Shown in pieces: positions 1 through 42,205 of a DNA stretch of 42,205 nt. Location: positions 1-42,205 of the IMG/VR virus record IMGVR_UViG_3300040751_000152. One strand, written 5' to 3'. Positions within the stretch are counted from its first letter, which is position 1; each line of letters opens with the position of its first letter. Below the pieces are notes generated by a model. It was not told the origin of the DNA. It did no database searches and saw only the letters and a list, made by a program, of their open reading frames with translations. This stretch comes from a virus. Position numbers and translations under genes: made by a program.

Positions 1-732
1 CATGGGTGGCACGACTACGACAGCTATCGAAGGCACAAAAGCAGTAAGCAAAGGTGTCAAGAACCTAGCTAATATGTCTGCTGATGAGTTGACACAAGAA
101 GAACTAGCCGCCCGTGTAGACTTCTCACGGCGTCTTGAGAGAATTACTGAATCAGGTGGTTTCAATCTCAAGAACGTAGGTAAGATGGGCAGTAAAGGTG
201 CAGTAGATGCTGTAGACAACGCCCACACAGAGATTGTTAAGGACTTGACGCTTGCTATTGAGGGTCTCAATCAAGATCCAAATAGCACACTCAATACTCG
301 CAAAGGCGATAGCGAAGAGTTAGCCGCTAAGAAGGCACTTGCCCGTCTTGGTATCAAGAACGCAAAGAACAAGGTCAAAGGTGTAGTTACACCAGACCAA
401 ATCGATGCAGTTGTAGATCTTGTAGGTCAGACCAAAGAAGGCCAGCAGATCATTAACCTCATGCGTGAAGCAAACGAGCTAACTAGCCTACACAAGTCAG
501 GTTATGTGGGTGGTTTGTCTCAATATACTGATTTACTCTCTCCATTCGGATCTAACTCAGGATACGATAGAGGAGCCGCCGCCACAGAGCGTCTCCTACG
601 GCCTTTACTGACTGGTGGTGCCGCTTTCCAGACTGGAGGCACTTCATTGGCCTTACAGGGCGGTCTAGCGGCTACAGGACGCATTGTAGATGCTGTTACA
701 GGCCGTAGAAGCCGTGTAGCTAAGTTCATTAA
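1..732. repeat. Left copy of divergent terminal direct repeat
   Basis: Bases 1-732 align without gaps to 41474-42205. I count 43 substitutions by hand, giving about 94% identity. Most are third-position and silent; only about four residues change (T to A, G to S, N to D, T to N). The differences lie between about 80 and 605, while both ends are identical. This shows the sequence is circular or circularly permuted and that the two ends come from slightly different variants. It could also be a true near-duplication, but the reading frame crossing the junction argues for circularity. Confidence 0.9.
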
Positions 733-2992
733 GGACTACAAAGGCGGTCAGGGACAGCAAGTATCAGCTACAGCATCAGCTAGATCCAAAGGAATAGCGG
801 CTTACAGACGCAAACAAGAAGAAATTAAGCGCGCCCGAGAACTTCGGGAAAGGATGAGACGTGTTTTACAGGCCGAAAGAGAGGCCGAAGCGGCTCGTAA
901 GAAGCAACAGGCTCAAGATGAGCGTGATATGAACTTCCAGATGTACCAAGATGGTACTCGCCAAGCCTCTGGTTACACTAAAGACAGCCCTCAAGACGTA
1001 CTTTTGAAGGCTACAGGCATGGATCTCAAGAATATCAAGATAGCTTTAGCTGAATTGATAAGAACTGGACACCCGAAGTATGCCGCCGCCGCTAAAACCG
1101 CAGTTAGAAGTCTAAAATACGGTGGTCGCATCGGTGAGCGCGGCTCAAACATGCTTTCTAACCTTATTAAAGTTGTTAATACCCGTGTAGACTCCGGTTC
1201 ATCACAAGCAAAGATGGTTAGACCGCGTGATACAGGCGCAGAGAAGGGTTTTAACACTAACGAAGCTATCCAGCGTGGTATTGAGCGTAACAAAGCCGCC
1301 GCGCAAGAGCTTATTAACCGCGTTCAGAATGATCCAGAGATCGATGAGTTCACTAAGAAGGTGATTATTGAGAAGTTAGAGATCTTCAAAGAAGATAACC
1401 TAAGTTCAGACCCTCTTGGTAGAGCCAAAGCAGAACTCCAAGACGCACTCAATAAGTTAAACAATAGCGGTGTTGTCACTGAGCAGAAGACTGCACAGGT
1501 AGAGCGTTATCTTGGTGAATACATCAAGAGGATTGAGGCACAACAGAAGGCTAGAGAAGCACAACAGCAGAAACAGCAACCGCCACAGCCTCCTCAACCG
1601 CCACAGCCTCCTCAACCTCCACAGCCTCCTCAACCGCCAACACCAGATGGACCTACCTACACAGTCACTAAGATTAAAACCACACAAGGTCCAATAACAA
1701 GCGTTAGTGATGGCACCAATACACTATACACTCAACGCTCACAGGATATGAACGGTAGCTTTGCTTGGTATCAAGTGGATGAGAATGGTTTTGAGTTCCC
1801 TAGAAGTACCAGCGGAATACCAAACCTACCTATCGGCAGTAACCGTGAAGAGGCTATAGAGGCTTTGAAGGGGAAGCTAGTTGAAATGTCTAGAGATGCA
1901 ACTCAGCCACCTCAGCCCCCAACACCTGAGACTGAGGTATCTGGCGAGTTGGACAGAGAGCAGACTAAGACATTTACAATCACACCTCGTTTACAAGTAC
2001 AAAAGCGTATGCGTGATATTGTAAGTCAAAACGCCAAAGACCCCCGATATATCAATAAAACATTTCGGACATTTACTGGTGCAAAAGATGACTTCGGTAA
2101 TATCAAGTTCGGCACTGCTTTTACAGATGCGTCTGTATCAGCCACAGAGGCATTTCTACCTGTCCTTGATGAAATAGCTTCAAGGTTTAACATCCCGAGA
2201 CTTCGTGGTTTTAAGACAATAGATGGAAGCGCCGGAGCCAATATGGGCGATGGTGTTATGGGGGTAAATCCTCGTACTTTTAACTACTACACAGACGGAT
2301 TGGAAGATAGAGACCTTTCCCCTGTTGAGCGAGAAACAAAACTTAAAGAAGCACAGGATGCTCTGGACAGACTTGCAGAAGAAAGAACGTCTGCAAGAGA
2401 AAGAATATATGCTCTATATGATGAGCATAGATCCCTCACAAACATGAGAGAGAACTTTCCAGACGCTTATGCTGAATACACACGGCTTACTATCAGGCTC
2501 GACACTATTGATAGTGAAAGAACCAAGCATATAAGGATAAAAGAACGTCTTAGCCCTACAGCTATGGAGCCTAGTAGTTGGAAAATAGGAGATGACCTTA
2601 AAGGTCGTCCTTCTGGATCCGGCAGTTACTTTGATAACGGCTTAGATCGTCTTCATACTCTTTTATTACATGAGATGGCGCATCACGTTCATCAAATGTT
2701 TGCCCAACAGCCTCCTACTGGAACTGATTTGGCATCTTTAAGATTAGCGGCTAAAAAGCGTCCAGTGGAAAACTGGTTAGCAAAGAATGTAGGAACCGTT
2801 AAGAATAAGAAGATGGTTTGGGCAGACCCGTCAATCCCAGATAGACAAGCTGGTGAATACGGCTTGACGAATGAAAAAGAGTGGTTTGCCGAGAACTTTG
2901 CACTGTACTACATGGACAGGAAAGACTTGGTTGATCCATTGTTCGTTCAACTGATAGAATCGATGCTGAAAGGGACGTTTAAGAATGACTGA
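1..2992 (+). CDS. Large ejection (internal virion) protein with C-terminal zinc-peptidase motif; 3' part of a gene split by the window ends
   Basis: This is the C-terminal 996 residues of a giant virion protein. The reading frame is open at base 1, and the true start is at 40620, so after joining across the terminal repeat the protein would be about 1281 aa. The first half is Lys/Arg/Gln-rich and largely helical, as in podovirus proteins ejected with the DNA. Residues about 527-545 are a PPQ tandem repeat, followed by a second PPQPP linker near 635. The last ~110 residues carry HEMAHH (H890, E891, H894) and, about 65 residues later, EWFAE (E960, E964), the layout of gluzincin-type metallopeptidases such as the anthrax lethal-factor-like fold. 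Two ejection-type genes precede it and the terminase genes follow. The virion role is inferred from position; the peptidase assignment rests on motifs only. Confidence 0.8.
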   Translation, partial: MGGTTTTAIEGTKAVSKGVKNLANMSADELTQEELAARVDFSRRLERITESGGFNLKNVGKMGSKGAVDAVDNAHTEIVKDLTLAIEGLNQDPNSTLNTRKGDSEELAAKKALARLGIKNAKNKVKGVVTPDQIDAVVDLVGQTKEGQQIINLMREANELTSLHKSGYVGGLSQYTDLLSPFGSNSGYDRGAAATERLLRPLLTGGAAFQTGGTSLALQGGLAATGRIVDAVTGRRSRVAKFIKDYKGGQGQQVSATASARSKGIAAYRRKQEEIKRARELRERMRRVLQAEREAEAARKKQQAQDERDMNFQMYQDGTRQASGYTKDSPQDVLLKATGMDLKNIKIALAELIRTGHPKYAAAAKTAVRSLKYGGRIGERGSNMLSNLIKVVNTRVDSGSSQAKMVRPRDTGAEKGFNTNEAIQRGIERNKAAAQELINRVQNDPEIDEFTKKVIIEKLEIFKEDNLSSDPLGRAKAELQDALNKLNNSGVVTEQKTAQVERYLGEYIKRIEAQQKAREAQQQKQQPPQPPQPPQPPQPPQPPQPPTPDGPTYTVTKIKTTQGPITSVSDGTNTLYTQRSQDMNGSFAWYQVDENGFEFPRSTSGIPNLPIGSNREEAIEALKGKLVEMSRDATQPPQPPTPETEVSGELDREQTKTFTITPRLQVQKRMRDIVSQNAKDPRYINKTFRTFTGAKDDFGNIKFGTAFTDASVSATEAFLPVLDEIASRFNIPRLRGFKTIDGSAGANMGDGVMGVNPRTFNYYTDGLEDRDLSPVERETKLKEAQDALDRLAEERTSARERIYALYDEHRSLTNMRENFPDAYAEYTRLTIRLDTIDSERTKHIRIKERLSPTAMEPSSWKIGDDLKGRPSGSGSYFDNGLDRLHTLLLHEMAHHVHQMFAQQPPTGTDLASLRLAAKKRPVENWLAKNVGTVKNKKMVWADPSIPDRQAGEYGLTNEKEWFAENFALYYMDRKDLVDPLFVQLIESMLKGTFKND
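1580..1639 (+). repeat. 18-bp tandem repeat encoding a PPQ linker
   Basis: Three full copies and a partial copy of an 18-bp unit (CCGCCACAGCCTCCTCAA, one substitution in copy three) encode repeated Pro-Pro-Gln. The repeat makes a stiff extended linker between the helical N-terminal half of the ejection protein and its C-terminal region. Copy number is likely to vary between strains by slippage. Confidence 0.85.
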
Positions 2993-3182
2993 AGCGTTTA
3001 GAAAAGCTCTGTCGATTTTACAAGACAAAGGGTCTGGTATTACGGACTCTGATGTAGAGGAAATCACCCACCTAAGTTACTTCTTCGATGATAATGAACT
3101 CATGGAAGAAAAAGCAAAGCTCTTTGAGGTGATAGAGCAAATCAGGATCAGTCCTGATTCAAAACTAAGTAAGGAAAACTAA
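2985..3182 (+). CDS. Small hypothetical protein, 65 aa
   Basis: The product is unrecognised: an acidic, helical 65-residue protein with no motif. It starts 8 bp inside the end of the ejection-protein gene, with a plausible ribosome-binding site (AAGGGACG) upstream, and ends 15 bp before the terminase small subunit gene. Its position between ejection and packaging genes suggests translational coupling and a late role. No membrane segment or signal is visible. Confidence 0.65.
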   Translation: MTEAFRKALSILQDKGSGITDSDVEEITHLSYFFDDNELMEEKAKLFEVIEQIRISPDSKLSKEN

Positions 3183-3197
3183 CAGAAGGAGTTACTC

Positions 3198-3695
3198 ATG
3201 GGTTCACCAAAGGTCCCAAGACAGAAAGCTCCTTCTAAAGTAGGTCGTGGACCCCAGCCCCAGAAGGCACCCAAGAAAAACTACTTCGCAACTCTCATGG
3301 AAACTCCAGAGGGTCGTGAACTAAGACGACAGTGGTCTACCAAGCCTCGAAAGAACGCTGGTAGGCCGCGTGGCGTTCCAGATGGCATGAGAAAAGAGCA
3401 AGCTGATGCCCTCCGAGCGAAAGTTAAAAAGGAAGCAGAAAAGGTAGTAGAAGTTATGGCAGAAAAGTACGGTGTAGAAGACGACTACGCAAAAGAGGCC
3501 CTCAAGACAGCCGTTGAGGTCATGCGTATGGTCGGAGAAACCCGAGAACGATTATCAGCCGCACGGTTAGTCTTAGACTTTACCAAGCAAAAGCCTGTGG
3601 CAAAGTCAGAAGTGGCTGTAGCCAAGGCAGAAGACTTCTTGTCTTCTCTGCTCGTTGAAGAAGACGATGGACCCGAAACTAAAGAAGGTTCGTAA
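3198..3695 (+). CDS. terS: Terminase small subunit (probable)
   Basis: A 165-aa protein with a very basic, proline-rich N-terminus (to about residue 60), then a GRPRG segment and helical stretches. It ends in the pattern ARLVLDFTKQKP followed by an acidic tail, as in phage small terminases that bind pac/cos DNA and load the large subunit. The family call rests on this pattern and on its place directly before the large subunit, whose start overlaps it by 29 bp. The ribosome-binding site is strong (AGAAGGAG, 7 nt before ATG). No clear HTH can be read by eye. Confidence 0.65.
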   Translation: MGSPKVPRQKAPSKVGRGPQPQKAPKKNYFATLMETPEGRELRRQWSTKPRKNAGRPRGVPDGMRKEQADALRAKVKKEAEKVVEVMAEKYGVEDDYAKEALKTAVEVMRMVGETRERLSAARLVLDFTKQKPVAKSEVAVAKAEDFLSSLLVEEDDGPETKEGS

Positions 3696-5238
3696 GCGTC
3701 TCTATCAAGAGTTTCCTTTTTATGCCCGTTCAGCACTAAAGATTAGAACAAAAGCTGGTGAGGTTGCTCCTCTTTCCCTTAATCCAGCACAGCAAATCCT
3801 CGATGAAGCTGTACAGAAACAACTCAAATCCGAAGGTAAGATCAGGATCATCATCCTGAAAGCCCGTCAGCAAGGTCTATCGACCTACACGGGTGGCTAC
3901 CTTTACTTCGCAGTGTCTCAGCAAAAAGCCCGTAAAGCTATGGTGATTACCCACCATGCAGACTCTACACGGGCGCTCTTTGATATGACTAAGCGATTTC
4001 ATGAGCATTGTCCTGAGATACTAAAGCCCCACACTAAATACAGTAGTAGAAGGGAATTATCCTTTGATGTACTTGACTCCAGTTATGTTGTTGCAACAGC
4101 AGGTGGTGACTCCGTTGGTAGAGGAGAAACACTTACTCATGTCCACGCTTCGGAACTTGCGTTCTGGCCTAAGTCAACTGCTCAAGACATCTGGAATGGC
4201 TTGTTGCAAGCTGTACCTAACGCTCCTCAAACTGCTGTATTTATCGAGAGTACGGCGAATGGTGTAACAGGTATTTACTACGATCTATGGAAGGGTGCAG
4301 TCGAAGGTACAAACGGGTTCGTCCCTGTGTTTATACCTTGGTACACAGACCCAACATACATCGAGGATGTACCAGACAACTTCGAGCGAACACCTGAAGA
4401 GGAAGATATAGCTGACAAGTATAATCTTACTGATGGTCAGCTTATGTTCCGTAGACGGAAGATCGCCCAAAATGGGATTGACCTGTTCCGGCAAGAGTAT
4501 CCTGCCGAGCCAGAGGAAGCCTTCCTCACTACGGGTCGTCCCGTATTTAACCCTGAGCAACTACAAGAGTGCTTAGGGGATACACGAGATGTTGAAGAAC
4601 GTCTTGCTCTCGAAGGTGATGAGTTTGTCATCCACTCCCGAGGAGAGCTTCAAACTTACCTTAAACATGATGCCGGAGAACAGTATGTCATTGGGGCCGA
4701 TGTTGCTATGGGTGTCCGTAATGGAGACTACTCAGTTGCACAAGTCCTCGACAGCAAAAAGAGACAAGTGGCTACATGGCGTGGACAAGTTCATCCCGAC
4801 CACTTTGCTGAGGTTCTTTACGCATTAGGGGAATATTATAATGAAGCGTTTATCTGTGTGGAGAACAATAGCCACGGCATACTTACCTGCACACGTTTGG
4901 GAAAGGATCTTGCGTATCCAAACTTCTACATGGAAGTTCAGGTAGATAAGATCACAGATCGTGAAACCATTAAGTTAGGTTTCTCAACAACAGCAAAAAC
5001 CAAGCCCCTCATCATTGACCAACTAAGAGCGTCAATGCGTGAGAACGAGCTTGAACTTAACGACAAGACAACAATCCGCGAGATGATGACTTACATCGTT
5101 ACCGAGAGTGGTTCGATGGAAGCTGAACCTTCATGTCACGATGACTGCGTTATGTCTCTTGCTCTTGCAAACCACGTTCACGAAGGCGCTTGGGAACCAG
5201 TGGAGACACCTGATGAACTTTACTTGGAAATGGTCTAA
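3667..5238 (+). CDS. terL: Terminase large subunit (packaging ATPase-nuclease)
   Basis: This is the packaging motor that pumps DNA into the procapsid and cuts it. The N-terminal ATPase has a Walker A-like KARQQGLST (about residues 65-73) and the Walker B region VHASELAFW. The C-terminal RNase H-like nuclease shows VIGADVAMGVRNGDYS, ICVENNSHG and HDDCVMSLALA, which supply its acidic metal ligands. At 523 aa it has normal length. I chose ATG 3667; a TTG four codons upstream is also in frame. The portal gene follows after 3 bp. Confidence 0.93.
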   Translation: MDPKLKKVRKRLYQEFPFYARSALKIRTKAGEVAPLSLNPAQQILDEAVQKQLKSEGKIRIIILKARQQGLSTYTGGYLYFAVSQQKARKAMVITHHADSTRALFDMTKRFHEHCPEILKPHTKYSSRRELSFDVLDSSYVVATAGGDSVGRGETLTHVHASELAFWPKSTAQDIWNGLLQAVPNAPQTAVFIESTANGVTGIYYDLWKGAVEGTNGFVPVFIPWYTDPTYIEDVPDNFERTPEEEDIADKYNLTDGQLMFRRRKIAQNGIDLFRQEYPAEPEEAFLTTGRPVFNPEQLQECLGDTRDVEERLALEGDEFVIHSRGELQTYLKHDAGEQYVIGADVAMGVRNGDYSVAQVLDSKKRQVATWRGQVHPDHFAEVLYALGEYYNEAFICVENNSHGILTCTRLGKDLAYPNFYMEVQVDKITDRETIKLGFSTTAKTKPLIIDQLRASMRENELELNDKTTIREMMTYIVTESGSMEAEPSCHDDCVMSLALANHVHEGAWEPVETPDELYLEMV

Positions 5239-5241
5239 AGA

Positions 5242-7275
5242 ATGGCAAAAGTAGAAGATTACAAAAAGCTAGACGACAGCGGCATCGTTAAGCTGGTTGA
5301 GGACAATATTAAGACCTCAGTTGGCTACTACGACAGCGACCTGTCACGAGAGCGTAAAAGAGTTACCGAATACTACAACGGTACGCTACCTAAGCCAGCC
5401 CATGATGGTAACAGCCGCTATGTCTCCCAAGATGTCTATGATTCAGTAGAAAGCATGAAAGCCGCCCTGCTCGAGACCTTCTCAGCTGGTGGTAACATTG
5501 TGCGCTTTTCACCGCAGGGACCAGAGGATGTTAAGACTGCTGAGGTATGTTCTGCCTACACTGATTACGTTCTATTCCGTCAAAATGATGGCTTTGGGAC
5601 ATTCCGCACAGTTATCCATGATGGTCTGACATCACGAGTTGGTATTGCAAAAGTATTCTGGCAAGAGAGCTACGAAGAAGACCTAAAAGAGTTTACAGAT
5701 CTTACACAAGATGAACTCGATATGGTTATTGCTGAAGACGGTATTGAGCTAGTCGAAAGCAAAACAGATGCCCGTGGTCTTATGTCAGGTGTGCTCAGTC
5801 AAGAACGTGACACAAGTCAGGTTGTTATTGAGTGCATCCCTCCTGAAGAGTTTATCATTGAGCCACAAGCAAAGAGCCTAGAAGACGTAAACTTCTGCGC
5901 TCATAGAACCAAGAAGACCATCTCAGAACTAAGAGACATGGGCTACGATGATGATCAGCTTGATCGTCTAGGCGACCATGAAGACATCGAGATGGACACA
6001 GATCCTGAGATCCTTGCACGACATGAGGACATTGGATCTGACCGAGGTTTCAATGCTCATGGTTATCAGGACCAAGTACGGTCAATCATGGTGTACGAAG
6101 CCTACATCATGGTCGATGTTGAGGGTACAGGCATTGCCAAGCTACACCGCGTTGTGAAAGCTGGTAACGAGATCCTTGATATGGAAGAAGTGGACCGCAA
6201 GCCTTTCATTTCGTTTGCCCCTCTTCCAATTCCACACTCATTCTACGGTTCTAACTTTGCTGAGAAGCTAATTGCCACACAGAACGCAAGAACCATCTTA
6301 ACACGGTCTATCCTTGACCACGCTATGATCACTAACAACCCACGTTACATGGTTGTCAAAGGTGGTCTTACTAATCCGCGTGAACTAATCGACAACCGTG
6401 TAGGCGGTCTAGTGAATGTTAGTCGGCCTGATGCTATCTCACCGATGCCACAGGCACCATTGAACCCGTTTGTCTTCCAGACCATCCAGTTGCTCGATGA
6501 AGACAAAGAAGAGAACACAGGCGTCTCTAAGCTATCACAAGGCTTAAACAAGGACGCTATCAGTAAGCAGAACTCAGCCGCCATGGTTGAACAGCTTGCT
6601 ACCATGTCACAGCAACGTCAGAAGATCATTGCTCGTAACTTTGCTAACCAGTTCGTAAAGCCTCTGTTCCATGAGATCTACAGACTGGTAGTTGAGAACG
6701 AAGATCAGCAGAAGATCGTCCAGATTGCTGGTGATTATGTACAAGTGAACCCACAGGCATGGGAAGACAAGCGAGACGTAGTTGTCGAACTTCGTCTTGG
6801 TTACGGTGAACAAGAGCGTGAAAGCCAGAAGTATCTGGCGATGCACCAAATGATTAGTCAGGATCCTGTCTTGTCACGGATGTATCTACCTCAGAACCAA
6901 TACGCTCTGATTAAAGATGTCATGGAACTGTCAGGAATACTGAATGTTGCTGATTATCTAACTTCACCAGACCAGATCCCACCACCACAACCAGATCCTG
7001 CCGCTGAGTTGCAAATGCAAATGGCTCAGAAGCAGATAGAGCTTCAGGAACGTCAGACATCACTTGCTGAAATGAAAGCACAAGTAGATGCACAGATGGC
7101 CCAGATGAAGCTCGAGCTTGATGCCATGAAGGCACAGGCACAGATGGCTATCCAAAGCGATAACCAAGACCTCAAGGAAGAGCAATTTAAGTTCAAGCAG
7201 TTCATTGACAGTAATGAGCTTGAGATCTTGAGAACAGCAGAAGACCTGCGCGGTATTGCATCACCGACAGGTTGA
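5242..7275 (+). CDS. Portal protein
   Basis: A 677-aa portal, the dodecameric ring at the capsid vertex through which DNA is packed and ejected. Its length, position between large terminase and scaffold, and the core (SFYGSNFAEKLIATQNARTILTRSILDH, then RYMVVKGG and SKLSQGLNKDAI) fit podovirus-type portals. The last ~100 residues form a Gln/Met-rich coiled coil with repeated QMAQ and KAQ elements, typical of the portal barrel or crown. It begins 3 bp after the terminase stop, so translation is probably coupled. Confidence 0.85.
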   Translation: MAKVEDYKKLDDSGIVKLVEDNIKTSVGYYDSDLSRERKRVTEYYNGTLPKPAHDGNSRYVSQDVYDSVESMKAALLETFSAGGNIVRFSPQGPEDVKTAEVCSAYTDYVLFRQNDGFGTFRTVIHDGLTSRVGIAKVFWQESYEEDLKEFTDLTQDELDMVIAEDGIELVESKTDARGLMSGVLSQERDTSQVVIECIPPEEFIIEPQAKSLEDVNFCAHRTKKTISELRDMGYDDDQLDRLGDHEDIEMDTDPEILARHEDIGSDRGFNAHGYQDQVRSIMVYEAYIMVDVEGTGIAKLHRVVKAGNEILDMEEVDRKPFISFAPLPIPHSFYGSNFAEKLIATQNARTILTRSILDHAMITNNPRYMVVKGGLTNPRELIDNRVGGLVNVSRPDAISPMPQAPLNPFVFQTIQLLDEDKEENTGVSKLSQGLNKDAISKQNSAAMVEQLATMSQQRQKIIARNFANQFVKPLFHEIYRLVVENEDQQKIVQIAGDYVQVNPQAWEDKRDVVVELRLGYGEQERESQKYLAMHQMISQDPVLSRMYLPQNQYALIKDVMELSGILNVADYLTSPDQIPPPQPDPAAELQMQMAQKQIELQERQTSLAEMKAQVDAQMAQMKLELDAMKAQAQMAIQSDNQDLKEEQFKFKQFIDSNELEILRTAEDLRGIASPTG

Positions 7276-7287
7276 TAAGGAGAGCAA

Positions 7288-7557
7288 ATGCAAAACCAAG
7301 AAGAAGAGCTAATCAAACAAGGGGATGAGGCTGAAATACTACTTAGTAACCCAGCCTTTAACTCTGTGATTAACAACCTAGTAGACGTTTCCTTTCAGTC
7401 TTTTGTGAACACTAAGCGACAAGAGAACGAGCAAAGGGAACGAAGCTACAACCATTATAGGGCTGTGGTGGATATCGTCCAGACTTTACAACAGCGAGTC
7501 CAAGTAAGAGACGAGATCAACACTAAAGCTGGTGACAACAACCAAGAGGATGAATAG
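7288..7557 (+). CDS. Hypothetical protein, 89 aa
   Basis: An 89-aa charged, helical protein with no recognised domain. It has a good ribosome-binding site (AAGGAGAGCAA before ATG) and lies between portal and scaffold genes, so an assembly role is plausible but not shown. Residues about 33-75 (SFQSFVNTKRQENEQRERSY onward) look coiled-coil-forming. It ends 4 bp before the scaffold start. Confidence 0.65.
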   Translation: MQNQEEELIKQGDEAEILLSNPAFNSVINNLVDVSFQSFVNTKRQENEQRERSYNHYRAVVDIVQTLQQRVQVRDEINTKAGDNNQEDE

Positions 7558-7561
7558 GACC

Positions 7562-8602
7562 ATGAGTAACGTCCAAAACAACACCTCAACTACAGAACGG
7601 TTGCCTCTCTCTATAGATGAGGCGGCAGACGCTATTCTGGCGCGTTGGGAAGACGCTGGTGAAGACCAGCCATCAGAAGACGAAGGTTCAGAGGCAACTC
7701 AGGACATTCAGGAAGAGACTACGGATGAAACTGAGTATGAAGAGATTGATGAGTCTGATGAACTTGAAGAAGTCGATGAAGACCCTGAAGAAGACAGTGA
7801 TGAAGATGACGATGAAGATACTGAGAGTGATGAAGAGGATGACGAAGAGTCTCCTGTCACTATTGATGACGATACTCTCATTGATATTCAAGTTGACGGA
7901 AAGACTGTTCAGGCATCTGTCAAAGACCTCAAGAGATTATATGGACAAGAAGCAAGTCTCACTCGTAAGTCTCAAGAAACAGCTAGACAACGCAAAGAAG
8001 CTGATGAGGCTCTTGGCAAGACTCACGCCGTTATGCAACGGATGCTTGAGCAAGCTAAAGAGCGTTGGAAGCCTTATTCTGAAGTGGATATGCTCGTTGC
8101 AAGTAAGAGTATGGACACGGAAGACTTTGCTCAACTTCGCAAGGAAGCTCAGGAAGCCCACGACAACCTGAAGTTCCTAAGTGAAGAAGCTGATGCTTTT
8201 TACTCTTCAATACAAGAACAGCAGAAGGCGGCAAACCAAGAGGCCGCTAAACAAGCAATTACTACTCTCAAGGAGCGTATCCCTGATTGGAGTAACACTC
8301 TGTATGACGATATTAGAGGCTATGCTGTTGCACAGGGTTTACCTGAAGAACAGGTCAATCAATATGTTGATCCTGTAGTCATTGAGATACTGAATAAAGC
8401 CCGTCTCTATGATCAAGGTAAACGAGTTGCGGCTGTAAAGAAGAAGTCACCTACCAAGAAAGTATTACGTTCTAAGAAGGCCCCAGAGGCCGACCGTCAG
8501 CGTAAAGCGGCTAAACAGGCCGAAACACGCAAGCGGCTAAAGAGCAGTGGTAACGACTTGGATGACATTGCAAACGCTTTATTGTCTCGCTGGGAATCAT
8601 AA
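7562..8602 (+). CDS. Capsid scaffolding protein
   Basis: A 346-aa scaffold that would guide capsid assembly and then leave the head. Residues about 35-100 are extremely acidic (long Asp/Glu runs). A short region (DIQVDGKTVQASVKDLKRLY) and a long charged coiled coil follow, and the C-terminus is basic (KKKSPTKKVLRSKKAPEADR onward), the usual capsid-binding end. It lies directly before the capsid gene. I chose ATG 7562, after AGGACC, over an in-frame GTG at 7532 that would overlap the preceding gene. The final motif ANALLSRWES echoes the N-terminal ADAILARWED. Confidence 0.82.
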   Translation: MSNVQNNTSTTERLPLSIDEAADAILARWEDAGEDQPSEDEGSEATQDIQEETTDETEYEEIDESDELEEVDEDPEEDSDEDDDEDTESDEEDDEESPVTIDDDTLIDIQVDGKTVQASVKDLKRLYGQEASLTRKSQETARQRKEADEALGKTHAVMQRMLEQAKERWKPYSEVDMLVASKSMDTEDFAQLRKEAQEAHDNLKFLSEEADAFYSSIQEQQKAANQEAAKQAITTLKERIPDWSNTLYDDIRGYAVAQGLPEEQVNQYVDPVVIEILNKARLYDQGKRVAAVKKKSPTKKVLRSKKAPEADRQRKAAKQAETRKRLKSSGNDLDDIANALLSRWES

Positions 8603-8639
8603 CCTTTACTTTAACTTTCCAGCATAAGGAATTAAAAAC

Positions 8640-9524
8640 ATGGCAACTTATACGTCCTACGATCAGGTAGGTAAAGCCGAAGACGTATCCGACATCATCT
8701 CGGATATTAGCCCTACCGATACCCCAATGGTATCATTGATTAAACCCCAGAAAGTGTCTGCTCGTGTATACGAATATCAGACAGATTCGCTTGCCGCCGC
8801 CTCATCCAATGCCGCAGTGGAGGGAGCAGATCCATCAATGGCAACACTGACCGCCACAACCATGATCACGGGTAACACCCAGATCTTGACCAAGGCGTTC
8901 CAAGTCAGTGCTACCGCTGATGCGATCAAGACCTACGGTAGAGCCAAAGAAACCGCATATCAGCTAGGCCGCGCCCTGAAGGAAATTAAGCGCGATTTAG
9001 AGTATGCGTATGTTGGTGCATCTAACGCTGGTGTAGCTGGTAACTCATCTACAGCCCGTGAGATGGACTCAGCTGATCAGCTGATCGATGCCGCAACAAC
9101 CACAGCTGGTGGTACAGCGGCTCTGACTGAAGCAATGCTCCTCAGCACAGGTGAAGCTGTGTTCAACGAAGGTGGCGATGCTTCTGTCTTCATGATCAAG
9201 CCAGCTGACGCCCAGATCGTTGCAGGTTTCACCGGAGCTTCTGGTCGTTACCGTAACTTCAACGATGGCGCAAAGACACTGGTAAACGTGATCGACCTGT
9301 ATGTCAGCCCCTACGGCGAATACAAAGTCGTTCTTAACCGCCACCAGATGTCAACACATGCCTTCCTGCTCGATCCAACAATGTGGCGTTCAGCCGTGTT
9401 GCGTCCTTTCTCACGCACACTGTTGGCAAAGTCAGGCGACTCAGACAAGCATTTCGTAGTCGGTGAATACGGCTTGATGCACCTGAACCCGAAGGCTTCT
9501 GGTCAAATTAACGCTCTTACATAA
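8640..9524 (+). CDS. Major capsid protein (SU10/DUF5309-like)
   Basis: A 294-aa major head protein. The opening (DISPTDTPMVSLI, then EYQTDSLAAASSNAAVEGAD) and the end (VVGEYGLMHLNPKASGQI) match my recollection of the DUF5309/SU10 major capsid family with the HK97 fold, not the T7 gp10 family. It has its own ribosome-binding site (ATAAGGAATT) after a 37-bp gap and is followed by a structured RNA and a strong terminator, as expected for the most abundant product. No long N-terminal delta domain is visible; scaffolding comes from the separate upstream protein. Confidence 0.88.
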   Translation: MATYTSYDQVGKAEDVSDIISDISPTDTPMVSLIKPQKVSARVYEYQTDSLAAASSNAAVEGADPSMATLTATTMITGNTQILTKAFQVSATADAIKTYGRAKETAYQLGRALKEIKRDLEYAYVGASNAGVAGNSSTAREMDSADQLIDAATTTAGGTAALTEAMLLSTGEAVFNEGGDASVFMIKPADAQIVAGFTGASGRYRNFNDGAKTLVNVIDLYVSPYGEYKVVLNRHQMSTHAFLLDPTMWRSAVLRPFSRTLLAKSGDSDKHFVVGEYGLMHLNPKASGQINALT

Positions 9525-9540
9525 GAGCTAACTAGATAGG

Positions 9541-9592
9541 TGTGAGGAGGAGCAACGGCGGCTTTTGCTCTCCTTACCGCCGCCTTCTCACA
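9541..9592 (+). promoter_or_regulatory. Extended RNA stem-loop after capsid gene, with an alternative fold
   Basis: A 10-bp outer stem pairs 9541-9550 with 9583-9592. After a 5-nt bulge, a 6-bp GC stem pairs CGGCGG (9556-9561) with CCGCCG (9577-9582), leaving a 15-nt loop. The loop segment TTGCTC (9565-9570) can instead pair with GAGCAA (9550-9555), which competes with the main fold. It sits between the capsid stop and a terminator, so it may act in 3'-end protection, RNase III processing or attenuation. Confidence 0.6.
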
Positions 9593-9606
9593 TCCTAAAC
9601 TAAAGC

Positions 9607-9635
9607 AAACCCCTGCCATCTCGGTGGGGGTTTTT
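9607..9635 (+). terminator. Intrinsic terminator downstream of capsid gene
   Basis: An 11-bp stem (AAACCCCTGCC with GGTGGGGGTTT, two G-T pairs) with a 5-nt loop ATCTC is followed by a run of five T. It should stop or attenuate rightward transcription after the capsid gene. The left side has only AAA, so it is mainly unidirectional. Confidence 0.85.
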
Positions 9636-9660
9636 CTTTGCCTAAACCAAGGAGACAACT

Positions 9661-9975
9661 GTGACTAATAAGAATGATGTTAATCTTATCGGCATCAACA
9701 CTGAGTATGACGAAGACGCTGATGGTGTCTTTAGAAAGCACACTCAGAACATCACCCAAGACTTCCTAGACGACATTAAGGAGCAGAGAAACGCCTCTAC
9801 AGAGCGTAGAGAGGGCGAGTTCATGCGTGTGGCGTCTATTCCAACAGTAGTTGTTGAGAAGTGGATGCGTGAGGGTTTCAACATCCTTGATCCAAACGTC
9901 AACGGTAAGGAGATCGTCAGACGCCTAAAGGCTGAAAACCTAGACGCCTTCCTAACCACGGACAAGCAGATATAG
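9661..9975 (+). CDS. Hypothetical protein, 104 aa
   Basis: A 104-aa hydrophilic protein with GTG start and a clear ribosome-binding site (AAGGAGACAACT). Sequence: charged N-terminus, central RNASTERREGEFMRVASIPT, and a C-terminal part (EKWMREGFNILDPNVNGKEI) that might be a small helical domain. It is the first gene after the capsid terminator and precedes the head-tail connector. I do not recognise the family; a minor head or connector role is only positional. Confidence 0.65.
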   Translation: MTNKNDVNLIGINTEYDEDADGVFRKHTQNITQDFLDDIKEQRNASTERREGEFMRVASIPTVVVEKWMREGFNILDPNVNGKEIVRRLKAENLDAFLTTDKQI

Positions 9976-9993
9976 ATTTCAGGAGAAAACTAG

Positions 9994-10626
9994 ATGAACT
10001 ATGGGGATATAAAGAGTCATTTTGATGCACTCTTAAACAGGTCGGATATTACCCCTGCTCTCACTACACTCTTTATTGACCAAGGCATCTCCCGTATCCA
10101 GAGAAACCTAAGAACACCGTTGAACGAAAGCCTGACAACCTACACTATCTCAGGTCAAACAGCTTCAATCACATTGCCTACGGACTTTCTCGAGATCATC
10201 TCATTGTATCTTGGTGACACAGAACTCATGAGAGTTCCTATGTCTAAGTTCAGAGAGCTAGTGAACAATCCTGTGGCTGGTAATCCACAAGTGTTTGTAA
10301 GACAACAACAGAACATCCTCCTTCATCCACAGCCTACCAGTGGCGATCTCAAGCTATATTACTATGGCGAGTTCGCGGCTATGACTCAGAACACTGATGA
10401 GAACAACCTAGCCGCTGTGGCTCCTGATCTCATTCTGTATTCTGCATTAACGTATGCCGCTGACTACTACTTAGATGAACGGCGAGATGTCTTTGAGTCT
10501 AAGTACGTCCAGTTCCTGAGTGAAGTACAAGAACAAGCCAACGATCAAGAGATGAACGGCGGTACTCAGACTATCCAGCCGACTTACACCTTCACTGATT
10601 ACCAATCCAGCTACTCAAACAGATAG
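9994..10626 (+). CDS. Head-tail connector (adaptor-like) protein
   Basis: A 210-aa protein probably forming the ring below the portal. The N-terminal helical part (IKSHFDALLNRSDITPALTT, LFIDQGISRIQRNLRTP) followed by SITLPTDFLEIISLYL, and the later LYYYGEFAAM and ALTYAADYYLDERRDVFESK, resemble phage gp4/gp6-type adaptor proteins. Good ribosome-binding site (CAGGAGAAAACTAG). The identification is by pattern and by position after the capsid gene. Confidence 0.6.
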   Translation: MNYGDIKSHFDALLNRSDITPALTTLFIDQGISRIQRNLRTPLNESLTTYTISGQTASITLPTDFLEIISLYLGDTELMRVPMSKFRELVNNPVAGNPQVFVRQQQNILLHPQPTSGDLKLYYYGEFAAMTQNTDENNLAAVAPDLILYSALTYAADYYLDERRDVFESKYVQFLSEVQEQANDQEMNGGTQTIQPTYTFTDYQSSYSNR

Positions 10627-10638
10627 AGGGTATCTCAG

Positions 10639-11328
10639 ATGGCAACTTCGAGTTTCTTTACGCAATCTGGTGTACCTACATACGCTAGTGCCTCAGCCGC
10701 CACAGTCACTGTGACTAGGTACTATTTAGGATCATCAGCTACCGCACCCCCAACTGATCTGGACGGTGATCCTCTGTCAACAGGTATGCTTTATGCAAAC
10801 TCATCTGATGGTAACTTATATGTCTATGATGGAACATCTTGGACCATTACATCAGCTGACACAGGTATTACCGAAGTAGTCCAAGATACGACACCACAGC
10901 TGGGCGGTGATCTGGAAAGCAATGGCTCTAACATTGTCATGGCAGATGACGATACAGTCACGCTAGGGACTGACGCTGATACTCTTCTTTCACATCGATC
11001 CGCACAGAACAAAACGTGGATCCAGTCAGATGGTTTAGAGATTCGTAACAAAGCAGGTGGAAACCTGACAGTCGATATCAGGGCTGGTGCTACCAAGTCT
11101 ACTACTCTTTACCACCAAGGCGCAGAGAAGATGGCAGTCAATGCTGGTGGCGTTGTGGTCACTGGTGCCATGACCTCAGATACAGCAACTATCGCAAGTC
11201 TATCCTACCCCACAGCAGACGGTACCAGCGGTCAGGTGGTTACTACTGATGGCGCTGGGAACTTAACACTTCAAGATGCTGGTGGTGCTTCAGTTGGCTC
11301 CGCTATCGCTTTTGCAATCGCTTTATAG
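10639..11328 (+). CDS. Fibre-like structural protein, 229 aa
   Basis: A Ser/Thr/Ala/Gly-rich beta protein. The segment LSTGMLYANSSDGNLYVYDG with TSWTI is common in phage tail-fibre proteins, and the later TSGQVVTTDGAGNLTLQDAG repeats a motif seen in the distant fibre at 34638 (NSGDALVTDGAGTLSFS). This suggests a shared fibre module. The hydrophobic C-terminus (SAIAFAIAL) is short and probably a trimer core rather than a membrane anchor. It opens the fibre cassette. Confidence 0.6.
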   Translation: MATSSFFTQSGVPTYASASAATVTVTRYYLGSSATAPPTDLDGDPLSTGMLYANSSDGNLYVYDGTSWTITSADTGITEVVQDTTPQLGGDLESNGSNIVMADDDTVTLGTDADTLLSHRSAQNKTWIQSDGLEIRNKAGGNLTVDIRAGATKSTTLYHQGAEKMAVNAGGVVVTGAMTSDTATIASLSYPTADGTSGQVVTTDGAGNLTLQDAGGASVGSAIAFAIAL

Positions 11329-11337
11329 GACTAAAAG

Positions 11338-11664
11338 ATGGCTCAGAACTTCCGAAGATATACCCTAAGTGGTGTTGGTACGTCTGCTACCAGCATTGCG
11401 GCGGCAGATACTTATGACACGATAATCGGCATACGCCTAGCTAACGTAACCAGCAACATGGTGTTAGCTGATGTCTACATCAACGATGCGACAAACAACA
11501 TCTACATCGTTAAAGAGGCACCCATTCCAGCTGGGTCATCTCTCGAACTTATTGATGGCGCAAGTAAGATCATCATGCAAAGCGGCGACCAGCTGTTCGT
11601 AAAGAGTGACACTGCGTCATCTCTAGATGTCTGGATTAGCGCAGTTGACGACATTAGCACATAA
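11338..11664 (+). CDS. Hypothetical virion protein, 108 aa
   Basis: A 108-aa predicted beta-strand protein (TLSGVGTSATSIAAADTYDT, IIGIRLANVTSNMVLADVYI) with the look of a small phage virion or decoration protein. It lies 9 bp after the preceding fibre-like gene and 12 bp before the glycine-rich fibre gene. No enzyme motif. Function unknown; a small tail or fibre component is an inference from context. Confidence 0.6.
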   Translation: MAQNFRRYTLSGVGTSATSIAAADTYDTIIGIRLANVTSNMVLADVYINDATNNIYIVKEAPIPAGSSLELIDGASKIIMQSGDQLFVKSDTASSLDVWISAVDDIST

Positions 11665-11676
11665 CGGAGGAAGTAC

Positions 11677-12948
11677 ATGGCTTACATAGGCAACCAAGCC
11701 CAATCTTCCTTCACCAGCTTCGACAAACAAACGATCACAGGTGACGGAACTACAGGGCCGTACACACTGTCTCATGCTGTAGCAAACGAACAAGAGATCG
11801 AAGTCTTCGTAAACAACGTCAGGCAAGAGCCATCTGTAGCTTACACAGCGTCTGGTGATCAGCTGACGATGACTGGTAATGTAGCAAGTACAGATGACTT
11901 CTATGTTGTCTTCCAAGGCAAAGCAGTACAGACGGTAACACCAAGTGCAGGAAGTGTTACTGCTGCGATGCTTGCAAGTGGTGTGGGTACTATCACTAAA
12001 AACGCTTCAGACCCAGCTTTGAACACAGGCGGTTCAGTAGGCGATGTCTGGTTGAACACCACTTCAGGTGAAATGTACGCCCTCACTGACGCAACAACTA
12101 ATGCTAATGTGTGGACGAACATTGGAGACGGCACTGGTGATATTGCAGTGTTTCAAGCGTCTGGTGGCACAACTACAACATCAGGTATTTACACGTTCCA
12201 TACATTCACTTCCTCTGGCACTTTCACGGTTTCTTCGGGTTCAACTTCAGCTGACATTTTAATGGTTGCTGGGGGCGGTGGCGGTGGTGCTGGCTATTAC
12301 GCTGGCGGTGGTGGTGCTGGTGGTATGCAAGCATTAACAAGCGTAAGCCTCACATCTGGCACATACACTGTGACCATTGGCGCAGGTGGCGCTGGAAGCA
12401 CATCCACATCTGTTAATGGCGTCAATGGAGGCAACACATCTTTCACGGGTCAATCAGACTCTGTAGGCGGCGGCGGCGGCGCATCGCGTCTTAGCAGCTT
12501 AAATGGTAGCGATGGTGGCTCTGGTGGTGGCGGCGCTCAAATTGGCTCTACCGGAGGTGCTGGCACTTCAGGTCAAGGTAACGATGGCGGTGAGGGTGGT
12601 TACGGTGGTGCTGGCGGTGGCGCTGGCGCTGTTGGTGAAAATGCCAACGGCTCGCCTTTCGGAGCAAATGGCGGTGACGGTTTGCAGTGGTCTCCAAATA
12701 GCACCTACTACGCTGGAGGCGGTGGCGGTGGCGCTCGTGCAGAACAGACTGAAGCTAATGTAACTGGTGGTCAAGGCGGTGGTGGTACAGGCTCAAGAGG
12801 TGGTACAGAAGGCACGGCTGGAACTGCAAACACTGGCGGTGGCGGAGGTGGTGGCTCTAACGCGGAACACTCCGCATCAGGATTAACAGGCGCACAGGCT
12901 GGTAAAGCTGGTGGCAGTGGCATTGTTATTATTAGATACGAGACATAA
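11677..12948 (+). CDS. Glycine-rich tail fibre / receptor-binding protein
   Basis: 423 aa. The N-terminal ~100 residues (MAYIGNQAQSSFTSFDKQTI, IEVFVNNVRQEP, FYVVFQGKAVQTV) form a virion-attachment or shaft domain that recurs in marine phage fibres. From about residue 196 the protein is poly-glycine (many GGGGG runs), which suggests a polyglycine-II sandwich tip like the T4-group adhesin gp38. The end GGSGIVIIRYE is the usual closing motif of such glycine-rich fibre domains. Surface loops between Gly runs would set receptor specificity. Strong ribosome-binding site (CGGAGGAAGTAC). Confidence 0.75.
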   Translation: MAYIGNQAQSSFTSFDKQTITGDGTTGPYTLSHAVANEQEIEVFVNNVRQEPSVAYTASGDQLTMTGNVASTDDFYVVFQGKAVQTVTPSAGSVTAAMLASGVGTITKNASDPALNTGGSVGDVWLNTTSGEMYALTDATTNANVWTNIGDGTGDIAVFQASGGTTTTSGIYTFHTFTSSGTFTVSSGSTSADILMVAGGGGGGAGYYAGGGGAGGMQALTSVSLTSGTYTVTIGAGGAGSTSTSVNGVNGGNTSFTGQSDSVGGGGGASRLSSLNGSDGGSGGGGAQIGSTGGAGTSGQGNDGGEGGYGGAGGGAGAVGENANGSPFGANGGDGLQWSPNSTYYAGGGGGGARAEQTEANVTGGQGGGGTGSRGGTEGTAGTANTGGGGGGGSNAEHSASGLTGAQAGKAGGSGIVIIRYET

Positions 12949-12950
12949 CC

Positions 12951-13355
12951 ATGGGACATTATGCAAAGGTAACTAACGGAAAAGTTACAAACGTAATAGT
13001 AGCGGAACAGGATTTCATTGATAGCTACATAGACCATGTGGCCGGAAGATGGGTCAAGACATCCTTCAACATCCACGCTGGTGTTTACTACGGAACTGAT
13101 GGTCAACCTGTATCTAATCAAGCTGAAGCAATAGCCGAGGACGAAGGTAGACAAAGAAAGAACTTTGCTTCTATTGGCTTTAACTATGATGGCACTGGGT
13201 TTTATGAACCACAGCCCTTTGACAGCTGGACACTTAACTCAACCAGTTACGTCTGGGAAGCACCATTAGCTTACCCCACAGGTGGCGAAGCCTATCGTTG
13301 GAACGAAGCCGCATATCAAGCTGATAACGCTACAGGTTGGGAGTTGGTAGAGTAA
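12951..13355 (+). CDS. Hypothetical fibre-associated protein, 134 aa
   Basis: A 134-aa protein with the pattern YAKVTNGKVTNVIVAEQDFI, then NFASIGFNYDGTGFYEPQPF followed by DSWTLNSTSYVWEAPLAYP. I recall this pattern among fibre-adjacent proteins of marine phages, where its function is unknown. It starts 2 bp after the glycine-rich fibre stop, without a strong ribosome-binding site, so it depends on translational coupling. A fibre chaperone or baseplate-like partner is possible. Confidence 0.65.
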   Translation: MGHYAKVTNGKVTNVIVAEQDFIDSYIDHVAGRWVKTSFNIHAGVYYGTDGQPVSNQAEAIAEDEGRQRKNFASIGFNYDGTGFYEPQPFDSWTLNSTSYVWEAPLAYPTGGEAYRWNEAAYQADNATGWELVE

Positions 13356-14320
13356 TGGCTTTAAGCAAAATTACAAATAGTGGCATTGGAGCCATTGATA
13401 CTCTGGCTGTAGACACAGACACACTTGTTGTTGACAGCACGAACAATCGGGTGGGTGTTGTAAACGCATCACCTTCAACGCCTCTTGATGTTGTGGGAAC
13501 TGGTCAGTTTACGAACACATCTGCTGGCGCATCTGCTACCGCAATCAAATTGCAGAACTTAGATAATACTATTGGTTCAGCAACATCGCTTGACTTTGCA
13601 CCTTATGGCAACGGTACGGTGACTGACAAAATTGAAGGTGGTCACGATGGTTCTAATAAGTTTTCATTGCGGTTCCACACATATTCTTCTGGTCTAGCCG
13701 AAAGAATGAGAATTGATGGGGATGGTAAAGTACACGTTAATCAAACGTCTGATTGGGCTGGTTCTATACTTTCCGCTTATGCAATAGGTGGCCCAGCGAT
13801 ATCCGCAAGAACCAATCAAGCCAATGGTACTTGTTTAATTACTAGACACGATGGCGGTGGAACTGCGTACAATGTACAATTTTACAACAGCACAAATTGG
13901 GTTGGGAGCATCCAAACAACTGCATCATCAACTTCATACGTTACATCATCAGACTACCGCCTAAAGACCGCAGTGAACTACGACTGGGATGCAACCACAC
14001 GCCTAAAGCAGTTACGTCCTGCAAGGTTTGAGTGGATTGCAGATGGCGATGACGCTGTTCCTGTCGATGGATTCCTAGCGCACGAGGTACAGGACATTGT
14101 GCCTGAAGCAATCAGCGGCACTAAAGACGCTATGCGTGACGAGGAATACGAGGTCACACCAGCGGTGCTAGATGAGGATGGCAACGTAGTTACACCAGCG
14201 GTTATGGGTACACGTTCCGTGCCGGATTATCAGGGCATTGATCAGTCTAAGCTAGTGCCGTTGCTGGTAAAAACCATACAGGAACTTGAAGCGCGAGTTG
14301 CTTTACTAGAGAACGCATAA
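13355..14320 (+). CDS. Tail fibre with S74 self-cleaving chaperone domain
   Basis: 321 aa from ATG 13355, which overlaps the previous stop as TAATG; a TTG six codons upstream is less likely. The body is a beta-rich fibre. The C-terminal ~120 residues are an intramolecular chaperone of the endosialidase (peptidase S74) type: SDYRLK, with Ser199 and Lys204 in the spacing of the known Ser-Lys cleavage dyad, then RPARFEWIADGD and VDGFLAHEVQDIVPEAI. It ends in a coiled coil, LVPLLVKTIQELEARVALLE. After the fibre trimer folds, the domain should cut itself off before Ser199. Confidence 0.88.
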   Translation: MALSKITNSGIGAIDTLAVDTDTLVVDSTNNRVGVVNASPSTPLDVVGTGQFTNTSAGASATAIKLQNLDNTIGSATSLDFAPYGNGTVTDKIEGGHDGSNKFSLRFHTYSSGLAERMRIDGDGKVHVNQTSDWAGSILSAYAIGGPAISARTNQANGTCLITRHDGGGTAYNVQFYNSTNWVGSIQTTASSTSYVTSSDYRLKTAVNYDWDATTRLKQLRPARFEWIADGDDAVPVDGFLAHEVQDIVPEAISGTKDAMRDEEYEVTPAVLDEDGNVVTPAVMGTRSVPDYQGIDQSKLVPLLVKTIQELEARVALLENA

Positions 14321-14337
14321 ATTACCGGAGAACAAAC

Positions 14338-15162
14338 ATGAGTTACATCGGCACCCAACAGGGTACTGCCGCACCTGTTCTGCTGGACGCAATTAGCGTG
14401 GTCAATGGTCAGGCGGCATACATCATGCAGAAGTCAGGTGTGAACTACACACCAGCGTCAACCTTGGTCATGCAGGTCAGTCTGAACGGTATCATCCAAG
14501 CACCAAACAGCAGTTACACGATCAACGGTTCGACCATCACATTTGCTAGTGCGTTGGTCACAGGTGATGTCATTGACTACATCTTGGTCAGAGAACCGAC
14601 CACAGGCACCATTGCTCCTGTTGATGGGTCAGTGACTGACAGCAAGATCGTGAGCATGGCGGCATCTAAGTTGACTGGCGCATTACCTGCGATTGATGGG
14701 TCTGCTTTGACTGGTGTGTCTGCTGGGAAGATACTCAAAGTCTCTCACAGTGAAATTGCCACGCAAAGCACAAGAGCAAGTGCGTCTGCTTACGCAGATG
14801 ACCTAGACTTTGGTTCATTCACACCTTCAGCAACCAGCAGTACCGTTTTAATCTACGGTGTCGCTAACATGGACAGTCAGTATCAATATTACTTGAACTA
14901 CAAGTGGGTAATTAACGGGACTGATTACGTCTCAGGTAGCGCAGGTGCTACTCATTCTTTCTATAGCGGTACCTCCATGAACTCACAGGGTTTTGTACCC
15001 TCAACAATCATGACCAGCGTAAACAATACAGATGGGTCAGCAATTACTGTGGTCTGCCAAGGTAGAAATAGTCAGGCGCAGACGTTGTATATAAACAGCA
15101 CACAAACAAGCACATACGCTGGTTCACCATCATCGGTAATCTTTATGGAAGTAGAAAACTAA
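14338..15162 (+). CDS. Tail fibre/receptor-binding protein with C-terminal beta-sandwich
   Basis: 274 aa. The N-terminus (MSYIGTQQGTAAPVLLDAIS, then a NGIIQAPNSSYTINGSTITF strand pair) resembles the first domain of the glycine-rich fibre at 11677. A linker (DGSVTDSKIVSMAASKLTGA) follows, then a C-terminal domain from GKILKVSHSE to SSVIFMEVEN. That domain parallels the protein at 15501, suggesting a C1q/TNF-like trimeric receptor-binding head. Good ribosome-binding site (CCGGAGAACAAAC). Confidence 0.7.
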   Translation: MSYIGTQQGTAAPVLLDAISVVNGQAAYIMQKSGVNYTPASTLVMQVSLNGIIQAPNSSYTINGSTITFASALVTGDVIDYILVREPTTGTIAPVDGSVTDSKIVSMAASKLTGALPAIDGSALTGVSAGKILKVSHSEIATQSTRASASAYADDLDFGSFTPSATSSTVLIYGVANMDSQYQYYLNYKWVINGTDYVSGSAGATHSFYSGTSMNSQGFVPSTIMTSVNNTDGSAITVVCQGRNSQAQTLYINSTQTSTYAGSPSSVIFMEVEN

Positions 15163-15163
15163 C

Positions 15164-15490
15164 ATGCAACACGAAGCAATTTACGCACTAAACCCAACAG
15201 TAGTACGCATCACAGGCAGTGGTTCTGATGCAATCGCATATGACGCGAATGGAAACGTGGTGTCTTGGGACGCATCAGCAGTCGCTACAAAAGAGACCGA
15301 ACTGCAAGCGGCAGAAGACTTGCGTCAACTTAGGGTCGAGCGTGACCGTCTGCTTGCTGAGACTGACTGGTGGATGTTCTCAGACACCGCAACGCCATCA
15401 CAGGCACAACTGGATTATCGACAGGCACTGCGAGACATCACGGCGTCTTATAGCAACCTAGACGATGCAGTATTCCCAACCAAACCATAG
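15164..15490 (+). CDS. Tail-fibre assembly chaperone-like protein
   Basis: A 108-aa protein. The second half, RVERDRLLAETDWWMFSDTA followed by DYRQALRDIT and an end in FPTKP, matches the phage tail-assembly chaperone motif (R..LL..TDW....D......YR..LRD). The N-terminal half is a short strand region. These proteins are encoded next to the fibre they help fold, here the receptor-binding proteins at 14338 and 15501. It starts 1 bp after the upstream stop. Confidence 0.75.
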   Translation: MQHEAIYALNPTVVRITGSGSDAIAYDANGNVVSWDASAVATKETELQAAEDLRQLRVERDRLLAETDWWMFSDTATPSQAQLDYRQALRDITASYSNLDDAVFPTKP

Positions 15491-15500
15491 GTGACGACAT

Positions 15501-16043
15501 ATGGCACTCATAAGATTGAACTCGCAGTCTGCACCTGCGAACACCTTTGGTGGTGGTGGTAAGATACTGCAAGTAGTGAGCAATGAAGACAGTACAACCT
15601 CAAGTTGGACAGGTTGGGGCGATGTAATCAGTCAGTCCATCACACCATCATCTACATCATCAAAGATACTAATACAATTCACTGGGATGTTTGGATTGGA
15701 CTACAGGTACTTCGCAGGTCGCTTGTTTCGAGGCACAACTCAGATTGCAAAAGGTGATGCTGACGGTAATAGATCACCTGTGTTTTTCAATATGTTCTAC
15801 AATCAAGATATCTCGAATCAGGGTTATAACGCTGAGACTATCTGTGCCTCTTACTTAGACAGTCCGACAACAACAAGTGCCATCACATATAAAGTGGATG
15901 CTGGTAACATCAATTCAGGTAACAATGGATTAGGTGGAACACGCACCATGTACATGAATCGTCCACAATATGATGGCAACTCTGACTACTTTGCACGAGG
16001 AACCACAACACTAACGCTTATTGAAATTGATGGATCGTCATAA
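15501..16043 (+). CDS. Beta-sandwich fibre tip protein, paralogue of the 14338 gene C-terminus
   Basis: 180 aa, almost a single domain: GKILQVVSNEDSTTSSWTGW, then ITPSSTSSKILIQFTGMFGL, and ending TTLTLIEIDGSS. The same skeleton (GKIL, S.TPS.TSS..LI, final strand) forms the C-terminal half of the 14338 product. This order of strands is typical of C1q-like heads at fibre tips. It lies just after the fibre chaperone, so an alternative or extra receptor-binding tip is likely. Not an enzyme by any visible motif. Confidence 0.6.
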   Translation: MALIRLNSQSAPANTFGGGGKILQVVSNEDSTTSSWTGWGDVISQSITPSSTSSKILIQFTGMFGLDYRYFAGRLFRGTTQIAKGDADGNRSPVFFNMFYNQDISNQGYNAETICASYLDSPTTTSAITYKVDAGNINSGNNGLGGTRTMYMNRPQYDGNSDYFARGTTTLTLIEIDGSS

Positions 16044-16255
16044 TGAGTGCAATGAAACAGGTTCAATCAATAACACCGGAACTGCGTGTAGCTCTGGATT
16101 TAGAAGCACATGAGAAAGAGTGTGCTATTCGCTATTCGGCAGTCGAAGAGAAACTCAATATGCTAGACAAACGCATGTGGCGCTTGGAAGCCATGATCAT
16201 GGGGTCTACTGTGGTCATCGTTGGTCTAGCGGCAAGTTTACTAATGAAGATCTAA
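16043..16255 (+). CDS. Small membrane protein, coiled coil plus C-terminal TM (holin/XhlA-like candidate)
   Basis: 70 aa: a charged helical N-terminal part (RVALDLEAHEKECAIRYSAV, EEKLNMLDKRMWRLEAM) and one C-terminal membrane helix (IMGSTVVIVGLAASLLM). This layout resembles XhlA-type haemolysin/lysis accessory proteins. The start overlaps the preceding stop (TAATG). As the first gene of a lysis cassette it may be a holin accessory or spanin-like factor; the family is not certain. Confidence 0.6.
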   Translation: MSAMKQVQSITPELRVALDLEAHEKECAIRYSAVEEKLNMLDKRMWRLEAMIMGSTVVIVGLAASLLMKI

Positions 16256-16258
16256 CAA

Positions 16259-16282
16259 CCCAAGGAGAGCTTACCTTGGGAG
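16259..16282 (+). promoter_or_regulatory. Hairpin overlapping the ribosome-binding site of the 16292 gene
   Basis: CCCAAGG (16259-16265) pairs perfectly with CCTTGGG (16274-16280) over an 8-nt loop. The best Shine-Dalgarno for ATG 16292, GGGAG (16278-16282), begins inside the 3' arm. The hairpin could lower translation of the lysis-cassette gene until opened. There is no T-run, so it is not a terminator. Confidence 0.5.
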
Positions 16283-16291
16283 TACACAAGT

Positions 16292-16747
16292 ATGCTTGCA
16301 GAACTCGCGGCGGCTAATGCCGCTTTTGCGATCATCAAGAGTGCCGTTCAGAATGGCTCGGACATAGCCAAAGCTGGTAAAGCAATCTCCGACTTCACTA
16401 ACGCCAAAGACTCCATCAGGAAACAAGCAAGCAAACACGGGTCCAACCTAGATGGCTCTAAGTCTGACCTAGAAGAGTTCCTAGCTCTCGAAGAAGTCAA
16501 GAAGAAGGAAGATGAGCTTCGATCTATGATGCAACTCTATGGCAGGGCTGGGATGTACGATGACTACATCAGGTTCTGTGGAGAAGCTAGGAAAGCCCGT
16601 GAAGAAGCTAAACGACAAGCAAAACTAAGAAGGCAACAGTTGGAGCATAACATAGCAGTCTGGGCCACCTTCATAGCTGTATCTATGTTGGGTGTGTTTG
16701 GTCTTGGGTTAATCGTCCGAGTGTTGATGGAGGCTAATAATGTATAA
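16292..16747 (+). CDS. Lysis-cassette hypothetical membrane protein, 151 aa
   Basis: 151 aa: an Ala-rich N-terminus (MLAELAAANAAFAIIKSAVQ), a central charged helical region with KKKEDEL and EARKAREEAKRQAKLRRQQL, and a C-terminal membrane helix (WATFIAVSMLGVFGLGLIVR). I recall similar proteins encoded near lysis genes in marine phages, without known function. A tethered coiled coil reaching across the envelope would suit a spanin-like role, but this is inference. The next gene overlaps it by 8 bp. Confidence 0.65.
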   Translation: MLAELAAANAAFAIIKSAVQNGSDIAKAGKAISDFTNAKDSIRKQASKHGSNLDGSKSDLEEFLALEEVKKKEDELRSMMQLYGRAGMYDDYIRFCGEARKAREEAKRQAKLRRQQLEHNIAVWATFIAVSMLGVFGLGLIVRVLMEANNV

Positions 16748-16943
16748 AGCCATCGTACTCGCATGTCTCATTAGCTCTCCAGATCAATGCTGGGAGTTTG
16801 TGGATACCAGAGGACCCTACCAGACAATCCAGCAATGCACTGCACGTTCCTACGAGATGGCTAATGCAATCCGTGAGATCCACAAAGGAGACATGGAGCC
16901 TCAGCGGTTTAAGTGTGAACCACTGGTGGGGACAGCCCTATGA
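16740..16943 (+). CDS. Small cysteine-containing hypothetical protein, 67 aa
   Basis: 67 aa with four cysteines (9, 17, 33, 58), a short hydrophobic start (MYKAIVLACLISS) and a hydrophilic remainder. The cysteines and the hydrophobic start suggest export and disulfides. The VLAC segment is only a weak lipobox, and the hydrophobic stretch is short for a signal peptide. It overlaps both neighbours (8 bp and 4 bp, ATGA) inside the lysis cassette. An outer spanin is conceivable; I do not assign it. Confidence 0.55.
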   Translation: MYKAIVLACLISSPDQCWEFVDTRGPYQTIQQCTARSYEMANAIREIHKGDMEPQRFKCEPLVGTAL

Positions 16944-17137
16944 CACCTGAGTTACTCAACAAATGGGCCATCCTTCCACGACTGATGATGGCTACCTTCA
17001 CTGTTCTTAGTTGGAAGGCTTGTCTTTGGTTTATGTCCCTCCCCGATCCCACGGCGGCTCAGGCAGGTTTCGTATCCGTAATTACGGGCTGTGCTTCAGG
17101 CGCTTTCGCTATCTGGATTAACAAAGAGGTTAAGTGA
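16940..17137 (+). CDS. Two-TM small membrane protein, holin candidate
   Basis: 65 aa with two membrane helices (about residues 13-32, LPRLMMATFTVLSWKACLWF, and 42-58, GFVSVITGCASGAFAIW) and a Lys-ending tail, the size and shape of class II holins. It is coupled to its neighbours: ATGA overlap upstream and TGATG downstream. With the 3TM holin next to it, one may be holin and the other antiholin or pinholin. Confidence 0.6.
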   Translation: MTPELLNKWAILPRLMMATFTVLSWKACLWFMSLPDPTAAQAGFVSVITGCASGAFAIWINKEVK

Positions 17138-17532
17138 TGTTGCAAGCATTGATAGGCCCTGTGACGGGTCTACTGGACAAGTTCATTGAGGATAAGGACC
17201 AGAAGAACGCCTTAGCCCATGAAATAGCCACCATGGCTGAAAAGCAGATGCACGAAGCTAACATGGGTCAGCTTGAGATCAACAAGGCTGAAGCGCAGCA
17301 CCGTAGCCTTTTTGTGGCGGGTTGGCGTCCATTTCTGGGCTGGGGCCTTAGCTTTTCGATGATATGGCACTTCGTTTTAGTGCCTATGATCACGTTTGGT
17401 TTTGCCTATGCTGGCATGGAAGCACCCGACCTTCCGGCTTTCGACATGGATAGCCTCATGACCGTCCTGCTTGGGATGCTTGGTCTGGGTGGTCTGCGTA
17501 CTCTTGAAAAGTCCAAAGGAATAACTAAATGA
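17137..17532 (+). CDS. 3TM holin family protein (GTA holin-like)
   Basis: 131 aa from ATG 17137, overlapping the previous stop as TGATG; a GTG one codon upstream is possible. The pattern is that of the 3TM holins found in gene transfer agents and related phages: amphipathic N-terminal helix (GPVTGLLDKFIEDKDQKNAL), a charged middle (INKAEAQHRSLFVAGWRPFL), then membrane helices (WGLSFSMIWHFVLVPMITFG, LMTVLLGMLGLGGLRTLEKS). It should make the inner-membrane lesion that frees the muramidase encoded next, with which it overlaps by 4 bp. Confidence 0.8.
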   Translation: MLQALIGPVTGLLDKFIEDKDQKNALAHEIATMAEKQMHEANMGQLEINKAEAQHRSLFVAGWRPFLGWGLSFSMIWHFVLVPMITFGFAYAGMEAPDLPAFDMDSLMTVLLGMLGLGGLRTLEKSKGITK

Positions 17533-18047
17533 GTGCAGATAACTTCAAGACCTGCCTAGAGTGGCTCTTAGAGCATGAGGGTGGGTTTGTGAATGATCCT
17601 CGTGATAGCGGCGGCATGACTAATCTAGGTGTTACTAAGATGGTCTATGATGCCTACTATGGTAAAAACGCCTCAGAAGAAGATATGAGATCCTTAACTG
17701 TAGAAGATGTAGAGCCTATCTACCTCGAGAGATACTGGAATAAGTCCAGCTGTCCTCTACTGCCATCAGGCGTTGACTGGGCGGTCTTTGATTGGGCTGT
17801 GAACTCAGGCCCGTACAGAGCAGTAAGGGCGCTCCAGCAGTCCGTAAAGACCGCTAAAGACGGTATCATAGGTCCACAGACACTACGCAAGGTAGCCATG
17901 GAGAACCCAAGGGATATCATTGAGGATATGTGGGTACAACGTGAGCAGTTCTATAGGAGTCTAAGTAACTTCGATAGCTTTGGAAAAGGCTGGCTGAGAA
18001 GGAACAATCAAACAAGAATACAGGCACTCAGTCTGCTTGAAGAATGA
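17529..18047 (+). CDS. Endolysin, GH108 N-acetylmuramidase
   Basis: 172 aa. The N-terminal LEHEGGFVNDPRDSGGMTNL followed by GVT is the GH108 signature, with Glu17 in EGG as the probable catalytic acid. The second half (SGVDWAVFDWAVNSGPYRAV with DGIIGPQTL) fits the peptidoglycan-binding domain paired with GH108. It cuts the glycan chain of murein to release progeny. No signal peptide is seen, so it needs the holin for access. It is the last gene of the rightward arm and is followed at once by a terminator. Confidence 0.9.
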   Translation: MSADNFKTCLEWLLEHEGGFVNDPRDSGGMTNLGVTKMVYDAYYGKNASEEDMRSLTVEDVEPIYLERYWNKSSCPLLPSGVDWAVFDWAVNSGPYRAVRALQQSVKTAKDGIIGPQTLRKVAMENPRDIIEDMWVQREQFYRSLSNFDSFGKGWLRRNNQTRIQALSLLEE

Positions 18048-18053
18048 CTTTTG

Positions 18054-18105
18054 AAAAAACACCGATCTACCTTTGATTTGATCATTGGCTGGATCGGTGT
18101 TTTTT
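18054..18105. terminator. Bidirectional intrinsic terminator between the convergent arms
   Basis: AAAAAACACCGATC (18054-18067) pairs with GATCGGTGTTTTTT (18092-18105) over a 24-nt loop. The stem has T-runs on both strands, so it can end the rightward late transcript after the endolysin and also the leftward replication transcript. It begins 7 bp after the endolysin stop. Confidence 0.9.
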
Positions 18106-18121
18106 GCTATGTCCTAATCAC

Positions 18122-18198
18122 GGCTCCATAGCTCAACTGGATAGAGCAACAGACTTCTAATCTGTAGGCTGAGGGTTCGAGTCCTTCTGGAGTCGCCA
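18122..18198 (+). tRNA. tRNA-Arg (anticodon TCT)
   Basis: A 77-nt full cloverleaf with encoded CCA. The acceptor is GGCTCCA with TGGAGTC (one G-T), the D arm GCTC...GAGC, the anticodon arm ACAGA-CTTCTAA-TCTGT giving TCT (reads AGA/AGG), and the T arm GAGGG-TTCGAGT-CCTTC. AGA codons are visibly frequent in the late genes, so it may supply a codon rare in the host. It lies just beyond the terminator, so it needs read-through or its own promoter. Its last base abuts the stop codon of the convergent 52-aa gene. Confidence 0.95.
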
Positions 18199-18357
18199 CT
18201 ACTTACGTTTCTCGTAAGTTCTTCTCTTGTGCTTGATATGAACAGGATCATTCTTGATCTCTTCTAATGCACAGACAGCGCAAGTCTTCACGCCGCCTGT
18301 GTCATAGAAAGCATCATTGATACCACACTTATCACACATTACCCGTGTCTGTCCCAT
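18199..18357 (-). CDS. 52-aa zinc-ribbon-like protein
   Basis: Translating the gap gives a 52-aa ORF: MGQTRVMCDKCGINDAFYDT, then GGVKTCAVCALEEIKNDPVH, ending in a basic tail KHKRRTYEKRK. Two CxxC pairs (C8/C11 and C26/C29) with hydrophobic spacing indicate a small zinc ribbon, so nucleic-acid or protein binding is likely. Its start lies inside the preceding 54-codon gene in another frame (19-bp overlap), and that gene's AAAGGAGG (about 18371-18378) lies 13 bases upstream as a loosely spaced ribosome-binding site. It is the last gene of the leftward operon and ends exactly where the tRNA begins on the other strand. Confidence 0.7.
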   Translation of the reverse strand: MGQTRVMCDKCGINDAFYDTGGVKTCAVCALEEIKNDPVHIKHKRRTYEKRK

Positions 18358-18503
18358 TTGCCTCTTTGGCCTCCTTTGCGGTAACGCACTGGATGATTGA
18401 GGTTGACCTCTTTGGGTAGGTTGTCTTCTCTACGGTAGACCTGTGTCTGGATCTCTGGGATCTTGAGACAGTCTTTTAGTTCTTCGATGGTAGGTATACT
18501 CAT
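18339..18503 (-). CDS. 54-aa hypothetical protein
   Basis: A 54-aa ORF: MSIPTIEELKDCLKIPEIQT, then QVYRREDNLPKEVNLNHPVR, ending YRKGGQRGKWDRHG. Its ATG overlaps the RNR stop as ATGA, so it is translationally coupled. It overlaps the next gene by 19 bp. Small, basic at the C-terminus and without cysteine pairs. Function unknown; it could be an RNR-associated small protein only by position. Confidence 0.6.
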   Translation of the reverse strand: MSIPTIEELKDCLKIPEIQTQVYRREDNLPKEVNLNHPVRYRKGGQRGKWDRHG

Positions 18504-20407
18504 GATGCAATATCCACGATCTCACATGCACCACTGGTACACGCAAGAGTCTGTGACCCTGATGTTGTGTCTTCTTTCTCGTAAAGTGACAGAGCAGACC
18601 AATCGATAGTCTTAGGCATCTGCTCTTTTAGCTTCATGTAATCAAACTTAGAGATCTCCTGATAAGGAGCCTGTGCATAGCTATGATCACTATGTGGTAG
18701 GAAGCTAATGCCAGAACACAGATCGAAGTTGTTGTAGACCCATGATCCAACCTCTAGCCACTCATGGTCTCTCACGGTGACCGTCACTGAGGGCTTATGC
18801 TCACACCACTCGAGTGCGTAGGTCTTCCATAGCTCAAGCTGTTCCAGAGCAGACATCTGGTTACGAGTGATTGCACCCTCTGGTGACTTTACTGGGAAGC
18901 TAAACACAGTGGTGCTATCAGGTTTCATAACGCAAGGTTCAGCTGGAACACCTGCATCCTTGAGGAACTGTGTGAGGGGATCTTTGTTATCTCCTCTTAC
19001 AGTACGGATGTAGTAGTCACTGTGACGGGCATGAATACCACTAGCTGAGTCAACAAGCTGTGAGACTGTGCCAGAAGGTTTAACACAAGTGATCGCGGCA
19101 GAAGGCTCGATACCTAACTTCTCAGCGTACTCAGCGTTAGTATCAATAGCAGTCTGCTTGAGTTCCCTAAGCCACTTAGCTGTGTCTATGTTCTTAGATA
19201 GAACGCGGTGATCCATGATACCTGTCAAAGATACGCCAAGCAGACGTTCTTCTTGGGTGTTCTTGGACCAGACAGGACGTAGGTAAGGAAAGTCAGTGAA
19301 GGTTGATTGGATAGTACCTAAAATAGTCGCAAGGCGTACCTTACGCTTCAGGCTCTCCAGATCATCATTCTCTCTTACTACACACTCAGTTAGGTTACAG
19401 AACTGGTATGGACGCAGGATAATCTCTGAGCATGGGTTAGTCCCCCACTCATGTCCTGTCTCACGCCGACCATTCCGTGCCACATGGCTGTCAGCGGCTA
19501 CACGGCTAAACAAACCTCTCTCGCCTGACTTAGACTCAACCAGAGCAAGCCACTCGCGTAGATAGGTCTCCATGTCTGGCTTCTCGGTGTAGCAGACAGA
19601 GTTGTTAGCTAACGCCCGTTGACCTTCGTTCTCCCACCATGATCCTGATTTAGCGTGACGCATACGCTGGTCACTCAGGTTAGACAGGCTGATCATAGCT
19701 GAACGGCGTACACCACCGACAACCACGACTTCACCGATCTTACACATGATGTCATGAGCTTCGATGGAGTTCAGTTTACGTCCTGCCGCGCCTTTGAACT
19801 TAGACACAACGAACTTAAACAGGTCATCAAGAGGCTCTGGGCCAGACGCACGACCACCAAAGGTCTTCAAGCGTGAACCAGCTGGGCGTACCTTGCTGAG
19901 ATCCCACTTAGGAATATCACCAGTATACAGGAGGCTGATGAGCTTACGGAGGGACTTAGCCCAGCCCTCTTTACTGTCTTGAACCACCACTACATCCTCA
20001 GTCTCAGAGATGTCTTGAGGTATGGTGGGTAGCTTGCTGATTGACTGGCGCTCCACAGAGAAGCCTACACCAGTACCACAGAGAAGGATGAACATAGCCT
20101 CATCAAAAGCACGAGGATGATCCACAGGTAAGTATGAGCAGTTATAGATACAGGTGTTGTCACGGTCAGCCGCGACACCAGCGGTCATCAAGGCTCTCAT
20201 GGAGGGCATGACTTCAAGGTCTAGGATTGCATCCTCGAGATCCTGCCAGTCTTGTTCACCAAGATCGACTTTGGACCCGATGTAATCAATGTATCTCTGG
20301 ACGGTCTCTAGCCATGTTTCTCTCCTCATAGAATCATCAAGCCACCGAGCGTATCTGCTGGTGGCTATGAAGGTTTGGTAGTCTGTAGGTAGTAGGTTAC
20401 TGCTCAT
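18500..20407 (-). CDS. nrdJ: Class II (adenosylcobalamin-dependent) ribonucleotide reductase, monomeric type
   Basis: 635 aa. It reduces ribonucleoside triphosphates to dNTPs with a radical made from coenzyme B12, so it needs no oxygen and no second subunit. All redox residues of the Lactobacillus RTPR type can be placed: an N-terminal cysteine in NTCIYNC (C86/C90), NPCSEI with the thiyl C326 and Glu328, the partner C337 eleven residues on, and the C-terminal pair CTSGAC (C623, C628) in the same spacing as C731/C736. It would recycle host nucleotides and makes replication depend on host cobalamin. Start overlaps the DUF3310 gene by 11 bp. Confidence 0.94.
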   Translation of the reverse strand: MSSNLLPTDYQTFIATSRYARWLDDSMRRETWLETVQRYIDYIGSKVDLGEQDWQDLEDAILDLEVMPSMRALMTAGVAADRDNTCIYNCSYLPVDHPRAFDEAMFILLCGTGVGFSVERQSISKLPTIPQDISETEDVVVVQDSKEGWAKSLRKLISLLYTGDIPKWDLSKVRPAGSRLKTFGGRASGPEPLDDLFKFVVSKFKGAAGRKLNSIEAHDIMCKIGEVVVVGGVRRSAMISLSNLSDQRMRHAKSGSWWENEGQRALANNSVCYTEKPDMETYLREWLALVESKSGERGLFSRVAADSHVARNGRRETGHEWGTNPCSEIILRPYQFCNLTECVVRENDDLESLKRKVRLATILGTIQSTFTDFPYLRPVWSKNTQEERLLGVSLTGIMDHRVLSKNIDTAKWLRELKQTAIDTNAEYAEKLGIEPSAAITCVKPSGTVSQLVDSASGIHARHSDYYIRTVRGDNKDPLTQFLKDAGVPAEPCVMKPDSTTVFSFPVKSPEGAITRNQMSALEQLELWKTYALEWCEHKPSVTVTVRDHEWLEVGSWVYNNFDLCSGISFLPHSDHSYAQAPYQEISKFDYMKLKEQMPKTIDWSALSLYEKEDTTSGSQTLACTSGACEIVDIAS

Positions 20408-20675
20408 CTTCGGAGTCTTCCTCTTCTTTTATTATTAGTTGTTTTAGGTACCATTGAGCCTTGGCAAGATCCTCGACACCGTTCTTGTAGCGGTAACGCC
20501 AGACGTACTTCAGGATGTTCCCTTGGCAGTAGTGCTTGAAACCGTCAGGACCGAGCGCCGCGTGAATAGCGTCAATGCACTCGATGCCTGCTTGGTTGTA
20601 GTGAGGTGGGTTGTTCACCATATCTTGACAGTCAGACTGTAAAGCCGCTTGTCTCATATATTCTTCATGCCGCAT
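20397..20675 (-). CDS. DUF3310 family protein
   Basis: 92 aa from ATG 20675, which is preceded by GGAG at a good distance; an earlier ATG at 20690 is in frame. The core is NPPHYNQAGIECIDAIHAAL, then YCQGNILKYVWRYRYKNGVE and DLAKAQWYLKQLI, the DUF3310 signature common in phages and sometimes annotated as a nucleotide kinase without proof. The acidic tail (EEEDSEDEQ) is unusual. It sits between exonuclease and RNR in the nucleotide and replication operon, overlapping both. Confidence 0.85.
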   Translation of the reverse strand: MRHEEYMRQAALQSDCQDMVNNPPHYNQAGIECIDAIHAALGPDGFKHYCQGNILKYVWRYRYKNGVEDLAKAQWYLKQLIIKEEEDSEDEQ

Positions 20676-21405
20676 GAGCTTGATCTCCATTAAACAGGAT
20701 CGGTTTATCGTTCTTGCTGTCCCAATCTTCCCAGCGAAGGATTCGAGCAAGACGAGCCTGTGTCAGCGCATCTTCTCTAGTCATCCCAGCTTTAATGAAG
20801 GCTTGCTCGACTGTGGACCACACAGGACGGCTACCGAGGATCTTCTCAGCTGTCTTAGGGCCAACGCCTTTGAGACCAGCGTAACCATCAGCTGTGTCAC
20901 CAGTCAGGCATTGTGTGTAGAAGAACCTGTCAGCATCTTCCTTAGAGATCGTAAGACGCTCATCTGCCATGGGCCTGTAGAGCTTGCATGGGATAGTCTT
21001 GAGGTCCTTGTCATCACTTACGACAACACACTTACCTACGTTCTCTGGTCTGGTAGCTAGGATGCCAAGACAATCATCAGCCTCTAGCCCTTCCTTCTTA
21101 AAAGTACGGAAGAAGGTTGAAGCCCACTCGACCATAGCCTTGTACCCCACAGGCTTGCGTGTCTTCTTACGGTGAGCCTTGTATGTAGGATCCACTTCTC
21201 TCCTGAAGTTAGAGCCAGAGCTAATACATAGGATGACATCATCGTCTCCTATCTTCTCTTCAAATGTATTTAACTGATCAAAGAACAGTTCTTTAGCTAT
21301 CTTGAGATCAGTCGTGAGTGACCAAATGTCATCACCCCAATCGGTCTCATCTTCAGTAGCGGCTAATGCTTTGAACAGGTAGATATCAGCGTCTACTAAA
21401 AGCAT
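20665..21405 (-). CDS. 5'-3' exonuclease (T7 gp6/FEN-like)
   Basis: 246 aa. Metal-ligand motifs of the FEN family are in order: N-terminal LLVDADIYLF, the acidic LEADDCLG, VVVSDDKDLKT, and GDTADGYAGLKGVGPKTAEK with a helix-three-turn-helix for DNA. It should remove RNA primers and degrade host DNA during replication, as T7 gp6 does. Good ribosome-binding site (AAGGAGATAGAAG). It overlaps the upstream gene by 20 bp and the DUF3310 gene by 11 bp. Confidence 0.9.
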   Translation of the reverse strand: MLLVDADIYLFKALAATEDETDWGDDIWSLTTDLKIAKELFFDQLNTFEEKIGDDDVILCISSGSNFRREVDPTYKAHRKKTRKPVGYKAMVEWASTFFRTFKKEGLEADDCLGILATRPENVGKCVVVSDDKDLKTIPCKLYRPMADERLTISKEDADRFFYTQCLTGDTADGYAGLKGVGPKTAEKILGSRPVWSTVEQAFIKAGMTREDALTQARLARILRWEDWDSKNDKPILFNGDQAHAA

Positions 21406-21742
21406 CTTCTATCTCCTTCATATAATACAGACCATGGTCAGTAATGAGCCAACGATGGCCCCAGACCTCATCTGATAATCGTGTTGTTATGAGACCCTCA
21501 GTTGCGGCAATCGCCACGATGTTGGCTTCTCCTCGAGCAAACTCACTCTTAGTGGTGAAACCTGTGTCCCATGCCTTGAACAAAACCTTGTGGATACGGA
21601 CTAGAGAGTCGATGGTTCCATCATCGAGATCAGTGGGTGTCTGCCCAAGTTCTCCCGATGGCGTATTCTGCTCCGATTGGGATCCTGAAGTTGAACTCTT
21701 CTCCAGCCTTTTCCGCGCTTCTTCGAGCGATATTACCGACAT
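21386..21742 (-). CDS. 118-aa hypothetical protein whose start is overprinted on the polymerase 3' end
   Basis: 118 aa. Residues 1-38 (MSVISLEEARKRLEKSSTSG onward) are low-complexity and are encoded inside the last 113 bp of the DNA polymerase gene in another frame. Residues about 40-118 (IDSLVRIHKVLFKAWDTGFT, EANIVAIAATEGLITTRLSD, EVWGHRWLITDHGLYYM) look like a real winged-helix-sized domain. No in-frame ATG exists after the overlap, though a GTG/TTG start is possible. Function unknown; it lies between polymerase and exonuclease, so a replication accessory role is plausible. Confidence 0.65.
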   Translation of the reverse strand: MSVISLEEARKRLEKSSTSGSQSEQNTPSGELGQTPTDLDDGTIDSLVRIHKVLFKAWDTGFTTKSEFARGEANIVAIAATEGLITTRLSDEVWGHRWLITDHGLYYMKEIEDAFSRR

Positions 21743-23411
21743 GATCTTCTAGTCCCTTCCGCACAGCTATTTGCACCTCATCATGAACCCAAGCCATGAT
21801 GTAGGCGTCTAAGCCTTGCTCCTTGATTGCTTCGTCTATGAAGATGACCCATTGCTTGCTGATGATTGACCCAGCTGATTGCAACAGAGTGTTAAGAGCC
21901 GCATGAGGACTGCGAACAGGCACGCACCGACCATCGAGCGTCTTTACAGACCCACGTTGAGCCGCTGTCTCTACTGCTGTCTTGAGGCGTCCGTAAGCTG
22001 GAACAGCATTTATGAAGTTCTCTTTGAGTTGCTTTCCTGCTTGGGGTCCTTTTCCGACCATCTTTCCGATCTTGGAGTCCGAGGCTCCGTAGAGTGTTGC
22101 GTAGAGCCATGTCTTTGCTTGGTCTCGTGTAGCAAGCCCCGTCTTCTCTCGGTTGTACTCGTGGATATCCGACTCCAATATGACTTTCGCATATTCACCT
22201 CCATCATTTAGGAAATGGGCAAAAGCCCTGATCTCGAGACCAGACAAGTCACTACCAACAAGAGAGTAGCCGTTAGGTACTGTGAATAGATCACGGCACT
22301 CTTTGCCGTACTCGAGTCTAACAGCTGGCACTTGACCAAGGTTAGGCCCCGAGTGAGACGCTCTGGATGTCACACAACCAATAGGAATGATCCTGTGACG
22401 TAGCTTGCCATCAGCATCAACACGCTTGAGCCATGCCTGAGTACCCTCGGCTAATTGGGATAGCCTTTTATTGATAAGGAAGAGTTCCGAGAGTTTCTTA
22501 GCCTCTGGGTAGTCCAATGATCCAAGCACCACATCATCGATGACTGCATGACCATCGTTAGTCTTCTTCTCAGGCTTCCACCCATACTTACGAGTAAGAC
22601 AGAACTCAATGTGACGCCGAGACTGGTGGTTGAACTCGACAACCTTTACCTTCTCGAAAGGCACACCCTTCTGGTAGCCCAGCTTACTGTTGTTGACCTT
22701 GGGTATGATGATCTCTTTGATCTCCCAAGGCTCAAACAGGTTCTGTAGCTCATCGTCTAGTTCAGCCCTTCTTCTGGATAGCTTGCCATATAGAGAAGCC
22801 GCAGCTCTCTCATCAAAAGTCCAGCCGTTGTTACCAATCTCCTCAGCAATCACAGCCATCTTGTGTTCAAGCTCGATAGCTCGTTCAGGCCATTCATGTG
22901 GTTTCAGGAAGTTGTAGAGAGCTTCACAGACGACCACATCCTGTCGGCAGTAAGCCTCCATCTCCTCTGACCACTGCTCCCAACCACCATCGTAGTCAGT
23001 CTTGAGCATACTATCGTCATCAAACCTAGAGGACAGACGTAGACCCCAAGCCTTCAAGCTGTGGCTACCAAAGAGCTTCTTAGGTAGGACCTCTACCTTC
23101 CAATCGTGATCCCAGTCCTGCCGCTTGAGGTCAGGCCGTATCATCCTTGAGAGGACAAGGGTGTCAGTGATCTTCCCTTTAGGTTTCCAGTTTGGATAGA
23201 CCTTTTGGATAGCTGGGATGTCGAAAGTTAGACCATTGTGTGCGATTAGCTCTGGAGCTTCAGCGGCTATCTTCAAGCCTTCCTTGATCTTGTCAGGGCC
23301 GTAGCTCCATGCTTCGCCTGTGTTAAGCTGTTTAAGAGCAATGCAATGTATCTGGTCTAACTCAGGCAGTAGTCCATTGGTCTCGATATCGAGAAACAAC
23401 GGGCCAGTCAT
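21630..23411 (-). CDS. Family A DNA polymerase (T7 type) with 3'-5' exonuclease
   Basis: 593 aa, shorter than T7 gp5 (704). The exonuclease domain has FLDIETNGL (D8, E10), AHNGLTFDIPAI and YCRQDVVV. The polymerase domain has motif A LVGSDLSGLEIRAFAHFL, motif B RDQAKTWLYATLYGA and motif C AWVHDEVQIAV, and ends IGRTWADTH like related phage polymerases. The smaller size suggests it may lack the long thioredoxin-binding loop, to be confirmed by alignment. The start overlaps the MazG-like stop as ATGA with AGGAGATGACAG upstream. The last 113 bp also encode the start of the next gene. Confidence 0.95.
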   Translation of the reverse strand: MTGPLFLDIETNGLLPELDQIHCIALKQLNTGEAWSYGPDKIKEGLKIAAEAPELIAHNGLTFDIPAIQKVYPNWKPKGKITDTLVLSRMIRPDLKRQDWDHDWKVEVLPKKLFGSHSLKAWGLRLSSRFDDDSMLKTDYDGGWEQWSEEMEAYCRQDVVVCEALYNFLKPHEWPERAIELEHKMAVIAEEIGNNGWTFDERAAASLYGKLSRRRAELDDELQNLFEPWEIKEIIIPKVNNSKLGYQKGVPFEKVKVVEFNHQSRRHIEFCLTRKYGWKPEKKTNDGHAVIDDVVLGSLDYPEAKKLSELFLINKRLSQLAEGTQAWLKRVDADGKLRHRIIPIGCVTSRASHSGPNLGQVPAVRLEYGKECRDLFTVPNGYSLVGSDLSGLEIRAFAHFLNDGGEYAKVILESDIHEYNREKTGLATRDQAKTWLYATLYGASDSKIGKMVGKGPQAGKQLKENFINAVPAYGRLKTAVETAAQRGSVKTLDGRCVPVRSPHAALNTLLQSAGSIISKQWVIFIDEAIKEQGLDAYIMAWVHDEVQIAVRKGLEDHVGNIARRSAEKAGEEFNFRIPIGAEYAIGRTWADTH

Positions 23412-23752
23412 CTGTCATCTCCTGAACCTTTAATGAGATCCATCTGCATACGCCTGTCTAGCTTGCGTAAGTTCATCTCAGCGATGCTGGACAGATCAAA
23501 GTGGAGGTGCGCGGCGAGAACAGCGGTGTACCAGAGAACGTCACCGATCTCTTTGCCGACTGCTATGCGGTCATCATAGGTGAGGTCATCGATATCACCT
23601 TCGCGGTCTCTGATCAGCTTCTTAAACTTATCAGCTACCTCGCCAGACTCAGATAACAAGCCCAAGATAAGATACTCCATCTTAGACTTCTCAACGATGA
23701 ACGTGGCTTCTGCACCAGCTTGGTATTCATCCAAAGTTAATGTGTTAGGCAT
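23408..23752 (-). CDS. MazG-like nucleotide pyrophosphohydrolase
   Basis: 114 aa. The all-alpha NTP pyrophosphatase pattern is visible: LILGLLSESGEVADKFKKLI followed about 30 residues later by VGKEIGDVLWYTAVLAAHL, giving the ExxE and ExxD acidic pairs that bind magnesium. In phages such enzymes hydrolyse (d)NTPs or may lower (p)ppGpp; the substrate cannot be read here. Encoded directly upstream of, and coupled to, the DNA polymerase. Good ribosome-binding site (AAGGAGAGAATAG). Confidence 0.85.
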   Translation of the reverse strand: MPNTLTLDEYQAGAEATFIVEKSKMEYLILGLLSESGEVADKFKKLIRDREGDIDDLTYDDRIAVGKEIGDVLWYTAVLAAHLHFDLSSIAEMNLRKLDRRMQMDLIKGSGDDR

Positions 23753-23766
23753 CTATTCTCTCCTTC

Positions 23767-25368
23767 TTAAAATACCTGAGATTCCTCTACGAGACGCGAA
23801 GTCAAACGGTCATAAACAACCGCCCCTCCGTAACCCACCTCACCTGTGTACCTGTTCTTCAGGATGTACAAATGACGGGTGTCAGAGTCGGGATTGTCTT
23901 TGTCTTTTTGTAGAGCGATGGTCATGTCACTCAGTTGAGCGATAGCGTGTGAGCCGCGTAGCTGTCCTAGCCGTACTGCTTCACCATCCTCATGACCTTT
24001 GTCACCATTGGGTCTTCGCAAATGCGAGACAATGATCACGCCAATGTCTAACTCTTGGACCTTGGTCCTAATGAGTGTCATGGCTCTATCTATGAGCTTG
24101 CGTTCATCACCACTGTCGAGGCCACTGACTAAGATCGATATGTGATCTAAGATAATCCACCGGACCCCCAAAGCCTTGACCATGTAGGTCATGCGCTGGA
24201 GGATCACATCGATGTCTGATGAGCCGAAGTGGTCATACAGGTAGATGCTGTGGTCTTCTGGGAATAGGTCTTCATAGGCTTGCTCGATCTCCTCATCAGT
24301 GGCTAGAGACCGATCAACAGTGATGTTCTTATTCAGGTGTAGACCTATGTAGCCTAGTAGAGTCCTCTTGTTGGACTCCTCGAGCATGATCAGTCCGAGC
24401 TTCTCACCAGCTTTGTGTAGGTGATACCCGAGTTCTCTTATGAGAGTAGTCTTACCGACACCACTCCCTGCACATACAGTGACCACTTCCTGCCGCCTGA
24501 GACCTTTGGTGATCTCATTGAGACGGGTAAACGGATAAGTAATAGATGAGGCAGTATCATCCACACTGATGGCAGACTTCAGAGCAGTATCGGCAGTTGA
24601 GACAATACCGTCAGGACGGTATTCAGGAGCCTGAAACAAGGCTGTCACAACGACTGCCGAATCACCTTGAACAAGACACTCATTCACATCCTTGTAAGGA
24701 AGCGTAGCAATATGAGCGACTCCTATTGGGAGGACTTGAGCCGCCTCTAATGCCGCTTCCCTACCAGCGTCATCTTGATCAAAGCAGAGGATAACTTTCT
24801 GGAACTTAGATACATAGTCCCAGTTATCCTTAATAGAACGCACCGCTGATTGACAGCCGTTAGGGAGACCTACTGTCGCCCAGCGATGCCCCCGTGCCTG
24901 TGATGCTGAGATCGTGTCTATCTCACCTTCGCAGATCACTAGGATTTTATCGGCAGACCACATATGTTGCCCGTAGAAAGGCATCTTTCTGCCGTTACCA
25001 ACGATGGTAAACTCTTTCTTACTGTTGCGAACCTTCTGAGCCACAAGTCGTCCAGTGCTATCTCGGTAGTTGGCAACCTGAACCATCTCTCCTCTATACT
25101 CAGTCACAAAGTATTCGTATTTACGGCAATCCTCAGCTGACAGCTTTCTGTTCTTCAAGGATCTGTATTCGCCTGTGAGGAATTGCTCATCATCTTTATG
25201 CTTCGATGGTTTAGCTTGTGTCTCGCCATCACCATCTGTTCTAGTCTGACAAGAGAAACAGTAAGTATGACCATCGTCATACACAGCGTTAGCGTCACTT
25301 GAGCCACAGGCGTCACACGGGGAATGACTGATAAACTGTGACTCTGTGGTTGTGTCGATTGAATCCAT
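23767..25368 (-). CDS. Primase-helicase (T7 gp4-like)
   Basis: 533 aa from ATG 25368, after GGGAGCAGTAAGT; the longer frame upstream overlaps the endonuclease gene and is not protein-like. It has an N-terminal zinc finger (C18, C21, C37, C40), a TOPRIM primase core (CEGEIDTISA, E147; CFDQDDAG, D197/D199) and a RecA-type DnaB helicase with Walker A GSGVGKTT (about 301-308), LDHISIL and VIIVSHLRRP, and RGSHAIAQLSD near the end. One protein thus unwinds the fork and lays primers, pairing with the T7-type polymerase and SSB. Confidence 0.95.
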   Translation of the reverse strand: MDSIDTTTESQFISHSPCDACGSSDANAVYDDGHTYCFSCQTRTDGDGETQAKPSKHKDDEQFLTGEYRSLKNRKLSAEDCRKYEYFVTEYRGEMVQVANYRDSTGRLVAQKVRNSKKEFTIVGNGRKMPFYGQHMWSADKILVICEGEIDTISASQARGHRWATVGLPNGCQSAVRSIKDNWDYVSKFQKVILCFDQDDAGREAALEAAQVLPIGVAHIATLPYKDVNECLVQGDSAVVVTALFQAPEYRPDGIVSTADTALKSAISVDDTASSITYPFTRLNEITKGLRRQEVVTVCAGSGVGKTTLIRELGYHLHKAGEKLGLIMLEESNKRTLLGYIGLHLNKNITVDRSLATDEEIEQAYEDLFPEDHSIYLYDHFGSSDIDVILQRMTYMVKALGVRWIILDHISILVSGLDSGDERKLIDRAMTLIRTKVQELDIGVIIVSHLRRPNGDKGHEDGEAVRLGQLRGSHAIAQLSDMTIALQKDKDNPDSDTRHLYILKNRYTGEVGYGGAVVYDRLTSRLVEESQVF

Positions 25369-25390
25369 ACTTACTGCTCCCTTTGCTCTC

Positions 25391-25795
25391 CTACTCAGCC
25401 AGCCATTCATCTGGGATGGTCCGATTAGCGAACTTGAAGCCGTGTTTCTCGCACCACTGTGCATAGGTGGTCTTGGACCCCTTGTAGAGTTTGGCGTTCA
25501 TGTTGCTGAATACGAACCTGATCTCAATGTCAGGATGTTGAGTCTTCAAAAGAAGATGCTTCTGTCGCTCTTGCGGTAAGAAGCGTCCCTTTCCTTCCAC
25601 ATAAAAATACCGCCCAGAGGCGGTGATGATCTTGAAGTCAGGTGTGTACTTGGATTGTCGTTCAGGCCAGACGTAATGGATCTTCTCTCTCTCGTAGATG
25701 ACCTCTTTACCTGCCTCTTTTAGCTGTTCTGCTATCTTAATCTCTAGTCCACTCCTGTAGCCATATTTCCAAGCGGCCTTAGAAATCGAAGCCAT
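25391..25795 (-). CDS. Endonuclease I (T7 gp3-like Holliday junction resolvase)
   Basis: 134 aa from ATG 25795 (MASISKAAWKYGYRSGLE); another ATG six codons upstream is in frame. The catalytic set of T7 endonuclease I is present: E18, D53 in KYTPDF, E67 and K69 in YVEGKG. The C-terminal YKGSKTTYAQWCEKHGFKFA followed by IP.EW is also family-typical. It cleaves branched DNA before packaging and helps degrade host DNA. The start overlaps the SSB C-terminal codons by 17 bp without a clear ribosome-binding site, so it is probably coupled. Confidence 0.92.
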   Translation of the reverse strand: MASISKAAWKYGYRSGLEIKIAEQLKEAGKEVIYEREKIHYVWPERQSKYTPDFKIITASGRYFYVEGKGRFLPQERQKHLLLKTQHPDIEIRFVFSNMNAKLYKGSKTTYAQWCEKHGFKFANRTIPDEWLAE

Positions 25796-26318
25796 CGTTA
25801 TCACTAGCATCATTATCAGAGCTAGATGAAGATGCAGATGCTACATAGCCACCCTCGATAGCCTCAAAGCCTTCAGAGTCACCTCCAGTGCTTTCAGCTA
25901 ATTCGATCAGCTGGACCGCTAACAGCGTCATGCCGACACCGTAGTTAGCGCCTTTGTCGTAACTAAACACATCACCTTTGACTTTAGCGATTGTGCCGCC
26001 CCAGACTTGTGGGATGTCACCGACAATAGGATTGCCTTGGCTGTCCACGAGTTTAGGTGCGTATTTGCTTTTCATGTTGAAGATGATCTCACCAGTCGTG
26101 TCGTCCTTCTTGAACGGCAAGCGGCCCTTCTCTGCTTTCTTACCAAGCTCGTCTTTTGCAAACTCTTGGATAGACGCGATGAGGTCTTTTGCATCTTCAG
26201 GCTTCACGCTAATGCTAGTCTTGTAGACACCTTCTTCATTGAATTTAGTGTCTGGCTTATTCAACCAAGGATACTGAAGTGTTCCTTGTGATGTTTTGTA
26301 TTTCAGTTTTGATGCCAT
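25779..26318 (-). CDS. Single-stranded DNA-binding protein (T7 gp2.5-like)
   Basis: 179 aa from ATG 26318, preceded by AAGGAGAGTATCG; an upstream in-frame ATG at 26339 lacks such a site. An OB-fold-like body (LKYKTSQGTLQYPWLNKPDT, GVYKTSISV, then GEIIFNMKSKYAPKLVDSQG) ends in an acidic, Ser/Asp-rich tail whose last residue is Phe (SDNDASDNDGFDF). This is the gp2.5 arrangement in which the aromatic tail contacts polymerase and helicase. It is similar to proteins annotated DUF2815. Confidence 0.85.
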   Translation of the reverse strand: MASKLKYKTSQGTLQYPWLNKPDTKFNEEGVYKTSISVKPEDAKDLIASIQEFAKDELGKKAEKGRLPFKKDDTTGEIIFNMKSKYAPKLVDSQGNPIVGDIPQVWGGTIAKVKGDVFSYDKGANYGVGMTLLAVQLIELAESTGGDSEGFEAIEGGYVASASSSSSDNDASDNDGFDF

Positions 26319-26493
26319 CGATACTCTCCTTTTCGGCATTGTATTGTTCTTGGTAGGTGCTGTTTGGCGGCTGATCCAAGGCAGTTAGCTGGATGCCTAG
26401 CTCGTCAGCCTCTGCCAATAGATCAACAGGAACAGCCCGACCCTGCATTTCGCAAAGTCGAGCTAGTTCAAGCACCCGTTCTTTAGGGTGCAT
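26257..26493 (-). CDS. 78-aa hypothetical protein overlapping the SSB gene
   Basis: 78 aa from ATG 26493 (CAGGAGTGAAT ribosome-binding site). The N-terminal ~40 residues form a helical segment (MHPKERVLELARLCEMQGRA, VPVDLLAEADELGI). The C-terminal ~20 residues are encoded inside the SSB gene start in another frame (62-bp overlap), so this tail is overprinted. It follows the RNA polymerase stop by 23 bp. No known family recognised; a small regulator of replication or host takeover is only a guess. Confidence 0.6.
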   Translation of the reverse strand: MHPKERVLELARLCEMQGRAVPVDLLAEADELGIQLTALDQPPNSTYQEQYNAEKESIDGIKTEIQNITRNTSVSLVE

Positions 26494-26516
26494 ATTCACT
26501 CCTGTGGTTTAGTCGA

Positions 26517-29210
26517 TCATAAGAAGCAGTATTTGCTTTCCATGACCTCATTGATGTCGAGTGTTCCTTTTGCAGGAACCTCTGGGAATACTGCTTTCTC
26601 TGGCTGGTCTAGCTGGTCTTTGACTTGTTCTAGTAGCTCAGAGAAGATACAGCGATCTTCGTATTGCTCAATGAAGGCTTCACGGACAGCTTGATACATT
26701 GCTCCTGTTTCAGCAGGTGTCGTTCCAAAGCTATCATGGATCATAAAGAAGTCTGTGATCCCATACTTGTCGAAGCACTTTAGTACAGTTGCGTGAAGGT
26801 GACTCGAGTCCAACCCATGCACAAAGTTAGGCGCAATGGATGATGCACTCTTTGTCTTGTTTACCTCACGCTCATTCATGACCTCGATACTTAGCTTCTT
26901 GCGTACAAGAGGCTCGTACTTTCGGTCATGTAGGAAAACCATGACTGGTTTAACCCTATTCTTTGTGTAACGCTGGCTAATGGGAAAACCCATAGGTGTC
27001 GTCCAGCGCATTAGCTTACCTTCGTCTGAACAAAGGTTACTTAGTTTCTTTAGAAAGCCCATGCCCTCAGAGGCACTCAGGATAACGCTCGTTACAGCTG
27101 ACCAGCTTTTCTTTGCTAGATAGCCAGCCGCTTGCCATCCTTCGTCTGGACCTGTGCTTTCTCCCTCCTTGTTGAAGCCCTCGACCTCAAACGGATTATG
27201 TTCGTTGCCCTCCCAGCCTTCACCAGCCAAGACAGCATCATTGATAGGACCCATAAAGTCCTGCATGATCTGTTTCCTAAAGCCAAACATATTGGATGAA
27301 TATGAGAAGGTCATCACGTTACGCTTTAAGGTCTTGCGGCCTACTCTGAACTTGGCCCAAGCCTCGCTAATGTCGTCTGGCTTTGCTTCTTCTTTGATAG
27401 AGTCTCGCACTACAGACGCTACAGCCTCGTAGATGTCCTGTGGACGCTCTTGAGGCGTTAGGTTGACTAGGAACCCCTCTTCGGCAGACCTCAGCATACC
27501 AGCGTAATGTTGGACGCCAGAGTTCGACCCATCGAGTCCAATGGGAAACCCTGACTCGTATGTGTCGCCATAAGTGATGATGTTAGCTAACTCAAAGCAA
27601 GCCGCGAGGAATTGAAAAGGCTTGTCTGCATGGCCCCAGTAGAGCTTGTCAGGGTCATTACCTTTGAAGTGTCCTTTGAAGTCTCGAGCGATGTTGCAGA
27701 TCTTCTCTTGATTGTCCTCGACCCACTTTAGGCGCGCCTCGATTGGCTGTTTGCTGATCTTATTAAAGTCACCTAAATCTGCCAGCTTGATAGCCATCCA
27801 CAGCGTCCCTTGCTCACCTACAGGCTTCTTGTTGTGCAGTAAGAATAGAGCTTTGATGTGGTCTGCTCTGTGATGTGAGAAGCTAGGAATAGGATAGACT
27901 CGACCCCGAAAGTCCCACGAGTGAGGCAGATAGAAAGCCTTGGTTTCTAGTGTCGCTAATTCTCGGGCCAACGGTAGATCATACTTCTCCATGACCAAGC
28001 GATCTCCATCGATCTGCCTGTTCTTCTGGATGACCTTCCTTTGTTTCATTCTCCAATACTTCTGTTGCTTAGTGTCCAGAGTGTCGTAGTTATCAGGAAA
28101 GACAATATCAGCAAGATGATCTTTCCTCGGGAACTTACCAACTGAAACACCTTGTTCCCAAGCCCACTCCAGAGCCGCTAGGATTGGTGTGTTGATCTCC
28201 AGTGGTGTCGATTGGATTAGGTTAAGAGCATCCAGCATAGGTTGCATAGTACCATTCTTGATGCCGCGCTTGATGTCTTGGATCTGTTGACCTGTCGCAC
28301 CTCGGACCAGCGGCACCTGTGACGCCAATGACACCTCGTAATAACACCCAGCTGTCCTCTCGTGTGGGTTCACTGTCGTCATGTCGTCAAAGGTTTTCCA
28401 CTCGACCGGAGCGACAATCATGGGACTAAAAACCGGAGCTTGCCAGCTGGCTGACTCTTGTAGGTCAGACAATCGATCATTAGCACCTTTCTGTAGTCCT
28501 ATCCTGATTGTCTCGCGTGGTTTACCTGCTTTGTCCTTCCTGCGTTCCGTCCACTCCTCGAACAGATCTGTAGCGTGGAAGACAGCATTGTAGAGAAGAG
28601 AACCTACTTTAGCTCTTGTATCCTCGGGCCACGACTCTTTCTTATGTCCTTCCTTGGCGGCTATAGCCTTCATGGCTTTAACTCGGTACCGCATCGAGGA
28701 ATGATCCTTCTTGACCTTCTCTAAAACACGCTTTTCTAGGTCACTGTCCCGAGATCTAAGCCAGATACCCCAGTTCTCCATCTCAACGAAGCGTCCAAGG
28801 TTGACCAGTGTCTTGTTACGAGACAGGCCCATAGAGGCCGCATCCAACATCACAGACAAGGCAATGATTGATAATGTCTGTACAGGAACGTCTTGAATGT
28901 AAGGCATCCAAGTGAACTGTCGTCCTACACCTTCCAAACTCGTGTTGATCACTTTAGACAGGTAGTCCATGACCCCTGCCTGTTCATCTGTAATGATCCT
29001 GTTCCCCTCGTTCTGTGTAGACAGGTTACGAGTCTTCTCAAGCTTGTCGAGGTAACGCTGACGCCCAGCCTCTTGCATCTCAAGTTCACGCTTGAGTTCT
29101 AAAGAGTAAACATCAGTTAGTGTCGTTGTCAGTTTTAGATTACGAAGTGCATCAAAACCTTTGTTGATGCTATAGGCGTTATTATCTTGTGATGTTTCAT
29201 TTGAGAACAT
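26517..29210 (-). CDS. Single-subunit DNA-directed RNA polymerase (T7 gp1-like)
   Basis: 897 aa from ATG 29210, with GGAG nine bases upstream; an ATG at 29225 lacks a ribosome-binding site. Catalytic motifs match T7 RNAP: motif A GLDGSNSGVQHYAG (D560, T7 D537), motif B LKRNVMTFSYSSNMFGF (K629 and Y637, T7 K631/Y639) and motif C MIHDSFGTTPA (D826, T7 D812). The C-terminus is DINEVMESKYCFL, comparable to T7 ...FAFA. It should transcribe phage genes from its own promoters. A 19-bp element shared with the late-arm control region lies 46 bp upstream of the start. Confidence 0.96.
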   Translation of the reverse strand: MFSNETSQDNNAYSINKGFDALRNLKLTTTLTDVYSLELKRELEMQEAGRQRYLDKLEKTRNLSTQNEGNRIITDEQAGVMDYLSKVINTSLEGVGRQFTWMPYIQDVPVQTLSIIALSVMLDAASMGLSRNKTLVNLGRFVEMENWGIWLRSRDSDLEKRVLEKVKKDHSSMRYRVKAMKAIAAKEGHKKESWPEDTRAKVGSLLYNAVFHATDLFEEWTERRKDKAGKPRETIRIGLQKGANDRLSDLQESASWQAPVFSPMIVAPVEWKTFDDMTTVNPHERTAGCYYEVSLASQVPLVRGATGQQIQDIKRGIKNGTMQPMLDALNLIQSTPLEINTPILAALEWAWEQGVSVGKFPRKDHLADIVFPDNYDTLDTKQQKYWRMKQRKVIQKNRQIDGDRLVMEKYDLPLARELATLETKAFYLPHSWDFRGRVYPIPSFSHHRADHIKALFLLHNKKPVGEQGTLWMAIKLADLGDFNKISKQPIEARLKWVEDNQEKICNIARDFKGHFKGNDPDKLYWGHADKPFQFLAACFELANIITYGDTYESGFPIGLDGSNSGVQHYAGMLRSAEEGFLVNLTPQERPQDIYEAVASVVRDSIKEEAKPDDISEAWAKFRVGRKTLKRNVMTFSYSSNMFGFRKQIMQDFMGPINDAVLAGEGWEGNEHNPFEVEGFNKEGESTGPDEGWQAAGYLAKKSWSAVTSVILSASEGMGFLKKLSNLCSDEGKLMRWTTPMGFPISQRYTKNRVKPVMVFLHDRKYEPLVRKKLSIEVMNEREVNKTKSASSIAPNFVHGLDSSHLHATVLKCFDKYGITDFFMIHDSFGTTPAETGAMYQAVREAFIEQYEDRCIFSELLEQVKDQLDQPEKAVFPEVPAKGTLDINEVMESKYCFL

Positions 29211-29255
29211 ACTAGAACACTCCATAGACAGTCATGTGTTAGCGATAGCTGTTAG

Positions 29256-29274
29256 CTATGCAGTTACACAATTC
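29256..29274 (-). promoter_or_regulatory. Copy A of 19-bp element, leftward, upstream of RNA polymerase gene
   Basis: Read leftward the sequence is GAATTGTGTAACTGCATAG, identical to plus-strand 34103-34121. It lies in the 96-bp gap between the 49-codon gene and the RNA polymerase start and points towards the polymerase gene. A phage-RNAP promoter or a repressor operator fits best. The two copies are also 19-bp inverted repeats around 4.8 kb that include the integrase. Confidence 0.55.
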
Positions 29275-29306
29275 CAAGTTACTGATTTACTTAGATAATG
29301 AGATGT

Positions 29307-29456
29307 CTATGAAGTGACTAAATTGTGGGTATTCTGGCTAATACAAAGGCCCATGAAGCCGTAGTTTACACGGGTTGTCTCTGGTTCGACTCGGTTTCCA
29401 AGAAGCAGACGCACAAGATAGCGCGACCACTTAAATAGCTTGTTAAACTCCATCAT
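29307..29456 (-). CDS. 49-aa small basic protein between integrase and RNA polymerase
   Basis: A 49-aa ORF found in the gap: MMEFNKLFKWSRYLVRLLLG, then NRVEPETTRVNYGFMGLCIS, ending QNTHNLVTS. It has an excellent ribosome-binding site (AAAGGAGTAAAA before ATGATG at 29456). The first 20 residues form an amphipathic, Arg/Lys-rich helix. It is alone between the integrase stop and the 19-bp element. Unrecognised; small phage proteins placed before the RNA polymerase are often host-takeover factors, but that is inference. Confidence 0.6.
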   Translation of the reverse strand: MMEFNKLFKWSRYLVRLLLGNRVEPETTRVNYGFMGLCISQNTHNLVTS

Positions 29457-29504
29457 TTTTACTCCTTTGTATCAGACCACATTCTCCCTTGATGTGGTTT
29501 AGTG

Positions 29505-29510
29505 ATTATA
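29505..29510 (-). promoter_or_regulatory. Possible -10 box of a leftward host-type promoter
   Basis: TATAAT reads leftward here (context CTATATAATCAC), 49 bp before the ATG of the 49-codon gene and just after the integrase stop. No good -35 lies 16-18 bp upstream, so it would be a weak or activated promoter. It could give host-RNAP expression of the small gene and the RNA polymerase separately from the lysogeny operon. Confidence 0.3.
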
Positions 29511-29528
29511 TAGAACAAAACAAGAACA

Positions 29529-30398
29529 CTAGGCGTGTTTCATTTGCCTTGCAACCTCTTTCATAGTCGCTGTCTTAATCTTGATGTACTTGGCTGTCGT
29601 AGCGGTGTCGCGGTGTCCCAGCATCAAAGCTATAACTGCCGAATTTAGATTTAGATCGTTTGCCATCTTTGTGGCGGCAGTATGTCTAAAGACATGAAAG
29701 ACGAACTCTTTGTCTCTCGGTGCCACCTTCTCTCTTACGCTGTTCCAAGTGTTGTAAAAAGCCTTTTGTGCCGTAGCCCAGTTAAAGGCTGATAGAGAAT
29801 GTCTATTAAGCGCCCGTAGACGCTCACAGGCGGCCCTTGAGTCTTCGTTAAGGGGAACATACCTCGGATCCCCGTTCTTCGTCTCCTTGAGCCATATCCA
29901 GTGAAATCCATCATCATCGATCTCTAACTCTGCCTCGCCCGTGATGACCTTCACAACCTCACCAAGTCTCATTCCGGTATTTAGAGACAGGGTAGCCATG
30001 TCAGCCATCCAAGGCGTATCGCTAGAGCGTAGGAGCCTGATGATCTTGTCTACCTCGATGTCGCTGAAGATCCTCATACGGTGTCGGTCTTCCTTGTAAA
30101 GCTCGGCCCTCAGTGGTCTTGTGATTAGCTCATCCTGATATGCAGCCTTGAAGACCGCACTCACGGCAACAAGGTGTCGGTTAGCTGTCGCCTCGCTCAG
30201 TCCTTTGGCTGTGACAAGGTGGTCCATGTAGACATGCAGATCATTACGCTTGAACTCGTGCAGTCCCATGCCGCCGTAGCCTCGGAACTCAGCGAACTTG
30301 TGACACCGAGACAAAGCCTCGCCTCGGTGTTTGTCGCTTGATTTACGCCAGATGGTCGCCTGATTGTCGCGCAGGAACTCGTTGAATGTTGGCCTCAT
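29529..30398 (-). CDS. int: Tyrosine-family integrase
   Basis: 289 aa from ATG 30398 (GAGGAGTAACGCT ribosome-binding site); the longer open frame upstream overlaps another gene and is not protein-like. It has an N-terminal SAM-like core-binding domain (HEFKRNDLHVYMDHLVTAKG, ANRHLVAVSAVFKAAYQDEL) and a catalytic domain with all active residues: R144 in TGMRLGE, K171, H235-x-x-R238 in HVFRHT, H262 in LGHRD and nucleophile Y271. It indicates a temperate life cycle. Its start overlaps the upstream gene stop as ATGA. No exact attP could be shown; a tRNA-like element at 33668-33754 is a candidate. Confidence 0.93.
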   Translation of the reverse strand: MRPTFNEFLRDNQATIWRKSSDKHRGEALSRCHKFAEFRGYGGMGLHEFKRNDLHVYMDHLVTAKGLSEATANRHLVAVSAVFKAAYQDELITRPLRAELYKEDRHRMRIFSDIEVDKIIRLLRSSDTPWMADMATLSLNTGMRLGEVVKVITGEAELEIDDDGFHWIWLKETKNGDPRYVPLNEDSRAACERLRALNRHSLSAFNWATAQKAFYNTWNSVREKVAPRDKEFVFHVFRHTAATKMANDLNLNSAVIALMLGHRDTATTAKYIKIKTATMKEVARQMKHA

Positions 30399-30814
30399 AG
30401 CGTTACTCCTCTTTTCTCGATGTAAGACAACAACGCTTGCCGCGCCTCGCGTCCGTTCAAACCTCGCAGACCCAGACTCTCGATGTTGTAAATGGTCATG
30501 CATTGTTTCTTGTGGAACCTCGGCACCCTGATGTGGAACCATGACAACCCAAGGCGCAGACCTATGTAGTGACGACTCCATGTCAGGCCGTAGATCTTCC
30601 GTTGCCCCCATTTGTAAATATGCTTTGAATAGTGGAACAAAGACCAGCGGCCTAGCTTCACGGTGCCATGTTCAACCTCGGTGTAGTTGTCCATATAGTC
30701 TGGCTGGTGATAGTAATAGACAGGCTCTAGTGTCGCCTCGTGTGTCGCACCCTCGTGCTGATTGATTGCAGATAGATACTTTTGCACCTTCACGCTCGGT
30801 TGTAGATGTTGCAT
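30395..30814 (-). CDS. 139-aa aromatic-rich hypothetical protein coupled to integrase
   Basis: 139 aa from ATG 30814, with a near-perfect ribosome-binding site (AGGAGGTTTGGG). Rich in Tyr, His, Trp and Arg: MQHLQPSVKVQKYLSAINQH, EPVYYYHQPDYMDNYTEVEH, SRHYIGLRLGLSWFHIRVPR, with a helical C-terminus (GLNGREARQALLSYIEKRG). It overlaps the integrase start by ATGA, so the two are made together. Directionality factor or regulator are possible roles, but no HTH is evident. Confidence 0.65.
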   Translation of the reverse strand: MQHLQPSVKVQKYLSAINQHEGATHEATLEPVYYYHQPDYMDNYTEVEHGTVKLGRWSLFHYSKHIYKWGQRKIYGLTWSRHYIGLRLGLSWFHIRVPRFHKKQCMTIYNIESLGLRGLNGREARQALLSYIEKRGVTL

Positions 30815-30825
30815 CCCAAACCTCC

Positions 30826-31008
30826 TCAAAACAGTGGCACATGACAGAACCCACTCGCCCAAAGGTCTTGGAGTCTGTCGAGTTGTAACTTGAGTGTCGC
30901 GCAGTCCTGCCCGTTCCACTCCATGTCACTGATGATCTCGCGTAGTCGCTTGACCTCGCTCTGGATGTTGAGCAGGTGCGTGTCGGTCTTAATTGGATCA
31001 ATGTACAT
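30826..31008 (-). CDS. 60-aa hypothetical protein with coiled coil
   Basis: 60 aa from ATG 31008 (GAGGAGGCTCACC ribosome-binding site): MYIDPIKTDTHLLNIQSEVK, then RLREIISDMEWNGQDCATLK and LQLDRLQDLWASGF. A heptad-like leucine pattern suggests a dimeric coiled coil. It starts inside the end of the 142-aa gene upstream (11-bp overlap). Function unknown. Confidence 0.65.
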   Translation of the reverse strand: MYIDPIKTDTHLLNIQSEVKRLREIISDMEWNGQDCATLKLQLDRLQDLWASGFCHVPLF

Positions 31009-31426
31009 GGTGAGCCTCCTCAGATGTGTCGCCCTCGCCTCGCCAGTTGTAGGACACAGAGACCCGATCAGGGGTGTAACGCTCATGCACTAAGCCAGCG
31101 ATCATCAGCATCCTTTTGTGCATCTCGCTATTCATCGTGACCCATTCTGTGATGACCTTGACGGTCACATGACCATGCTCACATTGCTCAACCCAAACAG
31201 ATGGGAAATACCTACCAATGTCAGAGTCGTCATGCCACATGGGGTCGGTCTCTACATCCCAAGACATCCCAAGCCCTTTAGGCAGACAAGCCTTGGTGTC
31301 GGCTCCACGTCCCATGATGGCTGATATCTCCATTACAAGGTCAATAGCCTCGGGTGTGATGCTGTTTAATGTGTAGTTTTCCATATCGATCTTGATATCT
31401 TCTGATGACGTGTTTTCTGAAGTCAT
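30998..31426 (-). CDS. 142-aa hypothetical protein
   Basis: 142 aa, acidic: an N-terminal tail rich in Ser/Glu, then NYTLNSITPEAIDLVMEISA, SWDVETDPMWHDDSDIGRYF, HGHVTVKVITEWVTMNSEMH and a His-rich end (EGDTSEEAHHVH). No family recognised. Start overlaps the upstream stop as ATGA, with GGAGACGACACA before the ATG. Part of the coupled leftward array. Confidence 0.65.
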   Translation of the reverse strand: MTSENTSSEDIKIDMENYTLNSITPEAIDLVMEISAIMGRGADTKACLPKGLGMSWDVETDPMWHDDSDIGRYFPSVWVEQCEHGHVTVKVITEWVTMNSEMHKRMLMIAGLVHERYTPDRVSVSYNWRGEGDTSEEAHHVH

Positions 31427-31632
31427 TGTGTCGTCTCCTCATTATCATATGTTTTAGGTGTCGCGGTCTTACAGTGTTGGACCCATGCGTCAGCAAGTGT
31501 CGCCATGCGGCGTAGCTCAGACCGTGCGAAGTCTCGCGCCTCGTGTGAGTCGCCATCAGTTACGATAGCCAGCATCGAGGGAAGCAAAGCCTCCCAAGAT
31601 GGCGTCAGATTGATTGTTTTTGGCTGTGTCAT
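31423..31632 (-). CDS. 69-aa hypothetical protein
   Basis: 69 aa from ATG 31632 (AGGAGG ten bases upstream); a TTG two codons earlier has tighter spacing and could be used. Helical: MTQPKTINLTPSWEALLPSM, then LAIVTDGDSHEARDFARSEL and RRMATLADAWVQHCKTATP. Overlaps its neighbours as ATGA downstream and TAATG upstream. No motif recognised. Confidence 0.65.
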   Translation of the reverse strand: MTQPKTINLTPSWEALLPSMLAIVTDGDSHEARDFARSELRRMATLADAWVQHCKTATPKTYDNEETTQ

Positions 31633-32009
31633 TAGCAATATACCTCCTCACCAAACAAACCCAGTTGAACGATATAGTCGTAGTCATTGGCATCCAGCTG
31701 GCCTATGTCAGTCATGGCTTGCTGTTTGCGCGTGTCGTCTAGCCTGTCGATGCCGTGGTAAATGATGTCGAAAGCAAACCCAGCAAACCAGCTGTCAGTC
31801 TCGCCCTCCTCATGTAGCGTCACAGGAAAGTTACCAGACACAACCGACTGCCCGTCTTTGAGGTCCCAGCGGTTGTGGTCGTAGATGATTTCATCGCACC
31901 ATCCCAGACTGCCAGACTCGATAAAGCCTACCCATACAGCCTCGCATATCTCGGCCCAGCCAGCGGCGTCAGGGCTGTAGACGGTGGTGATCTTTGGTAG
32001 TTCTTTCAT
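31632..32009 (-). CDS. 125-aa hypothetical protein
   Basis: 125 aa, acidic and aromatic: MKELPKITTVYSPDAAGWAE, IIYDHNRWDLKDGQSVVSGN, FAFDIIYHGIDRLDDTRKQQ, DYDYIVQLGLFGEEVYC. Ribosome-binding site AGAGGAGCTTGAGCA. The negative charge is striking and might suggest DNA mimicry, but no homologue is recognised. It overlaps the next gene by one base (TAATG). Confidence 0.65.
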   Translation of the reverse strand: MKELPKITTVYSPDAAGWAEICEAVWVGFIESGSLGWCDEIIYDHNRWDLKDGQSVVSGNFPVTLHEEGETDSWFAGFAFDIIYHGIDRLDDTRKQQAMTDIGQLDANDYDYIVQLGLFGEEVYC

Positions 32010-32012
32010 TGC

Positions 32013-32246
32013 TCAAGCTCCTCTTTCTAGTGTCGGCGTAGCGTCCCACTCGGACCGCTTCATGCGCCATTTGATGTTGGTGATAGGTGTGCAGAGCCGC
32101 ACCCATTTGCGGCCCACGACAGCCCAGACCAACCGACAGCCGCAGACAGGCCACCGCACGTTGTATAGGTCGGCCCTGTACAGCCTCGCGGTGCGCCATG
32201 TGGCCTCGGGTGGTCGTGGGGTTTTCATGCGTTTGCGTCTGGTCAT
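32013..32246 (-). CDS. 77-aa basic Trp/Arg-rich hypothetical protein
   Basis: 77 aa, strongly basic: MTRRKRMKTPRPPEATWRTA, then RLYRADLYNVRWPVCGCRLV and WAVVGRKWVRLCTPITNIKW. Contains CGC and a further Cys. Ribosome-binding site GAGGGCTAGAG, 3 bp after the upstream stop. A nucleic-acid-binding role is suggested by charge only. Confidence 0.6.
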   Translation of the reverse strand: MTRRKRMKTPRPPEATWRTARLYRADLYNVRWPVCGCRLVWAVVGRKWVRLCTPITNIKWRMKRSEWDATPTLERGA

Positions 32247-32248
32247 CT

Positions 32249-32416
32249 CTAGCCCTCTAAGGTCGCGTGGATTAGTGGCGTGAAGAATATGACCAAGCCC
32301 AACACGGCAAAGCCCAGCGGAAAGAATATGCCCAGCTGAAAGCCCGTGATTGCATCCACCACAGCGGCAATCATCATGATCAGGCCAATGGTCATCAATA
32401 GAATGTCGTTAAACAT
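32249..32416 (-). CDS. 55-aa two-TM membrane protein
   Basis: A 55-aa ORF read from the gap: MFNDILLMTIGLIMMIAAVV, then DAITGFQLGIFFPLGFAVLG and LVIFFTPLIHATLEG. Two hydrophobic helices joined by a short turn. It has GGGGAGTGGTGAGC before the ATG, 2 bp separating it from both neighbours, and no other plausible frame. In a lysogeny module such proteins can act in superinfection exclusion; here this is inference. Confidence 0.7.
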   Translation of the reverse strand: MFNDILLMTIGLIMMIAAVVDAITGFQLGIFFPLGFAVLGLVIFFTPLIHATLEG

Positions 32417-32418
32417 GC

Positions 32419-32730
32419 TCACCACTCCCCATCGCGTACAGGTCTACGGTCAGAAGCTCTAAAGGCCCAATCAGCGGCAAGCTCCTCGCTAAAGACGTTC
32501 ATGATCTCAGCAAGTTGCTCCGGCAGGGTGTCGCGGTGGATGTGTCGCGCTAGGTCCTTGTCACAATAGAGTGTCGTGCCATCAGCAAGAGACGCATAGG
32601 CGCACCACTTGCCACCTTCGTTCGACACATGCCAACGGTGGTCGATCCTGTGGCCTTGCCCACGGTCAACAGACACTGCAAGCAAGCCTTGTGATGATGT
32701 GAAAACCTTGATTTGATCAGCTGTAATCAT
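32419..32730 (-). CDS. 103-aa hypothetical protein
   Basis: 103 aa from ATG 32730 (AGGGGGTGCGTC). Sequence: MITADQIKVFTSSQGLLAVS, HRIDHRWHVSNEGGKWCAYA, DGTTLYCDKDLARHIHRDTL, ending FRASDRRPVRDGEW. Mixed alpha/beta, neutral to basic. Its start overlaps the 42-codon gene as ATGA. No family recognised. Confidence 0.65.
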   Translation of the reverse strand: MITADQIKVFTSSQGLLAVSVDRGQGHRIDHRWHVSNEGGKWCAYASLADGTTLYCDKDLARHIHRDTLPEQLAEIMNVFSEELAADWAFRASDRRPVRDGEW

Positions 32731-32855
32731 GACGCACCCCCTAGCTTTACCATCAGCGCCCAATAGGTGTACTCAGGCCCCCAGATGCCTAGCCACGGCA
32801 AGGTCGCCGCGACTAGGAACAAGGTGGCAAGGATGTTCTGAATGATGCTTTTCAT
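32727..32855 (-). CDS. 42-aa single-TM or exported peptide
   Basis: A 42-aa ORF read from the gap: MKSIIQNILATLFLVAATLP, then WLGIWGPEYTYWALMVKLGG and AS. One hydrophobic N-terminal segment after a Lys, like a membrane anchor or signal peptide. Ribosome-binding site GAGGAGTGCATAATC, and an ATGA overlap with the next gene. Function unknown. Confidence 0.6.
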   Translation of the reverse strand: MKSIIQNILATLFLVAATLPWLGIWGPEYTYWALMVKLGGAS

Positions 32856-32857
32856 GA

Positions 32858-33373
32858 TTATGCACTCCTCGCCAGCCACTCTTTGCGGTCTTGGTCGATA
32901 CGCTCACGCTCGGCACGCTGCATCTGATCCCACTGGTAATCATCAAATGACCAATCGATCCGTGCTGGCTTGGTGCCGCACTTAGCCATAAGACGCGCCG
33001 CCTCTGCCATGATGCCCTTGATTACCCAATAGGCATCAGTCGAGGCCCAGTCGTTGACCTCACAACTCTGGTATTCAAGACAACAACACATGTTGTAAAT
33101 GTCAGCTGGTGACAGACTGCGGTTTTGCGCCCTGTCAGCTGTGGTCATGCACTCAGCTACAAAGTCACCTCGGCACATGCTGTCGTCAGCGCCATAACGT
33201 GCAACCACGCTGTCGAGGTTTGCTTGCGCTAATATGGCTGTCACTTGCTTGCGTGTGGTGATGTCGATCACATGGTTCTGTGATGCGTTGTAGAAATAAG
33301 CCCTACGGTTTGGCTGTGTAGCCCAGTCAGCAAGGTTTGTGATGTGTTCTGGTGATACTAAATAAGCACTCAT
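32858..33373 (-). CDS. 171-aa hypothetical protein
   Basis: 171 aa, helical and Cys-containing: MSAYLVSPEHITNLADWATQ, AYFYNASQNHVIDITTRKQV, DIYNMCCCLEYQSCEVNDWA, and a charged C-terminus (MQRAERERIDQDRKEWLARS). Clear ribosome-binding site (CTAGGAGGGCGAGACA). The CCC cluster plus nearby Cys could bind metal. I recall similar proteins of unknown function in other phages but cannot name the family. Confidence 0.65.
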   Translation of the reverse strand: MSAYLVSPEHITNLADWATQPNRRAYFYNASQNHVIDITTRKQVTAILAQANLDSVVARYGADDSMCRGDFVAECMTTADRAQNRSLSPADIYNMCCCLEYQSCEVNDWASTDAYWVIKGIMAEAARLMAKCGTKPARIDWSFDDYQWDQMQRAERERIDQDRKEWLARSA

Positions 33374-33385
33374 TGTCTCGCCCTC

Positions 33386-33634
33386 CTAGTAACAAAAGCC
33401 GACATAAACAACGGTGCCAGCCTTCAGGAAAAGCTCGCGGTTCATGTCTGTATCGAGTGAGAGTGAGTATTCAGCGCCCCGAGCCTTGGTGGCGCGGTTA
33501 CGGTGGTTGATGTGCCACACTTGCTTTGCATCAGGCTTGCGCTTGATTGGTTCGCCAGCCTTGGCGGCTTGCTCAAGTGTCACAGCGTAGACGGTATCGC
33601 CGTCAATGGTGATGATTGGATCTACTTGGTTCAT
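33386..33634 (-). CDS. 82-aa hypothetical protein, first gene of the leftward array
   Basis: 82 aa: MNQVDPIITIDGDTVYAVTL, EQAAKAGEPIKRKPDAKQVW, HINHRNRATKARGAEYSLSL, ending VYVGFCY. A basic middle and beta-like ends. Ribosome-binding site ATAGGAGACCAAAGCG. It is the gene nearest to the control region and so would be expressed first from a leftward promoter, the usual place for a regulator, but no HTH is visible. Confidence 0.65.
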   Translation of the reverse strand: MNQVDPIITIDGDTVYAVTLEQAAKAGEPIKRKPDAKQVWHINHRNRATKARGAEYSLSLDTDMNRELFLKAGTVVYVGFCY

Positions 33635-33667
33635 CGCTTTGGTCTCCTATGTTGCGACATTGTGTCG

Positions 33668-33754
33668 CTAGAAGACCTGCGGATTAGTTCGGGGTAATTC
33701 GAGAACCCCCAACCTGCTGATTAGAAGTCAGCTGCTCTACCGCAGGAAATCTAG
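33668..33754 (-). other. tRNA-Arg(TCT)-like cruciform, possible attachment site or tRNA remnant
   Basis: Read leftward: outer arms CTAGA and a 7-bp stem CCTGCGG/CCGCAGG (33740-33746 with 33676-33682) enclose TAGAGCA, then a perfect anticodon arm GCTGA-CTTCTAA-TCAGC (anticodon TCT), then AGGTTG and a T-arm-like hairpin GGGGT-TCTCGAATT-ACCCC. The D arm is replaced by a short linker, the T loop has nine bases, and eight extra bases precede the closing stem, so it is not a normal tRNA. The anticodon matches the phage tRNA at 18122. It may be a decayed tRNA, a tRNA-derived attP or a structured leader RNA. Confidence 0.5.
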
Positions 33755-33763
33755 CTATCATTG

Positions 33764-33792
33764 AGTCTGGACTTGTGATTCACATATGTCAA
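33764..33792 (-). promoter_or_regulatory. Candidate leftward sigma70 promoter for the lysogeny array
   Basis: Leftward TTGACA (33787-33792, perfect -35) is followed after 17 bp by CAGACT (33764-33769), a poor -10 with three of six consensus bases. It faces the 33634 gene, about 130 bp away, and would transcribe through the tRNA-like element. Weak -10 boxes are common where an activator or repressor acts. Confidence 0.3.
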
Positions 33793-33813
33793 CAACTAAA
33801 TGCACAATATAGG

Positions 33814-33822
33814 ACACAATTC
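33814..33822 (-). promoter_or_regulatory. Partial third copy of the 19-bp element
   Basis: Leftward GAATTGTGT is identical to the first nine bases of the 19-bp element, then diverges (CCTATATTG). It lies about 20 bp upstream of the leftward TTGACA box, facing the lysogeny array. With copies A and B, all three sit before a transcription unit in the matching orientation. A nine-base match alone could be chance. Confidence 0.3.
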
Positions 33823-34102
33823 TGCATCAGACTGCATTAGCAAACAATCGACCCCTAAAAGCACCTCTCACGCTGTTCAACATGCTCTCAATCGCTCTAG
33901 GATCGCTCAGGACGGGCTTTAGCTTTCAGGGCTACTAATGTACCTTTATAGAGTCCCTGCGGCTCTACAGGCCTTCAAAAGGGTGTAGGACTGCCATGGC
34001 CTTATGTCAGGGCCTAAACCACTAAAGAGCCTACGACAGCCCTACATAGGTTATGTAAGCACGATATAAGCGTGAATCAAGTGGATCATGTTGAAGATTA
34101 GT

Positions 34103-34121
34103 GAATTGTGTAACTGCATAG
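34103..34121 (+). promoter_or_regulatory. Copy B of 19-bp element, rightward, upstream of the late arm
   Basis: GAATTGTGTAACTGCATAG on the plus strand is an exact match to leftward 29274-29256. It lies about 515 bp upstream of the first late gene (34638) and points towards it. Two exact 19-mers in front of the RNA polymerase gene and the late arm, in matching orientation, are what promoters for the phage polymerase would look like. An operator or a recombination site is an alternative. Confidence 0.55.
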
Positions 34122-34186
34122 ATAGACCGGAACGGATCAAGAGAAGAACACAGGTGATCATGTGATGACTTAGGTTGTCTTGGATT

Positions 34187-34230
34187 GTTCCTCATCATGT
34201 CTATTCATTAAGAGCATAAACATGAGGAAC
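34187..34230. repeat. Inverted repeat, 9-bp stem
   Basis: GTTCCTCAT (34187-34195) and ATGAGGAAC (34222-34230) are perfect complements separated by 26 bases, directly before the 35-bp-phased direct repeats. There is no T-run, so a protein-binding or cruciform role is more likely than termination. Confidence 0.6.
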
Positions 34231-34510
34231 ATAGGACAACATTAGATAACCTTGAATGAGATGACATAAGACAACATGAGATAACCTTGGTTGAGTCAGG
34301 TTTGTCTTGGGTGTTTGTTGTCTTCCTATTCAATCCCGATTTCTTCAAAAGACAAATGTCCCCCATCCGCTTAATTATCACATGACGACAAATGTCTGGC
34401 GTTAATGTCTCCGGTTCTGCCATGAGATCCGTCTGAGCCTGCATCAGACAACCCAAGATATCATTAGTTATCAGTAGTTTACCCCGGTCGCCGTGCGTTT
34501 CGGGTCCCAT
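34208..34510 (-). CDS. Doubtful 100-aa ORF inside the control region
   Basis: An open frame from ATG 34510: MGPETHGDRGKLLITNDILG, CLMQAQTDLMAEPETLTPDI, CRHVIIKRMGDICLLKKSGL. The middle reads like a real protein. However, there is no ribosome-binding site, the C-terminal third is read through the repeat cluster and is Ser/Cys-rich, and it would lie antisense to the late leader. A TTG start at 34558 extends it. Possibly a small regulator, more likely chance. Confidence 0.25.
   Translation of the reverse strand: MGPETHGDRGKLLITNDILGCLMQAQTDLMAEPETLTPDICRHVIIKRMGDICLLKKSGLNRKTTNTQDKPDSTKVISCCLMSSHSRLSNVVLCSSCLCS
34229..34295 (+). repeat. Two imperfect 32-bp direct repeats, period 35 bp
   Basis: 34229-34260 and 34264-34295 share ACATA.GACAACAT.AGATAACCTTG..TGAG with about four mismatches. 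They form the core of the GACAA iteron cluster and lie between the 19-bp element and the first late gene. Confidence 0.75.
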
Positions 34511-34577
34511 GCTGGCGATTTCAGGGCCCCCGTGGTGTCGCTGATCGATCAATTCCAAAAAGCCGCTAAAGGTTGCT

Positions 34578-34592
34578 GTTGTTGTTGTTGTT
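34578..34592 (+). repeat. (GTT)5 microsatellite in the late leader
   Basis: Five GTT units follow GTTGCT, about 45 bp upstream of the late-arm start codon at 34638. Slippage here could alter leader length, but no coding frame is affected. Confidence 0.8.
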
Positions 34593-34637
34593 ACAGACCT
34601 TTTTAAGCAGAGACCTATTTACAGAGGAACATAAGAT

Positions 34638-35516
34638 ATGGCCTTAGAAACAGCCACCTACATCAACGGACTGGTGGCAACGAACCCAGTCTCAACGGAT
34701 GGCTTGGCCCAAGCTGATGACCACATGAGACTCATCAAGTCTACCATCCTCACCACATTCCCTGACATCACAGGTGAAGTCTCAAGTACCCATACTGAAT
34801 TAAACATAGTGGATGGAGATACCACAGCCACCTCGACCACCCTAGTTGACGCTGATCGCTTTGTTGTCAATGACGATGGTACCATGGTCCAAGTCGCCAT
34901 GAGTGACCTAGCGACCTACATGGACACCAAGATCACCACAATCAACGGTCTCACCTACCCTACAGCCGATGGCAACTCAGGAGACGCCTTGGTCACGGAT
35001 GGTGCAGGAACTTTGTCTTTCTCTCCTATTACGAGCTTCATCTCTGGCATGGTCATGCCTTACGCAGGTTCTACAGCCCCTACAGACTGGTTGTTCTGTT
35101 ATGGACAAGCAATTAGCAGAACGACTTACAGTGGTCTATTTACAGCTATTGGGACCACATACGGCGCAGGTGACGGTGTAAACACGTTTAACTTACCTGA
35201 CCTAAGAGGCCGTGTAGTCGCTGGTAAAGATGACATGGGCGGCACCAGCGCAGGCCGTTTGACTAACCAATCTGGTGGTCTGGACGGTGATACGCTGGGT
35301 GCTACAGGTGGCGCAGAGACACACACGCTAACTACATCTGAGATGCCATCACACACGCATAGTGTATCTTCTGGCGGTAGCAATCCTTCAAACTACGGAC
35401 TGGGTGGTACATCAGGTTCATTTTCTGCAACACAAACAACAGGCTCTACAGGCGGCGGTGATGCACATAACAACATACAGCCGACTATTGTCCTAAACTA
35501 CATCATCAAGACATAA
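34638..35516 (+). CDS. Tail fibre with collar domain
   Basis: 292 aa. The N-terminal half is a fibre shaft (MALETATYINGLVATNPVST, DGLAQADDHMRLIKSTILTT) with the module TYPTADGNSGDALVTDGAGT also seen in the 10639 gene. The C-terminal half is a phage tail collar domain: VMPYAGSTAPTDWLFCYGQA, TFNLPDLRGRVVAGKDDMGG, SEMPSHTHS, ending NIQPTIVLNYIIKT. It opens the late arm, with AGAGGAACATAAGAT before the ATG. Probable host-contact protein. Confidence 0.82.
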   Translation: MALETATYINGLVATNPVSTDGLAQADDHMRLIKSTILTTFPDITGEVSSTHTELNIVDGDTTATSTTLVDADRFVVNDDGTMVQVAMSDLATYMDTKITTINGLTYPTADGNSGDALVTDGAGTLSFSPITSFISGMVMPYAGSTAPTDWLFCYGQAISRTTYSGLFTAIGTTYGAGDGVNTFNLPDLRGRVVAGKDDMGGTSAGRLTNQSGGLDGDTLGATGGAETHTLTTSEMPSHTHSVSSGGSNPSNYGLGGTSGSFSATQTTGSTGGGDAHNNIQPTIVLNYIIKT

Positions 35517-35535
35517 GAGAAGAAGGCGTCAGTAT

Positions 35536-37149
35536 ATGCCAATACTACCGATCAAGGATCTAGGTAACGTAGGGGTAATTGCTGACACTGCCGCTTACAA
35601 CCTACCACCTAATGCTTTCAACTACGGTTTCAATGTTAGGTTTGATGAAGGAAAAGTATCAAGAGCGCCTGTCTTTAGAAACATCAAGGACACTCTAGGT
35701 TTCTCTCCACGGTTTGCCTATGGCATCGTACCTTCCAATGGTTTTGATACAGTTGTTATGGTATCCGATGACTGGTCAATCAACGAGTACGCTTCAGGAA
35801 CAGTTAGTAACGTATCTGGTACCATAACTGGAACAACAGACCCCCGTCCCTTCACAGGAACATCTCTAGCGGATGTACACTACATTAACCGTGGTGACAG
35901 GGTGCCAGTATACAGGGACAATGTGTCCTCTAACTTTGCTGACTTACCCAACTGGGACAGCACATGGCGCTGTGTGTCTTTGAAGTCCTTTGGCGACTTC
36001 ATGCTTGGTCTCAATATGACCGAAGGTTCAACCAACTACGCCACCCGTGTACGCTGGAGTAACATCGTTACAGCTAATACCTACCCAGATTCATGGGATG
36101 AGACAGACACCACTAAGTCAGCTGGTTTCAATGATCTAGTACAGATTGGTACAGAGATTGTGGATGGTGCAACACTAGGTACTAACTTTGTCATCTACGC
36201 TTATGACCAAGTGTGGCTTATGGAGTTCGTAGGCGGTACGTTTGTATTTAACTTTCGTAAGCTGTTTACTGATGCAGGTATCATCAATCAAAACTGTGTA
36301 GTTGAAGTAGAAGGTAAGCACTACGTCTTTGGTCCCTTCGATATGTATGTACACGATGGTACATCCAAGCAATCTATCTGTGACGAGCGAGTGAAGAACT
36401 TTGTCTACTCTACGCTAAATAACTCAGCATCAGACAGGTTCTTTGTACAACACAACCAATCACTCAATGAAATCTATTTCTGTTATCAATCAGGAGATCA
36501 GTTCTGTGAGTTTCCTAGCGCAGACAGATGCAACAGAGCCGCTGTCTATAACTACAGGAACGACACATGGTCCTTCATGGATCTACCTAACGTCAGTAGT
36601 GGTACACAAGCTAACATCAACTCAGTGACGACCTATGCTACCAGTTCGACTACCTACACACTCACAGGTGGTACCTACTACTCTCAGCAAGACAGCTACC
36701 AAAGACACACATTGATGGTAGGTGAGACACTGACAGCAGACGGTATTACCTCAGACAAGCTATATGCCTTAGACCTGTCAGACACAGGTACCATAGCTTT
36801 CCAGTTAGATACCGAGGCTACTAAGTACCCTTACCTAGAACGTACAGGCATAGACTTAGATGAGAATGGGTTAGCCGCTAGGCAGTATGTGGTTGTCACC
36901 CGTCTGTATCCACAGGCAGACACTATTAACTCAGCTGACACCACCATGACGTTTGAGTTTGGTGCGTCAGACATCCCAAGAACCACGCCTACCTACGCCT
37001 CAGCAGTCACCTTCGATATAGCTACCGATCATAAGATCGACTCACGGGCGGCAGGTAGATATCTCTCTTACCGGATGACACTGACCGATAACAAAGACTT
37101 TGAGTTATCTGGGTTTGACTTGGAGATCACACCAACTGGAGCAAGATAA
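35536..37149 (+). CDS. Tail/stabilisation structural protein (T7 tubular B or P22 gp10-like position)
   Basis: 537 aa, beta-rich: MPILPIKDLGNVGVIADTAA, AFNYGFNVRFDEGKVSRAPV, then repeated blades such as VVEVEGKHYVFGPFDMYVHD and AAVYNYRNDTWSFMDLPNV. The blade-like YNYRNDTWS and DMYVHDG segments are typical of podovirus nozzle or stabilisation proteins that extend the portal. The role is inferred from fold-like features and from the location between fibre and ejection genes. Confidence 0.65.
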   Translation: MPILPIKDLGNVGVIADTAAYNLPPNAFNYGFNVRFDEGKVSRAPVFRNIKDTLGFSPRFAYGIVPSNGFDTVVMVSDDWSINEYASGTVSNVSGTITGTTDPRPFTGTSLADVHYINRGDRVPVYRDNVSSNFADLPNWDSTWRCVSLKSFGDFMLGLNMTEGSTNYATRVRWSNIVTANTYPDSWDETDTTKSAGFNDLVQIGTEIVDGATLGTNFVIYAYDQVWLMEFVGGTFVFNFRKLFTDAGIINQNCVVEVEGKHYVFGPFDMYVHDGTSKQSICDERVKNFVYSTLNNSASDRFFVQHNQSLNEIYFCYQSGDQFCEFPSADRCNRAAVYNYRNDTWSFMDLPNVSSGTQANINSVTTYATSSTTYTLTGGTYYSQQDSYQRHTLMVGETLTADGITSDKLYALDLSDTGTIAFQLDTEATKYPYLERTGIDLDENGLAARQYVVVTRLYPQADTINSADTTMTFEFGASDIPRTTPTYASAVTFDIATDHKIDSRAAGRYLSYRMTLTDNKDFELSGFDLEITPTGAR

Positions 37150-37152
37150 GAC

Positions 37153-37431
37153 ATGGCACTTAACGATAAGACTAATGTCTTGATCCAGACATACACCAGA
37201 GAACAATATCCAGTATTGCAAGAAGGTGTCAGGAGATACATCCAAGATGAGCTAAGGCGAATAGAGACTTCTATTAGGTCTCTCGCCACTGCTTCTATTC
37301 AGGTTGCAGAAGATGAACCGGAGAACCCCGTCAAGGGCATGGTCAGGTATGCTGTGTCTCCATGGGACCCACTAGGCACCAGCTTTGAGGGTCTGGTTGT
37401 CTATAACGGTACGTCATGGGTAGCGGTGTAA
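37153..37431 (+). CDS. 92-aa minor structural protein
   Basis: 92 aa: a helical N-terminal half (VLIQTYTREQYPVLQEGVRR, YIQDELRRIETSIRSLATAS) followed by a small beta tip (GMVRYAVSPWDPLGTSFEGL, VVYNGTSWVAV). The YNGTSW end is common in short phage tail or fibre proteins. It starts 3 bp after the previous gene. A trimeric tail spike or needle component is plausible. Confidence 0.6.
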   Translation: MALNDKTNVLIQTYTREQYPVLQEGVRRYIQDELRRIETSIRSLATASIQVAEDEPENPVKGMVRYAVSPWDPLGTSFEGLVVYNGTSWVAV

Positions 37432-37435
37432 CATC

Positions 37436-37945
37436 ATGTCAAATCTAATGTTAAGGACAGCAGTCTATAGCTACGAGGAGAAACTTAAAGAGGCTATAGA
37501 ACAAGGCGAAATAGAAGATGCTTTAGATCAATGTCCGGTAACTCATCATTTTGCTGAGTATCTCGAGGACTACAATGCAGGTGTCTATGCTCGAGAAATG
37601 TTTATACCTAAAGGCATTACAGTAGTGGGTAAGATACATAAGTATTCTCACTTATCATTCTTGTTAAAAGGCAAGCTCATTGTTGTGTCTGAGCATACCG
37701 ACAGAATAGTCATGGAGGCTCCGCATACGTTTGAGTCACCAGCTGGAGCTAAGAGAGCTTTCTACGCAGTAGAGGACTCTATACTAACTAACGTGCATAT
37801 CACCAGAAAACCTAAAGAAGATGCTCTTGATGCTATTGAGCAAGAGGTGATTGCTAAATCATACACAGAACTAGGAATGGAAGAACCAGATCCTCGTTTA
37901 TTCAAAGAAGAATTGGAGACTATAGCATGGCATGGGGTGCAGTAG
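37436..37945 (+). CDS. Cupin-like protein, 169 aa
   Basis: 169 aa. The middle (REMFIPKGITVVGKIHKYSH, LSFLLKGKLIVVSEHTDRIV, ESPAGAKRAFYAVEDSILTN) has the strand and turn order of a small cupin barrel, including His residues at IHKYSH and a late VHIT. Flanks are acidic helices. Such proteins occur in structural modules of some phages without known activity. It overlaps the next gene by 19 bp. Confidence 0.6.
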   Translation: MSNLMLRTAVYSYEEKLKEAIEQGEIEDALDQCPVTHHFAEYLEDYNAGVYAREMFIPKGITVVGKIHKYSHLSFLLKGKLIVVSEHTDRIVMEAPHTFESPAGAKRAFYAVEDSILTNVHITRKPKEDALDAIEQEVIAKSYTELGMEEPDPRLFKEELETIAWHGVQ

Positions 37946-38988
37946 CAGGGGCAGTCATTGGCGCTTATGGAGCGAACCAAGCCGCAAAGAAACAAGCAAA
38001 CGCAATGGATGCCGCAAACCAGATGTCCAACATGGGCTACTTAGACGCACAGCCTTACATTCAAGGTCTCTACAGCCAAGGTAAGAACGTCCTAAACGAT
38101 CAGCTTGCGGCTGGGTATTACCAAGGCCCTACCCTTGCTCGGTTAAACAATATACAGACCGATGCTCTTAGTAGGCAATACAACTTTGGTAACACTGGTT
38201 ACGGATACGGCGCTGATATAGCCAGAACTAGCTCAGGTTTCTCAGGTAACTATGCTGACTTATACAACCGCGCTAACAACAGTGCAGCTATGTCTGATGC
38301 TATTAACTACTCTACAAGCAACAGCCGCCCATTGATCGATGCCGCTATGCGTGGTGCTAATCGTCAGTTAAACGAGGTTAGCTTACAGAACCTGAACAAC
38401 GCGGCGTCTAGCTCAGGTAACACAAGAAGCTCAAGAGCAGGTACAGCTGAAGCTATCTTGCGTAGAGGTGTTGCAGAGCAGGAAGCTGATGTAACAGCGG
38501 AAATCAATGATCAACTCATGAACAGATCGTTGAACCAGTCCAACACCGACTTTGCTAACGCTATGAACGCTAATTCTGGTTTAGCTACTGGCTTTGGTAC
38601 AGGTATGAACACCGCCTTTACATCTTTGAATAACTCAATCAACGCTGGTGGTGCCTTCCAGAAAGACCTACAGAACCAATACAACGATAACCGCCAGTTC
38701 TTCGAGGGTAATCGAGATTACGACATGAATACTCTTGGAAACTACGCCAACGCTATTCTTGGTCGTGCGCCAACCCAAGGCAAGAACTATCAAGCTAACC
38801 TAGTAGACCCGACTATGGCGGCTCTAGGTGGAGCGCAGATGGGCTTTGGTCTCTACAACAAGTTCTTCCCTAACGGGTTTAACTTTGGCGGTAATAGCAA
38901 CCCAGCGGCCTTTGCATCACAAGCTCCTGCACAACAGTACATCAATGCCCCAGCATTTCAGGGTATGGGCTATATGAGTGGAAAATAG
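37927..38988 (+). CDS. Ejection/DNA-transfer protein 1
   Basis: 353 aa, beginning MAWGAVAGAVIGAYGANQAA, a glycine/alanine hydrophobic start typical of podovirus internal virion proteins (P22 gp7-like, T7 gp14-like). The rest is Asn/Ala/Gln-rich and helical (SLQNLNNAASSSGNTRSSRA). It is the first of three ejection-type genes before the terminase genes. It probably forms part of the channel that crosses the outer membrane. Confidence 0.7.
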   Translation: MAWGAVAGAVIGAYGANQAAKKQANAMDAANQMSNMGYLDAQPYIQGLYSQGKNVLNDQLAAGYYQGPTLARLNNIQTDALSRQYNFGNTGYGYGADIARTSSGFSGNYADLYNRANNSAAMSDAINYSTSNSRPLIDAAMRGANRQLNEVSLQNLNNAASSSGNTRSSRAGTAEAILRRGVAEQEADVTAEINDQLMNRSLNQSNTDFANAMNANSGLATGFGTGMNTAFTSLNNSINAGGAFQKDLQNQYNDNRQFFEGNRDYDMNTLGNYANAILGRAPTQGKNYQANLVDPTMAALGGAQMGFGLYNKFFPNGFNFGGNSNPAAFASQAPAQQYINAPAFQGMGYMSGK

Positions 38989-38993
38989 ATAAC

Positions 38994-40610
38994 ATGATTG
39001 GATATGGACTCCTCAACCCAGACGGTAGTCCTACCCCTGCCCTCATGGATGCCATTAGGTACAGTGAGACTGGTCACTTACCTATGAACCAAGCAGTCAA
39101 TGCTGTGTCTAGTGCTGATGCTATCGGTGCTTACCAGTTGTTAGCTAAGAACCTGAACGCTGGCATGGGGTACGGCGTCAGTAAAGGTCTTTCAGTAGAT
39201 GATGCTCGAGATCCAACCAAGTCTCGGAATATTGCTACTCAATATGTGTCTGGCATGAATAAGCATCATGGCTTCAATAATCCGATACATAGTTTAGTTG
39301 CATATAACTGGGGGCCAGCCAATGCGGCTCGATGGGTACAGCAAGGCGCTAAGTTCGATGAGTTGCCTAATGAGACCAAACAATATGTCGCAAGAGCTAT
39401 CGGCTACACAAGAAAACAACAAGGGTCAGACGATATGACAGAAGAAGAAATCCAAGAGTTGCTACGCCGACAGGCGGCAATGGGTCTGATGCCACAAGAT
39501 TATGTTCAGCCTACAGCTGGTGCAGTCACATCTCAGCCTATGTTAGCTATGCCATCTGAAGATGATGCCACGATAAACATTGACGGTACTCCAGTAGACA
39601 AGGGTGCAATCTTAAATCGAGTAGTTCAGGCCGCTAAGGGTGCCTTGTCAACAGGTCAAAACGCACAGCCTATCTATAACCAATCAGCAATCGCCGCTGG
39701 TCAGTCCATGCAAGGTCGTCCTAATCAACAGTACGTCAACCCTATCGACATGCAAGCCAGCTACGATACAGAAGCTCTTGCACAGCGAGACGCAAGTCCA
39801 AACTTAGGTGATGACCAAGGCTCACGGGCTGGTGACGTAAATGCTCTACTAAAGATACAGCAAGGTGCATTGTCATCACAGAATGTCTCCGGCAAGAAAA
39901 GAGACAACGCAACAATGATGCCTCAGTCATCAGCGTTGACATCTAGCGACTGGATCCGTCTTGGTGCCGCTACTTACAGTGGCGCATTAAAAGGTGATGG
40001 TATTGGCGCTTTCGGTAAAGAGTTTGGCGCAATAGAAGACGCAAAGAACACAAACGCGATTGCTCTATACAAAGCCTCTTTGAAAGCAAATAAAGGCGGT
40101 AAAGCAGGTAACAACAACGCGGCACTTGTCTCATCAGGTATCGTCACAGGTTTGATCGATGAGGTTATCCCTGTAATCGAGGATGATGCTAACGGTCTCT
40201 TCAATAGGATCTTCGGCGTAGGCGGTAACACCACAGGTATGTTTGGTCAGCTATTGTCTAAGGTAGGCGGTACAGACGCCAACAACCTCCGCGCTCAGTT
40301 AGCTACAATCAGATCTAACATTGGTTTCGACAAGCTCCAAGCTATGCGTGAAGCATCTCCTACAGGCGGTGCATTGGGTAACGTCTCTGAGAAAGAGAAC
40401 GAATACCTACAGTCAGTGCTTGGTAACGTGGAACAATCACAGAACCCAGAACAACTCAAGCGTAACCTTCTCAGACTAAGAGAAGCCTACCTAGACATCG
40501 TTCATGGCTACGGAAACCGTCCGACAGTTGGTCCTTCTTACCAACAACAGTCTAGTGGTGGTTCATTGTCACCTGATGTCATGAGCCTAATGAACGTATA
40601 CACATCATAG
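38994..40610 (+). CDS. Internal virion protein with lytic transglycosylase domain
   Basis: 538 aa. The first ~130 residues are an SLT-type lytic transglycosylase: AIRYSETGH with catalytic E25, GAYQLL (45-50) and LVAYNWGPAN (A103-Y104-N105). The rest is Gln/Ala/Gly-rich and helical with no motif. As with the N-terminal domain of T7 gp16, it should be ejected and cut a local hole in murein so DNA can pass. It lies 5 bp after ejection protein 1. Confidence 0.85.
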   Translation: MIGYGLLNPDGSPTPALMDAIRYSETGHLPMNQAVNAVSSADAIGAYQLLAKNLNAGMGYGVSKGLSVDDARDPTKSRNIATQYVSGMNKHHGFNNPIHSLVAYNWGPANAARWVQQGAKFDELPNETKQYVARAIGYTRKQQGSDDMTEEEIQELLRRQAAMGLMPQDYVQPTAGAVTSQPMLAMPSEDDATINIDGTPVDKGAILNRVVQAAKGALSTGQNAQPIYNQSAIAAGQSMQGRPNQQYVNPIDMQASYDTEALAQRDASPNLGDDQGSRAGDVNALLKIQQGALSSQNVSGKKRDNATMMPQSSALTSSDWIRLGAATYSGALKGDGIGAFGKEFGAIEDAKNTNAIALYKASLKANKGGKAGNNNAALVSSGIVTGLIDEVIPVIEDDANGLFNRIFGVGGNTTGMFGQLLSKVGGTDANNLRAQLATIRSNIGFDKLQAMREASPTGGALGNVSEKENEYLQSVLGNVEQSQNPEQLKRNLLRLREAYLDIVHGYGNRPTVGPSYQQQSSGGSLSPDVMSLMNVYTS

Positions 40611-40619
40611 GAGCTTTGT

Positions 40620-42205
40620 ATGGCCCTTCAGGATCAACTTGCCACCGCTTTGCAGAACGCACACGCGGCAGGTGATGTAGAGGCCGCAAGAAAACTAGCA
40701 CAAGCCTTGAAGCAGACCATGGGCCAAGCCCCTGCCGCCCCTCAAGAGCAAGACGGTGCATTGGCTTACTCTGTAGACCGCGCACAAGAACTCCTTGGTA
40801 AAGGTGTTGAGGTAGCTGGTGATCTAGTTGGCTCTGATACCGTCAAGCAGTTTGGTCAAGATGTTGTTGCACAACAGCAAAAAGACATCGAGGCTGGTGG
40901 ATACACCCCTACATACACAGGCTCTTTGAGAGACACATACACACAAGGCGGTATTAATGAAGCACTTGGCTGGGTAGCCGAGAAATCACTCGAAAACGCC
41001 GCTTCTGGTGGTGTAGCGATAGGTGGTACAGCGTTAGCGGTCGTAACGGCCCCATTTAGCGCCACAGCGGCTACTATGCTAGGCGGGGGTACCTTGGTAG
41101 CCTCCGGCCTTATGGGCGCTGGTGAAGCCGCTATGGAGCAGGAAGACAAGACTGGCGAATATGACTCAAAGACTGCCGCTGGTGTTGGTGTTATCGTAGG
41201 TATCCTAGACAAGTTCGGTGCAGGTAAGGTCATCCCTAAAGGTGACTTGGTTAATATGACTGGTCAGCAGATCGTTGAGGCTCTGATACGGGCTGGTAAT
41301 GATGATGCCGCACTAGCTATTGGCAAGCGTATCTTGAAGTCTACAGGCTTCGAGGCCGCTACCGAGACCGCACAGGAAACAGCTATTGCTGGCGGTGCCG
41401 CATTAGAAGGCGCTACCTACGACAAAGAAGAACTGATCGACCGCAGCCTTGAGTCTGCTGTGCTTGGTGGAACCATGGGTGGCACGACTACGACAGCTAT
41501 CGAAGGCACAAAAGCAGTAAGCAAAGGTGTCAAGAACCTAGCCAATATGTCTGCTGATGAGTTGACACAAGAAGAACTAGCCGCCCGTGTAGACTTCTCA
41601 CGGCGTCTTGAGAGAATTGCAGAGTCAGGTAGCTTTGACCTCAAGAACGTAGGCAAGATGGGCAGTAAAGGTGCAGTAGACGCTGTAGATAATGCTCATA
41701 CAGAGATTGTTAAGGATCTTAACTTGGCTATCGAGGGTCTCAATCAGGATCCAAATAGCACACTCAACACACGCAAAGGCGATAGCGAAGAGTTAGCCGC
41801 TAAGAAAGCCCTTGCCCGTCTTGGTATCAAGAACGCAAAGAACAAGGTCAAAGGTGTAGTTACACCAGACCAAATCGATGCAGTTGTAGATCTAGTAGGC
41901 CAAACCAAAGAAGGCCAGCAAATCATCAACCTAATGCGTGAAGCAAACGAGCTAACTAGCTTGCATAAGTCAGGCTATGTGGGTGGTTTGTCTCAATATA
42001 CTGATTTGCTATCTCCATTCGGATCTAATTCAGGATACGACAGAGGAGCCGCCGCCACAGAGCGTCTCCTACGGCCTCTACTGACTGGTGGTGCCGCTTT
42101 CCAGACTGGAGGCACTTCATTGGCCTTACAGGGCGGTCTAGCGGCTACAGGACGCATTGTAGATGCTGTTACAGGCCGTAGAAGCCGTGTAGCTAAGTTC
42201 ATTAA
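40620..42205 (+). CDS. Large ejection protein, 5' part (continues at base 1)
   Basis: This frame starts at ATG 40620 (TAGGAGCTTTGT) and is open to the window end. Its codon 286 is the ATG that corresponds to base 2, in frame, so 285 further N-terminal residues belong to the protein ending at 2992. The N-terminus is helical (MALQDQLATALQNAHAAGDV, EAARKLAQALKQTM). A long Ala/Gly-rich hydrophobic segment (VAIGGTALAVVTAPFSATAA, TMLGGGTLVASGLMGAGEAA) could insert into the host inner membrane during ejection. Confidence 0.85.
   Translation, partial: MALQDQLATALQNAHAAGDVEAARKLAQALKQTMGQAPAAPQEQDGALAYSVDRAQELLGKGVEVAGDLVGSDTVKQFGQDVVAQQQKDIEAGGYTPTYTGSLRDTYTQGGINEALGWVAEKSLENAASGGVAIGGTALAVVTAPFSATAATMLGGGTLVASGLMGAGEAAMEQEDKTGEYDSKTAAGVGVIVGILDKFGAGKVIPKGDLVNMTGQQIVEALIRAGNDDAALAIGKRILKSTGFEAATETAQETAIAGGAALEGATYDKEELIDRSLESAVLGGTMGGTTTTAIEGTKAVSKGVKNLANMSADELTQEELAARVDFSRRLERIAESGSFDLKNVGKMGSKGAVDAVDNAHTEIVKDLNLAIEGLNQDPNSTLNTRKGDSEELAAKKALARLGIKNAKNKVKGVVTPDQIDAVVDLVGQTKEGQQIINLMREANELTSLHKSGYVGGLSQYTDLLSPFGSNSGYDRGAAATERLLRPLLTGGAAFQTGGTSLALQGGLAATGRIVDAVTGRRSRVAKFI
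41474..42205. repeat. Right copy of divergent terminal direct repeat
   Basis: Matches bases 1-732 at a constant offset of 41473, with 43 substitutions and no gaps. The last ~130 bases and the first ~80 are identical, with the changes in between. The frame of the ejection protein runs through both copies. Best read as the overlap of a circular or circularly permuted genome, assembled from two closely related variants. Confidence 0.9.

Follow-up and report, generated by a model that had tools for sequence, protein, structure and literature searches.

Two copies of one element ahead of two divergent arms

The question raised by this locus is what is done by a 19-bp element (GAATTGTGTAACTGCATAG) that stands in two exact copies in a viral genome, one pointing leftward at a T7-type RNA polymerase (RNAP) gene and the other pointing rightward at the late genes. 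The window, meaning the whole stretch of DNA analysed, was IMG/VR virus record IMGVR_UViG_3300040751_000152 with 42,205 bases. Judged from its sequence setting, the element is very probably the promoter at which the T7-type RNAP encoded by the phage itself starts transcription, extending from -18 to +1 and placed once per arm; this would give positive feedback on the RNAP. The features on which the argument draws are listed below.

29256..29274, minus strand: copy A, predicted phage RNAP promoter (-18 to +1), +1 near 29256, ahead of RNAP and replication genes
34103..34121, plus strand: copy B, predicted phage RNAP promoter, +1 near 34121, ahead of the late arm
29307..29325, minus strand: possible weak third site CAATTTAGTCACTTCATAG, five mismatches, in tandem 51 bp upstream of copy A
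34122..34637, plus strand: predicted leader from copy B to the first late gene (collar), about 515 nt; leaders of relatives are similar in length
26517..29225, minus strand: single-subunit RNAP, 902 aa, catalytic motifs intact, likely start at ATG 29210
26883..26969, minus strand: RNAP specificity loop, residues 753-781
29529..30611, minus strand: tyrosine integrase, upstream of RNAP
30395..33634, minus strand: array of small ORFs with functions unassigned, upstream of the integrase
18500..26339, minus strand: replication module downstream of RNAP (gp2.5-like SSB, primase-helicase, DNA polymerase, exonuclease and ribonucleotide reductase)
34638..40610, plus strand: first part of the late arm (collar protein, virion proteins, ejection protein and transglycosylase)
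2..18047, plus strand: late arm beyond the contig joint (internal virion protein, terminase, portal, scaffold, capsid and tail fibres)

Both positions and strands given by the first-pass annotation, 29274-29256 (-) before the RNAP gene and 34103-34121 (+) before the late arm, were confirmed, and no further site with three or fewer mismatches was present in the whole window. The number of matches to the 19-mer expected per shuffle was 0.01, and two matches were obtained in 0/100 shuffles; the exact pair is not due to chance. Identity between the copies stretches to 22 nt with one mismatch. A site with four mismatches (4746, minus strand) is antisense within a late gene and was rejected. The nine-base partial copy at 33814-33822 (GAATTGTGT), which had been described as facing the lysogeny array, is present in the sequence but was discarded as a real element, with 0.45 occurrences expected per shuffle and mismatches at the next bases. 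The third site, which the first-pass annotation does not list, is a better one than the nine-base copy; it lies on the strand of copy A, and an equally good site was found in 6/300 shuffles of the same intergenic region, so that it is only suggestive of an extra copy.

The two ends of the window share a 732-bp overlap (94% identity) and, when joined, give an unbroken frame of 1,284 aa across the joint; the late arm is therefore one rightward unit from 34,638 round to 18,047. The leftward arm runs from 33,634 to 18,500 with the small ORFs, the integrase, the RNAP and the replication genes, and the two arms are divergent. This layout departs from the T7-like order on one strand with a T7-type structural module by which ICTV describes Autographiviridae, and the portal is a far closer match to phrog_1216 than to phrog_332, the family of head-tail adaptors. 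Copy A ends 31 nt upstream of the annotated RNAP ATG (29225), and copy B stands at the start of the rightward arm, 514 nt ahead of the first gene there. RNAP translation more likely starts at ATG 29210, which is preceded by GGAG, than at 29225. The predicted leader from copy A to RNAP is ~31-46 nt long. As far as the sequence goes, there appears to be one strong phage promoter per divergent arm.

Anatomy of the predicted promoter

The RNAP encoded in the window is an intact single-subunit enzyme (PF00940, 3e-90; PF14700, 1e-9) with motifs A, B and C conserved and with about 29% identity to the T7-group enzymes. With the last G of the 19-mer placed at +1, the element reads A-17 A-16 T-15 T-14, C-7 and A-3 T-2 A-1 G+1, that is, an AT-rich part at -17 to -13, a specificity core, a TATA-like part at -4 to -1 and a G at +1. 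Transcription would start at this G or within 1-2 nt of it. The element is also repeated, directional, non-coding and positioned ahead of phage transcription units, in the length range of ~18-23 bp. For the comparison with known promoters in fixed register, what we take to be the K11, SP6 and T3 promoter sequences were used. Agreement was 11/18 each for K11 and SP6, a score reached by ~0.1% of window 18-mers, and 8/18 each for T7 and T3. The earlier remark that T7 promoters are not visible holds for the T7 sequence as such, but the element itself has T7-group anatomy.

Conservation of position and layout in relatives

The exact 19-mer was on record in no other viral contig. The closest full-length RNAP relative is G024 (IMGVR_UViG_3300029448_000272), with about 50% identity. 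Prophages in bacterial genomes were set aside as informative relatives for being too distant (33% or less). L003 is 99% identical, and both promoter regions are missing there because only the C-terminal third of RNAP is present.

RNAP scans yielded 19 and then 80 loci. Most relatives carry a repeat of ~20 nt located 20-250 nt upstream of RNAP and again just downstream of it, and the alignment of 70 copies from 35 relatives gave a consensus of roughly ACTTNTGTCCACC(T/C)(T/A)TAGA. At a score of at least 16, the repeat was found upstream of RNAP in 29/55 dereplicated relatives as against 14/402 (3.5%) random control windows of the same contigs. Partner copies were on the RNAP strand in all cases (29/29), 22 of them within 400 nt downstream of RNAP. 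The score of at least 16 was reached by only 29 of the 55 relatives. No promoter was seen right after RNAP in the window (26340-26516), where most relatives have one.

The cultured Roseobacter phages CRP-125, CRP-113, CRP-227 and CRP-361 have AATTAGGTTGCACC(A/T)(T/A)AG, or nearly so, flanking RNAP on both sides. The element reads AATTAGGTTGCACCATAG or nearly so in CRP-125 and CRP-113 and AATTAGGTTGCACCTAAG in CRP-227 and CRP-361; one copy lies about 40-60 nt ahead of RNAP, and the element recurs behind the gene. The CRP-125 element agrees with the 19-mer at 12/18 positions, another repeat surrounds RNAP in CRP-804, and the records of the CRP phages include no promoter annotation.

The divergent layout was found again in G024, which has its own element in exactly two copies within 29.6 kb, one 24 nt before RNAP (ATTTGTGTCCACCCTAAGCG) and one on the other strand 454 nt before the collar gene (ATTTGTGTCCACCCTTAACG); the counterparts of these distances in the window are 28 and 514 nt, respectively. 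G029 is divergent too and has an element pair. Among 16 large relative genomes, the pre-RNAP element recurs in 12, and in 9 of these 12 a further copy lies 450-1040 nt ahead of the collar gene. In an independent late-arm set, whose loci were found via a late protein instead of RNAP, the region before the collar gene scored above 14 on the gene strand in 12/30 contigs and never above 11.2 on the opposite strand. Contig L162 shares 86% identity over DNA 33,873-33,972 and has TTTTGTGTCCACCTCTTAGA near the place of copy B. No RNA structure was predicted in the conserved leader block.

The element of the window agrees with the family in its outer parts and has the core AACTG, where nearly all relatives are C-rich; its core has A, T and G at three positions at which 83-98% of the relatives' copies have C. 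Under a curated matrix built from relatives only, the window copies score 5.1 and 3.6 and are not near the top genome-wide, because of these three core positions. The best window matches of this matrix are mostly coding and were taken as chance. Under an uncurated matrix, the copies rank 4th and 9th of 84,368, though its training sites include some integrase codons. The sites of the unsupervised motif search were partly integrase codons reading TATGTCCACG and were replaced by the curated set of repeated elements. Conservation upstream of the same genes in relatives, chosen beforehand as the test that could refute the proposal, was thus found for position and layout but not for the exact 19-mer, the core having diverged together with the RNAP specificity loop.

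Promoter core and specificity loop

T7 N748, R756 and Q758 presumably matter for promoter specificity. T7 N748 aligns with M762 here, with K in G024 and with K or R in most marine relatives; T7 Q758 aligns with K777 here and with Q in G024 and in every relative whose core is TGTCCAC. The counterpart of T7 R756 is kept in the alignment, in which the register of the loop against T7 is not certain because of an insertion. For 45 RNAP-promoter pairs, core distance was correlated with loop distance after the rest of RNAP was removed (partial Mantel r=0.22, 0/5000 permutations), and the reverse partial was 0.05. Across these pairs, core likeness follows loop likeness beyond overall RNAP likeness. 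The loop ranked second among 50 RNAP stretches, the first being the stretch from T7 392 onward, so that the loop is not the sole correlate of the promoter core.

A broader proposal is plausible but falls somewhat short of being probable: uncultured temperate phages of one marine lineage would drive the whole lytic programme from just two back-to-back RNAP promoters in a divergent genome, one of them autocatalytic, and in the phage analysed here RNAP would have changed at two specificity-loop positions (those aligned with T7 N748 and Q758), with a change of core in both promoters alongside.

Alternative explanations

The first-pass annotation had left the choice between promoter and operator; the promoter part of this is what the evidence favours, and an operator is improbable. 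A phage repressor or activator bound at both copies could control RNAP and the late genes in lysogeny, since the copies flank the integrase region and stand before the two lytic arms, and a 6-bp dyad (ATAGCTAACAGCTAT) overlaps the predicted +1 of copy A. The 19-mer itself, however, has no dyad, copy B lacks the one seen at copy A, and about 5% of random windows contain a dyad of similar quality. The copies are without exception directed into genes and, in relatives, stand downstream of RNAP. None of the ten array ORFs tested had a Pfam match above the cut-off, and no regulator domain was found in them. A pure operator would predict neither T7-group spacing nor gene-sense orientation nor covariation with RNAP. 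The dyad of copy A might nevertheless serve as an operator.

Host sigma-70 type promoters duplicated ahead of both arms are very improbable. T7 does have a host promoter just before its RNAP gene, but the search of 29100-34700 found no convincing host promoter, with one weak site on neither copy against a shuffle mean of 6.1, and the relatives' sequence varies with the RNAP specificity loop. Just as improbable is an element lacking promoter function, whether a repeat marking module boundaries or serving recombination, or a replication origin sequence. The copies do lie at boundaries of gene modules, and T7-group promoters also serve to prime replication, but T7-group spacing, orientation in the sense of the genes and a core that covaries with RNAP are not what a boundary repeat would preserve. 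Least credible of all is an invertible segment (29256-34121) that has the copies as inverted repeats at its ends and is turned over by the integrase. The two copies do stand in inverted orientation around a tyrosine integrase, but in one-strand relatives the homologous elements are direct repeats (29/29 on the RNAP strand), often around RNAP only, instead of inverted repeats conserved at segment ends, and the likely attachment site is a tRNA-Arg-like stretch of 35-37 bp (33703-33739).

By comparison, a promoter of the encoded RNAP, proposed earlier as an undescribed candidate, finds good support in the position, orientation and layout of the element and in the related phages, and the 19-mer would be recognised by that RNAP. 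The first RNAP would presumably come from the host polymerase transcribing the leftward early array, and in lysogeny the switch would be kept off. RNAP would then act at copy A to give more RNAP and the replication genes, a positive autoregulation that we infer from the place of this copy, and at copy B to give the late structural arm.

Novelty and significance

Single-subunit phage RNAPs have well-known promoters; the sequence of this predicted one is undescribed, and no described promoters for this phage group were found in the literature. Less ordinary are the single promoter per arm in a divergent genome and the shift of both promoters in step with the specificity loop; if true, this would be a natural case in which an RNAP moved to a new specificity jointly with its whole set of promoters. 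The analysis provides a concrete RNAP-promoter pair for this phage group, and the 45 natural pairs with core-loop covariation make rules of promoter choice testable and offer parts that are likely orthogonal. An RNAP under its own promoter would form a bistable switch, with a bearing on the decision between lysis and lysogeny.

Comparison with known systems

The element shares with the T7 group AATT at -17 to -14 (T3 and K11), ATAG at -3 to +1 (T7, K11 and SP6), the C at -7 and the span of 18 nt; its core at -13 to -4 resembles none of them, and the GGG start is lacking. T7-group phages have many copies, whereas this phage has two strong ones at divergent arms and none right after RNAP. The copy directly after RNAP in relatives is like T7 phi1.1A, which sits 26 nt after the RNAP gene. 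CRP-125, CRP-113, CRP-227 and CRP-361 have four or more copies with all genes on one strand, unlike the two copies and divergent arms here. The Syn5 promoter (ATTGGGCACCCGTAA) (PMC3950665) and the KP34 promoter (TAATGTTACAGGAGTA) (PMC6834552) likewise come from divergent single-subunit phage RNAPs; the cores of both differ from that of this element, the CACCC of Syn5 recalling the relatives' core and KP34 agreeing at 7/18 in fixed register.

LUZ100, a temperate-like T7 relative, has a phage promoter mapped immediately before its RNAP gene, and a feedback loop kept off by a MarR-like protein has been proposed for it (PMC10134795). Common to both phages are a T7-type RNAP, an integrase upstream (29529-30611 here) and a phage promoter, here the predicted copy A, directly before RNAP. 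LUZ100 differs in having eight phage promoters, T7-like order and the MarR-like regulator, as against two promoters, divergent arms and no regulator recognised here, the ten array ORFs giving no Pfam match to a MarR-like protein. Together with LUZ100, this phage supports the idea that integrase-bearing T7-like phages commonly place RNAP under its own promoter.

Sites near the probable promoter copies

The two exact 19-mer copies are very probably promoters of the phage's T7-type RNA polymerase (RNAP). A dyad, ATAGCTAACAGCTAT, at 29246-29260, overlaps the predicted transcription start of the copy before the RNAP gene (29274-29256, minus strand), and no counterpart was found at the copy before the late arm (34103-34121, plus strand). 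The probability of such a dyad by chance is about 5%, and it is possibly an operator. A further element, CTACTAATGTACCTTTATAGAG at 33931-33955, is similar to the promoter family of the relatives; the block around it is 86% identical in the relative contig L162, which keeps the site only in part. Directly 5' of the collar gene, a block at 34550-34615 shows strong conservation, which extends to 16 or more relatives. Its GTTGTTGTTGTTGTT run is invariant and is flanked by AAAGGT-like and ACCTTT-like sequences; no RNA structure was predicted for the block by RNAalifold on the alignment tried.

Probable promoter copies in relatives

In G029, a relative with divergent arms, a probable copy of the promoter, at 8238-8259 of its own contig (minus strand), is close to the integrase gene, antisense to it and directed at the late arm. 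Transcription from this copy by the phage RNAP could silence that gene. Repeated promoter-like elements, without annotation, were also found around the RNAP gene of the cultured Roseobacter phages CRP-125, -113, -227, -361 and -804, isolates suited to direct 5'-end mapping.

Likely attachment site and genome organization

The stretch at 33703-33739 resembles the mid-part of a tRNA-Arg (TCT) gene, and 35 bp of it are identical in relatives that are otherwise diverged; it is likely the attachment site. The phage's own tRNA gene and two structural genes are as follows.

18122-18198, tRNA-Arg(TCT) gene
5242-7275, portal, phrog_1216
35536-37149, virion protein, phrog_3287

The window ends (1-732 and 41474-42205) overlap at 94% identity, and a late protein of 1,284 aa is restored when they are joined; the genome is therefore probably circular or terminally redundant, and assembled from mixed strains. 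The RNAP and replication genes are T7-like, whereas the structural module is not of the T7 type, a mosaic common to many marine contigs.
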